From the IMG/VR virus record IMGVR_UViG_3300049460_000385, positions 1 to 44,894 of that record: a stretch of DNA of 44,894 bases. The stretch is one strand, 5' to 3'. Below are positions 1 through 44,894 of the stretch, piece by piece. The translations under genes and the position numbers were made by a program. This DNA is from a virus. The notes under the pieces are model-generated. The model was not told the DNA's origin and did no database searches. It saw nothing but the letters and a program-made list of their open reading frames with translations. Numbering within the stretch: the stretch's first letter is position 1; each line of letters starts with the position of its first letter.

Positions 1-300
1 CTAAGGCGTAACGTCCGCGCCACTCGACAAGCCAGCAATCGACGCCTCCACCAAGGCTTTAGCCGCCTCAATCTGATGCACCACCGCCCTGGCCAATGGC
101 CGGAACTCTGCCGAGCTGTTATCAGCGGCTTCATAAGCCGTGGCCGCCGCGCAGGACAGGTATTCGGAAGCGAGCGCGAGCGCATCATCGACCCGGACTT
201 CAGGCTGGACGCGGAAGAGACTGAGATTGCCAAGGTTTACGCTGAAGGGCGTGGCTTTGGTGACGGGGATTTCGGGTGGGTGTGGGGTGGATCTGATCAT
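1..300 (-). CDS. DUF3077/DUF6124-type small protein
   Basis: A 99-aa protein of a family I recognise from Pseudomonas chromosomes (DUF3077-like). It has a Pro-rich N-terminus (MIRSTPHPPEIP) followed by an all-helical Ala-rich domain with the typical stretch around YEAADNSSAEFRPLARAVVHQIEAAKALVEA, paraphrased here as helix, loop and conserved HQIE-AKALVEAS. The stop codon (TAG, reverse complement of cta) is at the very edge of the window, so the gene is just complete. The molecular role of the family is unknown. It belongs to the chromosomal flank, outside the mobile elements. Family assignment is from memory; coding status is fairly sure. Confidence 0.72.
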   Translation of the reverse strand: MIRSTPHPPEIPVTKATPFSVNLGNLSLFRVQPEVRVDDALALASEYLSCAAATAYEAADNSSAEFRPLARAVVHQIEAAKALVEASIAGLSSGADVTP

Positions 301-830
301 CAGGGCTCTCCAAAAACGGTTGAGCCGACGCCCGTTCTGCTGTCAATCAGATTGGGTGGCAGCTGTACGCGGGTTGACAGACCAATGGAGAGCAACTGGC
401 GCACACGAATGTGCCCCGCGAACAGCCGCCATATCAGAGCCAAAAGATCCATGATCGATTGGTCCGGGGCGGGCGTTACGTTCTCTCCATACGGTCTGTC
501 AAAACCGGTCGCCGGTAGCGACGCGGAGGAGGGTATGCCTCGAACCAGAGAGCCGCAACGCGCCGGGGAGGATAGCGATTAAATTCAGAAGCGTCCTACA
601 GGATCTGGTTTGTTTTGTGGGGGAATGTGTCTAGTTGAGGATGTAGGCGGTAAATAAGTGAACAAGGCCCAGCAGGACCAATTGTAAGAAATGAACAGCG
701 AACATTTCGGAATTCCCTTACCCGACCCTCGGAGGTTTCAGGTATTCAGTAACCGGCACACCGTCCAGGCTCTTCCTTTCAGAGGCGCGGGTCTCTAATC
801 AGAAATACGTCGAACCAGACTGGAGACGGA
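301..830. other. Intergenic region without a convincing gene
   Basis: About 530 bp between the DUF3077 gene and the 58-aa peptide. Open frames on the plus strand here extend from the antisense of the DUF3077 gene and have no family-like sequence or good ribosome site. The segment probably carries the divergent promoters of the two flanking genes; I could not fix their boxes. Confidence 0.4.
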
Positions 831-1007
831 ATGAAAAGGTCGCTGCTGTTTCTCCTGACAGCCGGAGTGCTATCGCTAACGGCGTGGTGCTTCTGGCATT
901 TCCTCGGGCGGGCCGCAATGGATGTACTGACGGCCTCCATTATGATGCTGCTTGCTGTGGACAACGACAGACTGCGTCGAGCGGTGGCAGATGCTGCTAA
1001 GGGCTAG
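831..1007 (+). CDS. 58-aa putative membrane peptide
   Basis: Short gene, ATG at 831 to TAG at 1005-1007, preceded by a purine-rich ribosome site (GGAGACGGA) directly upstream. The product starts MKRSLLFLLTAGVLSLTAW and has one long hydrophobic N-terminal segment, then FWHFLGRAAMDVLTASIMMLLAV, a second hydrophobic stretch, and a short charged tail (DNDRLRRAVADAAKG). It looks like a small two-helix inner-membrane protein. I believe similar conserved small proteins occur in pseudomonads, but I cannot name a function. A hairpin with a T-run lies about 110 bp downstream (1116-1172) and could end its transcript. Chromosomal flank. Confidence 0.6.
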   Translation: MKRSLLFLLTAGVLSLTAWCFWHFLGRAAMDVLTASIMMLLAVDNDRLRRAVADAAKG

Positions 1008-1115
1008 CGTGCCCACAGCGTGACCTTGCCTGTTCTTCCATGGTCCAGGAACGGTTCTCCAGCCACCGTGAGTTGTTGATCCCTCTGTCACGATGTTGCT
1101 ACGATTCGCGCCACA

Positions 1116-1172
1116 GTCCAGTACAGCTCGCAGGCAATGTTTAGAACCTGCCGGCGGTCCTGGACTTTTTTT
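1116..1172 (+). terminator. Nested hairpin followed by T7
   Basis: Outer arms GTCCAG (1116-1121) and CTGGAC (1160-1165) enclose inner arms GCAGG (1130-1134) and CCTGC (1147-1151). The outer stem is followed directly by seven T (1166-1172). This fits a rho-independent terminator for the upstream small membrane-peptide gene. The nested structure could also be the 3' end of a small RNA. Confidence 0.5.
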
Positions 1173-1292
1173 GCGTCAAGGAAGTGGAATGAGCTAATAG
1201 GAAAGCGCTAAAAAGTTTTTGCGAAAGGTCCCCCTAGATAAAAGGCCGTTCGGCGAAGACAAGACGCTTGACCACCTAAACGACACGCAAAC

Positions 1293-1323
1293 AAAAAAGG
1301 CCCACCTTTCGGGGAGCCTTTTT
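1293..1323. terminator. Bidirectional terminator beside the tRNA-Thr remnant
   Basis: Arms AAAAAAGGC and GCCTTTTT with a second GG/CC step and a TTTC loop. It sits immediately left of the degenerate tRNA-Thr 3' end, which reads leftward into it. This is the expected place for the native terminator of the tRNA transcript before any element integrated. Confidence 0.65.
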
Positions 1324-1334
1324 CGCTAGATCTA

Positions 1335-1356
1335 TGGTGCGGCACCAGGAGTCGAA
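1335..1356 (-). repeat. Degenerate attachment site, 3' end of tRNA-Thr
   Basis: Twenty-two bases match the end of the tRNA-Thr copy at 11724 (TGGTGC-GGCACCAGGAGTCGAA) with a single-base deletion, then diverge. It probably marks the far (left) end of the genomic island. Imperfect copies of the island integrase arm repeat (CTACCCCTA at 1409-1417, CTATCCT at 1421-1427) follow just inside, as expected for an attachment arm. Confidence 0.6.
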
Positions 1357-1638
1357 AAGTTGTATAACTATATGTGGCGCAATGTTTTTAATTGAATAGT
1401 TTTGAGTTCTACCCCTAAAACTATCCTGGGCGCTTACCGCTCGATTGAAAACTTTTATAGGTTGGTGTGACTGGTAATGATTTTTTCGGTATTCTGTTTG
1501 AGAGTTTGTGAAATTTATTTTTGTATAATCAAATTGTCGAGCGTAACTGGTTAAGTTGGCGATTTTTGTGTGCGTGAGTTGCCTTGTGGTGTCGTTTTAA
1601 GCGGAGTGTGGATCTGAGTCGCGCAAATCTCGTGGTGA

Positions 1639-1675
1639 TTAAGCCGAGCTAAAAGTAGCATCGGCTTAAGTTTTT
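1639..1675 (+). terminator. Hairpin with T5 tail
   Basis: TTAAGCCGA (1639-1647) pairs with TCGGCTTAA (1661-1669), with an additional inner GCT/AGC pairing, and TTTTT at 1671-1675. It lies between the island left end and the end of the leftward cargo operon. In the minus direction the hairpin is not followed by a clean T-run. The 1357-1638 stretch around it is AT-rich and has no gene I can support. Confidence 0.5.
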
Positions 1676-1676
1676 A

Positions 1677-1811
1677 CTAGATCTTTGGCACCCATCCATT
1701 ACGTTCTGCCAGTACTTGCCACTCCGGCTTTCCAGTTAGGATTAAGTCAGAGCAATATTTTACAAGGTCTTGTATCGGGTGTTCTTGTGCATTAATTAGA
1801 TTCCCACCGTT
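1677..1811 (-). pseudogene. C-terminal remnant of an unknown protein
   Basis: Reading the minus strand, an open stretch of about 44 codons ends in TAG at 1677-1679 and is closed upstream by another stop at about 1812. The peptide contains NAQEHPIQDLVKY, then GKPEWQVLAERNGWVPKI at the C-terminus. It has well-ordered amphipathic composition and a Trp-rich tail that reads like a real protein terminus, but there is no start codon. I take it as the tail of a truncated gene. I do not recognise the parent family with certainty. Confidence 0.4.
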
Positions 1812-1853
1812 CTAGATTTCTAATCTCTTGGGTTTTCAGTTTTTATGAGTTTC

Positions 1854-2216
1854 TTAACTATATGATAGATAAATGTTCTCATTGGATTTTAGTTGTTGGT
1901 ATATGGATGTTAATTCTTTGATGTATGAAAAGCTTCCCCTGATTTCTTTCACGGTCGGACTGTTATCCAATTGTTTGAAGATTGAAAGGAGTACCTCTTG
2001 CCGTTCATCTTCAATCATTTCAAGTAGAGATCTGCGGTTTTTGTCAGTGAGCTCTGTGGCGTTAACTTCATGCTTTTCTCCCTCGACAGTTAGGGAAACA
2101 TCTTCGTACTTAACCTTACTTGATAGCCCGATTTTTGCTAGTCGCTCGTAACAAAAATCCGAAACGGAAATTGTTGTCTGTTCATTCTTGGTGTCAAAAA
2201 ATGTAATATCTAACAT
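1854..2216 (-). CDS. 120-aa protein of the AAA cassette, unknown
   Basis: Last gene of the leftward AT-rich cassette. Its ATG (2214-2216) overlaps the stop of the preceding gene as TAATG, a translational-coupling arrangement. The protein starts MLDITFFDTKNEQTTISVSDF. It appears to have a beta-rich first half (KVKYEDVSLTVEGEKHEVNATEL) and a helical second half rich in Glu, Lys and Gln (LLEMIEDERQEVLLSIFKQLDNS). There is no Cys/His cluster, no membrane segment and no recognisable catalytic motif. Coupling to the AAA+ ATPase suggests a partner, substrate or regulator of that ATPase; that is inference. I do not recognise the family. Confidence 0.7.
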   Translation of the reverse strand: MLDITFFDTKNEQTTISVSDFCYERLAKIGLSSKVKYEDVSLTVEGEKHEVNATELTDKNRRSLLEMIEDERQEVLLSIFKQLDNSPTVKEIRGSFSYIKELTSIYQQLKSNENIYLSYS

Positions 2217-2464
2217 TATTCGGTTTCCTTCTTCTCTTTTGTCTCTAGCTCTTTTTTAATGGTTTCCCTTAGCCGGTCTATTTCAGCTGGCTCAACACCC
2301 TCGTATAACGTAACACCTCCCCGATCGAGAATTGCCTTTGTTTTGTCGGAGGCCTTGGCTTGGATTATGAGAATGCCTACCGTCCCTTTATCAACAATAT
2401 CTTGTGCTTGAGATGGGAAAATGTTTTTCTTTGTTTTAACTTCTCCGAAATCGTCGTCACTCAT
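2216..2464 (-). CDS. 82-aa protein of the AAA cassette, unknown
   Basis: ATG at 2462-2464 with a strong ribosome site (AGGAGGAG, 6 bases upstream). It overlaps the end of the 75-aa gene by 8 bp and ends at 2216, where the next ATG begins. The sequence MSDDDFGEVKTKKNIFPSQ leads into a compact hydrophobic strand (GTVGILIIQAKAS), a basic turn, a second strand region (GGVTLYEGVEP), and a highly charged C-terminal helix rich in Lys and Glu. This reads as one small alpha/beta domain plus a coiled tail. No family is recognised. Because it is stoichiometrically coupled to the neighbours, it is likely a component of the same complex. Confidence 0.7.
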   Translation of the reverse strand: MSDDDFGEVKTKKNIFPSQAQDIVDKGTVGILIIQAKASDKTKAILDRGGVTLYEGVEPAEIDRLRETIKKELETKEKKETE

Positions 2465-2684
2465 CTGTTTCTCCTCCTGAGTGCTTGTACTTTCCTAGGT
2501 ATAAATCTAGTGCCGCAATTAATTCAGATTTTTTGTCTGCTGGGTAAATAAAATCCCCCCTAGGATCATTGTTGACGGAAGGAGTGACACTAATCCCATG
2601 AAGTTGGCCTATCTCAACGACAAGCTTGATAGCATCTCTATGTTCTTCAAGTTTTTTTATCATTTTATCTTCGTCAGTAGACAA
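2457..2684 (-). CDS. 75-aa protein of the AAA cassette, unknown
   Basis: TTG start at 2682-2684, chosen because an ideal ribosome site (AAGGAGG) lies 8 bases upstream and overlaps the stop codon of the AAA+ gene. The protein (MSTDEDKMIKKLEEHRDAIK and onward) has an acidic/basic N-terminal helix, a central GISVTPS segment, NDPRGDFIYPADKK, and a helical LIAALDLYLGKYK near the end. It is soluble, with no known motif. Tight packing between the ATPase and the 82-aa gene suggests a dedicated partner. Function unknown. Confidence 0.68.
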   Translation of the reverse strand: MSTDEDKMIKKLEEHRDAIKLVVEIGQLHGISVTPSVNNDPRGDFIYPADKKSELIAALDLYLGKYKHSGGETDE

Positions 2685-2697
2685 CGCGGTTGCCTCC

Positions 2698-3513
2698 TTA
2701 TTTCTGCCTTTGTTTTAGGGTGATTTCATGAAAGGTCTGAGCTTCTTGGAATTCTTTAATGTCTAGATTTCCTTCGGTGCTTGAGGTTATGTTTCGCATG
2801 TAAGCTCTAGAAATAATGGATTTTATTTCTCCAAGAGTATATTTTTTCTCTAGATATGATTTGTATATTTGGTTGGTTGCGGTGTCGTCAATTTTTATGT
2901 CGGCAATTTCGCACATTTGCAGGAAGGCGCGTTTGAATTGCTTGTTGTCTAAAACTATATTGAAGTCTTCTTTGAAGTAAAACCTCCTTAGAATGGACGT
3001 GTCAATGCTTTCTTTAATGTTGGTGGTGGCGAATACGATATATTTATATATGTCTTTGGTTCTTACAAGTTCGTCTATTATTGTATTGAATGTTAGTAAG
3101 ATCCGCTTTATGCTTTCGTTGTCGTTTTGGTGTCGACTAATTGTGAATGAGTCTACTTCATCCATGACTAAAAAGCAGTGAGAATTGTTATCTTCTATTT
3201 CTCTTTGTATGGCGTTGAAATATTCTCTCAAATTGGAGGACGATTCGCCAAAGTTATGTGAAATTAACTCGTCGATGTTTAGTCTTTTTAAATCTATGTT
3301 GTAATCTTTTTTTAATCTTTGATAGATAGCGGTTGCGGCCGAGCTTTTGCCTGTGCCAGGGTATCCGTCCAGTAAGAATGTTGGATATATTGATAGTAGC
3401 GAAAATTTTTCAATTCTATCGTTTTCGATATCCAAAAATGCTTTGCAGTACGTGTAGATTTGGTCTAGTTTTCCTTCCAAGCCATACAGGTTTTCAAATG
3501 GACTTTGATTCAT
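2698..3513 (-). CDS. AAA+ ATPase (single module)
   Basis: A 271-aa classic-clade AAA+ ATPase. Visible motifs: Walker A GYPGTGKS (about 50-57), Walker B FLVMDEVD (114-121), sensor 1 ATTN (162-165) and the arginine-finger region TSILRRF (172-178). A sensor-2-like LGEIKSIISRA follows in the C-terminal helical domain. The start at ATG 3511-3513 is chosen for its ribosome site (GAGAAG) and because the domain begins there; an upstream in-frame start would overlap the helicase gene. There is no N-terminal substrate domain or protease, so it likely remodels a partner, perhaps one of the three tiny proteins encoded directly after it. It is AT-rich, unlike the helicase gene 30 bp upstream, so it was probably acquired separately. 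Its biological role is unknown; phage defence is an inference from context. Confidence 0.85.
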   Translation of the reverse strand: MNQSPFENLYGLEGKLDQIYTYCKAFLDIENDRIEKFSLLSIYPTFLLDGYPGTGKSSAATAIYQRLKKDYNIDLKRLNIDELISHNFGESSSNLREYFNAIQREIEDNNSHCFLVMDEVDSFTISRHQNDNESIKRILLTFNTIIDELVRTKDIYKYIVFATTNIKESIDTSILRRFYFKEDFNIVLDNKQFKRAFLQMCEIADIKIDDTATNQIYKSYLEKKYTLGEIKSIISRAYMRNITSSTEGNLDIKEFQEAQTFHEITLKQRQK

Positions 3514-3542
3514 ATGCTTCTCAATTAAATCCTGGTTTGAAA

Positions 3543-5453
3543 TTACAGTCTCTCGATTTCTTCCGCAGTGAACCACTTGTTACGCAGCGCCGCGGCAATA
3601 AGCGCTTCCGGATCCTTCGTATAAGCCACCAATGCCAAGCTTTTTTCTGCACGAGTACATGTCACATATAGTAAGCGCCGTGTACGAGCGGTAGCATCCT
3701 CGGCCGTCTCTGCAGTAGGTGTACGGCTACCCCCTGTCACTGGAGTCGCTTCGAAGAGTTTGTCGTAAGAAAACAGAAAGCCGCGGGCATCGCTATCGTC
3801 GAGGATCACCAGGACGCGTTCAAATTCGAGCCCTTTCACGCCCTGATGTGTACCCAGGGGACCTTTATCACTTACGTACTCCGCGAACGGGATCGACTGC
3901 CTATACGGTGTCTCCAGGAATGCTCGCCAAGCCTCCAGGCTGGCTGGTGACCTCTCTTCTGGCGCTTGCTCTTCTCCCGGCTCGCTCTCTTCGTCGGCCA
4001 GATCGATGTCGCTCTCTTCAACTCCATCGGCAACAAAGGGGCGTAGAGCATCAGGAATTTCGAATAAACGATGTTTTGCGACGCACTCCAGCACAGCTAG
4101 AAACTTTGTTTCCTGATGGCCCGTATCTAGGGCAATGAGTGCATCTACAGCGTCGCGGATTGGTCGTAGCGGATCATCTGTATGAGCGAGCCGCGCGATA
4201 GCTATGCGCTGAAGAAGGGGCGACGTAGCACGCAAATGCGCCATCACTGCGAAGCCATCCCCCATACGCGCGGCGGCAATAAGCGGGGCGACCCGATCGG
4301 TGAATAATCTGAGCCCGGCTAGGTCTCCAGTGCGCAGTCCTGTCGAAAGGCGTGAGTCTTGGTTGAGCGCTTGAAACATTTCCAGAAAGCCACGTCGTGA
4401 TGCTGCCATGTGATGCTCGAGCGTCAGGGCTTTTACCGCCCCTTCTTCAAGCCACTCGAGGTCGTTGCACAAATCGGCCATTCGGTCACGCACGCGTCGC
4501 TCAAGGGCGGGCTTATCATGAACATCGTTGGGAGATACAAAAAGGCGGACAACACCGATTTCGCTGTCTTCGCGGGCAACCTGGTGTTTGCCATCAACCG
4601 GCTCCCGGAGGACGTTTCCGAGGGCGATCACGCGTTGGGGGGAGCGATGATTAAGGAGCTTAGCCGGACGTGCCCAGTCAGCGGGGACCAAACGTTCAAG
4701 CTCAGGATGACCATCTAGGAAAATGCGTTGCATGGTATCGCCGAATAGGCCGATCGCAAATTTTCCCTTGTGCGCGGAAGCCAGAGCAAAGAAGGCTTCC
4801 ATCAGTCCTTTATTCGTATCCTGGCTCTCGTCTACAAGCAAGAAGGGGTATCTGTTGACCAAGATCGCCTGCATCGATGGCTTGGTTTCGATAAACGCAG
4901 CGGTGATTTTTAGCACCTCAGAGTGAGATAACGAATCCTGCCCGAAGTTGTCACCGTTGGGGCTATAGGTAAACCGCCGAGGGACACTAAGCCATTCAAT
5001 TCGCTTCATCGTGGATGCGATGGCTCTCTCGCGGTCTAACGCGGCCTTTGTGCCAGGACGCCCCTTTGCCTGCTTCTCGTGTAAGTCGGCCAGTTCGGCC
5101 GGAAGTCTGCTAAGAAGCCACGCCTGGATATCACTATGGTAGGACTCAATATGGCGCCAGCAGAAACTATGGATCGTCGATATAGGAAACAGTGGATCCT
5201 CTCCGACGCGTTCGGCGATTTCGTCGGCTGCGACATTCGTATAGGTAATCACTGCGATCTTCTTGCCTGCCCGCCGGAAGGTCGCACCATAATCCTCGCG
5301 GAAGGTGTCGAGCGCCCTTTTCAGAGAGCGCGTCTTACCAGACCCTGCCCCGGCGTAAAGAAAGAAGCTCTGAGGGGCGGCGGGATTCAAGCAAGCCCGG
5401 ATTAGCGCATCAGCGCTCTCATCGAAGTCTGGCGCTACCTTTTCAATTATCAT
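3543..5453 (-). CDS. UvrD/PcrA-like superfamily 1 helicase (Gabija GajB-like)
   Basis: A 636-aa SF1 helicase. Start at ATG 5451-5453 with a GAGG ribosome site; it overlaps the nuclease gene by 11 bp, so the two are translationally coupled. Motifs: Walker A AGAGSGKT (34-41), motif Ia TYTNVAA (about 70-77), STIHSF (92-97), Walker B DESQDT (208-213), GDTMQRIF (238-245), a late GxKGLEFERV-type motif (THQGVKGLEFERVL), and motif VI RRLLYVTCTRAE near the C-terminus. UvrD-like helicases next to OLD nucleases form the two-gene Gabija antiphage system, where the helicase senses or processes DNA ends for the nuclease. Length exceeds typical GajB (about 500 aa), so I call it Gabija-like rather than canonical. 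Confidence 0.88.
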   Translation of the reverse strand: MIIEKVAPDFDESADALIRACLNPAAPQSFFLYAGAGSGKTRSLKRALDTFREDYGATFRRAGKKIAVITYTNVAADEIAERVGEDPLFPISTIHSFCWRHIESYHSDIQAWLLSRLPAELADLHEKQAKGRPGTKAALDRERAIASTMKRIEWLSVPRRFTYSPNGDNFGQDSLSHSEVLKITAAFIETKPSMQAILVNRYPFLLVDESQDTNKGLMEAFFALASAHKGKFAIGLFGDTMQRIFLDGHPELERLVPADWARPAKLLNHRSPQRVIALGNVLREPVDGKHQVAREDSEIGVVRLFVSPNDVHDKPALERRVRDRMADLCNDLEWLEEGAVKALTLEHHMAASRRGFLEMFQALNQDSRLSTGLRTGDLAGLRLFTDRVAPLIAAARMGDGFAVMAHLRATSPLLQRIAIARLAHTDDPLRPIRDAVDALIALDTGHQETKFLAVLECVAKHRLFEIPDALRPFVADGVEESDIDLADEESEPGEEQAPEERSPASLEAWRAFLETPYRQSIPFAEYVSDKGPLGTHQGVKGLEFERVLVILDDSDARGFLFSYDKLFEATPVTGGSRTPTAETAEDATARTRRLLYVTCTRAEKSLALVAYTKDPEALIAAALRNKWFTAEEIERL

Positions 5454-7746
5454 CTCGGTCCTCAGTTCCCTGCATTTCGCTCTGAGCGATGTCCTTACCG
5501 ACTGCCCCTTCAAACCATCTGAGACCGGCCGCGATATAGCTTGGCGGTTTGAGCGCTTTGGGGTCTTCTAGCATGAGGCAGTCAAGCGCGAACGCTGCTT
5601 TCTCGGCCGTTTTCAACAATTCAAAAAGCTCATCCTCAAGGTCATCCCCGGACAGATCCTGAGCGACAATGCCGCGAACCTTAGCCGAAGTGATCGAGCC
5701 TTCGATTTTTCCAGCAACCGCTAGGTTCTCCAAAATCAAGGCGTCTTCAAAGGTCCGCGGAATGATGAGATTGCCGTCTTCAGCAGCCCCCTTTACTTTG
5801 ACTGGCTTTTGATAGGCGACATAAAGCTCATAGTCGCCGCCAGCCTTTGAGATGTGCCCATCGGGCGGTAACGCGACGAGCTCATCAATGAGTTTTTTCC
5901 TAGGGTGCCACTCCTTGAGGACTGAGTTTGCGGTTTGCTGAGCTTTGCCCTGTTCGGGGCGAGACGACTTCCAGCGAGTTGTTTCTCGCTTATTTTTGTC
6001 AACAATCTTTATCGCGGAAGTCGCATCTAAATCGCCAATGATCAGGGTTGCGATACCGAGCGCGTCGACCAGATTGCGGAAGCTGTGCACGTGACTTCCG
6101 CCTAGCTCGAGCAGCGTAACGTAGCGCCGCGAGAGTTCAGGGAAATGATGGCGGATAAAATGAGGCACCAGAATGCGCTCTGCCTGCCCCTCGACGAAGA
6201 TGACACCGTCTGCGAAAAAAAGATCGCAGTGAGTCGCCTTGAGGTAACGTTTTACGAAGCGCTTTGTCTCGTCCCCGTCACCGAATATGTAGGATAGGTT
6301 TGCCACAGTGGTGGTCGGCGTCTCCCCCATACTCGCCGCCGGCCGGCGCCGAAAATAGCGCAAATTTGCGAAGTCCGCTTCGTGCGCGACGTGGCTTGAG
6401 TGCGTACTGACGATCAGTTGAGTGCAATAATTTTCAGCAGTACCGAGATCAGTGTGCTTTCTGAGCAGGTCATAAGCTTTATTAATGAAGACTTGCTGGA
6501 CTTGTGCATGTAGATGGGCTTCGGGTTCCTCTACGAGTACGAGATGCAGTGGCTGTATCTCGTGTGACACGTCGGCGCCCTCGACAATGCCTGCCTTTTC
6601 TACACGCATCCACTCATCGCGGAAGCCCATCAACATGAACACCATGGCGATCAGGTTCTGGTAACCGAGCCCTGAATAGTCCTCGGGTAGTTTGAGAGTG
6701 TTGGTGCCGTCTCCTGAGGGATCCGCAACCTGATACTGCACGGACGATCCGTGCTTGAGCCCATCCGTACCCCTAAGAAGCGTGGATATTTTGAGCTTGG
6801 GGTTACTCATGCCGGGATAACCCAGATCCTCCAGCTCTTGAAAGGCAGAAGAAAAGCCTTCCTCAAGTCGCGCGTCAAAGCTGCGCTCAGCCGCTTGAAT
6901 TGCACCGAGCGCTTCGTAGTCCTTATCCGAAGGTGTCTTCGACGGGTCGAGATGGCGATCGTAATAGGAGCGTAACTGGTCCGAGAGGCGACGTTTGAAC
7001 CGACGATTGTTCGCCTCCCCTTTGTCGTCACTCCCGTCGTTGCTGGTAGCGTCGGCAAAGTCGCGCTGCGCGGCGATTTCATCAATCTTGATGAGTTTTT
7101 TGAAAGGCGGATGCTCGAAAGCAAGTGCGCTGGCGGGGAGCGTTTGTGGCGTCGCTAGACCGCTTCTTCCAGGCGGAGCAACAGCCGCAGGATCAAGAGG
7201 GTAGGCTAAGAGCTCAAGGTGTGCCTGTAGCCGGCGCTCAAGGAAGTCAGTGAGATTGCGGGGCCAGACCGCAATTTTGATCGACTCACCGCTCGGCCCA
7301 ACGATAGCGGCGTCCCGCGCCGCACCACGTTGCGCAATATACTCGCTCCTTAGGTTTTCAAGATTTTTTATTCGAAACGCAAGTCGAACCCCCAGCAGCC
7401 CGCCGGACCAATCTAACGTTGGTAGGATATCGACGACATACTGGATCTCGCGAAGCGGAACATCAAGCCAGACATCCAACGAAGGAAGGAGCGAATCCAG
7501 GTCTACGGTGGGCGCCGTACCGACCTCCCACTCGCTGCCCAGTAGATCGATCTTGGTCCAGTTGGCAATCGTAACGTCGCGAAGCACCAAGCGCTTTGGC
7601 GATAGTAGGAAGATGCGCAGCGCCAACATCGCAGAGGTCTTTCCGCTGTTGTTGGCACCGACCAAAATCGTCGTATTTTTATCAAAATCGAGATGGGTAG
7701 ACTTCAGCTTTCGAAAATTAGACAGCTCCACGAACTTGATTCGCAT
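5443..7746 (-). CDS. OLD-family ATP-dependent nuclease (Gabija GajA-like)
   Basis: A 767-aa protein with the OLD architecture: an SMC/RecF-like ABC ATPase followed by a TOPRIM nuclease. The start is ATG at 7746 (ribosome site GGGAGG, five bases upstream); an upstream in-frame start at 7809 lacks that support. Visible: MRIKFVELSNFRKL, Walker A GANNSGKT (30-37), Walker B/D-loop VLVEEPEAHLH (about 400-412), an H-loop STHSSHVAHE, then TOPRIM signatures FVEGQAE (about 515) and GDLDAT (about 570). Class 2 OLD proteins are encoded beside a UvrD-like helicase, as here. The neighbourhood implies a Gabija-type role in which the nuclease cleaves invading DNA. It is longer than usual GajA, with a long insertion between the ATPase halves and a roughly 200-aa C-terminal extension. 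Confidence 0.88.
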   Translation of the reverse strand: MRIKFVELSNFRKLKSTHLDFDKNTTILVGANNSGKTSAMLALRIFLLSPKRLVLRDVTIANWTKIDLLGSEWEVGTAPTVDLDSLLPSLDVWLDVPLREIQYVVDILPTLDWSGGLLGVRLAFRIKNLENLRSEYIAQRGAARDAAIVGPSGESIKIAVWPRNLTDFLERRLQAHLELLAYPLDPAAVAPPGRSGLATPQTLPASALAFEHPPFKKLIKIDEIAAQRDFADATSNDGSDDKGEANNRRFKRRLSDQLRSYYDRHLDPSKTPSDKDYEALGAIQAAERSFDARLEEGFSSAFQELEDLGYPGMSNPKLKISTLLRGTDGLKHGSSVQYQVADPSGDGTNTLKLPEDYSGLGYQNLIAMVFMLMGFRDEWMRVEKAGIVEGADVSHEIQPLHLVLVEEPEAHLHAQVQQVFINKAYDLLRKHTDLGTAENYCTQLIVSTHSSHVAHEADFANLRYFRRRPAASMGETPTTTVANLSYIFGDGDETKRFVKRYLKATHCDLFFADGVIFVEGQAERILVPHFIRHHFPELSRRYVTLLELGGSHVHSFRNLVDALGIATLIIGDLDATSAIKIVDKNKRETTRWKSSRPEQGKAQQTANSVLKEWHPRKKLIDELVALPPDGHISKAGGDYELYVAYQKPVKVKGAAEDGNLIIPRTFEDALILENLAVAGKIEGSITSAKVRGIVAQDLSGDDLEDELFELLKTAEKAAFALDCLMLEDPKALKPPSYIAAGLRWFEGAVGKDIAQSEMQGTEDRDDN

Positions 7747-7809
7747 AGCACCTCCCGTGTGCCTTGGCTCTATCGAAGACGAGCGTAGTATGTATCTGGT
7801 GCGTCCCAT

Positions 7810-8059
7810 CTACCCGAAGATCGGTCAGAATAATGCCTCTAGGAACTCCATTTCCAGCTCTACCGAGGGTAAGCGAGGTAGCTGGTCATTCGGTAATTTG
7901 CGCATGCACGATCTGACAGACGTTTACGCGACGACCTGATGTTTTGGCATCATGGGCACCTCCATCTTGTCGCGTGCCTCTTCTCTATCGACAGGTGGTA
8001 TCTGACGTCCGCTTGTGGCCCGATCGCTGTCGGTCCTGACCATTAGCACCAGGTCCCAC
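7810..8059. other. Intergenic, presumed promoter region of the nuclease operon
   Basis: About 250 bp between the unknown 85-aa gene and the nuclease, outside both. It must hold the leftward promoter of the nuclease-helicase operon, because the gene on its right is transcribed the same way and ends at 8060. I could not assign clear promoter boxes. A plus-strand open frame crossing into the nuclease gene looks like antisense shadow. Confidence 0.35.
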
Positions 8060-8317
8060 TCAGAGATTGAAAACCCATGACTTTTCTAGACGTCGAGCGA
8101 GCAGCCGGACCGTTAGCATGTAATAGTACCGTGTCTCCTCACTGCGGTGGCTTAAGCGATGCTCGAGAAACCAAGCCACATGCTTTCTCTGCCAACCCCA
8201 AGGCGTTTCTCGCTGCCAGCGCTCTGCAATTTCAGCCTGGACGATTTTCGCTTGGCGCACATGACGCTGTCGGGTTGCGTGCGAGCCGGTCAGCACTCCA
8301 GCCAAGAACAGTTGCAT
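8060..8317 (-). CDS. 85-aa protein following the ICE-type recombinase
   Basis: Starts 14 bp after the recombinase stop codon and is read in the same direction. MQLFLAGVLTGSHATRQRHV leads into a Trp- and Arg-rich helical region (WGWQRKHVAWFLEHRLS) and a Tyr/Arg-rich helix (RYYYMLTVRLLARRLEK). The pattern resembles the SAM-like core-binding domain of tyrosine recombinases, so it could be an accessory DNA-binding protein for, or a fragment of, a recombinase. The ribosome site is weak, lowering confidence. I believe similar genes accompany this recombinase type in Pseudomonas islands, but cannot verify it. Confidence 0.5.
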   Translation of the reverse strand: MQLFLAGVLTGSHATRQRHVRQAKIVQAEIAERWQRETPWGWQRKHVAWFLEHRLSHRSEETRYYYMLTVRLLARRLEKSWVFNL

Positions 8318-8331
8318 GTCGAATTGCTTAC

Positions 8332-9312
8332 TTATCTCCGCCCACCGATGTAGGCAGCGACTACGTCAATCCGTCCATGGCCAAGTTCATGGCTGATCTG
8401 CCTCCGGGTCTCACGATCTAGATACCGATCTACCTGGCAATATTGGCCGCTGTTAATAGGCGCAGGGTATTGGGTGATTTGCTCATAGCGCTCACATGCG
8501 TAGGCTGCTCGTAGCTCATGGAAGCCTTGCAGATTGTGTGCATGCAGTATGTCCCGCGCAGGGCGGAGGATTTCTCGTAGAACATTCAGGTAGCTTTCGT
8601 GTGGAGCAATCAGGTTGTGGCTACCTGCAGGTGTCGCCTGCAGTGCAACCCCAAGTGCACGTCGGACATTTTCGTCCACTGCGATCCAACGTGGCGCCGA
8701 AGCGCCGGCGCGGCCGCCCTTGGTGCCGTCTTGAATGTTAATCCTGCCTAGGTCGTTAGCCTCGCGGCTTAGCCGTGGCAGGTCAGCCAAGATGGCCTCA
8801 CGCAAGCGCATGCCGGTGGCTCGCGCCAATAGAACGATCGCGGCAGCGCGTGGGTGATGATGACGGCATAGCGCATCGACGATCTGCTTAGCCTGTTCGC
8901 GGTCTTGGCCTTGCGGCACCGACAGTCGAACTCCAGTGCGCTGCATTCCCAGCGCCTTGCTCGGACTGTGCAACTTCACGCACTGATCACCGCGAAGCGC
9001 CGCCATGGTCCTGTTAACGCTAGATAGCCGATTTTGTGCGGTGCTGATGGCGAGATCATCGCGCCCAACCAGGTCACGCAGATACACCGCATAGTCGGTC
9101 AACACTTTCCGATCAATCTGTCGCGCATCATTGAAACCGGGGCCCTGATCGGAGCGGCACCACTTCACGAATGCCTGCCACCGATCACAGTGCGCTTTGA
9201 CCGTGCCGTAATGACCGCCACCGAACATGTCCTTAAGCGCCTGCGGCCCTGCGTAGCTCAATTGCCTGCCATAACCGAAATTGCGACCATCGCGTCTGCC
9301 CACCAATGCCAT
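8332..9312 (-). CDS. Tyrosine recombinase, ICE/Integrase_1 type
   Basis: A 326-aa protein starting at ATG 9310-9312 (ribosome site GAGGTGA). It has an N-terminal core-binding domain (YGTVKAHCDRWQAFVKWC, and RLSSVNRTMAAL) and a C-terminal catalytic domain with the Arg of ATGMRLREA, the His-x-x-Arg pair in FHELRAA, the second His in HELGHGR and the nucleophile candidate Tyr in VAAYIGG. This matches the SAM_2/Integrase_1 recombinases found inside integrative conjugative elements, distinct from the P4-type integrase at 10242. Substrate site unknown. It may be a leftover from an earlier element or drive an internal rearrangement. Confidence 0.78.
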   Translation of the reverse strand: MALVGRRDGRNFGYGRQLSYAGPQALKDMFGGGHYGTVKAHCDRWQAFVKWCRSDQGPGFNDARQIDRKVLTDYAVYLRDLVGRDDLAISTAQNRLSSVNRTMAALRGDQCVKLHSPSKALGMQRTGVRLSVPQGQDREQAKQIVDALCRHHHPRAAAIVLLARATGMRLREAILADLPRLSREANDLGRINIQDGTKGGRAGASAPRWIAVDENVRRALGVALQATPAGSHNLIAPHESYLNVLREILRPARDILHAHNLQGFHELRAAYACERYEQITQYPAPINSGQYCQVDRYLDRETRRQISHELGHGRIDVVAAYIGGRR

Positions 9313-9734
9313 GTCAGTCACCTCATCATTCGCTCTCCGATCCTCGCCCCACGTCATCCCGCCAAGAATGCTGAGTGTTATCAGGGATCAAGGCCCCTGC
9401 GACCTGTGGGGAATGTCCTCTACGCGGGACTTGCGGCTCCTTACGTCCGGGAGCAAGGGCATCTCATGATCTGGCCTCCTGAGCACCGTTGCCGGTGGGC
9501 GGGTGGAGGCTGCATTGGCTGACGAGACCAGCGCCGCGAGATCCTGAGCCAGGTGCAAGCAGCAATGCGATGACCGGGGCATGCCTGACTGTCAGTCAGG
9601 TGCAGTCCATTCCCTGGTCTGCGGCACCATCATCTACAGCGCTGTTGCTGGTGACATCGGCATTTGTCACGCCGATTGTCACGAGGGGGAATGCCGCAAA
9701 GCCTTGTGCGATCAGGGCTGCAGCAGTGGTAGAA

Positions 9735-9769
9735 GTGCCCGTCTCTTTCCAGAAGAAAGAGACGGGCAC
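9735..9769. repeat. Perfect 15-bp inverted repeat
   Basis: GTGCCCGTCTCTTTC, a 5-base CAGAA loop, and the exact reverse complement. There is no T-run on either side, so a simple terminator is less likely. It sits in the non-coding stretch between the two recombinase genes. Confidence 0.7.
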
Positions 9770-10129
9770 AGGTTGGTGCAACATTCGGCCAAGCGGATAG
9801 GTTGCTGCAGGGCAGCGAGGCACGGTGTATCTGGCGCACGAGCGCTATGTGTGTAAGAGCATCCATCACATGGGTAGTGACCGGGCGAGCTGCCGGATGC
9901 TAATCGCCCTTGGGGAGAACCACCGCGGGAGCGGCGTGACCTTTAAGGTTCGGGTCACCTGGGGTGCTGTCATCGACAGCGCTTGCAACTCCCGGTCTAC
10001 GCCTGTGGGCAATGTTCGTCAAGTAGAGCAATTTCAGGGTCTTGGCGCCTGTGGATAAAACTATCCCCCGGTGGACATCAGTGGTTTTCCACAGACGTAC
10101 GCTGTGCCAGCAGTTTTTTTCTTAGGTAT

Positions 10130-10174
10130 GGTCCTTTCAAACGGGGCGGCTTTGCAGCCCCGTTTGAAAGGACC
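10130..10174. repeat. Perfect 18-bp inverted repeat
   Basis: GGTCCTTTCAAACGGGGC, nine-base loop, and the exact reverse complement. It lies about 70 bp past the end of the P4-type integrase gene and may end its transcript, although no T-run follows. The flanking DnaA-box-like sites make an origin or protein-binding role possible. Confidence 0.7.
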
Positions 10175-10241
10175 CGCGCGGAGGAGCTTCATGCGGTGCT
10201 GTGGGTAACTTCACAGCGAGTTGAGGTGGTGGTGCGTCGGG

Positions 10242-11561
10242 TTACTCGGTCCTCTTGGCACTGCGAAGGCGCGTGACGTTCTCGCCCGTCTGCCTGGCAA
10301 ACTCATGCGGCGTCACATGGTCCTCGCGGTTTGCCTCCAGAAACCGGCTCCACCAGGTCATGATCATCCGGCGCTCTTCGAGGAACTCGGCCTTGTGGGT
10401 ATAGGCGGCCCGCACGTTGTTGCGTTCCTTGTGGCTCATCTGTCGCTCGATGGCCGTCTCTGACCACAGCCCGGACTCGACCAGCGCACTGCACGCCATG
10501 GCTCGGAACCCGTGGCCGCAGATATCCACCTTGGTGTCATAGCCCATCGTCCTGAGCGCGGCATTCACCGTATTTTCGGACATCGGTTTCCACGGTTTGG
10601 CATCTCCCGCGAACACCAGGTCGAACTTGCCGGTGATCGCGTGGATCTGCTCAAGCAAGGCCACTGCTTGCGGCGATAAGGGTACAAAGTGAATGTCCCC
10701 AGCCATCTTCGTACCTCTTGTGGAAAACGGCACGCCGTCCAGCGCCGGGCGGGTGTCGGGGATTTCCCAGATTCCGCGCTTGAGGTCGAACTCATTCCAA
10801 CGGGCGAAGCGCAGTTCACTGGAGCGTACGAATACATGCAACGACAGCATCACCGTGAGGCGCGTGAGCGGGCGACCTCTGTAGTTCTCGATGCATGCCA
10901 GTAGTTCTGGCAGCCGCGATAAGGGTAGTGCGGGTCTGTGAGTTACCCGTGGTGTCTTGATCGAGCCATCGAGGTCGTGAGCTGGGTTCGCTGTGATCAG
11001 CCGCAGCCGTTTGGCTTCGCGCATGATGCTTTGCAGGTAGTTCTTGATCCTGAGCGCCACGTCGATGGTGCCGCGCTTCGTCACGGCTTCCAGTGGTTGC
11101 ATGAGGTCGTGGGTGTCCAACTCAACGATTGCTCTGGCACCGATCAAAGGGAATACGTGAGTCTTCAAGCGGCTGAGCACTGTCTTGGCGTGGCCGGGCG
11201 CCCACTTGGGCACCATGCTCGCGTGCCAGTCGAGCGCAACGCTTTCGAAGGTGCGGCCATTGATCACGGCCTGGGTCTTGGCTTGTTGCTTGGACTGGAT
11301 CGGGTCTATGCCGTTTGCGAGCTGCTGCTTGATGTCGAAGCGCTTGCGGCGTGCGTCGCCCAGCCCGACCACCGGGTAGCTGCCGAGGGCGGTCAGGCCT
11401 TCGCGGCCATCGGGTTTCACGTACCTGAGCCGCCAGCCTTTGCGGCCGTTGGGTTGCACAAGCAGGTAGAGACCGTCGCCGTCGAAGAGCTTGTACTCGC
11501 GCTCTTTGGGCTTTGCCGTGCGACAGGCGGTGTCTGTAAGCGGGGCAGTGGTGCGGGCCAT
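10242..11561 (-). CDS. P4-type integrase of the genomic island
   Basis: A 439-aa tyrosine recombinase of the P4 family. The N-terminal DUF4102-like arm-binding domain has the hallmark LFDGDGLYLLVQPNGRKGW and LGSYPVVGLGDARR; a core-binding domain and the catalytic domain follow. Catalytic residues seen: Arg in VRSSELRFARW, HGFR in CGHGFRA, His in MSHKERN and Tyr in RAAYTH. It lies about 160 bp from the tRNA-Thr attachment core, the standard arrangement. Copies of TAAGGGTAG/CTACCCTTA overlap and flank its start codon and are likely arm-type sites, possibly also used for self-repression. It should insert and excise the island at the tRNA-Thr(TGT) 3' end. Confidence 0.92.
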   Translation of the reverse strand: MARTTAPLTDTACRTAKPKEREYKLFDGDGLYLLVQPNGRKGWRLRYVKPDGREGLTALGSYPVVGLGDARRKRFDIKQQLANGIDPIQSKQQAKTQAVINGRTFESVALDWHASMVPKWAPGHAKTVLSRLKTHVFPLIGARAIVELDTHDLMQPLEAVTKRGTIDVALRIKNYLQSIMREAKRLRLITANPAHDLDGSIKTPRVTHRPALPLSRLPELLACIENYRGRPLTRLTVMLSLHVFVRSSELRFARWNEFDLKRGIWEIPDTRPALDGVPFSTRGTKMAGDIHFVPLSPQAVALLEQIHAITGKFDLVFAGDAKPWKPMSENTVNAALRTMGYDTKVDICGHGFRAMACSALVESGLWSETAIERQMSHKERNNVRAAYTHKAEFLEERRMIMTWWSRFLEANREDHVTPHEFARQTGENVTRLRSAKRTE

Positions 11562-11630
11562 AAGGGTAGTCTCCGATATCGAAACGGACCTCTATCCTTA
11601 AAACTACCCTTATTAGCGCTGGCTACCCTT
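11561..11630. repeat. TAAGGGTAG arm-type repeats of the island integrase
   Basis: TAAGGGTAG at 11561-11569, CTATCCTTA at 11592-11600 (one mismatch), CTACCCTTA at 11604-11612 and CTACCCTT at 11623-11630. They lie between the integrase start and the attachment core. Related copies occur just inside the left end of the island (1409-1427). Integrase arm binding is inferred from position. Confidence 0.6.
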
Positions 11631-11654
11631 GGAATCCGACGGAACGCCAAAACG

Positions 11655-11680
11655 AAAAAACCCGCCAGAGGGCGGGTTTT
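11655..11680. terminator. Bidirectional terminator
   Basis: AAAACCCGCC, AGAG loop, GGCGGGTTTT: a 10-bp stem with A/T runs on both sides. It lies just past the 3' end of the tRNA-Thr copy and can stop transcription leaving it, or read-through toward the integrase. Confidence 0.75.
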
Positions 11681-11723
11681 CGGGGGTTCCAGAGATTTTG
11701 AAAGCCTTCTCTGGAACCTTGTA

Positions 11724-11768
11724 TGGTGCCGGCACCAGGAGTCGAACCCGGGACCTACTGATTACAAG
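11724..11768 (-). repeat. Attachment core: 3' 45 nt of tRNA-Thr(TGT)
   Basis: The minus strand reads from the anticodon loop (CTTGTAATC, anticodon TGT) through the T-arm (GGGTTCGACTCC) to GGCACCA, a perfect tRNA-Thr 3' half. Right of 11768 the sequence does not continue into the 5' half (no AGTCAGTTG-type D/anticodon stem), so this is not a working tRNA gene. It is the junction between the genomic island on the left and the prophage on the right. The complete gene is expected beyond 44894. Confidence 0.85.
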
Positions 11769-11810
11769 GAAGCTGGTCCATACATAGAAATCAAGGAGTT
11801 ACGCGATTCC

Positions 11811-11872
11811 TTGTTACGTGCTGATGCGCCAAAGCCCGCATTTTTAGCGGGCTCAGTATCCTTTGTTACGTG
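11811..11872 (+). repeat. TTGTTACGTG arm-type repeats, prophage left end
   Basis: Two exact copies, TTGTTACGTG at 11811-11820 and 11863-11872, with weaker GAGTTACGCG at about 11796 and AGTTACGCG at about 11904. A small hairpin (AGCCCGC/GCGGGCT, 11833-11853) lies between them. The same word recurs three times near the right end of the window, so these are best explained as integrase arm sites of the prophage. Confidence 0.65.
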
Positions 11873-11917
11873 GGATTTGCTCAGTCAGCAGGGCGGATAT
11901 GTCAGTTACGCGTGAGG

Positions 11918-12127
11918 CTATGCGTGCAGGCTTCCGGTGCGGGCTTCAAGTATGTGAGGGAGCGCGGATGGATCACTGGCCCATTGGGCATATTCGTCCC
12001 AGGTGAGGCCCAGATACTCATGGAGTAGGAGCCCACTACCAAAGATCCCAGCGTGCCAAGCAGTGACCCACCATTCAATATCATTCTCTTGCACCGCACC
12101 TTCTAGGTAACACTCCACAAATGTCAT
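11918..12127 (-). CDS. 69-aa prophage protein, unknown
   Basis: Read leftward immediately after the prophage integrase. The ATG at 12127 is chosen for its ribosome site (AAGGA, 8 bases upstream); two other in-frame starts lie at 12136 (ATG) and 12151 (TTG). The product (MTFVECYLEGAVQENDIEWW) is acidic and rich in Trp, with a C-terminal LGLTWDEYAQWASDPSALPHIL. It is soluble and has no catalytic motif. The location between integrase and attachment site is where phages often keep excision or small accessory genes, but it does not look like a typical basic excisionase. I do not recognise it. Confidence 0.6.
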   Translation of the reverse strand: MTFVECYLEGAVQENDIEWWVTAWHAGIFGSGLLLHEYLGLTWDEYAQWASDPSALPHILEARTGSLHA

Positions 12128-12147
12128 GTTGTTCATCCTTGGGTGGT

Positions 12148-13296
12148 TCAATCAGCGGAAGGGGAAACGATCGGAACACTATGATCATAGACGTCCATCA
12201 TCTTCGGATCGCGGTGGCCGCTAGCTTCCTGCTTGTCCGCTCTGTTGCCGGTGGTGTCCGTAATGCCCCGGCGCTTTAGGTCGTGCAATGCAAAACGCTG
12301 CTCAGGCGTAATGATTTCGTCTTTGAGCGCGAGGGTAATAAATCTTTGCCATGCAGTATCCAGGCTCGATTTCCGTAGCGCGCCGCCGTGGCTTGCGACA
12401 ATGATCGGTCGCTTGTCTGGGCTGATCGGGATTGGCGTTCTGCGCTTTTCCCAGATGTTGGAACGGTAGGCTTTCGCACTGTCCCAAACGGAGCGCAGAC
12501 GTGGCGTCCATCGAACAATGTTGTCCCGGCTTCCTTTCCGCCTGTTTGTCAGTATCCCTTCGTCCAGTTCGTTGGCATCAGTGAGCGTTACGACCTCAAT
12601 GCCTCTAAGTCTGCACAGATACGCCAGCTCCATCGCGATGGAAAGGTACTCCGGACATCCGCCTGGTTCGTTGCGGGCGAGCCTGCCACGGGCTGTCGCC
12701 CTGTCAATCAACTCGTCCATCACAGTCTGGATGGGCAGGCGGCGCTGTTTGCGTTCGATGGGCGCCTCAATGCCCAGCGCCGGGTTGACCTCAAGATAGC
12801 CACGATTCCGTCCCCACTGCAGAACTCGTCGGAGATATCGCAGGGCGTGTGCAGCTTTCGAGGGTGTGCCCTCGTCTGCCAATCGATCGACAATGCGCTG
12901 CACCAGGGCGGCGGTGAATTTCTTCACAGCAAGATCGCCGAGCGGCTTACCCAATTTAGTGGGGATGGTTAGCAGGACGTCGCGGGAGTCGCAGTAGTCA
13001 TCGTGCGTCTTTGGCTTGAGCTTTTTGTATCGATCGCTTTCATGAAATTTTGCACAGACATAACGAAGCGTGCCCCTGTCGACGTTCGACACCTCGTCCG
13101 TGATCCGGTGCAGTTCAGCTAGCGACACATCGGCAGGTGCCACGTTACGTCGGCGCTGTTTACCGGTTTCGTCCCTGTGAAGGGTGTACCAGACACCGCC
13201 GTCCCGATGATCAAAGTAAATGGCCGCGGGGAGCGCGGCCTGGTCGATATGAGCGGGTATGTGCGGATTGTGCTTCCGCTTGCGAGCTTTCTTCAT
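12148..13296 (-). CDS. int: Prophage tyrosine integrase
   Basis: A 382-aa phage integrase. The N-terminus is highly basic (MKKARKRKHNPHIPAHI) with a small beta domain typical of arm binding (GGVWYTLHRDETGKQRRR). The core-binding domain is about 90-190 (VQRIVDRLADEGTPSKAAHALRY is its central helix pair). Catalytic residues visible: Arg in CRLRGIEVVTL, His-x-x-Arg in HDLKRRG, His in ASGHRDP and Tyr in MDVYDH. The start overlaps the DUF4224 gene by 4 bp (ATGA). TTGTTACGT repeats at both prophage ends are its probable arm sites, and tRNA-Thr its probable target. Confidence 0.92.
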   Translation of the reverse strand: MKKARKRKHNPHIPAHIDQAALPAAIYFDHRDGGVWYTLHRDETGKQRRRNVAPADVSLAELHRITDEVSNVDRGTLRYVCAKFHESDRYKKLKPKTHDDYCDSRDVLLTIPTKLGKPLGDLAVKKFTAALVQRIVDRLADEGTPSKAAHALRYLRRVLQWGRNRGYLEVNPALGIEAPIERKQRRLPIQTVMDELIDRATARGRLARNEPGGCPEYLSIAMELAYLCRLRGIEVVTLTDANELDEGILTNRRKGSRDNIVRWTPRLRSVWDSAKAYRSNIWEKRRTPIPISPDKRPIIVASHGGALRKSSLDTAWQRFITLALKDEIITPEQRFALHDLKRRGITDTTGNRADKQEASGHRDPKMMDVYDHSVPIVSPSAD

Positions 13297-13505
13297 AAGA
13301 TGTCTGCGTCGTACCGCTCCGACAGGACCGGCCCAACGCCGCCCGCCAAATTGATCAAATCAATGGTAGTCCATGGCCCAGTTCGACCACGGAACATCCG
13401 TATGCCTTGTTCGGTCAGGGTCCGTTCCACGTCCGATCGGCGCTGATAGCCCGTTATACGCTGCAGATCCTCAAAGTCGAGGACCGATGCGGTTCCGTTT
13501 CCCAT
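13293..13505 (-). CDS. DUF4224-like small protein
   Basis: A 70-aa protein encoded directly upstream of, and overlapping, the integrase. It matches my memory of the DUF4224 domain: a start of the form FxDLQRITGYQRRSDVERTLTEQGI, then RMFRGRTGPWTTIDLI. It resembles a winged or ribbon DNA-binding module. Genes of this kind sit before phage integrases in many prophages and may act in excision or directionality; that role is inference. ATG at 13503-13505 is chosen (GAGA upstream); an in-frame ATG at 13517 is also possible. Confidence 0.72.
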   Translation of the reverse strand: MGNGTASVLDFEDLQRITGYQRRSDVERTLTEQGIRMFRGRTGPWTTIDLINLAGGVGPVLSERYDADIL

Positions 13506-13523
13506 GGTATTTCTCATGAAAAA

Positions 13524-13558
13524 GCCCCACCGGTATTGTGGTGAAATGCCGGTGGGCC
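13524..13558 (-). terminator. Terminator ahead of the integrase unit
   Basis: On the minus strand, GGCCCACCGG and CCGGTGGGGC form the stem, followed by TTTTT, just upstream of the DUF4224-integrase pair. It would separate early-gene transcription from integrase expression. The flanking 13559-13638 stretch has no gene. Confidence 0.65.
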
Positions 13559-13638
13559 TGTTATTAGAAGCTGTTAGCAGATTTTCTAATGGTTGGAAGC
13601 TTAGCTGCCCGCGATGCGTTTATTGCCCTGCAGCCAGA

Positions 13639-13884
13639 CTAGCGTCTGTATCGCTGTTGTTTTGCAAGACGAGCCGCTAAGCGTTCAGCCATGAGTGCGG
13701 CCCATTCATCGGCCTTACGCTCTTGTCGAGTGCGGCTGCAGGTCTGATGACTTCGAGTCGATCGGGCTCGCCCGCAAATGTCACAAATGCTGGGGAGATC
13801 CAGCCGTTTACTTGCCAGCGTGGGCCGGCCGCGAGTAGTCATCGCCTTAGGCATCGGCACGGCCGTCGCCTCGATGATGTTCAT
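13639..13884 (-). CDS. 81-aa zinc-finger-like early protein
   Basis: ATG at 13882-13884 with ribosome site GGAG; it overlaps the preceding gene by 4 bp. The sequence has a CDICGRARSTRSHQTC motif, a C-x2-C / H-x2-C arrangement that could bind zinc, followed by a basic helical tail (RQERKADEWAALMAERLAARLAKQQRYRR). It is likely a small nucleic-acid-binding protein in the phage early operon. Role unknown. Confidence 0.65.
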   Translation of the reverse strand: MNIIEATAVPMPKAMTTRGRPTLASKRLDLPSICDICGRARSTRSHQTCSRTRQERKADEWAALMAERLAARLAKQQRYRR

Positions 13885-14144
13885 ACGGATGCTCCTATAG
13901 ATATTGGTTTGGCCAGCAGTTGGGCCACAACAGCGGTTTCGGTCTCGCTGAGGTCTCCGAGCTGATGGGCCATGGTGGCCAGGCATTCAAGGCGGATCCG
14001 TGCACCAGGGGATTTGCTCACCTGGTAATCAAATAGCGCAGTGCCAACCATCCGGATCGCCATCAAGTGGCGAGCTGACTGCGCGCCCTGGTCATGCGAT
14101 GTGGTAGCCTTCGAATTGCTGCTGCTTTGGTGCTGTGCTTGCAT
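13881..14144 (-). CDS. 87-aa early-region protein, unknown
   Basis: ATG at 14142-14144 with ribosome site GAGGG. The polar Gln/Ser-rich N-terminus (MQAQHQSSSNSKATTSHDQG) is followed by a helical region (RHLMAIRMVGTALFDYQVS) and ETETAVVAQLLAKPI. It is translationally coupled to the zinc-finger-like gene by a 4-bp overlap. No recognisable domain. The 14145-14237 gap upstream contains a GGGGGTGCAACCCC hairpin. Confidence 0.6.
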   Translation of the reverse strand: MQAQHQSSSNSKATTSHDQGAQSARHLMAIRMVGTALFDYQVSKSPGARIRLECLATMAHQLGDLSETETAVVAQLLAKPISIGASV

Positions 14145-14237
14145 GGTGTTGCCCTCAGTGGTGGTCGGTGTCGAGGGGGTGCAACCCCTTGACGCCCTTC
14201 AATTACCGGCACTCGCCGGCGCTCTATCAATGATTCG

Positions 14238-14528
14238 CTAGGTCTTTCGCATCAGGTGAATCACCAAACTTTCGAACTCCCCTTCGTCATCGCATGAGCC
14301 CCATTCCAGAACCCCCTGGACGTGTGCCCGCGAACAATCCATCACCAGAATTTCGCGCTCGCCTCGAACTGCACGTACTTCCAGAATCCCCACAAGGCCG
14401 TCCACGGCATACGCCCCGGCATGCACGATCGGTAGGCCATCGGGTGTCTCTTTCAGGTTTGCGATGATGAAAGGAATCAGGTCGGACGATTCGTCAGTGC
14501 GGGAGTAGTTGAGTACTTGAATCTGCAT
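14238..14528 (-). CDS. 96-aa early-region protein, unknown
   Basis: Strong ribosome site (AGGAGC) before ATG 14528. MQIQVLNYSRTDESSDLIPFII begins an acidic alpha/beta protein with a conserved-looking core (GAYAVDGLVGILEVRAVRG) and EILVMDCSRAHVQGVLEWGSCDDEGEFESL. There are no cofactor motifs. It lies directly downstream of the primase-helicase gene in the same leftward operon. Function unknown. Confidence 0.65.
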   Translation of the reverse strand: MQIQVLNYSRTDESSDLIPFIIANLKETPDGLPIVHAGAYAVDGLVGILEVRAVRGEREILVMDCSRAHVQGVLEWGSCDDEGEFESLVIHLMRKT

Positions 14529-14543
14529 CGATATCGCTCCTGG

Positions 14544-17330
14544 TTAGGCCTTGAAGATCCAGCACTTGACGGTGGGGCAGCGTGTGACCATTGGGTTCTT
14601 GATGGCCTGCGCCGAGCGCACAGCGCTGTCGACGGCCTTGTAGTCCAGGTAGTTGTGGCTGCGGGATTCTTTGAGCAGGTCTTTCAGCGTCGTGACGTCT
14701 GCCAGCTTCTGGCGGTGTTCAGCGGCGCGCTCGGCGAATTCATTGAGGTTGATAGCGATGACGTCGGGGTTCTTGCTGTGGTTGACCAGAGGCTCGTCAT
14801 AGAGCGATTCGAGGTAGTCATAGACCTGCCAGAACTCGGCCACAGCGCTGTGATCGGCATTGGTGGTGCTCTGACGCTCAAGCGCCATTTCCACGATCTG
14901 CCGGCGCGTAGAACTGACCTGTACTTCTGTGAGGCTGACCACCAGGCGAATGGCATCGAGCAGGGCGAACAGCTGGGCGTGATTCTTAATAATCCGCTCG
15001 ACACCGATATAGCCCCGCAATCCGTTCCCGCACTTGCGGCAGGCACCGTCGCCGGCGAACTGGGTGTCGCAGGCAAAACAATGGGTGTGCAACCTGCGCA
15101 GCTTGGTTTCGTGCTCAGGGAAATGCTTGCTGAACAGCTCCATCACTTCCGCTTCCTTGCGCACCGCCTGCAGCAGGAAATGACTCAAGGTCGTCCCATC
15201 CAGCGCGTTCAGCTTGTCAGCAGCGGCGCGGCTCTCAGGCGTCACGCTCGGACGGATGAAGTGCAGCTTCACAATGCGGGTCATGATTGCCTCATGGGCG
15301 ACCACAGCCGCGTTCTGGCTGATGGCGATAGTGCCGCGAAACGGAGGTTCGTAGGTTTCGTTACCCGCCGTTTTGACGCCTTTGGTGGCCAGCGTGCCGC
15401 CGCCAAAAAAATCTTTCAGCTCGTCCCATTCGAAGGTTTTGGCGTGCGCCTTGTCCTCGCTGTGACGGTCGGCTTCCAGGAACACGACGGGCATGCCTGA
15501 TACCTGCCCCATCAAGCGGGACCGGCCAGCCTTAGTCGATTTCATCGGGTCGAACCCTTCGTAGCCCTCACGACCGAGCAGCTTCCACAGGAGGTTGAGC
15601 AACGTCGTTTTACCTGCGCCGGCTTCGCCTGTGGCTTCCAGGAAAGGAAACGACTGGTAACGGGCGCGGATCTGCTCACAGAACAGCGAGCCAAAGAAAA
15701 ACAGCAGCGCTGCCAGACCTTGGGTGCCAAAGCAGATCCAAAGCAGGCGAAGCCACTCTTCGTCGTATCCTTTCGAATCACGCTGCAGCTGCACCGGCAC
15801 ACCTTTTTGCAGGGTCTTGAGGCGCATTTTCCCGAACTCGAAATAGTCTTCGCTGTTAACTGGGTAGACGGTGCCGTCTTTGACCGCGACGTCACCGTAG
15901 ATGTAGCAGCCGTATTCCTTGCTGTAGCCGACGTAATCGATGGTCGACACGGTTTTGATGCCGTACAGCTGATCTTTCATCAGTTTGTCGAGCTGCTGGC
16001 CGCTGCCTGTGTACATCGCGCCGGCGGCCATGCCCAACAGGCGTTTCTTGAACTCACTGGCGGCGGCGAGCTGGCCGCTGGTAAAGGTATTTTTCACGCT
16101 GCCGGCATCGTGCGGGAAGTCGACGCGCATGTAGTACCAGGACTCATCCGTGACTTCATTGCGCTGGAAATACAGAGCCTGCGGGTAGCAGTTGGCGATC
16201 TCCACAACGCTACCGGACTGTTGCAGAGCCTTTTCACGCATCTGCGAGTTATTGAGCTGCTGGTCTTCCTGCGTTTCGCTGTTTTCGATGTCTTGTATGG
16301 CGCGGTTGTATTTCTCCATATCCAGCTTGAACCAGTAGAGACGGTTACCGAAGCCAAGGTGGAATTCCCCACGTTTGTTCCAGTCGTACATCAGCAACGC
16401 TTTCTCGGCAGCGTTATCGGCGATCAACAGCGCTCCCTGATGGCGGGCATGTTTCAGATCCGCGCTGACCTGCGTTGCGCGTTTCTCGTCCCCCTCGACG
16501 AATGCCCACCGCTGATGCAGATCGTTCCAATCAACCTTGCGGCCGTCACGTTGCGGGATCTGAGCGGCGTGACAGACGAAGCCCATTTCGCGAGCCTGGC
16601 GTACCCAGCGGCGGGTGTAACCGTGTGCACCTGGTTCGTTGTCGAGAGCCCAAACAAGCTTTGGCAGCTTCTCGGTCCGATCGCGCAGGAGTGCTTTCAG
16701 AGACTCTTCCGGAAACGCATTTGATGACATCGCCGACACTGCGGAAACGCCGTTGTGCACTAAGGCGATGGCGTCGAAGATGCCTTCAACGATCCAGATT
16801 TCTTTCACTTCCAGCAGGTCCACACAGGGCGGGCACCACCAAACGCCGCGGTAACTTTCACCAGGCTTGAAGCGGGCTTTCATCTTCCCGAAGCGGGCCG
16901 GCCGGTCGATCAACCGTTCCCAGTAGCCGCCCTTCTCCAGGGCGAAACGCACCGTTGCGCTACCTGCCTGATCACTCGACGAATAAAACGTCTCCTGCGT
17001 GAACCAGCCAGCAATCAGAGACATGTCAAACCCGCGAGCGAATTCCATGTAGGCACGAGCGGTTGCCGTCGGAGCGCTCTCGGTAGCTGGGGCTCGCTTG
17101 CTCCAGTCCTCGAACAGGTCGTCGTAAATCTCTTTGACGTGGAGCGTGTGGCCGCACTTTTCCTGCCGGCCACAAATTAGCTGCCATGGGCTATCGAAGC
17201 GCGTGTACAGCTCCTTCTTGTGGCACTTCGGGCAGATACCTCCGCGCATGTAGTTGGTCGGTGCGCGATGTTTCAGCCCGTAGTCGGACTGGATGCGCTG
17301 CAGGACGTCGTGACGAAGATCGTCTCTCAT
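14544..17330 (-). CDS. Phage primase-helicase (TOPRIM plus AAA-type ATPase)
   Basis: A 928-aa replication protein. The N-terminal zinc ribbon has CPKC at 33-36 and a second Cys pair (CGRQEKC) at about 53-59. A TOPRIM core follows with IWIVEGIFDAIAL (about 178-190) and LVWALDNEPGAHG. The C-terminal half is a helicase-type ATPase with Walker A GEAGAGKTTLL (about 565) and acidic Walker B VVFLEADRH, then a small zinc cluster (CFACDTQF, CRKCG). This layout primes and unwinds phage DNA and replaces gene A-type initiation of classical P2. It is the largest gene of the leftward early operon; its start overlaps the upstream gene by 4 bp. Confidence 0.85.
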   Translation of the reverse strand: MRDDLRHDVLQRIQSDYGLKHRAPTNYMRGGICPKCHKKELYTRFDSPWQLICGRQEKCGHTLHVKEIYDDLFEDWSKRAPATESAPTATARAYMEFARGFDMSLIAGWFTQETFYSSSDQAGSATVRFALEKGGYWERLIDRPARFGKMKARFKPGESYRGVWWCPPCVDLLEVKEIWIVEGIFDAIALVHNGVSAVSAMSSNAFPEESLKALLRDRTEKLPKLVWALDNEPGAHGYTRRWVRQAREMGFVCHAAQIPQRDGRKVDWNDLHQRWAFVEGDEKRATQVSADLKHARHQGALLIADNAAEKALLMYDWNKRGEFHLGFGNRLYWFKLDMEKYNRAIQDIENSETQEDQQLNNSQMREKALQQSGSVVEIANCYPQALYFQRNEVTDESWYYMRVDFPHDAGSVKNTFTSGQLAAASEFKKRLLGMAAGAMYTGSGQQLDKLMKDQLYGIKTVSTIDYVGYSKEYGCYIYGDVAVKDGTVYPVNSEDYFEFGKMRLKTLQKGVPVQLQRDSKGYDEEWLRLLWICFGTQGLAALLFFFGSLFCEQIRARYQSFPFLEATGEAGAGKTTLLNLLWKLLGREGYEGFDPMKSTKAGRSRLMGQVSGMPVVFLEADRHSEDKAHAKTFEWDELKDFFGGGTLATKGVKTAGNETYEPPFRGTIAISQNAAVVAHEAIMTRIVKLHFIRPSVTPESRAAADKLNALDGTTLSHFLLQAVRKEAEVMELFSKHFPEHETKLRRLHTHCFACDTQFAGDGACRKCGNGLRGYIGVERIIKNHAQLFALLDAIRLVVSLTEVQVSSTRRQIVEMALERQSTTNADHSAVAEFWQVYDYLESLYDEPLVNHSKNPDVIAINLNEFAERAAEHRQKLADVTTLKDLLKESRSHNYLDYKAVDSAVRSAQAIKNPMVTRCPTVKCWIFKA

Positions 17331-17566
17331 GATTGCTTCACTGCTTTAAGGCTGAGGGACAGCGCGGCCATTAGGCGTTTCTGCGCTGCCATCGCTGGTT
17401 TCTTCTTGAGGATCGAGTTGTGCCGTTCTTCGTTCGGGACGTAGCGAAACTCATCCGCGTACCAGTGCTCGTTGAGGCTTGTGCTGTAGCTTTGGCGCAT
17501 GGCAGCCAGCAGCGCTTCGGCCTCAGCAGCTGGCATTTGGGCGGTGATTTGCAGTGCGTTTCCCAT
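17327..17566 (-). CDS. 79-aa early-region protein, unknown
   Basis: ATG at 17564-17566 (ribosome site GAGG) is preferred over an upstream in-frame start at 17605. MGNALQITAQMPAAEAEALL gives an Ala-rich N-terminal helix; the C-terminus is basic and helical (KKKPAMAAQKRLMAALSLSLKAVKQS). It overlaps the primase-helicase start by 4 bp, so it is translated with it and may be a replication accessory. No family recognised. Confidence 0.6.
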   Translation of the reverse strand: MGNALQITAQMPAAEAEALLAAMRQSYSTSLNEHWYADEFRYVPNEERHNSILKKKPAMAAQKRLMAALSLSLKAVKQS

Positions 17567-17637
17567 CAAAAACCTCGAATTCGGGCGCAGCTCACCCAAA
17601 CCCACGAGACGTGGGGTAGGCGTTGATCTAAAGGGGT

Positions 17638-17991
17638 TTAAAGGACTGCTATGCGGTAACAGCCGTGGTCCGGTGTATCAATGATTCTTTCGATTATCAG
17701 GCTGACTGGAATCGCCCAGGATTGGCCGGTACTGGGGTCAGTTACAATCGTGTGATTTGAACCAGTGGCCATATCTAGGCGTTCCCGGCCGCGCGCAACT
17801 GCCAGCTCGGTCATCGATTTGTTGACAAGCGTTTCTGCTTCGCTCAACCGCATTTCATAGACCTTGGCCATGTGATGGGCTGTGCGCTGAAACAGTTGGG
17901 TGTCATCTCCTAGGTGTTCCAGTTGATGGCGCATCAGATAGCGCAACGTCGCCCGCTGCAGGAAGTCCTGGTAATCAATTGTGGTGTTCAT
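17638..17991 (-). CDS. 117-aa early-region protein, unknown
   Basis: ATG overlaps the stop of the YmfL-like gene (ATGA at 17988-17991). The N-terminal half is helical (FLQRATLRYLMRHQLEHLG, RLSEAETLVNKSMTELAVARG). The C-terminal half looks beta-rich (HTIVTDPSTGQSWAIPVSLII). No conserved motif recognised. Position in the coupled operon argues for a real gene expressed early. Confidence 0.65.
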   Translation of the reverse strand: MNTTIDYQDFLQRATLRYLMRHQLEHLGDDTQLFQRTAHHMAKVYEMRLSEAETLVNKSMTELAVARGRERLDMATGSNHTIVTDPSTGQSWAIPVSLIIERIIDTPDHGCYRIAVL

Positions 17992-18497
17992 CGCGCCGAC
18001 TCCGGGCGTTGACGGTGTAGCTCGATCGCAGCAAGGACTTCGGCGTGCCGAGCAGCCATATGCAGGTTATGGGCGGACATGATCGCCTCGGCTTCGGCTT
18101 CGCTGATCACTCCGTCGCCCAATGCTTTGGCAATGGCTTGGTCCACTGTTCCGCGCTTCGCAGCAACATGGACAGACATCGTGTACAGCTCGACGCCGTC
18201 CAGCGTTGCAGGGTCAGCCACCGGCACGAAGATGCCGCCATAGAGCGCCGCCACATAGTTGGGCATGTGAGTGGTGCCGGTTTGCAGCTCCAACTGGCGG
18301 ATCTGGATTTCAGTCAGTGGCCGAATGCCGTTGTTCTCGTAGGCGTGGTTATCGAACTTCTTCAAGTTCATGCCGAGGCGAGCAGCAGCGCATTCACGAC
18401 CCCCGGGATATGCACAGATGATCGCGCTGACCACTTCGCGCAGAGTGCTTAGAACTGGAACCTTCACGTTCTGGTTTCCCCTCAATGACCTGGCCAT
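17988..18497 (-). CDS. YmfL/CII-family phage regulator
   Basis: A 169-aa protein starting at ATG 18497, whose A overlaps the preceding stop (TAATG). The N-terminal half (LREVVSAIICAYPGGRECAAARLGM, and FDNHAYENNG) matches the YmfL-type putative phage regulatory family: a helix-turn-helix region and the LTEIQIRQLELQTGTTHMPNYVAALYGG segment typical of CII-like regulators. The C-terminal half is helical (DQAIAKALGDGVISEAEAEAIM). It likely acts in the lysis-lysogeny decision or early transcription together with the gp16-like protein. Assignment is by remembered pattern. Confidence 0.72.
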   Translation of the reverse strand: MARSLRGNQNVKVPVLSTLREVVSAIICAYPGGRECAAARLGMNLKKFDNHAYENNGIRPLTEIQIRQLELQTGTTHMPNYVAALYGGIFVPVADPATLDGVELYTMSVHVAAKRGTVDQAIAKALGDGVISEAEAEAIMSAHNLHMAARHAEVLAAIELHRQRPESAR

Positions 18498-18709
18498 TAC
18501 TGTGCAATCACGCCGTCTTTGATACCGAGCAGTACGGCGGCGCGATGTGCCTCCCCACGGCGACAATGGCTCTGGCCACTCAGCACCGCATATACGGTGC
18601 TGGGGTTTAACTCATGTTGATCCGCAAAACCTTTCGCTGTCTGTCCCTTCCGTTCCAGCTCTTCACGCGCTTTCTGGCGGGCTTGCTCGGTGATGGTGGT
18701 GTTAGGCAT
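18497..18709 (-). CDS. BcepMu gp16-like DNA-binding protein (Cro position)
   Basis: A 70-aa protein beginning MPNTTITEQARQKAREELER. It has a helix-turn-helix-like core (TAKGFADQHELNPSTVYAVLSGQ) and the diagnostic RRGEAHRAAVLLGIKDG at the C-terminus that I associate with the BcepMu gp16 family. It is the first gene of the leftward early operon, facing the CI-like repressor across an operator region, so it occupies the Cro position. It probably regulates that promoter. Longer in-frame upstream starts would run across the operators and into the repressor gene, so ATG 18709 is preferred. Confidence 0.78.
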   Translation of the reverse strand: MPNTTITEQARQKAREELERKGQTAKGFADQHELNPSTVYAVLSGQSHCRRGEAHRAAVLLGIKDGVIAQ

Positions 18710-18793
18710 AGTGCATTTCCGTGCAATTTCATGTGGTGTGGAATGCACTTTGATGCACCTTTGTGCATTTGTAAATACGGCGGATGAAATATT
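18710..18793. promoter_or_regulatory. Divergent operator region with GTGCAT repeats
   Basis: The 84 bp between the gp16-like gene and the CI-like repressor contain five GTGCAT/ATGCAC-type half sites: GTGCAT at 18711, GTGCAA at 18721, ATGCAC at 18743, and the exact inverted repeat ATGCAC-CTTT-GTGCAT at 18753-18768. These are the likely operators for the repressor and/or the gp16-like protein. Confidence 0.6.
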
Positions 18794-19144
18794 TTGCAGG
18801 AATCGGATTTGATAGGTGCAAGGCTCCAGGAAGAGCGCAAGCGTTGCGGCATGACGCAAGATCAATTGGCCGAAGCTTTGGGCGTGTCCAAGCGAACGCA
18901 GGCCAACTATGAGGGCGGAGACAGTGATGCCACCGCGTCGTATCTCAGCCGGGCCGGTGCTCGCTTTGGTTTTGATACCAACTACATCCTTCACGGTGTG
19001 CGCTCTACTCTCCCGCTCGACGCACTTTCCGATGTGGAGGACATGATTGTCAGGCAGTACCGGAGCATACCTCCGGAAGACCAAACGGCAGTCCGGCGCT
19101 TCCTGAAAGCGATGGCTGATGACGTTGCCAAACAGTCGAATTAA
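18794..19144 (+). CDS. CI-like HTH (XRE) repressor
   Basis: A 116-aa repressor with an N-terminal XRE helix-turn-helix (LIGARLQEERKRCGMTQDQLAEAL, GVSKRTQANYEGGDS) and a short helical C-terminus (DVEDMIVRQYRSIPPEDQTAVRRFLKAM) for dimerisation. The TTG start at 18794 has a GGATG ribosome site; a second TTG at 18809 is possible. It has no peptidase domain, so it would not self-cleave in an SOS response like lambda CI. It is divergent from the early operon and should maintain lysogeny by binding the GTGCAT repeats. Confidence 0.85.
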   Translation: MQESDLIGARLQEERKRCGMTQDQLAEALGVSKRTQANYEGGDSDATASYLSRAGARFGFDTNYILHGVRSTLPLDALSDVEDMIVRQYRSIPPEDQTAVRRFLKAMADDVAKQSN

Positions 19145-19245
19145 GTTGTAACAAAATATTTGAAACATTACTGACACTCCGCCATATAGCAGCCAGCACC
19201 CCGCCGATACCTTCGATTCAGCTATGCATAATCGGAGAATCACGC

Positions 19246-19431
19246 ATGTTGGATAACACCAAGGTTGGTAATCTTTTCCCTGAAACAGTTGAATTTGAAT
19301 GGCACTCGCTGACGAAGATCGAGCGGCGCCTGATTCAGGTTTTTCGCCGTCTCAATGAACAAGAGCGAAAGCAACTGAAACGCCTCACAGAGCTGCTGGC
19401 TGAAAACCCGGAAGAAGGTGTAGCCACGTAA
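19246..19431 (+). CDS. 61-aa protein downstream of the repressor
   Basis: Ribosome site GGAG before ATG 19246. MLDNTKVGNLFPETVEFEWH begins a charged helical protein with RRLIQVFRRLNEQERKQLKRL and an acidic tail. The leucine/arginine-rich helix suggests dimerisation or protein binding. It is probably co-transcribed with the repressor. No family recognised. The 19432-19497 gap after it contains a TCGCCGGCGA palindrome. Confidence 0.6.
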   Translation: MLDNTKVGNLFPETVEFEWHSLTKIERRLIQVFRRLNEQERKQLKRLTELLAENPEEGVAT

Positions 19432-19497
19432 CTAGCGCTTCACGCTGCGGTAACACGTAGGTCATCGCCGGCGATGCGGAGGTCGGCGATCCGGGAT

Positions 19498-19758
19498 CTA
19501 CGCCACCGCCTGAGTGCCCAACTGATCAAACAGCTCGCGCTGTTTCGCCCTGGGCAAGTCCTTCAGCCGATCAAACAACATCCTTTCAAATGTCTGCGCT
19601 GACGGGCTCAGAGAGTGCGAATACGTCAGGTGCGCGACCCAGGTGTGCCCGCACTTTGCGTCCAGGCATTGGCAGTAGAGCTTGGCGAACATTCGGGAGA
19701 CTTCCTCCCTCGAACTGATACGTCCCTTGTGCTCGCAGACGGTGCAATAGATCCGCAT
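19498..19758 (-). CDS. ogr: Ogr/Delta-type late transcription activator
   Basis: An 86-aa protein of the P2 Ogr/Delta family. Four zinc-binding cysteines are visible: CTVC near the N-terminus and CQCLDAKCG about 20 residues later, followed by the family pattern HTWVAHLTYSHSLSPSA. Ogr proteins bind upstream of late promoters and contact the RNA polymerase alpha subunit to switch on virion genes. In P2 the gene lies next to the D gene; here it sits between the immunity region and the portal gene, a different position. Confidence 0.88.
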   Translation of the reverse strand: MRIYCTVCEHKGRISSREEVSRMFAKLYCQCLDAKCGHTWVAHLTYSHSLSPSAQTFERMLFDRLKDLPRAKQRELFDQLGTQAVA

Positions 19759-19824
19759 GTGTCCCTCCCCAGGGTCAGCTGATTAGCCACTATATTGCCA
19801 TGTTTTCTAGGTTGGATCCCTTTC

Positions 19825-20865
19825 TTAAACACTAGATATAGTGTTATCAGCTGTTGCAGCGGGGTCCCGCCAGTGAATTTGCCTGTCGGCCCGAAGGGTA
19901 TCGTTCACCTGCTCGAAAAGTTGACAGATCGGCCTAATCTCGTTGCTGGTGTACACCCGATCAATCTTTTCGATATCCCCAAAACCGGCGCTGTTTTCCG
20001 GGATGATGCCGGCGAGCGCGGGGTTCATCCGCCATGCTGCGATCACGTCGTTGCGCGTAATGTTCTTGACCTTCTCCAGCTCATCCTTCGCCTGGAAGTC
20101 GCCGACGGGGATGATCTGAATCGCCTTTTCACTGCCGCCGGGGATGTTGACAAACATCGACCGGAAGTTGCCTACGCCCTTGGCGTCCGCGATCTGCGAT
20201 TGCAGGCTGTCTTCGTCCTCCTGGCTCATGTTCGGGTCGTTGGAATAGAAGATGTAACCCACGTGCGCGCCGTTGGCGTAGTAGCGCCGGCGGAACAGCG
20301 TGGCGGCTTCGTTGAGCAGCAGCGCCTGCAGGCCGCCCAGGTAGTCAGGGACGCCGTAGATGTTCTGTTCCACGTCGTAGTTGAAGATGTGTTCGATTTC
20401 ATCCTCTTCAAACTCGACCTCTTTCCCGCCTGGCAGCAACTGGACGAACCCGCCGCCGATCTTCACCCGCATATTGATGGCCGGCAGGTGCTGCATCTCC
20501 AATACCTGCCCCAAGGCGTTTGGGTTGCGATACAGGTACGTCTCGCCGAACACCATGAAGTCGAGCGCGGCACGGCTCATCGTCGCCGTGGAGAATCCAT
20601 CCGAGGGGATGAACTCACGCAGCAATAAGTTGCGTTTGAACCCTGGAATCGCGCCGTGATGGGCGTTGGCCTTGAGCAGCTTGGCCAGGCCCAACCGCGA
20701 CACTGGCGGGGTGAACACCTTGCCGTCGTCGCTGGCGAACACGCCCAGGTACTGCGCTATGTTGTCGCTCAACACCGCTTCCGGTGCGCCGAATGTGAAT
20801 GACCGCATCGGCCCTTTGGGCGCGTGCACCGGTGGTTTGTCCTGCTTTCTGTGGCGTCGAGACAT
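19825..20865 (-). CDS. Portal protein (P2 gpQ family)
   Basis: A 346-aa PBSX/P2-type portal. ATG at 20863-20865 gives MSRRHRKQDKPPVHAPKG, followed by the family N-terminus FTFGAPEAVLSDNIAQYL. Conserved portions include GFSTATMSRAALDFMVFGETYLYRNPNALGQVL, VPDYLGGLQALLLNEAATLFRRRYYANGAHVGYIFY and the C-terminal NPALAGIIPENSAGFGDIEK. It forms the dodecameric vertex through which DNA is packaged. The terminase frame overlaps its first 250 bp (see finding). Confidence 0.92.
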   Translation of the reverse strand: MSRRHRKQDKPPVHAPKGPMRSFTFGAPEAVLSDNIAQYLGVFASDDGKVFTPPVSRLGLAKLLKANAHHGAIPGFKRNLLLREFIPSDGFSTATMSRAALDFMVFGETYLYRNPNALGQVLEMQHLPAINMRVKIGGGFVQLLPGGKEVEFEEDEIEHIFNYDVEQNIYGVPDYLGGLQALLLNEAATLFRRRYYANGAHVGYIFYSNDPNMSQEDEDSLQSQIADAKGVGNFRSMFVNIPGGSEKAIQIIPVGDFQAKDELEKVKNITRNDVIAAWRMNPALAGIIPENSAGFGDIEKIDRVYTSNEIRPICQLFEQVNDTLRADRQIHWRDPAATADNTISSV

Positions 20866-22687
20866 GTGACCCTTGTCCGCTGGTGACGTAGCGGCTGCGC
20901 CGCGACTTGTTGGTGTTGAGGGGTTCGTTGGCCAGGGCGTGCATGATTGCCCAAGCAATGTCCGCGTGGCCGGTGGCATCCGTGCGTGACGCGCTGTACG
21001 TCACCTGGCCGCTGCCGGTGGTGCCGCGCTTGATGGTCAGGAACGCCTGGGCGATATCGCTCCAGCCTGCGTCCCACTCGATACGGCTTCCCTGAATCGT
21101 GTCCTGCGCCTTGAGGACCAATGTGTTTTTGGTCTCCAGGCTGTAATGGATCGAGGTCGCACGCGGGTAGAAGTCGCGCACCATGTCGAACACCCCGTAG
21201 CCGATGCCCGTGGTGTCGATGCCAATGTGCTGGACGTTGAAGCGCTCGGTAATTTTCTTGACCTGCTCGGCCTGGTACTTGAATGACTGGCCACGCCAGC
21301 TGTGCTTCTCCAGGATCCGGAACTTGCCACCTGTTTCCAGCGGCGGCGCGATGACTACGCATGTGGCGTCGTCGCGCGTCCGGCTCGGGTCGTAACCGAC
21401 CCACACCGGGCTGTTGCCGAATGGGCGCGGGTCGTCGGGGTCGTAATCGGTCCACAACGACAGGTCGGAGTAGCAGCGCTCCAGATCGGCCAGGCCGAAA
21501 GCGCTTTGCGTGCTGTCGATGAATTTGCACATGAACAGCTGTTCAAACTTATCCTCGTCGTACTCCAGCTGCAGCTGCTCCAGGTCGAACAGATCGCAGC
21601 CGCCGGCAATGGCGTCGAGGATGGTGATGATCTTGCGCCACTGGCCGTCCGGACAGAGCGCCCCCGAGGCGATGTGATGGTCAGTCGGCCATGGATCTTT
21701 CGCATTCTTGCGCTTGCTGTTGCGGAATTTTTCGCCGGTCCAGAACGGGTACGCCTGGTGCGAAACGGCGCTGGGCGTCGAGAAATAGGTTTTGCGCCAC
21801 TTCTTGTGGGTGGCCATGGCCGACGCGACGGTGTTCAGCTTCTCGAAATTCTGAATCCAGAAGTATTCGTCGACGTATACGTGGCCGTGGTGACCCTGCG
21901 CTGTGCTGCTGTTGGTGCTGAGAAAGCGCAGCTCTGCCCACGGCTTGCCGTCCTTGCTGAGCACAATCGGGTTGCCGGTCAGCTCAAGTCCGAACCATTC
22001 CTGGGCGAACGAGATGATGTAGCTGCGAAAGATTTCCGACTGTGCGCGGCTGGCCGACAGGAACACCTGGTTATCACCCGTCAGCACAGCATCCATGAAT
22101 GCTTCACCGGCGAAGTAGTAGGTCAGGCCGACCTGCCGGCTTTTCAGCACGTTGCGGATCCGCGACGTCAGCGGGTTCAGCTTCGCCTGGTACAGCTCTT
22201 TCTGGTAGCCGTACATTTTGCTGATGAACTTGTCCAGGAAGTCGACTTCGGTCAGCTCGCTGACATCGTTCTTTGGTGCCTTCTCCCGTTTTTTCCCGCC
22301 TTTACCGTTCCGCTCGCCTCGTTCCTGACGCTGGTTGCGCTGCTCCTGACGGGGCTGGCCAGTGTCGTCCTGGTAATCGATCGGCGTCGCCGATGTTGGC
22401 TTTGCACATTGCTTTGCTAGACGTTCACGCAGGGTTGTCAGTCGGTCCAGCTCGTTCAGATCGTCCTTGCTCAATGACGTCTGTTTTTCCAGCAGCAGCG
22501 TGATACGCCGGCTCACTGCGGTTAGCGGTTCCTCATCCGAGAGCATGTCTTCCCAATTGCCCTGGCGCATCCAGTAGTAAACGATCCGAATGCTGGGCAG
22601 GTTGAGCTGCGCCTGAATTTCCTTCGCTTTGTAGCGACGCAGAAACAGGCGTTTGGCGGCTTCTTTGACTTCGGTTGAGTAGTACAT
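20615..22687 (-). CDS. Terminase large subunit (P2 gpP family), with frame extension
   Basis: A 690-codon frame. It has an N-terminal helix-turn-helix (TEVKEAAKRLFLRRYKAKEIQAQLNL), an ATPase domain with the SRQVGLTYYFA Walker-A-like loop and VYVDEYFW Walker B, then a nuclease domain (VGYDPSRTRDDATCVVI, and HADIAWAIMHALANEPL). It packages phage DNA with the small subunit at 24804. Relatives normally end soon after the LANEPL region, at roughly 590-610 aa. Here the frame continues about 83 codons into the portal gene with low-complexity Arg/Gln-rich sequence, suggesting a lost stop or an indel near 20870. Confidence 0.9.
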   Translation of the reverse strand: MYYSTEVKEAAKRLFLRRYKAKEIQAQLNLPSIRIVYYWMRQGNWEDMLSDEEPLTAVSRRITLLLEKQTSLSKDDLNELDRLTTLRERLAKQCAKPTSATPIDYQDDTGQPRQEQRNQRQERGERNGKGGKKREKAPKNDVSELTEVDFLDKFISKMYGYQKELYQAKLNPLTSRIRNVLKSRQVGLTYYFAGEAFMDAVLTGDNQVFLSASRAQSEIFRSYIISFAQEWFGLELTGNPIVLSKDGKPWAELRFLSTNSSTAQGHHGHVYVDEYFWIQNFEKLNTVASAMATHKKWRKTYFSTPSAVSHQAYPFWTGEKFRNSKRKNAKDPWPTDHHIASGALCPDGQWRKIITILDAIAGGCDLFDLEQLQLEYDEDKFEQLFMCKFIDSTQSAFGLADLERCYSDLSLWTDYDPDDPRPFGNSPVWVGYDPSRTRDDATCVVIAPPLETGGKFRILEKHSWRGQSFKYQAEQVKKITERFNVQHIGIDTTGIGYGVFDMVRDFYPRATSIHYSLETKNTLVLKAQDTIQGSRIEWDAGWSDIAQAFLTIKRGTTGSGQVTYSASRTDATGHADIAWAIMHALANEPLNTNKSRRSRYVTSGQGSHVSTPQKAGQTTGARAQRADAVIHIRRTGSGVERQHSAVPGRVRQRRRQGVHPASVAVGPGQAAQGQRPSRRDSRVQTQLIAA

Positions 22688-22850
22688 GGGCCGCAGTCTA
22701 TGCGGCGAAAACGCTGGAAACTCGGGGTTAATTTCCTCGAATAACCTACAACTCGATTATAGGAGATACGCGCAGGTAAACCGTTTGTTAGAGGGGCTGC
22801 AGCTCCATATCTTGGGGCCTCAAATCACCGATTGAGCGCAGTTATCACCC
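22688..22850. promoter_or_regulatory. Divergent late promoter region
   Basis: The 163 bp between the leftward terminase and rightward scaffold genes must carry both late promoters, as P2 does between P and O. It is AT-richer than its flanks (CTCGATTATAGGAG). I searched for the TGT-N12-ACA Ogr site and found no convincing match by eye. Confidence 0.5.
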
Positions 22851-23783
22851 ATGCCCCGTTCCCTTGTTTCGTTCTGGAAACGTGTCGCCACCAGCGGCCT
22901 GACCGTTGATGGTCGCGAGATCCTTCCCCAGGAGCTGCGCGATATCGCTGAGACCTACAAGTCGTCTTTGTACACGGCTGTGATCTGGTGCGATCACGAA
23001 CGCTGGCACGGCTCGCATGGCACCGTTTATTCGGTTCGCCTGGTCGAGGAAGCCGACGATCTGGAGCCTGGCCAGGTAGCGCTGGAAGCACAGCTGAAGC
23101 CGAACGACCGTCTGTTGTGGCTCAACGATCAAGGCCAGAAGCTGTTCAGCAGCATCGAAATCACCCCGAATTTCCGTGGTACCGGCAAAGCCTACCTCAC
23201 CGGCATGGCCGTCACTGACGAGCCTGCCAGCGTAGGCACGCAAGAACTCTACTTCTCCAACAAGACCGGGAAAAGCGCCTATTTCGCAGCGTCCGTTCCG
23301 CTCGGGTTGCTGGACGAAGAAAAGCCCGAAGGCGAGCTGGGCAAGCTGGCAACGCTACTCAGCACTCTTTTCAAGCGTTTCGCCGTTGGCGAATCGCAAG
23401 AGCCTGCGTCGACCGACGCCCCGAACACCCCAACCGAGAGCAAACCCCCAATGGATGAAGCTACAGCTACGGCCTTGAAAGCCCTGCTGGCTCAACTGCT
23501 TGTTGTCGCTGCCGGCATTCAGGCAGTGATCGAGCCTGCAGCTGAAGACGCACCAGAACCCGACGCTGCGCCGATCGATGACGTACAGACCGCCGTCGAT
23601 GCGATCGTCACCACCGCCGAGGAAGAACGTGAGTTCCGCCGCGCGGGCAAAGGCAATCAGGCGCTCGCTGCCAGTGTTGCCCGCCTCGAAAAGCAGTTCA
23701 GCGCACTGCTGAACACCCCGAAAGGCCGCGATCTGCAGCGCACTACCGGCGCCGCTGATCCCCAGAAGAAGCGGGTGCTCTGA
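22851..23783 (+). CDS. Capsid scaffolding protein (P2 gpO family)
   Basis: A 310-aa GPO-type scaffold/protease. The N-terminal half is the protease domain, with the family start LVSFWKRVATSGLTVDGREI, the H-x-RWHG motif (CDHERWHGSHGTVYSV) and TDEPASVGTQELYFS near the catalytic Ser. The C-terminal half is a helical, acidic and Gln-rich scaffold (VARLEKQFSALLNT). It guides assembly of the capsid shell and then processes itself and the capsid protein. First gene of the rightward late operon. Confidence 0.92.
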   Translation: MPRSLVSFWKRVATSGLTVDGREILPQELRDIAETYKSSLYTAVIWCDHERWHGSHGTVYSVRLVEEADDLEPGQVALEAQLKPNDRLLWLNDQGQKLFSSIEITPNFRGTGKAYLTGMAVTDEPASVGTQELYFSNKTGKSAYFAASVPLGLLDEEKPEGELGKLATLLSTLFKRFAVGESQEPASTDAPNTPTESKPPMDEATATALKALLAQLLVVAAGIQAVIEPAAEDAPEPDAAPIDDVQTAVDAIVTTAEEEREFRRAGKGNQALAASVARLEKQFSALLNTPKGRDLQRTTGAADPQKKRVL

Positions 23784-23784
23784 C

Positions 23785-24804
23785 ATGGCGTATTCCCTGA
23801 GTAACCACGGCGCCAAGATGTACGCCGAAATGCAGCTGGCCATCGCCGAATCCTACGGCGTGGACTTGGCAAACCGGATGTTCAGCGTCGAGCCAACCAT
23901 CGCCCAAGAGCTGAACGAGGCGATCACCGCCAAGTCGGACTTCCTGCAGCGCATCAACGTCGTCCCAGTGACGGAGATCAAAGGGCAGAAGGTCTTCCTC
24001 GGCGTCTCGGGCCCAGTGTCCGGCCGTACCGACACCAAGACCAAGGACCGCGAAGCTAAGGATGCGTCGGCACTGGATGACAGCACCTACGAGCTGTCGT
24101 CGACCGAATCCGATGTGAGCCTGCCTTACGCGAAGATCGATGCCTGGGCGAAGTTTCCGGACTTCCATCAGAAGTATTCCGCAGCGGTGCAAAAGCAGAT
24201 CGCACTGGACCGCATCATGGTCGGCTTCCACGGCACTCACGCAGCGCCACAAACTGACCTCGTCGCTTATCCGATGCTGCAGGACGTAAACAAGGGCTGG
24301 CTGCAGATTGCTCGCGAGCAGATCCCTGCGCAGGTCATGTCCGAAGGTGCCAAGGTCGCTGGCAAGGTCACGCTGGGCGTGGGTGGTGATTACGCCAACC
24401 TCGACGCCCTGGTGCATGACACCAAGCAGCTGGTCGACGAACGTCTGCGCGACGGCGGCGACCTGATCGCGATCATCGGCAGTGACCTGCTGGCGGCTGA
24501 CAAAGCCAAGCTGTACGCCAAGCAAGGCGACGTGCCGACCGAGAAAGAGCGCATCGAAGACGCTCAGGTGATCGCTACCTATGGCGGCCTGCCGAGCTTC
24601 AGCATCCCGTTCTTCCCGGTCAACGCGGTGACGGTCACCAGCTTCGACAACCTGTCGATTTACTTCCAGGACTCCAGCTGGCGCAAGCAAACCATCGACA
24701 ACCCGAAACGCTCCCGCGTCGAGGATTACAACAGCCGTAACGAAGGCTATGTGATCGAGCAGCTGGAAAAGTTCGCGTTGACCGAAAACGTGGAGCTGGT
24801 CTGA
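23785..24804 (+). CDS. Major capsid protein (P2 gpN family)
   Basis: A 339-aa P2-type coat protein with an HK97-like fold. It starts one base after the scaffold stop. Recognisable portions: FSVEPTIAQELNEAITAKSDFLQRINVVPV, VSGPVSGRTDTK, KIDAWAKFPDFHQKYSAAVQKQIALDRIMVGFHG, and RKQTIDNPKRSRVEDYNSRNEGYVIE near the C-terminus. The N-terminal region is expected to be trimmed by the gpO protease. Confidence 0.93.
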   Translation: MAYSLSNHGAKMYAEMQLAIAESYGVDLANRMFSVEPTIAQELNEAITAKSDFLQRINVVPVTEIKGQKVFLGVSGPVSGRTDTKTKDREAKDASALDDSTYELSSTESDVSLPYAKIDAWAKFPDFHQKYSAAVQKQIALDRIMVGFHGTHAAPQTDLVAYPMLQDVNKGWLQIAREQIPAQVMSEGAKVAGKVTLGVGGDYANLDALVHDTKQLVDERLRDGGDLIAIIGSDLLAADKAKLYAKQGDVPTEKERIEDAQVIATYGGLPSFSIPFFPVNAVTVTSFDNLSIYFQDSSWRKQTIDNPKRSRVEDYNSRNEGYVIEQLEKFALTENVELV

Positions 24805-25517
24805 TGAGCCTGGCACTGGCGCACAAGCGGCGCGTACTTGCACAAGGCACAGCCGCAGCTGTCGCCGGTGCCGCAGCGGCGGCATATTCGCCCGCCGCTG
24901 CACTCTCCAGCCGTGCAAATGCCCAGAAACATCTGAAGCTGATGGAAGACGCTTTGGCTGTGGATCTGGAGCGGATCAGCGCGATCGACAGCCGCGAACT
25001 GCGTCAGCAGCTCAAGCGTGACGAGCTGCTGCCCAAATACCAGGACTACGTCCGGCGGTACCGCGAATCCGAGTTGAATTACCCGAACCCCGTGATGATG
25101 CAGGTTTTGGTGTGGCTGTTCGATACCGCCGAGCTGACTGCAGGCCTCGAACTGGCTGACTTCGCCATTGCCCAGGGGCAGGTGCTGCCGGAGCGTTTCA
25201 AACGCAACGTGCCGACCTTTGTCGCGGATGAACTCATCAATTGGGCTGACGCGGAATACAAGGCTGGGCGTAGCCCTGAACCCTACGTTTCCAATCTGCT
25301 GCCGCGTGTCGACGGCGAATGGAAGCTCTTCGAGCGTATTCCGGCCCGCTTTCACCGATTGCTCGGCCTGATGGCCATCGATCGCCAAGAGTGGGCCTTA
25401 GCGATCACGCACCTGGAGCGCGCAGAGATCCTCTACCCGGAAATCCGCGTAACAACCCGCCTCGACGCCGCCCGCAAGGCGCTGGCCAAGCAGAAAGCCG
25501 AAGCATCAACCGAATAA
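24804..25517 (+). CDS. Terminase small/endonuclease subunit (P2 gpM family)
   Basis: A 237-aa protein with an Ala-rich N-terminus (AQGTAAAVAGAAAAAYSP) followed by the gpM core (DLERISAIDSRELRQQLKRDELLPKYQDYVRRY, QVLVWLFDTAELTAGLELADFAIAQGQVLP). It ends in a charged helical tail (DAARKALAKQKAEAS). In P2 it works with gpP to cut cos DNA during packaging. ATG overlaps the capsid stop. Confidence 0.9.
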   Translation: MSLALAHKRRVLAQGTAAAVAGAAAAAYSPAAALSSRANAQKHLKLMEDALAVDLERISAIDSRELRQQLKRDELLPKYQDYVRRYRESELNYPNPVMMQVLVWLFDTAELTAGLELADFAIAQGQVLPERFKRNVPTFVADELINWADAEYKAGRSPEPYVSNLLPRVDGEWKLFERIPARFHRLLGLMAIDRQEWALAITHLERAEILYPEIRVTTRLDAARKALAKQKAEASTE

Positions 25518-25540
25518 CCGACTTCCCCCCCGCAGGGAGT

Positions 25541-25588
25541 TGCTACGGAAAGGCTGAGTCATTCGTGACCCCGACCTTCCCCGTAGCA
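25541..25588. promoter_or_regulatory. Hairpin between the terminase small subunit and head completion genes
   Basis: TGCTACGG (25541-25548) pairs with CCGTAGCA (25581-25588), extended inward by AAAGG/CCTT. It fills the only sizeable gap of the late operon, a 99-bp spacer. It could be an attenuator or an RNA-processing site. It lacks a T-run. Confidence 0.45.
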
Positions 25589-25616
25589 GCAACCTGCCCT
25601 ATTTGAGCGGCCAGCA

Positions 25617-26081
25617 ATGACAGGCTTTTCCGGCAAACCCACCACCTTTGTGGAACAGGCGATAGAGAACGACGGCTTCTGGCCGAACCTCTCCGTGTCC
25701 GAGTTCCAGAAGGCTTACCGCCTGCCGGCGGAATACCTGGTAGAGCTGCTGGCCGCTGAACTTACTACCGCCATGCACGAGGTGAACCTCGACCTGGCCA
25801 CGTGCAAAGCGCGCTGGCAGGGCGCTGGAGTGTCAAGCGTTGAGTCTGCAGACACCACAGTCCTGCCAGAGCGCACCTTTCAGATCGCGCAGTACAAGCG
25901 CGCCGTCTACACCCGCGCCAAGGCCACGCTGCTGACCCAGTTCGCCACCGTGTCCCGCCGCGAAAGCGCGGAGAACGTCGGCAAGGAACTGCCAGAACGA
26001 TCGGACACCTTTCTCGCGTTCAGTCAGCAGGCCGTGCGCTCGCTGCAGGGCCGTGGGCGTATGACGGCAAAACTGCTGTGA
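25617..26081 (+). CDS. Head completion protein (P2 gpL family)
   Basis: A 154-aa head completion/stabilisation protein. Family features: FWPNLSVSEFQKAYRLP, LTTAMHEVNLDLATCKARW, and LTQFATVSRRESAENVGKELPE with the C-terminal FLAFSQQAVRSLQGRGR. It closes the filled head and prepares it for tail attachment. Confidence 0.9.
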   Translation: MTGFSGKPTTFVEQAIENDGFWPNLSVSEFQKAYRLPAEYLVELLAAELTTAMHEVNLDLATCKARWQGAGVSSVESADTTVLPERTFQIAQYKRAVYTRAKATLLTQFATVSRRESAENVGKELPERSDTFLAFSQQAVRSLQGRGRMTAKLL

Positions 26082-26521
26082 CCAAGCTCAAGGCGTTGAC
26101 CGCCTACCTCATCGAACGCCAGCTGGTGGCGGCAGAACAGCTCGACAGTTGGACCGACCAGGTGAGCCTGGAACTGATCTGGAAGCCGGGCGAGCAGGGC
26201 ATGCACATGGGCGACATGAACTACACCGCGACCATCGTCCTGGAGCGCTTCGCCGATCACCCGGGGCGTCTGATGGCGCTGGTGGGCAGTTGGCTGGAAA
26301 CCAACGACGACGACCGCGACGACCTGCAGCCCGCCCAGTTCGATATCACCATGGTCGACGATGACCTGGCAGACGTGGACATCAAGCTGGAATTCACCGA
26401 GCCCCAGTACCTGGCAGAGGATCCGGACGGTGAAATCATCGCCTATGGCAAGACCTGGTCGTTCATTCCGTTCGATTTGTGGGTGGCAGAGCGTGGCGAG
26501 GTGACCGGCGATGGCGCGTAG
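26078..26521 (+). CDS. Tail completion protein (P2 gpR family)
   Basis: GTG start overlapping the gpL stop (GTGA). The 147-aa product has the family N-terminus LKALTAYLIERQLV and the body LETNDDDRDDLQPAQFDITMVDDDLADVDIKLEF, typical of P2 gpR, which caps the tail end. Confidence 0.87.
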   Translation: MTKLKALTAYLIERQLVAAEQLDSWTDQVSLELIWKPGEQGMHMGDMNYTATIVLERFADHPGRLMALVGSWLETNDDDRDDLQPAQFDITMVDDDLADVDIKLEFTEPQYLAEDPDGEIIAYGKTWSFIPFDLWVAERGEVTGDGA

Positions 26522-27191
26522 CACCTTCGAGCTCGACGTGCGCGGGTACCTCGGCGTCCAGGAACAACTGGCCTTGCTGAGCCTGCCGCCGCAGTTGCGC
26601 CGGCGTCTGCTGAACAACGTCACCAAGCGCGTACGCAGCATGAGCCGCCAGCGCATCCGGGACCAGCAGAACGTCGACGGCACCCCGTTCGCTCCGCGCA
26701 AGGGTGACGGCAAGGGCAAAAAGAAGATGGAAGCGGGCCTTGGCAAGTTGCTGATGGTCACCCGTGTTAACGCAGACGAAGCGGAACTGGGATGGCGCAA
26801 CGCGCTGACCCGCTGGGTGGCTTCGCAGCAGCACAACGGGGTTTCCGAGCGCCGTACTGCCGCGCAGATGCGCAAATGGAACAAGACACCTCCCGGCCTG
26901 GCTGCGACGGAAAAGCAGGCCAAGCGCCTGCGCCGTCTGGGCTTCAAGGTTCGGCAGGAAGGCAAGAAGAGCCTGACACGCCCCTCAGTGGCGTGGATTC
27001 AGGAGCACGTGAACTACGCCAAGGCGGGTTTGCTGATCCGCATCCTGGACGACCAGAAAACCGAATCCACTGGCAAGCAAAGCTGGGACATCACCCTGCC
27101 GAAACGCCAGTTCCTCGGCGCGAGCACCGAACGCGACACCAGCCTACTGGTGAACCAGGTGCTGCAACAAATCCTCAATTCACCCCGCTAG
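26511..27191 (+). CDS. Phage virion morphogenesis protein (P2 gpS family)
   Basis: A 226-aa tail completion protein that overlaps gpR by 11 bp. It has the conserved N-terminal helix pair (LPPQLRRRLLNNVTKRVRSMSRQRIRDQQNVDGTPFAPRK) and a basic body. GpS-type proteins help join head and tail. Confidence 0.88.
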   Translation: MARSTFELDVRGYLGVQEQLALLSLPPQLRRRLLNNVTKRVRSMSRQRIRDQQNVDGTPFAPRKGDGKGKKKMEAGLGKLLMVTRVNADEAELGWRNALTRWVASQQHNGVSERRTAAQMRKWNKTPPGLAATEKQAKRLRRLGFKVRQEGKKSLTRPSVAWIQEHVNYAKAGLLIRILDDQKTESTGKQSWDITLPKRQFLGASTERDTSLLVNQVLQQILNSPR

Positions 27192-27202
27192 CGAGGCACT
27201 GC

Positions 27203-28321
27203 ATGGCACTCGGCAAAGTCAGCGTTAACAACCTCAATCTCAGCCAGGGCGCTGTGACGGCGGTTGAGCGCTATTTCCTATTCATCGGTGTGGCTGGCAA
27301 AAACGTCGGCTCACTGATTCCCCTGAACACTGACAGCGATCTGGACGTGCAACTGGGCATCCCCCCCAGTGACCTGAAAACCCAGATCACCGCCGCTCGC
27401 CTGAACGGTGGCGATCGCTGGGCTTGCCTGGCTGCTCCGATCGCTGCTGGAGCCAACTGGCAAGCGGCGCTGGAGAAGAGCCAGCAGCAGGGCTATTCCG
27501 TTGAGGCCGTGGTGATCACAGCGCCGGTCGACGACGGCGACGAACTGTCGGACATGCACGATGCGGCGATCGCACTGAGCAATACCTACGGGCGCCGTGT
27601 ATTCATCATGGCGGCCAGTGCCGGGATCGACAAAGCGGCGCAGACCTGGGCGGACTACCTCACCGAACAGAAGGCCATCACCAAGGATCTGGAAACCCCG
27701 CGTGTGATGGTCGTTCCCCAGCTGCACGGCAACGACCTGGGCGTGTTGGCGGGTCGGCTGGCCAACGCTGCTGTCAGCATCGCTGACAGCCCGATGCGCG
27801 TGGCCACCGGTTCGTTGCTCGGCCTGGGCGACGTGCCTGCGGACAAGGACGGCATTCCGCTGCAGTCGGCGATTCGCTCCGAGCTGGACAAGGCGCGCTT
27901 CTCGGTCAGCCAGACCTATCCGGATTACCCAGGCGTGTACTGGGGCGACGGCAACATGCTCGATGCGCCAGCGAGCGACTTTCAGGTGATCGAGTACCTG
28001 CGCGTCACCGACAAGGCGGCTCGCCAGATTCGCCCGTTGTTGATTCGGCGCGTGGCCGATCGCCGCCTGAACAACACCCCCAACAGCATGGCCGTGAATG
28101 TCAACGCCCTGATGGCGCCGCTGCGTGCCATGGCGAAGTCCACGACCTTCGCTGGCCAGGTGTTCCCTGGTGAGATCGAGACGCCCAAGGACGGCGACAT
28201 TGTTCTGTCCTGGAGCAGCAAAACCGCCGTCGAGGCGTACATCAAGCTGCGTCCCCTCAACTGCCCGAAAGACCTGACCGCGAACATCGCGCTGGATCTT
28301 TCCACCGACGATTCGGAGTAA
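27203..28321 (+). CDS. Contractile tail sheath protein (DUF2586, HP1-like)
   Basis: A 372-aa sheath subunit of the DUF2586 type, as in HP1-like phages rather than P2 gpFI. ATG at 27203 is chosen because homology begins at MALGKVSVNNLNLSQG; longer frames overlap gpS. Features: RYFLFIGVAGKNVGSL, WADYLTEQKAITKDLETPRVMVV, RVADRRLNNTPNSMAVNV. It polymerises around the tail tube and contracts during infection. Confidence 0.9.
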   Translation: MALGKVSVNNLNLSQGAVTAVERYFLFIGVAGKNVGSLIPLNTDSDLDVQLGIPPSDLKTQITAARLNGGDRWACLAAPIAAGANWQAALEKSQQQGYSVEAVVITAPVDDGDELSDMHDAAIALSNTYGRRVFIMAASAGIDKAAQTWADYLTEQKAITKDLETPRVMVVPQLHGNDLGVLAGRLANAAVSIADSPMRVATGSLLGLGDVPADKDGIPLQSAIRSELDKARFSVSQTYPDYPGVYWGDGNMLDAPASDFQVIEYLRVTDKAARQIRPLLIRRVADRRLNNTPNSMAVNVNALMAPLRAMAKSTTFAGQVFPGEIETPKDGDIVLSWSSKTAVEAYIKLRPLNCPKDLTANIALDLSTDDSE

Positions 28322-28324
28322 CCC

Positions 28325-28777
28325 ATGGCGGCAAAGATTGGCGGCAAGAACTTTGACGTGAACCTGGGCGACCTGCAGGTACACGTCGAGAGCTGCACCC
28401 TGGACATCACCGACAACACCGCCGTGGCACAGACCAAGGGCGTGCCGAACGGGCACGTCGACGGGGACGTGGCCGCTGCCAGCGAAATCGAGCTCGACAC
28501 CACGAACTTCAACCTGCTGATCGAAGCGGCGAAGACTGCCGGCAGTTTCCGCGCACTCGACCCGTTCGACGTGGTGTTTTTCGCCAAGGCCGGCGAAGAG
28601 GAACTGCGCATTGAGGCCTTCGGCTGCAAGTTGCGCCTGTCCAGCCTGCTGAGCATCGATCCCAAGGGCGCCGAGAAGAACAAGCACAAGATCCCGTACG
28701 ACGTCACCAGTCCGGACTTCGTGAAGATCAACGGCGTGCCGTACCTGGACGCCGCTGAGATCGAGGGCCTGACCTGA
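28325..28777 (+). CDS. Tail tube protein (DUF2597, HP1 Orf24-like)
   Basis: A 150-aa protein of the DUF2597 family with the signature KIGGKNFDVNLGDLQVHVESC, TKGVPNGHVDGDVAAASEIELDT and LLSIDPKGAEKNKHKI. Encoded right after the sheath gene, it is most likely the tail tube subunit. Confidence 0.87.
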   Translation: MAAKIGGKNFDVNLGDLQVHVESCTLDITDNTAVAQTKGVPNGHVDGDVAAASEIELDTTNFNLLIEAAKTAGSFRALDPFDVVFFAKAGEEELRIEAFGCKLRLSSLLSIDPKGAEKNKHKIPYDVTSPDFVKINGVPYLDAAEIEGLT

Positions 28778-28989
28778 TGGTTTGCCCGTTCGATCGTGCC
28801 CAGGCCCTTGAGCAGCGGCAGCGCGACCAGGCAATTGCCGCCGCGCTGGCCAACGCACGGCCGACCGGGCCAAGCCTTACCCACTGCGAGGATTGCGGCA
28901 ACGAGATTCCAGCTGCGCGCCAGGCGCTCGGTGGCATGAAGCGTTGTGTCCCTTGCCAGTCCACTTTTGAACGAGAGGTTCGGCGATGA
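28777..28989 (+). CDS. DksA/TraR-type zinc finger protein
   Basis: A 70-aa TraR/DksA-family protein with an N-terminal helix (RAQALEQRQRDQAIAAALANAR) and a C4 zinc finger (CEDCGNE and CVPCQSTF). Small TraR-like proteins bind the RNA polymerase secondary channel and modulate transcription without ppGpp. The start overlaps the tube stop (TGATG). It sits between tail and lysis genes, a common place in Pseudomonas P2-like phages. Confidence 0.88.
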   Translation: MVCPFDRAQALEQRQRDQAIAAALANARPTGPSLTHCEDCGNEIPAARQALGGMKRCVPCQSTFEREVRR

Positions 28990-29192
28990 GCGCGAATCAG
29001 GCCGCCCAGGACACTGCCGTTGCGCTGGCCAAGGCGTCTCCCGCAATCGGTGTAGCGGCTACCGGCGTGACGGGTGCCGTTGATTGGTCGGCGGTCGCCT
29101 ACATGCTGACCGCGTTTTACATGGTGCTGCAGATCCTCCTGCTGGTCCCCAAGTACCGCCAGATGCTGCGCGATTGGAAGGTCAAACCGTGA
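28986..29192 (+). CDS. Holin
   Basis: A 68-aa membrane protein. An Ala/Gly-rich amphipathic N-terminus (ASPAIGVAATGVTGAV) leads into a hydrophobic helix (WSAVAYMLTAFYMVLQILLLV) and a short basic tail (PKYRQMLRDWKVKP). Size, topology and position ahead of the endolysin match a phage holin, which times lysis by permeabilising the inner membrane. Confidence 0.8.
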   Translation: MSANQAAQDTAVALAKASPAIGVAATGVTGAVDWSAVAYMLTAFYMVLQILLLVPKYRQMLRDWKVKP

Positions 29193-29716
29193 ACCTGCGC
29201 CACAAGGTCGCCACCGGCGTTCTGGTGCTCTGCAGCGGCCCGCTGATCGCCTTCCTGGGCAAGTGGGAAGGCGACGGGCAGAACGTCGTATACGCGGACA
29301 AGCTGGCCCGAGGCCTGCCGACCGTGTGCAAGGGCATCACCCGTCACGTCAGCCCATACCCAGTGATCGTGGGTGACTACTGGTCCGATGCCCGCTGCGC
29401 CGAAGTGGAAAGCCTGGTGGTGCAGAAAGGCCAGTTGTCGCTGGCCGAGTGCCTGACCAATCAGGCAATCACCCAGAACACCTTCGACGCGCTTAGCAGC
29501 CATGGCCACAACGTCGGCACGCCGAACACCTGCGCAAGCCGCGCCGTGGGGCTGATCAACGCCGGCCGCATTGCGGATGGCTGCAAGGCGCTGGCATGGG
29601 CGCCGGACGGAAAATCGCCTGTCTGGTCGTTTGTCACCGACGCGAAGGGCCAGAAGGTATTTGTTCCCGGGCTGCATTACCGCCGCCTGGAAGAGATGGA
29701 GCTTTGTCTCAAATGA
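29189..29716 (+). CDS. Endolysin, GH24 lysozyme
   Basis: GTG start overlapping the holin stop (GTGA). A 175-aa P21/R-type lysozyme with a weakly hydrophobic N-terminal signal-anchor (GVLVLCSGPLIAF), then the catalytic Glu in KWEGDGQNVVYADKLARG, and later CLTNQAITQNTFDALSSHGHNVGTPNTCASRAV. It degrades peptidoglycan. The N-terminal segment suggests signal-arrest-release export, where the holin only triggers activation. Confidence 0.88.
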   Translation: MNLRHKVATGVLVLCSGPLIAFLGKWEGDGQNVVYADKLARGLPTVCKGITRHVSPYPVIVGDYWSDARCAEVESLVVQKGQLSLAECLTNQAITQNTFDALSSHGHNVGTPNTCASRAVGLINAGRIADGCKALAWAPDGKSPVWSFVTDAKGQKVFVPGLHYRRLEEMELCLK

Positions 29717-30225
29717 CCGTCGGCCCATTGCAACTGCTGCTCCGCGCCCTGTTCGTCGGGATGGTGATCTGGCTGGCGCTCGACTGGGCGCTGGATCGGT
29801 ATGACGCCGCAATTCAGGAGCGTGACAGCGCGGTGAGTGAACGCGACGGCCTGCGCGCTGCTGCAGTGATCAGCGGCCAATTGCTCGCCGCCCGTGACCT
29901 GATTGACCAACAACGCTCCCGGGAATTGAAAGATGAACAGGACAAAAATCTGGCTCTGCATCGCGATGTTGACGATGGCCGTAAGCGGTTGTCAGTCCGC
30001 GCCACCTGCGCCGCTGCCGTACTGCCCAACACCACCGGATCCAGCGGCCTGGCTGATGCAGGCACCGCCGAACTCGCAGCAGACGCTCGACCGGATTATT
30101 TCACCCTCCGAGATCAGCTCGCCCTCAGTCGGCAAATGATTCTCGGCCTGCAGGACCACGTACGCCAGGTATGCCAACGCGCACCAGGTGTCATCCCCCA
30201 CCCCCAAACGGATACACCCAAATGA
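29713..30225 (+). CDS. Inner-membrane spanin (Rz-like)
   Basis: A 170-aa protein starting at ATG 29713, overlapping the lysozyme stop. One N-terminal transmembrane helix (LLLRALFVGMVIWLALDW) precedes a periplasmic coiled coil (AAIQERDSAVSERDGLRAAAV, DLIDQQRSRELKDEQDKNLALHRDVDDG). This is the Rz i-spanin layout. It partners the Rz1 lipoprotein nested within it to fuse inner and outer membranes at lysis. Confidence 0.88.
   Translation: MTVGPLQLLLRALFVGMVIWLALDWALDRYDAAIQERDSAVSERDGLRAAAVISGQLLAARDLIDQQRSRELKDEQDKNLALHRDVDDGRKRLSVRATCAAAVLPNTTGSSGLADAGTAELAADARPDYFTLRDQLALSRQMILGLQDHVRQVCQRAPGVIPHPQTDTPK
29933..30139 (+). CDS. Outer-membrane spanin lipoprotein (Rz1-like), nested in Rz
   Basis: A 68-aa frame fully inside Rz in another reading frame. 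It has a lipoprotein signal peptide (MNRTKIWLCIAMLTMAVSG) with the lipobox AVSGC and a Pro-rich mature part (SAPPAPLPYCPTPPDPAAW), typical of Rz1. Nested Rz1 genes are well known. The lipobox and proline content make it a real gene rather than a shadow. Confidence 0.88.
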   Translation: MNRTKIWLCIAMLTMAVSGCQSAPPAPLPYCPTPPDPAAWLMQAPPNSQQTLDRIISPSEISSPSVGK

Positions 30226-30512
30226 CCGAAGTAAACCGCGATATCACCCTGGAAATTGGCGACACCGAATTTCTGTTTCACCTGACGCCTGCAGACGTCA
30301 CGAAGTACTTCAACTCGACCACGCAGAACAACAAGGTCGCGCCGGCCAGCAACCTGCTGATGGGCACCGTCCAGCAAGAGCAAAAGGCTGCGCTCAAGCC
30401 GCTGCTGGCCAACCCGGTGACCACCATGACCATCGCCGGTGCGCTCCTCGAGGAGTACGCCCCGGACGTTGAGGTCATCGTAAAAAAGTCCTCGGGCACG
30501 CTGAAGGCCTGA
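30222..30512 (+). CDS. Tail assembly chaperone, short form (gpE-like)
   Basis: A 96-aa protein starting MTEVNRDITLEIGDTEFLFH, with KYFNSTTQNNKVAPASNLLMGTV and LLANPVTTMTIAGALLEEYAPDVEVIV. It has the look of a phage tail assembly chaperone. Like P2 gpE it is followed by the tape measure gene and carries a slippery site near its end. It ends in TGA at 30510-30512 when no frameshift occurs. Confidence 0.82.
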   Translation: MTEVNRDITLEIGDTEFLFHLTPADVTKYFNSTTQNNKVAPASNLLMGTVQQEQKAALKPLLANPVTTMTIAGALLEEYAPDVEVIVKKSSGTLKA

Positions 30513-30676
30513 CCGAAGACGGTCTGGGCCAGCTTGTGGCCCTCACCAATCGCTGGCTACCCGGTGCCGTGCTCACCATCGAAAACATGGGCACGGCCAA
30601 GTGGCTGGAAGACGAACACTGGCGCCGGATGGAGATTGCCGTTGCCAACGGCATCGCCCACGCGCTGAACGGATAG
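30222..30676 (+). CDS. Tail assembly chaperone, -1 frameshift form (gpE+E'-like)
   Basis: A canonical slippery heptamer A AAA AAG lies at 30482-30488 in phase with the zero frame (gta aaa aag). A -1 slip continues in a frame that stays open to TAG at 30674-30676, giving about 151 aa. The added part reads protein-like (EGLTEDGLGQLVALTNRWL, then KWLEDEHWRRMEIAVANG). The length matches P2 E+E' (142 aa). Programmed -1 frameshifting before the tape measure gene is a conserved feature of long-tailed phages; frequency here is unknown. Confidence 0.85.
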
Positions 30677-30683
30677 GACATTC

Positions 30684-32657
30684 ATGGCTGACCGCGCCGC
30701 CCGCCTGGCTTTCATCCTGAGCCTGACCGACAAGGTCAGCGCCCCCCTTGGCAAGGTGAAAACCACCTTTTCCGAACTGGCCGAACAGGGTGAGAAAAAC
30801 ATCAAACAGGTGGGTATCGGGCTGGCCGGCATGGTCGGTGCCGGCGTGGCCATCACCGAATCCCTGGAACCGGCGCTGGAGATGAACCGGGCGCTGGGCG
30901 AGGTCCGTGCGTTCGGCGTGGCCGAAGATGCGTTGTCGGCGTTAAACACCAAAGCCCTGGAGTTTTCTAGCAACTACGCCACCAGCGCCGAAGAGTTCGT
31001 GGCGTCTGCACGCACGATCGACGGCGCCATCAAGGGGCTGGTAGGTGGTCAGCTCGCCGCCGTGGTCGAATCCAGCGCGCTGCTGGCCAAGGCCACCAAG
31101 GCTGACGGGGAAACCACGGCCGCTTATGTGGGCACCATGTACAACCTGTTCAAGGGCAAAGCCGACGCCGTGGGTAAGGTGCAATGGATCGAGCAGCTGA
31201 CCGGTCAGACTGCGCTGGCTGTGAAGCTGTTCCGCACCGATGGCGACCAGATCAAGGATGCGTTCAAGGAAGTCGGCCAGGTGGCTACCTCTGCAGGTGT
31301 CAGTCTCGCCGAACAGTTCGCCGTGATCGGCACCCTGAGCAGCACCATGGAAGGCGGCGACGCCGGCGGGTTCTACAAGTCGTTTTTCGAGAACGTCGGC
31401 AACGGCGCGAAGAAACTGGGCCTGACCTTTACCGACGCTAACGACGCCTTGCTGCCAATGGAAACCATCCTGGACAAGCTGCAGGGCAAACTCGGCGACC
31501 TCAACAGCGCGACGGCCGCGCAGAAGCTGACCGATGCGTTCGGTAACGAAGGCGCCCGGGTGATCACTGCACTGGCCAAGGATACCGATCGTTTCAAGAA
31601 CGGCCTGGAACAGCTCGGCAAGGTGCGCGGGCTGGAGGAAGCCCAGAAGATGGCGCAGGCCATGGTTGATCCGTGGCAACAGTTCGGCGCCGCCGTACAG
31701 GCGCTGCGCATCGCGTTTGGTCAGTCGCTGATTCCCCTGTTGTCGCCTTTGATGGCTCGTCTGACGGGGATCGCCCAGACCCTGACCCGCTGGACCCAGC
31801 TGTTCCCCAACATCACCCGTGTGATCGGCATAGTCACGCTGGTCATTCTGGGGCTGGCCGGTGTCATTGCCACGGTGACGACTGTCGTCGGCCTGAGCCG
31901 CTTGGCGTGGTTCGGCATGGTCACTGTGTGGAAGCTGCTGACCTGGACGGGCTTCCGTTCGATCGCAATGTTCCTTTTCCACACGGTGATGGTGACCCTG
32001 TTCGTGGCCGGCCTGATCGTGATGTACAGCTGGATGGCCCTGGTACGCACCGGGATGTTGCTGTGGCAGGCGTCGATCTGGCTGGTGAACGCTGCACTGC
32101 TCGCTAACCCGCTGCTCTGGATCATCGTGGGCATCGCGGCGTTGATCGCCGTCGTGGTCGCGGCTGTTGTGTACTGGGACCAATGGACCTCGGCACTGAT
32201 GGACACCGCTGCCTTCAAGTGGGTGTCTGATCAGCTGCAGGCGCTGTCGGACTGGTTCGGCTCGATGGGTGGCTGGTCAGGCCTGGCCAGCGCGGCATGG
32301 GATGGCATCGTGAAGATTTTCACCGATGCGATCGACGGGCTGATTGCCCTGGTGAACAAGATCCCGGGCGTGAACATCGAGACGTCTTTCGCAGCACTGC
32401 CCAAGGTGCCGGAAATCTCAGGCGGCGCGGCGACGATTGATCCCCAGACGCAGGAACAGCTGCGCGCCGGCGTCGGCAGCATTTCTCCCGCCGGGCCGAC
32501 GGCAGTACCGCAGGGCGGCTTCCTGCGCACCATCCAGAACAACAGCAGCCAGACCCAGAATCAGGGTGTTCATGTTGAAAACCTGAACCTCACCAACAGC
32601 AAGCCCATGAGCTCGCTGGAGCTGGAAAACATGATCGGCATGGCGGTACTGGGATGA
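30684..32657 (+). CDS. Tail tape measure protein
   Basis: A 657-aa protein. An N-terminal helical region (LAFILSLTDKVSAPLGKVKTTFSEL) is followed by TP901-type tape measure sequence (LEFSSNYATSAEEFVASARTIDGAI, FYKSFFENVGNGAKKLGL). Three hydrophobic segments lie at about 378-410, 425-455 and 470-500 (for example WIIVGIAALIAVVVAAVVYW). Sets tail length and probably helps DNA pass the inner membrane. At 657 aa the tail should be somewhat shorter than that of P2. Confidence 0.9.
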   Translation: MADRAARLAFILSLTDKVSAPLGKVKTTFSELAEQGEKNIKQVGIGLAGMVGAGVAITESLEPALEMNRALGEVRAFGVAEDALSALNTKALEFSSNYATSAEEFVASARTIDGAIKGLVGGQLAAVVESSALLAKATKADGETTAAYVGTMYNLFKGKADAVGKVQWIEQLTGQTALAVKLFRTDGDQIKDAFKEVGQVATSAGVSLAEQFAVIGTLSSTMEGGDAGGFYKSFFENVGNGAKKLGLTFTDANDALLPMETILDKLQGKLGDLNSATAAQKLTDAFGNEGARVITALAKDTDRFKNGLEQLGKVRGLEEAQKMAQAMVDPWQQFGAAVQALRIAFGQSLIPLLSPLMARLTGIAQTLTRWTQLFPNITRVIGIVTLVILGLAGVIATVTTVVGLSRLAWFGMVTVWKLLTWTGFRSIAMFLFHTVMVTLFVAGLIVMYSWMALVRTGMLLWQASIWLVNAALLANPLLWIIVGIAALIAVVVAAVVYWDQWTSALMDTAAFKWVSDQLQALSDWFGSMGGWSGLASAAWDGIVKIFTDAIDGLIALVNKIPGVNIETSFAALPKVPEISGGAATIDPQTQEQLRAGVGSISPAGPTAVPQGGFLRTIQNNSSQTQNQGVHVENLNLTNSKPMSSLELENMIGMAVLG

Positions 32658-32971
32658 GTGAGTACGTAGACCTGCTCATTGTCGGCAATGACTTCGCCCT
32701 GGATGCGAGTCGCCAGCCGGTACCGGTCGAGGACCGGGCCTGCATCGCCCAGGACATCGCACACATGATCCGCGAAACCGGCTTGCTGGTGACGCTGGTC
32801 GCCGAGCGCAACCGCCTGAAACAACGCGACTGCATCCAGCAGCTGGAACTGCTGGTGGAGGACGACGTGCGCCTGGTGCCTGGCACCGCACGTATCACCC
32901 AGCTGGAGCCAGGCCAGTACCTGGTGACGGCCAAGACCCTCAAGTTCGGCGATATCGAGGTAACCCTTTGA
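32654..32971 (+). CDS. DUF2590 baseplate-associated protein
   Basis: A 105-aa protein with the DUF2590 signature (DLLIVGNDFALDASRQPVPV, CIAQDIAHMIRETGLL). Its size and its position before the baseplate J gene suggest a gp25/gpW-like baseplate wedge component. The ATG overlaps the tape measure stop. Confidence 0.8.
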   Translation: MSEYVDLLIVGNDFALDASRQPVPVEDRACIAQDIAHMIRETGLLVTLVAERNRLKQRDCIQQLELLVEDDVRLVPGTARITQLEPGQYLVTAKTLKFGDIEVTL

Positions 32972-34140
32972 GCGACGTTGATTTCAAACAGGCGCTGGCG
33001 GATGCCGGCATTCCGACAACCGAAGCCGCGCTGCGCCAGGCATGGGAAGCCGAAGTGACCGCCCAGGACAGCAAGCTGGCCAACACCAGCAGCTATTCGC
33101 CGTTCTGGCGGGTGGTCACCGCGCTGGTGACCAAGCCAGTGCTCTGGCTGCTGGCCTTCGTCAGCGACACCGTGCTGCCGAACTTCTTTGTGAAAACTGC
33201 CACGGGCACCTGGCTGGACATGCTGGCCTGGGCGGTGGACGTCACCCGCAAAAGCGCAGTGAAGTCCAAGGGCGCCATTCTGTTCACCCGATCGGCTTCT
33301 GCCGGCGCGCTGCAGGTGCCCATCGGCACGGTGGTGCAGTCCAGTGCGATCAATGGCCACGTGTACCAGCTCGTGACCACGGCCGTGGGTAATTTCACCG
33401 ATGGGCTGCTGCAGCTGCCGATCCCGGTCGAGGCGATCGAGGAGGGCAGCGGGTTTAATTTGGCACCTGGTTATTACGCGGTGCTGCCGGTGCCGGTACC
33501 GGGCATCGTTTCAGTGACCAACACCGAAGACTGGCTGACTTCACCAGGTGCGGACTCCGAGCTGGACGACGACCTGCGCCTGCGTGTGCGCAATCAGTTT
33601 TCAGCGGTCAACCAATGGCACACCGACGCAGTGTATCGGGCGCTGATTTCGGCATTTCCCGGCGTTGAGCCTGACGGTGTGTATTTCCAGCACGACGCGC
33701 CGCGTGGACCGGGCAGCGCGAATGCCTTCGTGCTGTTCGAAGCCGGTGTGCCGGCGGACGAATTCCTGGTGCAGATCAACGCGAAGATTCGCGACGAAGG
33801 CAACCACGGTCACGGCGACGACATGTTGGTCATGGTCATGCCTGAAACCCTGGTCGATATCGACGTGGTGATCTGGCCGCGATCGACACTGACAGACGCC
33901 CAGCGCGAGAAGTTGCGGGCCGACGTCGACCTGTTCATCCGGGCCGCATTTCGCGAGAGCAGCACCAAGGATTATCAACCGACGCTGACCTATCCACAGT
34001 CGCGATTCTCGTTCAGCCGCCTGGGTGAGGAACTGCACCAGCAGTTCGACGACCTTGAGTCGCTGCGTTTCGAGAACACCGACGTTTTGTCCGAGCTGAC
34101 CATTCCCCGGATCCGGACGCTGCAGGTGGTCTCGGCATGA
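32968..34140 (+). CDS. Baseplate J/gp47-like protein
   Basis: TTG start overlapping the DUF2590 stop (TTGA). A 390-aa baseplate wedge protein: N-terminal SYSPFWRVVTALVTKPVLW, TATGTWLDMLAWAVDVTRK, LFTRSASAGALQVPIGTVVQS, and the central VTNTEDWLTSPGADSELDDDLRLRVRNQ typical of gpJ. It forms the wedge that links tube and fibers. Confidence 0.9.
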   Translation: MSDVDFKQALADAGIPTTEAALRQAWEAEVTAQDSKLANTSSYSPFWRVVTALVTKPVLWLLAFVSDTVLPNFFVKTATGTWLDMLAWAVDVTRKSAVKSKGAILFTRSASAGALQVPIGTVVQSSAINGHVYQLVTTAVGNFTDGLLQLPIPVEAIEEGSGFNLAPGYYAVLPVPVPGIVSVTNTEDWLTSPGADSELDDDLRLRVRNQFSAVNQWHTDAVYRALISAFPGVEPDGVYFQHDAPRGPGSANAFVLFEAGVPADEFLVQINAKIRDEGNHGHGDDMLVMVMPETLVDIDVVIWPRSTLTDAQREKLRADVDLFIRAAFRESSTKDYQPTLTYPQSRFSFSRLGEELHQQFDDLESLRFENTDVLSELTIPRIRTLQVVSA

Positions 34141-34661
34141 TCAAGCTCGAATTGCCGTTCTGGCTCGACGGTGCCGAACCGACAAAGCTCAAGGCAGCGG
34201 CGCAGTCCTGGTGGGAATCGGTAGAGGGATGGATGCGCTGGCCACTGCTGCAGATGGACGCAGAGACCTGTCACCTCACCGTGCTCGACCTGCTGGCCTG
34301 GCAGCGCGACATCACCCGATTCAAGGGTGAACCCGAGGCGCTTTACCGCCTGCGCGTGAAGTACGCCTTCATCAACGCCGTGGACGCCGGCAGCACCGCC
34401 GGCATGAAGCGCATCCTGCAGCGCCTGGGCGTTGGCTACGTCGAGATTGAGGAGCGCATGCCCGGCCTTGACTGGGACATCGTGTTGCTGCGCTTCACCG
34501 ACAACCAACTGTCGCAGAACCCCGAGCTGCTGCGCGTGCTGATCCAGCAGTACGGGCGCACCTGCCGCCGTTACGACTTCGTGACCATCACCCCCGTGCC
34601 ATTCCGGATTGCCGCAGTGGACTTCAACGACGACCAGCAAACGCTGGTCGCCAGCCTGTAG
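34137..34661 (+). CDS. Tail protein I (P2 gpI-like)
   Basis: A 174-aa baseplate protein: LPFWLDGAEPTKLKAAAQSWW, LDLLAWQRDITRFKGEPEALYRLRVKYAF and GSTAGMKRILQRLGV match the phage tail protein I family. The start overlaps the gpJ stop (ATGA). It is needed for baseplate assembly between J and the fiber. Confidence 0.88.
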   Translation: MIKLELPFWLDGAEPTKLKAAAQSWWESVEGWMRWPLLQMDAETCHLTVLDLLAWQRDITRFKGEPEALYRLRVKYAFINAVDAGSTAGMKRILQRLGVGYVEIEERMPGLDWDIVLLRFTDNQLSQNPELLRVLIQQYGRTCRRYDFVTITPVPFRIAAVDFNDDQQTLVASL

Positions 34662-34672
34662 GAGACGCCCTG

Positions 34673-36631
34673 ATGGGTGCCAGCATTACCCTCGCAGGCG
34701 AAAGCCTGATTGCTCAGAAGCATGTTGCCCAGGAAGGCCTGAAGGTCGCCCGGTTCATTTTTGCGAACATCCCGAGCCTCGATCCAAGCGGCCCGGTCGA
34801 TCGGGCGGCGCCCAAGCCGGACGCCTCGAAAATCGTCTACACGTATCAGCTGCCGAATGAAAACGCCGGCTATGTGAACCCTAACCAGGTGGTGTACAGC
34901 GCGCAGATCAGTTCCGACATCGGCGACTGGGATTTCAACTGGATCGGGCTTGAGACCGTCGAAGGCGTCCTGTTTGCGGTGGCCTACGTCCCGGTGCAGC
35001 AGAAGCGGCGCAACATCCCGCCCCTGCAGATCGGCAACAACCTGACTCGAAACTTCCTGGTGGCGTTTGACGGTGCCCAGGCGCTGACCGGGATCAGCAT
35101 TGATGCCAGCACCTGGCAGCACGACTTCACCGTGCGCCTTGCCGGTGTCGATGAACGCGAACGCCTGAGCAACCGCGACACCTTCGGCCGTGCGTGCTTT
35201 TTCGGCAGCGCGCTGCAGCTGGAGAAGGTCAGCGGGGCCTATCAGATCAAGCCGGGGACGGCGTACGTCGAAGGCATTCGCCTGGTTCGCTCGGCGGTCA
35301 TGCCCGTGGTGCCGCCGGCGTTTCCGACGACCGCATGGCTCGACGTCTCGCTGCAGCGCGAACTGAGCGACGTCGTGGCCAGTTGGCAGATCGTGTTTGC
35401 GGCCGATCGCCCGGACTATGCCGACAGCCTCGGCGTGCGTCATTACTGCGTGCCGATCGCGGATCTGCCATCCAGTAGCAGTGTGGTCGACCGCCGCACG
35501 GTGGAGCCGATCGACAGCGCCCTGATTGGCTATTTCGCGTCCCGGGCTTTCGTGCGAGACGAAATCAACAAACTCGACAACAAACAGTCAGTGGTCGTCG
35601 CGACCACTGCCGCGATCACCCTGTCAGGTATTCAGGCGATCGACACCGTGCCAGGCGCTGCTGGCCTGCGCGTGCTGGTGAAGGACCAGGCCAACCCCGC
35701 CGAGAATGGCATCTATCCGATGTCCGCCGGCGCGTGGGTCAGGGCTGAGGATGCAGACGCAAACGCCGAGGTCACCCCGGGCATGTTGGTGCCGGTGGAG
35801 AAGGGCGCCGTCAATGGCGACAGCCTCTGGCAACTGGTCACCGATGGGCCGATCGTCCTGGGCACCACGGCGCTGGCCTATGAGGTGGCGTCCGGTCCCA
35901 CCGGCATTGCTGCAGGGACGTACCGCAGTGTCACCGTGGACAAACGCGGGCGTGTCATCGGCGGCACCAATCCGTCAACGCTGGCCGGCGCCGGCATCAC
36001 CGACGCGCTGACCGCGACCCAGACCAAGCAGCTTTTCCCATTCCGAGCCCAAGTCATTTTCGGGACACCTGGCGTTTACAGCTGGGTTGTTCCGGACGGG
36101 GTTTTCAAGATTTACGTGAAGGTCACCGGCGCCGGTGGCGGGGGTCGCAATAGCTCGCTGTATGGCGGGGGTGGCGGTGGGGGCGGCGTTGCGGAAGGCA
36201 TGCTGAATGTCACACCTGGTCAAATCATTTCCATCACGGTCGGCGCTGGCGGACTGGGCGCGGTTTATTCGGTTTCGGATGGTGTTGGCACATCAGGCGG
36301 ATCATCAGCGTTCGGCGAGTACATGTCGGCAACGGGTGGCAGTAGCGGCAATACCAGCGGCCAAGGTGGTGCGTCGGGCGTGGGCACTGGCGGCGACCTG
36401 AATTACGGGCTTGGCGACGGTCAAGGCGCTGCGCGAGGCAACACCTCCACGGCAGCTGTTGCTGGCAACGGCGGCGGTCCAGGCGGTGGTGGGGTGCCAG
36501 TCACCGCTTCGAACCAATCTGCCGGCAGCGTTCGAAGCGCACGTGGTCCAGGTGGCGGCGGCGGTGGTCGGATGGACAACGGTGGGAAAGCGGGCGATGG
36601 CGGCCCTGGTGAAGTCAGCATTCGTTATTGA
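34673..36631 (+). CDS. Tail fiber with glycine-rich adhesin tip
   Basis: A 652-aa fiber. The N-terminal anchoring domain (tail-collar fiber type) includes GASITLAGESLIAQKHVA, KIVYTYQLPNENAGYVNPNQ and DWDFNWIGLETVEGVLFAVA. A repeat-poor middle follows, and from about residue 480 a glycine-rich tip with runs such as YGGGGGGGGVAEGML and RGPGGGGGGRMDNGGKAGDGG. Gly-rich tips of this type form polyglycine sandwiches that contact receptors, so this is the likely host-range determinant. The following DUF4376 gene is a likely assembly partner. Confidence 0.9.
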   Translation: MGASITLAGESLIAQKHVAQEGLKVARFIFANIPSLDPSGPVDRAAPKPDASKIVYTYQLPNENAGYVNPNQVVYSAQISSDIGDWDFNWIGLETVEGVLFAVAYVPVQQKRRNIPPLQIGNNLTRNFLVAFDGAQALTGISIDASTWQHDFTVRLAGVDERERLSNRDTFGRACFFGSALQLEKVSGAYQIKPGTAYVEGIRLVRSAVMPVVPPAFPTTAWLDVSLQRELSDVVASWQIVFAADRPDYADSLGVRHYCVPIADLPSSSSVVDRRTVEPIDSALIGYFASRAFVRDEINKLDNKQSVVVATTAAITLSGIQAIDTVPGAAGLRVLVKDQANPAENGIYPMSAGAWVRAEDADANAEVTPGMLVPVEKGAVNGDSLWQLVTDGPIVLGTTALAYEVASGPTGIAAGTYRSVTVDKRGRVIGGTNPSTLAGAGITDALTATQTKQLFPFRAQVIFGTPGVYSWVVPDGVFKIYVKVTGAGGGGRNSSLYGGGGGGGGVAEGMLNVTPGQIISITVGAGGLGAVYSVSDGVGTSGGSSAFGEYMSATGGSSGNTSGQGGASGVGTGGDLNYGLGDGQGAARGNTSTAAVAGNGGGPGGGGVPVTASNQSAGSVRSARGPGGGGGGRMDNGGKAGDGGPGEVSIRY

Positions 36632-36641
36632 GGAATAGTTT

Positions 36642-37166
36642 ATGTGGGCACGAATTGATAACGGCGTCGTGGCCGAACTCACGAATATCGACCCCGCCGG
36701 CCGCTTCCATCCGTCAATGGTCTGGATGGCCTGCAGCGGCGCCGTCCAGTTGGGATGGGTGTTGGTCAACAATCAGCTCAAAGAATCATCCGAGCTGCTG
36801 TCGGCACTGCATGCACGCAAGCAGATGGAGATCGATCGGGGCTGTGAATCAGTGATTACCGCCGGTTTCTGGTCGTCGGCATTGGGTGAGCCACACCGCT
36901 ACAGCAGCCAGATCCATGATCAGTTGAACCTGATCGAAGCCGTTCTGAGCGGGCAGGGCATGGGGCACCCTTGTCGGGATGCCGGCGGAGCTCGTCAATT
37001 TCCCATGCACACATCCGCCCAGCTGCATGCGGTAAACAATGACCTGTCGGCCTATAAGCTGCAGTTCCTGCAGCAGGCGCATCTGCTCAAACTGCAGCTG
37101 GACCGGGCACTGGCCGCGAACGATCGGGCAGCGTTGGAAGCGGTGGTGTGGGAAGTCTCGCCATGA
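36642..37166 (+). CDS. DUF4376 tail fiber-associated protein
   Basis: A 174-aa protein starting MWARIDNGVVAELTNIDPAGR, as tail fiber assembly proteins often do. A DUF4376 domain follows (ARKQMEIDRGCESVITAGFWSSALGEPHRYSSQIHDQLNLI) and a C-terminal helix. The family is found after fiber genes and probably helps fold or cap the fiber. Confidence 0.82.
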   Translation: MWARIDNGVVAELTNIDPAGRFHPSMVWMACSGAVQLGWVLVNNQLKESSELLSALHARKQMEIDRGCESVITAGFWSSALGEPHRYSSQIHDQLNLIEAVLSGQGMGHPCRDAGGARQFPMHTSAQLHAVNNDLSAYKLQFLQQAHLLKLQLDRALAANDRAALEAVVWEVSP

Positions 37167-38089
37167 AGTGGTCTTCCGTGAAGATGCAGTGGCCGGAAGA
37201 GGCCACCTCATGGATGAGCGACCTCGGCGCGGCGAAAGATGCTGCCAGTGGCAACCTCCTGGCCACTGCGCAGCGCCTGGGCGGTCTGGAAGGGCTGGCC
37301 ACCACCGATCCGAGTGCAATCGGCGGGATGGTCAAGGATGTCATTTCCAAAGGGCGCGCCGCGCTCGAAGCGCAGTTCAGCGAAGCGCCGAAATGCATCG
37401 TGGTGACGCCCTTCCAAAGCGGTGTGGGTCAGGGCACCGGCTACCAGCGTTTCCTGTCAGCACCCAATGTGCTCCAGCGCATGGCTGAAAAGCTCGATGA
37501 CACCACCGACGCAGCGCGGCCCGAGGGTGAGCAATACGCCGTGGTGCTGCTGTTCCTGGGCACCGGCTTCGACCTGATGGCCACGGCCTTGTCGAAGTTC
37601 AACGCCCTGTTGCCGATCGCCGACCTGCAGCGCGCGGAGCGTCGAGCTCTCAATATCGTCAAGCTGGAGGCCGAAAAGTGGCAGATCCCGTCCAGCGGAA
37701 TGCAACCGCAATGGTCGGAAGTGCCCTTGCAGAGCTGCACCGCCGTCAAGACCGCGACCCAATCGTTCAACAGCCAGTTGGCCATGATGGAGAGCTACGC
37801 TGCCGACAGTTCGCCCCTGGCTGATCTGGCCGATCTGGCCACGCGAAAAGCGCAGCAGACGGTCGACCAGGACGAGAAGCTGACCGCGCTCAAGGCGTTG
37901 CTGTCCAGCGACACGGATGAGCCGACCATGCAGGCGCGGATCATCGGCCCGGGTGACACTGCCGAGCTGCGCAAGCAGCTGCTGGGAGGTGAGGACGAAC
38001 CCGGCCACGAATGGGTGCTGTCATCGGGGGTGATGATGGTCGGATCCCTTGCGGGGCTGAGCTTCGTGCGGGAAATGGTGGGGTTATGA
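37163..38089 (+). CDS. 308-aa late structural or baseplate-associated protein
   Basis: ATG at 37163 overlaps the DUF4376 stop (ATGA). MKWSSVKMQWPEEATSWMSD starts a largely helical protein: ISKGRAALEAQFSEAPKCIVV, YAVVLLFLGTGFDLMATAL, and DLATRKAQQTVDQDEKLTALKALLSS. A hydrophobic C-terminus (LSSGVMMVGSLAGLSFVREMV) follows. Its place among baseplate genes in the same coupled operon indicates a virion or assembly role in HP1-like phages. I cannot assign a named family. Confidence 0.7.
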   Translation: MKWSSVKMQWPEEATSWMSDLGAAKDAASGNLLATAQRLGGLEGLATTDPSAIGGMVKDVISKGRAALEAQFSEAPKCIVVTPFQSGVGQGTGYQRFLSAPNVLQRMAEKLDDTTDAARPEGEQYAVVLLFLGTGFDLMATALSKFNALLPIADLQRAERRALNIVKLEAEKWQIPSSGMQPQWSEVPLQSCTAVKTATQSFNSQLAMMESYAADSSPLADLADLATRKAQQTVDQDEKLTALKALLSSDTDEPTMQARIIGPGDTAELRKQLLGGEDEPGHEWVLSSGVMMVGSLAGLSFVREMVGL

Positions 38090-38622
38090 CGCTGCTGCTC
38101 GATGGTGAACAGATCATCGGTCATCGCCTGAAGGTGACCGGCAATTTTCGGATCGAAAGCGATGACATGTCGGGGCAGACCAGCAGCACCGACAAAGCTC
38201 ATAAGGGCTTCAAGCCCAAGACGCTTACTGTGGCCATGAACATCCGTTACAAGGACGCCGAACACCTGCGCACGTTGATGCGGCTCGCCGAAGGCACGGC
38301 CGGCGGTGGTCAGCGCCGGACTTACCGGGTCGTCAACGACACCGCCGAGGCCTTCGGCATTCGCCAGGTGCAGTTCTCCGAAGGGGTCAGCGCCCGGGAA
38401 GACGACACCCTGTCGCAGTGGATCATTCAGTTCACCCTGTCCGAGAGGCTGTCAAACCCGGAAAAAACCGAGAATCGCAAAGCCGCAAACGGCGTTAATG
38501 CCCAATCCGCACCAGGTGATGGTGTGGGTGGCAGCGACGACGGCAGCGGCGCGGCGCAGGAATTGACCGGCTTTGAGGCTGTGCTGCAAAAGGTCGATAA
38601 CTACATCGGCGGCAAGCCATGA
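38086..38622 (+). CDS. Baseplate complex protein, HP1-like
   Basis: A 178-aa protein starting at ATG 38086, which overlaps the previous stop. The N-terminal part is beta-rich (LLLDGEQIIGHRLKVTGNFRIESDDMSG, TLTVAMNIRYKDAEHLRTLMRLAE) and the tail is Gly/Ser-rich. Its position and fold pattern suggest a small baseplate or tube-initiator protein. Function by context only. Confidence 0.68.
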   Translation: MTLLLDGEQIIGHRLKVTGNFRIESDDMSGQTSSTDKAHKGFKPKTLTVAMNIRYKDAEHLRTLMRLAEGTAGGGQRRTYRVVNDTAEAFGIRQVQFSEGVSAREDDTLSQWIIQFTLSERLSNPEKTENRKAANGVNAQSAPGDGVGGSDDGSGAAQELTGFEAVLQKVDNYIGGKP

Positions 38623-39317
38623 GCCTGAAACTGCACAAGGTGCTGACGATCAATGGCGTGGTGCACCAGCTGGTGAAGGACGAAGTTCGGCTGGATGCGA
38701 AAAGCCCGGGCCGGGCGACGTTTACGATCAAGGCCGACACTGCAGTGAAAGGGCTGGTGACACTCGACATTGGCTACAACGAAAGCACGCTGCAGCGCCA
38801 TTTCATCGGCTACGTCGAGCGCAGTACTGCAGCCAACGCGGTGCAGCAAGTCTTGCTGTGTCGGGAGTTAGCCGCGGTGCTCGCAAATCCGCTCCCGCTG
38901 AACCTGCGTCACGTTGATCTGCGCGCTGTCCTGGGCGAAATCAGCGCCAAGACCGGCTTGCGCTTCCGCGTTCCTGATCAGGCATACACCAAGGTCAAGG
39001 CTCCGTTCTTTTACAGCCTGGCAGCGGGTTATCAGGCAATGGACAGCATGGCGCAGGTCTTCGGCATTCCAGATTTTATCTGGCAACAGCAGGGCGACGG
39101 CGAAGTGTTCGTGGGCAGTTGGGCTGACAGTTTCTTCGGCTCCCGCACGCCGTTACAGCTACCGGTCGAGCTGTTCGACAGCTACCAGGGCAACCAGAGC
39201 GCGATGATTTCAGCGCTGCCCGGGCTGCGACCAGGTGCAACTATCAACCAGGGCGAGCGCATCACCAGTGTGACGCTCGCCGGCACTCAGATGGGGATCC
39301 GATGGACGACGCAATAA
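38619..39317 (+). CDS. Baseplate hub-like protein (gpD/gp27-like)
   Basis: A 232-aa protein. LHKVLTINGVVHQLVKDEVRLD, RHFIGYVERSTAANAVQQVLLC and LGEISAKTGLRFRVP resemble the hub domains of gpD/gp27-type baseplate proteins, which form the centre to which the spike attaches. The next gene encodes a spike-like protein and overlaps it by 16 bp. Remote assignment. Confidence 0.65.
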   Translation: MSLKLHKVLTINGVVHQLVKDEVRLDAKSPGRATFTIKADTAVKGLVTLDIGYNESTLQRHFIGYVERSTAANAVQQVLLCRELAAVLANPLPLNLRHVDLRAVLGEISAKTGLRFRVPDQAYTKVKAPFFYSLAAGYQAMDSMAQVFGIPDFIWQQQGDGEVFVGSWADSFFGSRTPLQLPVELFDSYQGNQSAMISALPGLRPGATINQGERITSVTLAGTQMGIRWTTQ

Positions 39318-40273
39318 AACGCAGTGTGGAGCGACAGTTTCCGGAACTGACTGGTGGCTATCACCTTCCACGGTTTGCCCGGGTTGTGGGCATTGCCGAC
39401 GCGCCGGCCAGCGCCGGGCTCTGCGACGACTTCCGGCCGCGCTACGCGGTCGACATCGAAGTACTGCTGCCCAGCGGTGAGGCAGATCCGACCATGCCTG
39501 TGCTGCACGGCGTGCCGCTGCCGGTGCCGACTGGTGGCGAAGAGATGGGCGTTTATGGCTTTCCGGAAGAAGGCACACGCGTGGTCGTGTGCTTTGCCTA
39601 TGGCCTGCCGAGCAGTCCCTATATTCAAACGATTCTGCCTCACGGCTTGAGCCTGCCGAAGGTGCCGAAGGGCGACCAGGTATGGCAACACAGTGACTTG
39701 GTGCAGCAGCGCGTCGACGCGGACGGCAACTGGTCCCGACTGACTGACGGAAAGATCCGGGATCAGGCGATCGGACGCGAGGTCGAGGCGCACGATAACC
39801 AGGAGCAGTACCAGAGCCACGTCCAGCAGGTTGCGAACCACTCAACGGAAACCGTGGGCGGCGTCAAGAAGATCGAAGCTTTGGGCGCGCTCAAGCTGAA
39901 TTCCGCCGGTACCGCCACCGTTGCCGCCCTGGACGATCTGCATCAGGCAACCGGACGAGACTTCAACCTGGTCGTCGGCCAGAAGCACAACGCCGCTGTC
40001 GGTGGCGATATGCAAGAGCAGATCAAGGGGTTGCGTAAGAGTGTCGCCGGCATCAGCCAGCTTTTGGTTGCTCCGAAGAATCATGTTGGGTCGGACACTG
40101 TGAACATTTTCAAGGTTTTGTGCGACACGCTAGATCTGATCCAGCAAATGGCCGCGCAGATCGCGACTCACGTGCACGGAGCAAGCCCGGTACCAACCTC
40201 AGCTGCGGCATTCGCCGCAGATGCAGCCGCCGCGCTAGCCTTGTCCACCCCACTCAAGGCAGTGACGATCTAA
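39302..40273 (+). CDS. Baseplate spike protein (gpV/gp5-like)
   Basis: A 323-aa spike. An N-terminal OB-like domain (YAVDIEVLLPSGEADPTMPVL, GVPLPVPTGGEEMGVYGFPEEGTRVVVCF) leads into a beta-helical repetitive stem (GGVKKIEALGALKLNSAGTAT, TGRDFNLVVGQKHNAAVGGDM). The C-terminal ATHVHGASPVPTS contains the HxH motif of metal-binding spike tips. It pierces the outer membrane on tail contraction. Last gene of the late operon. Confidence 0.8.
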   Translation: MDDAIKRSVERQFPELTGGYHLPRFARVVGIADAPASAGLCDDFRPRYAVDIEVLLPSGEADPTMPVLHGVPLPVPTGGEEMGVYGFPEEGTRVVVCFAYGLPSSPYIQTILPHGLSLPKVPKGDQVWQHSDLVQQRVDADGNWSRLTDGKIRDQAIGREVEAHDNQEQYQSHVQQVANHSTETVGGVKKIEALGALKLNSAGTATVAALDDLHQATGRDFNLVVGQKHNAAVGGDMQEQIKGLRKSVAGISQLLVAPKNHVGSDTVNIFKVLCDTLDLIQQMAAQIATHVHGASPVPTSAAAFAADAAAALALSTPLKAVTI

Positions 40274-40297
40274 TTTCCTGCCCAAAATCTCAACGGC

Positions 40298-40355
40298 GTA
40301 CGTACAACACCCGTACCCTCTTGACAGAGGCGACTGGTACGGGTATTGTACGTAC
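40298..40355 (+). promoter_or_regulatory. TacAT promoter within a 20-bp inverted repeat
   Basis: GTACGTACAACACCCGTACC (40298-40317) and GGTACGGGTATTGTACGTAC (40336-40355) are inverted repeats matching at 19 of 20 positions. Between and over them lies a near-perfect sigma-70 promoter: TTGACA (40321-40326), 17-bp spacer, TATTGT (40344-40349). The -10 box lies inside the right arm, an ideal setting for autorepression by the RHH antitoxin encoded downstream. Confidence 0.8.
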
Positions 40356-40499
40356 ACAGCCACCTAAGCTGTACCACTACCCCAAAGAGGAAAATTAAAT
40401 GCATGGCACACCTCAATTTGAAGCGCGAAGTTGCGCGCTTTGGTATTAACTAGCGTAAGGAATAGTGAAGTTACTTTTATATATATGTAGGTGATAAAG

Positions 40500-40826
40500 A
40501 TGACGACCATAGTCGATAGCTTAGACGCAAGCAAAAGTGCTCGTTTAGATCTCAAAACGACAGAATTTGCAAAGGAATTTATCCGAAAAGCAGCTGCTAT
40601 CTCAGGTTTAGATATGACCTCGTTCATTATGTCTTCTGCGTTTGAAAAAGCAGAATCCGTTATGGCGAATTACAATAGAGTCCAGCTATCCGCTAGGGCT
40701 TTTGAAAAACTGCATGAGGTTTTACGTGAAAGTGAAACTGATGCGACGCCGACTGATGAGTTGGTTCGACTAATGAGGATGAAGAATGAACGCGCAAGAA
40801 CAAGAGAACGGAAACTACGTAGTTGA
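40500..40826 (+). CDS. DUF1778 antitoxin (TacA-like)
   Basis: A 108-aa RHH-type antitoxin. ATG 40500 follows an AGGTGA ribosome site; a GTG at 40491 is possible. It has the ribbon-helix-helix core typical of TacA/DUF1778 (ARLDLKTTEFAKEFIRKAAAISG, MTSFIMSSAFEKAESVM), then NRVQLSARAFEKLHEVLRES, the toxin-binding region, and a basic C-terminus. It neutralises the GNAT toxin and represses the promoter at 40298-40355. The gene is 41 bp overlapped with the toxin. Confidence 0.88.
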   Translation: MTTIVDSLDASKSARLDLKTTEFAKEFIRKAAAISGLDMTSFIMSSAFEKAESVMANYNRVQLSARAFEKLHEVLRESETDATPTDELVRLMRMKNERARTRERKLRS

Positions 40827-41346
40827 TACTCAGCTGAAGGATAATATCGAGAGTTACAAACTCTCAAAAAGTTTTTCTTGCGGCCAGCCGGCCCTTGATG
40901 ACTACTTTGTCTCTAAGTTGAAGCGTGCACTGAAAAGCGAAAATGTGGGAGCACTCGGCGTCGTTAATGAGCAGGGTGAGCTTTTCGGATTCTGCACGTA
41001 CACTTTCGAATTCCTTGATCGCGAAGCAGTGGCCACAGTGGCTCCGCAGAGCAACCAACCCCGTGAAGTGCCAGTAGTGAAACTGAGCGTGTTGGCGGTG
41101 GATGTTAAGTATCAAGGCCTTGGTATCGGTACTGAATTGCTGATGTATGCCTTGGAAAACACGCTGCGTGTTCATGAGATCATTCCTGTAAAGGGGTTGT
41201 ATCTCGACGCGGTGGCTAGCGCGGAAGTGTTTTATTCTAAGTTGGGGTTTAAGCAGTTGGATAACCCCTCGGTTCCGGCCGGGTGCATTCCAATGTTCAT
41301 GCCCATTAAAGTTATCGCGGCTGCTGTTTCTGTAAGCCAAGGGTAA
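40786..41346 (+). CDS. GNAT acetyltransferase toxin (TacT-like)
   Basis: A 186-aa GNAT-family toxin. It opens with the TacT-type N-terminus (YKLSKSFSCGQPALDDYFVSKL) and has the acetyl-CoA P-loop KYQGLGIGTELL (about 108-119) and the catalytic-type Tyr in EVFYSKLGF (about 147-155). TacT-like toxins acetylate the amino group of charged tRNAs and stop translation. Ribosome site GAGG before ATG. The pair is a moron of the prophage right arm and stabilises it or responds to infection. A terminator follows. Confidence 0.87.
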   Translation: MNAQEQENGNYVVDTQLKDNIESYKLSKSFSCGQPALDDYFVSKLKRALKSENVGALGVVNEQGELFGFCTYTFEFLDREAVATVAPQSNQPREVPVVKLSVLAVDVKYQGLGIGTELLMYALENTLRVHEIIPVKGLYLDAVASAEVFYSKLGFKQLDNPSVPAGCIPMFMPIKVIAAAVSVSQG

Positions 41347-41374
41347 TTTTCAGGCAGTTCCTGCCCGAGACCGA

Positions 41375-41394
41375 GGCGCCGTAAGGCGCCTTTT
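41375..41394 (+). terminator. Terminator of the TacAT pair
   Basis: GGCGCC, GTAA loop, GGCGCC, then TTTT. It separates the toxin-antitoxin pair from the following lone gene. Confidence 0.8.
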
Positions 41395-41431
41395 GTCTTT
41401 CTGGTGTCGGTAAAAATTCGAGAGGTGCTAT

Positions 41432-42628
41432 ATGGCTGAACGTTCTCATGTATTGATCATGCCTTCAGATGATTTTACAAGTGAATTGGCGATCAAGAAG
41501 ACGATTCTATTTTTTGATTCTGTAACCTTAGCGAACGCTCATGACGCCGCCTTAGTCAATAGCGAGGAGGTAGTCGAAGAATTTTCTGGCATGACGCTGA
41601 CTTGGTCTGGAAGAAATTCGTTCCCTAGAACTGAAAGTTACACCGATGAGATGGCTAGCGTGCTGCGAAGTACATCATCGCTTCAAAGTAGAGGTATTAT
41701 CCGCCTGACTCCTCCAAAGCCGATGCCTACGCTTGATCCAGGCATGAATTACACAATTTGGCATAGCGCAATCACCAGCGAAAAGCTTGTCAGCGCCGCT
41801 GCACCAGACCGATTTACTAGCGAGAAGCCCCCCTTGGGCGTGGCTGACTACATGCGCGGCCTAATTATGAGCATGGGTGGTGCAAAATCGAAATATGACG
41901 TTTTGGACAGCCGACCGCCGTTTGAGTTTTCAGATCGAGATCAAATTTGGACATTTTATGCGCACCTGAGGCTCGGCCGTGCACTGAAGTTTTTGCGCAT
42001 TTCCCATGCTTTAGGATTGACCCCGATAGCATTTGATACCCCCAATCACAGGATTTTAGACGCTAGTGCGGAATTCGAAAGCTTAGTGGTCAGGAACCAA
42101 GGGGCACAACGGGTCGACACAGTTCGTCAGGTACACTTCGATTTAGATATATTTGATCGTGAGGAGTTTCTGAAAGCGCTTGGTGAAATGAACTGGAACG
42201 AAGTTCAGCAGCTTAGAAAGTATGTCTTGCCGGGTATGAATAACCTAAGGTCTTATCTGCGTAGATCAATTCAGCTTCAAGGGCGGTCCTCAGAAGTATC
42301 TGTCGAAACTTATAGTAAGGAACTAACAAAGTTAAGCGCAGAATTCGAAGGGGCGAAACATAAGCTTGCTGAAGAGTGGGTGAAACTAAGGATTGCTGCG
42401 ATTACGAAGTTTGGTGGGGCAGTAGGTGGTGGGGCAGCAATCGATCAACTGGGTTTGGTTGGCACGACGATAGGGGTTCCTTGGGTCGATCTGCTTGTGA
42501 AAATATTCGCAGGTGGGGTAATTGGCGCTGCCGCGATTACAAAAGATTTGCAGGCTTACATCCCTGCGACTCTTGCGGTAAAACAACATCCTCTCTATTT
42601 CTCAGACAAGTATCTCGTGTCAAGGTGA
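41432..42628 (+). CDS. 398-aa protein of unknown function, candidate defence moron
   Basis: A lone gene behind its own terminator-separated space, at the accessory end of the prophage. Codon use is more AT-rich than the virion genes. The N-terminal two thirds are soluble and mixed (MAERSHVLIMPSDDFTSELA, IIRLTPPKPMPTLDPGMNYTIWH, DQIWTFYAHLRLGRALKFLRISHAL), followed by a helical stretch with coiled character (VETYSKELTKLSAEFEGAKHKLAEEWV). From about residue 323 to 370 it is Gly/Ala-rich and hydrophobic (FGGAVGGGAAIDQLGLVG, LVKIFAGGVIGAAAI), suitable for two short membrane segments. No known domain is recognised. The layout (sensor-like body plus membrane-active end) is one seen in abortive-infection proteins, but this is inference. 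Confidence 0.75.
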   Translation: MAERSHVLIMPSDDFTSELAIKKTILFFDSVTLANAHDAALVNSEEVVEEFSGMTLTWSGRNSFPRTESYTDEMASVLRSTSSLQSRGIIRLTPPKPMPTLDPGMNYTIWHSAITSEKLVSAAAPDRFTSEKPPLGVADYMRGLIMSMGGAKSKYDVLDSRPPFEFSDRDQIWTFYAHLRLGRALKFLRISHALGLTPIAFDTPNHRILDASAEFESLVVRNQGAQRVDTVRQVHFDLDIFDREEFLKALGEMNWNEVQQLRKYVLPGMNNLRSYLRRSIQLQGRSSEVSVETYSKELTKLSAEFEGAKHKLAEEWVKLRIAAITKFGGAVGGGAAIDQLGLVGTTIGVPWVDLLVKIFAGGVIGAAAITKDLQAYIPATLAVKQHPLYFSDKYLVSR

Positions 42629-43117
42629 AACTTTTTCGAGCATCAGTACACGACTGCTCGCTAGGGCGGTTTTGTAATAGAAAAATGAGTTTTCCTATCA
42701 ATCTGCGCCACCGACGAGATGTCACCAGATGCAGGTGCGCCAAACAGCAAACCGGCAGATTCAGAAAAAAATCTGCTGAAAAACCACTTATCCCCCTCCC
42801 GCCGACGGGCTTTGTGTCCTTTTTTTGTGCAAATTCGAATTGAGTGCAAAGGGTGCCGCTAGCCACGCGGGCTGCGGGGTTCCGCAGGCGATCAGCGTTT
42901 GCACGCTTTGCAAACTTTTGAAGAGAAATGCAATGCGGTGACACTCCGCGCCTCGATGCAGCGCCAGAGTGACCAATCCCCAGCCCCCACGTTTGCTGGG
43001 CGGAAAATAAAAAATAGCGCTTTCCCCCACATTTTCGAAATTGAGCTCGATGGTTTTTGACTGCCACGCCCGGTCAGACGGTTTTGCAACTGAACGGGCG
43101 TATGCCGCTTTGGGCGG
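42629..43117. other. Non-coding segment with overlapping minus-strand frames
   Basis: About 490 bp with no credible single gene. At least three minus-strand frames stay open together (for example 42537-43067, 42788-43147, 42892-43155), an unusual property also seen around phage C4/ash immunity regions. Local hairpins: AGCAGATT/AATCTGC-type pairing near 42754-42777, and GTTTGCA-CGCT-TTGCAAAC at about 42896-42914. I cannot say which frame, if any, is translated. Confidence 0.4.
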
Positions 43118-43168
43118 GGCCTGTAGCTGATCTGGTGGCTGGAACAACCTTTCACGAAATTACAGGCC
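43118..43168. ncRNA. C4-antisense-RNA-like structured element
   Basis: An outer 8-bp perfect stem GGCCTGTA (43118-43125) with TACAGGCC (43161-43168) encloses a conserved-looking hairpin GGTGGCTGGAACAACC (43134-43149) and TTTCACGAAAT. From memory this resembles the C4 antisense RNA of phages P1/P7 and the P4 immunity RNA. GTTCCAG occurs again about 70 bp downstream and could pair with the CTGGAAC loop. I cannot decide the transcribed strand. Confidence 0.5.
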
Positions 43169-43260
43169 TTGCAGTGAGTTTTGAAGCCTACCCGCTGGCT
43201 GCCAGAAATGCCTGGAAAAACGCTGGCGCACTGCCAGTTCCAGTTGAGGGCTGGGAAAAA

Positions 43261-43567
43261 GGTAATTTCGGGAATAAGAGATTCGGAGGGAGCTGCACGC
43301 CTTACAAGGCGGGGCTTTGAGCGATTACCAGAGAAGGTAATTTAGGGTAATTGAAAAGGTAATTTTTCTGTAAGTGGCTGATTTTAAAGGCTTTCGTAAG
43401 GGAAGAATCTAACCACCTCATAAGGTAAGTTGATTACTATAAAATTACCCTATTATTACCTTTAGCAACCCATCTCAAGCCGTTGATTTACAACGTTTTC
43501 CTGAAGATAGGTAAACTAGATTACCAAAATTACCGTTTTCCCATGGGTCAACATTAAATCGGTAATT
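43261..43567. repeat. Cluster of GGTAATT repeats
   Basis: Seven exact GGTAATT/AATTACC copies in 307 bp: 43261, 43336, 43346, 43358, 43443 (inverted), 43528 (inverted) and 43561. Several further GGTAA/TTACC variants occur (43325, 43424, 43456, 43510, 43521). The copies at 43336, 43346 and 43358 are spaced about one helical turn apart. These look like protein-binding iterons: arm sites of a lost integrase, or a replication or partition site. Confidence 0.65.
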
Positions 43568-43680
43568 GCAGGTAGGGAGCTTGTCAGAAGGCTGATGAGC
43601 GGATTCTTGGAAACTGTCACCAGAACTGTCACCAACGGCATTGGGCCTCACGCTAACGTTGCTGAAATCCTTGAAAAGAC

Positions 43681-43727
43681 TGGAGCGGGTGAAGGGAATC
43701 GAACCCTCGTTATCAGCTTGTGAAGCT
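43681..43727 (-). repeat. tRNA-Gly-like 3' fragment, relic attachment core
   Basis: The minus strand reads a tRNA 3' half: part of an anticodon stem-loop (AGCTTCACAAGCT), T-arm GGGTTCGATTCCC, then CACCCGCTCCA. It is close to tRNA-Gly in the acceptor and T arms. The 5' half is absent, so it is an attachment-core relic, not a tRNA gene. It lies 114 bp from the GGTAATT cluster. Confidence 0.6.
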
Positions 43728-43825
43728 TTGACCGAGGTAGGAGTCGAGCGAACAACGTGGGGTGGTGTTGATAAACGCCGATTCGGCAGAGACATGACAG
43801 TTGGGCGCAAGGGGTGACTATTCGA

Positions 43826-44215
43826 CTAGATGTGCTTCGCCTGCTCTGCGAAAAGCTTAGATGCTAGCGCGGTCCCGATGATTGTCTTAATGGTGTCCAA
43901 CTGGGTTTGCGTGAGAAAGCACCATGGGGTTACCCAATGGATCAGCAGAACAATCAGCATTCCCATAAAAGCCGTTACAAGGAGCCAAAAGACAACTATT
44001 CGAGCAGTGGAGAGGTGGTCGCGAAAGCGTTCATCCCTACCGTATTTTGTTTCGGCGGCCCTTTTATCAAGGTCGCCATCTGCGAAGCCCATCGCCTCTT
44101 GAGACGATAGGCCTCTATCTGAAGGAAGAGTCGGTAGTGGGAGAGCGGGGTCAGGTATGTTGATGATACCTGGAGCCCCATGTGGATCATCCTGCGGCGG
44201 CTGCGTTTGCTGCAT
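43826..44215 (-). CDS. Membrane protein paired with the Panacea antitoxin, putative toxin
   Basis: A 129-aa protein with a Pro-rich cytosolic N-terminus (GIINIPDPALPLPTLPSDRG), a charged stretch, one strong transmembrane helix (ARIVVFWLLVTAFMGMLIVLLIHW, about 71-94) and a helical C-terminus (LDTIKTIIGTALASKLFAEQA). The start overlaps the Panacea gene by 29 bp, so it is co-translated. Small membrane proteins are among the known partners neutralised by Panacea-domain antitoxins (PanTA). I infer it is the toxin of the pair; a non-toxic accessory role is possible. Confidence 0.7.
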   Translation of the reverse strand: MQQTQPPQDDPHGAPGIINIPDPALPLPTLPSDRGLSSQEAMGFADGDLDKRAAETKYGRDERFRDHLSTARIVVFWLLVTAFMGMLIVLLIHWVTPWCFLTQTQLDTIKTIIGTALASKLFAEQAKHI

Positions 44216-44675
44216 GCTGCGTACGTTCCCTGTAAATACGCTGATAATGATCCATGATCAGATCGTTCGAAATTACCTGGCCGAGCGTATCGCCTTGGAA
44301 AGTCAGAGACCAGGGTGTGTTCGGCGCGTGGGTGATCTGTGAAAGCGCGATACCCGACTGATGGCCATACATCTGAATGACCTGATCAACCATCGTCGCT
44401 TCATAGACATCAAGCGCGCAAGACGATGCACCTAGCGGTCTAGGCACCTGTCCGTCACGGTAAACCTTCAGGCTCTGGTACAGCTCGGGGATCACAGGTC
44501 CATATTTCCACGCCTGTACGTCCTCCTTGATGAGAGGTCGCCCGTACAGACCGAGCATCCAGCCGTGACATAGATAAACCAGTTTGAGCAATTGCATCGG
44601 TGTGAAATAGCGTGGGGGAGTCTCTGCCGCTCCCCTCCTGATTATTTCGTTCGCAATTTGCAGTGCCGAATGCAT
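44187..44675 (-). CDS. Panacea-domain (SocA/GepA-like, DUF4065) antitoxin
   Basis: A 162-aa protein with an almost complete Panacea signature: ALQIANEIIRR, then YFTPMQLLKLVYLCHGWMLG, LYGRPLIKEDVQAWKYGPVIPELYQ. The conserved KLVYLCHGW and AWKYGPV blocks are both intact. Ribosome site GAGGAGG before ATG 44675. Panacea proteins are antitoxins of many unrelated toxins, and SocA is an adaptor for ClpXP degradation of SocB. Its promoter is overlapped by a LexA box, so the pair is probably SOS-controlled. Confidence 0.87.
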   Translation of the reverse strand: MHSALQIANEIIRRGAAETPPRYFTPMQLLKLVYLCHGWMLGLYGRPLIKEDVQAWKYGPVIPELYQSLKVYRDGQVPRPLGASSCALDVYEATMVDQVIQMYGHQSGIALSQITHAPNTPWSLTFQGDTLGQVISNDLIMDHYQRIYRERTQHAANAAAAG

Positions 44676-44715
44676 TAGTGCCTCCTCGGAGCTGAGTCCT
44701 TCAACCCTCTGTTAC

Positions 44716-44743
44716 GAAGAAGCCTTCCTCTGAAAGCTTCTTC
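44716..44743. promoter_or_regulatory. Hairpin in the Panacea leader
   Basis: GAAGAAGC and GCTTCTTC form an 8-bp inverted repeat about 40 bp upstream of the Panacea ribosome site, inside its predicted 5' leader. It might affect translation or be a weak attenuator. There is no adjacent T-run. Confidence 0.4.
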
Positions 44744-44771
44744 AGTCCCAACGATGATTTGTTGAGCTGAG

Positions 44772-44869
44772 TTGTTACGTTAGCACGTTGTAAATAGGGG
44801 CGCTATCGGGAATGTCAATACTGTTCGAATGAACAGTATTCAGAAGCTTGTTACGTGGCTTGTTACGTT
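44772..44869 (+). repeat. TTGTTACGT arm-type repeats, prophage right end
   Basis: TTGTTACGTT at 44772-44781, TTGTTACGTG at 44848-44857 and TTGTTACGTT at 44860-44869, with a weaker TGTTACG at 44710. The same word flanks the left end (11811, 11863). They are the likely integrase arm sites of the right attachment site, whose tRNA-Thr core should lie just past 44894. Confidence 0.65.
44791..44838 (-). promoter_or_regulatory. SOS-controlled promoter of the Panacea pair
   Basis: On the minus strand: TTGACA (plus 44813-44818), 16-bp spacer, TATTTA (44791-44796). Overlapping the -35 side is a textbook LexA site, TACTG-N10-CAGTA at 44819-44838 (CTGT-N8-ACAG core), within a 10-bp palindrome AATACTGTTC/GAACAGTATT. 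LexA bound here should block the promoter, so transcription toward the Panacea gene would rise after DNA damage. Confidence 0.75.
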
Positions 44870-44894
44870 TCGCGGACAAACAAAAGGCCTGCAT

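Follow-up and report, generated by a model that had tools for sequence, protein, structure and literature searches.

AAA+ remodelling ATPases of bacterial immunity are known mainly in company with a protease, as in IetAS, or as part of a HORMA switch, as in CBASS. In Type III CBASS, activation of the cyclase is regulated by HORMA proteins and the ATPase Trip13 (PMC9122588), and a survey of Pseudomonas islands found both that Gabija is a common hotspot system and that AAA+ ATPases without an assigned system also sit in such hotspots (PMC12629846). The locus described here, in a 44,894-nucleotide stretch of viral DNA (the window, i.e., the whole stretch that was analysed), has an AAA ATPase gene with three small genes behind it and a Gabija pair in front of it, at one end of an integrated island. 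Its features are as follows.

1340 to 1356: left att repeat CGGCACCAGGAGTCGAA, 17 bp, a tRNA 3′ end
1854 to 2216, minus strand: s3, 120 aa, pI 4.8, predicted beta-hairpin followed by a helical hairpin (low confidence)
2216 to 2464, minus strand: s2, 82 aa, pI 5.1, predicted beta-alpha-beta-alpha-beta-alpha mini-domain
2457 to 2684, minus strand: s1, 75 aa, TTG start, pI 5.1, without relatives
3513 to 2698, minus strand: AAA ATPase, 271 aa, by Pfam AAA (1.7e-20) and alignment to 26 relatives
3543 to 5513, minus strand: gajB, UvrD-like helicase, PADLOC GajB 2.6e-227, 754 bits, full profile
5443 to 7746, minus strand: gajA, OLD-like ATPase/TOPRIM nuclease, PADLOC GajA 1.1e-271, 902 bits, with an OLD-like TOPRIM
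8060 to 8317, minus strand: 85-aa gene, with an equivalent 91- to 105-aa gene behind the same integrase in sister islands
8332 to 9357, minus strand: second tyrosine recombinase (Integrase_1), whose relatives at 84–87% mark sister islands with different cargo
10242 to 11561, minus strand: P4-type tyrosine integrase, adjoining the right att site
11730 to 11746: right att repeat, the second copy of CGGCACCAGGAGTCGAA, inside the apparent 3′ half of a tRNA-Thr gene

The original prediction placed 75-, 82-, and 120-aa genes behind the ATPase on the minus strand, and all four ORFs are found there in that order and are intact, with one correction to the start codons in that s1 begins with TTG. The junctions are as tight as had been claimed: an AAGGAGG ribosome site overlaps the ATPase stop TAA and lies 8 nt ahead of the s1 TTG, the s1 and s2 reading frames share 8 bp and GGAGGAG precedes the s2 ATG, and the s2 stop and the s3 start have TAATG in common. 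For the ATPase, a longer reading from a GTG at 3576, overlapping gajB, is possible. A chain of three ORFs, each of at least 60 aa and joined within 20 nt, was obtained in 1 of 5,000 sequences simulated by a Markov model with the same dinucleotide make-up, and the GC content of s1 and s2 by codon position (0.54/0.32/0.32–0.41) follows a pattern that looks coding. A single decayed gene was ruled out because the small ORFs all start independently, two of them (s1 and s2) behind strong ribosome sites. The four genes very probably form one functional operon.

None of the three small proteins has a domain match in Pfam, NCBIfam, PADLOC, or PHROGs, so the claim that they are without a recognised domain stands for these four profile libraries, and none of them was identified as a housekeeping protein or as a member of a known phage family. 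All three are acidic (pI 4.8–5.1) and hydrophilic. The s2 model, built from one sequence with a pLDDT of 79, has alternating strands and helices; resemblances to chaperonin apical domains (best E 0.017) and to restriction-endonuclease-like cores were considered, and the model is read as nothing more specific than a generic beta-alpha fold unit. For s3, a hairpin and two helices were modelled at low confidence, which is too poor for use, and a match to encapsulated-ferritin (E 0.3–0.5) is at chance level.

Relatives of s1–s3 were found neither in 72,556 plasmids nor in 2.9 million viral contigs, and 50,697 phages held none of s2 or s3. The genome search by sequence, with s2 and s3 as queries, covered 297 genomes from one unrelated phylum, and the two weak matches there proved false, the first lying antisense to an ftsA-like gene and the second being, in our reading, a CheB-like motif. 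The viral and genome scans require a shared short peptide, and in the plasmid, viral, and phage collections, searched at a level where only short-peptide or tblastn-level relatives are detectable, there is no second copy of the four-gene set. This absence means that the set is not common, rather than that it is unique. Because s1–s3 have no relatives and the set has no second copy in these collections, conservation does not support co-function. Of the proposed candidate new system, the dedicated operon partners are supported, and a conserved four-gene set is neither supported nor refuted.

The borders of the predicted integrated island are given by the 17-bp tRNA-end repeat, which occurs at 1340 and 11730, and therefore the island extends from about 1340 to 11746. 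It is a 10.4-kb, tRNA-integrated, Pseudomonas-type island in which the four genes are the terminal cargo. From the 11730 repeat the sequence runs on into what looks, in our reading, like the 3′ half of a tRNA-Thr gene; ARAGORN detected no complete tRNA anywhere in the window. The interval from s3 to the left att repeat contains a 44-codon open stretch (1679–1811, minus strand) that ends with QVLAERNGWVPKI and a stop, has no usual start codon, and may be what is left of a truncated older cargo gene; it had no match among the sequences compared. A start-less stretch of this kind, suggestive of a truncated gene, is what one would look for if the operon were the remnant of a larger system, with the ATPase and adaptor-like pieces kept and the main effector lost at the island end. 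We consider such a remnant quite improbable, since the four genes are all intact, with strong ribosome sites on s1 and s2, and the 44-codon stretch resembles none of the sequences compared.

The DNA of the four genes is AT-richer than that of its neighbours, as had been predicted, with a GC content of 35.4% in the ATPase gene, 39.0% in s1, 42.2% in s2, and 36.9% in s3 versus 55.4% in gajB, 54.1% in gajA, and 60.3% in the prophage. The low-GC stretch extends beyond s3 to about 1340, and Arg and Leu codon use in the four genes deviates as well, with AGA/AGG, CTA, and TTA preferred. Because the GC content differs so sharply, base composition indicates that the four genes were acquired separately from gajAB and have a separate origin. 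The base composition of the four-gene operon is foreign, and the operon is a recent acquisition. Outside the island, most of the remaining window (12148–40273) is a prophage; about half of a 24-kb stretch of it aligns with Pseudomonas phage UFJF_PfPro at about 77% identity. A second low-GC region (48%) lies at the right end of the window (40786–44675) and holds a GNAT-like gene (40786–41346) and a 398-aa gene; the gene at 44187–44675 resembles, by eye, a Panacea/SocA-type antitoxin.

Ten relatives of the Integrase_1 gene occur in IMG/VR. One sister island (L032, 7688–14235) has the identical plan, i.e., prophage integrase, P4-type integrase, Integrase_1, and then other cargo, and is bounded on either side by the same 17-bp repeat (at 7688 and 14219); it carries mainly a single stand-alone ATPase of 519 aa (11747–13306) that is weakly ORC-CDC6-like and has no PADLOC match. 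Elsewhere the cargo consists of SIR2 and PRTase (L036), a DpdB-like/DndB protein (L038), GmrSD_N (L041), or, in L039 (11241–15538), LmuB split into two genes of 352 and 422 aa together with an unknown 231-aa gene and an LmuA-like/ABC-3C CTD1 gene. In L034 (11946–14683), the cargo comprises a homologue of thymidylate synthase, an amino acid:DNA transferase/aGPT-Pplase3 gene, and an unknown gene of 286 aa between them, a set that suggests DNA base hypermodification genes as island cargo. The cargo slot behind Integrase_1 takes interchangeable, largely defence-type cargo, and the proposed defence-island setting is borne out in that the same slot holds other defence genes in sister elements with the same integrase. 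From the neighbourhood alone, an antiphage function of the four genes is plausible.

Sister islands that have this integrase do not carry the four-gene operon, so the four genes are not needed for island movement. This bears on an explanation in which they would serve the island itself as a selfish or maintenance module, either a toxin-antitoxin-like addiction unit or an aid to recombination or excision, with no direct antiphage role. Such a module would suit a position at the island end beside att, small acidic proteins that could be antitoxin-like, and genes known from one element only among the collections searched. As no toxin or antitoxin family gave a match in the four profile libraries and the genes are dispensable for movement, we regard this explanation as improbable.

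The neighbouring pair, which had been described as Gabija-like, is by profile a true, full-length Gabija, with GajA and GajB in tandem and nearly the whole of both profiles covered; this membership belongs to the pair and not to the four genes. The ATPase ATG lies 29 nt beyond the gajB stop, on the same strand and with gajAB upstream. No promoter or terminator was recognised in this gap, in a scan whose overall yield of sites did not exceed that for shuffled sequence. The four genes are probably transcribed together with Gabija. The same strand, the short gap, and the lack of a recognised promoter or terminator within it would also be expected if the four genes were a Gabija accessory module, read from the gajAB promoter and regulating or recycling the GajAB complex, but all three gajB relatives examined (Gabija loci L016–L018) are without the ATPase operon downstream, and the strong GC difference points to a separate origin, so that we think an accessory module improbable as well. 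The position behind Gabija would bear on whether defence systems acquire accessory regulators within one transcript.

The ATPase is a classic AAA+ protein with its motifs in one AAA module (Walker A GYPGTGKS, Walker B FLVMDEVDS, sensor-1 ATTN, Arg-finger region LRRF, and pore-loop region SHNFGES), and it scores 74 bits on Pfam AAA against a cut-off of 21. The Pfam match and the alignment motifs agree with the original prediction of a single-module remodelling ATPase that has no additional domain for substrates. Its best defence profile in PADLOC is IetA (73 bits, 8.9e-21), with TRIP13 at 51 bits, and on the NCBIfam IetA model it scores 67 bits, where the cut-off is 510. As a yardstick, a true IetA (L014) scores 391 bits on IetA and 57 on TRIP13, and a true Cap6 (L027) scores 57 bits on IetA and 394 on TRIP13. 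The ATPase reaches neither level, and because its 73 and 51 bits stand against 391 and 394 for true members, we place it in neither the IetA nor the TRIP13/Cap6 family; the cross-family score of 57 is comparable to its own two scores.

That IetA scores best, above the TRIP13 models, could be taken to mean an IetAS variant in which small proteins have replaced the peptidase. This is highly improbable, since 73 bits is near the level of the TRIP13-on-IetA match and far from 391, and no gene for an S8 peptidase IetS occurs among the neighbours or within the island; IetS is present at four other loci (L002, L004, L009, and L023). Among the 26 aligned relatives, a 4-residue insertion at residues 71–74 is common only to the ATPase and two CBASS Cap6 proteins, and the N-terminal helices are co-linear with those of Cap6; identity to Cap6 is 27–28%. 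A tree places the ATPase beside Cap6 with support of 25/77 on a very long branch, which may reflect long-branch attraction. No HORMA partner was found, in that s1–s3 match no PADLOC model, and the operon has no nucleotide cyclase. A Chryseobacterium AAA gene with a 77-aa gene (L005) looked similar and was set aside, since it proved to be the C-terminal portion, frameshifted, of a larger Bacteroidota protein that belongs to another operon. CBASS Trip13/HORMA is, by analogy only, the nearest working model for the ATPase.

By this analogy, the operon most likely encodes a remodelling ATPase of the Cap6-like kind together with small partners of its own, which would be antiphage or Gabija-regulating. 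The best explanation overall, which we put forward tentatively, is a recently acquired, intact four-gene operon whose Cap6-like switch would give an antiphage layer or tune Gabija. Against it count the lack of s1–s3 relatives and of a second set in the collections searched, the 25/77 support of the tree, the higher score of IetA than of TRIP13 models, and the three gajB relatives with no such operon behind them. We lean toward a role in defence or in island-host conflict; the Cap6-like switch mechanism, drawn from the CBASS comparison, is a doubtful possibility. In that mechanism, the ATPase would form a hexamer and pull on, or take apart, a complex made up of the acidic proteins s1–s3, as Cap6/TRIP13 acts on its HORMA partner, and its action would turn the complex from inactive to active or back. 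The switch would be tipped by infection or DNA stress, and the outcome would be either a second, independent antiphage layer or a tuning of Gabija. A new type of four-gene antiphage system, in which a Cap6-like AAA+ ring acts on the three-small-protein complex and not on HORMA, with one small protein sensing infection and one serving as the effector, seems unlikely.

Compared with IetAS, the ATPase is likewise a classic AAA+ ATPase in mobile defence cargo and has its best profile score there, but at 271 aa it is shorter than IetA (about 330–390 aa), lacks the S8 peptidase, and scores far under family level. CDC48/VCP-type AAA ATPases give the best solved-structure sequence matches (3.5e-19 and weaker), and the ATPase differs from them in being a single module without an N domain or a second ring. 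Gabija is the immediate upstream neighbour on the same strand, likely in one transcript, but the four genes are not part of other Gabija loci and their base composition differs. Type III CBASS, with Cap6/TRIP13 and Cap7 HORMA, likewise has a short stand-alone AAA ATPase beside small partner genes and shares the insertion at residues 71–74 and the co-linear N-terminal helices, whereas its HORMA protein is 165 aa in L027 and the four-gene operon is without cyclase or HORMA. If the proposal is true, the combination of one ATPase with three small partners of its own would add to the arrangements known from IetAS and CBASS.
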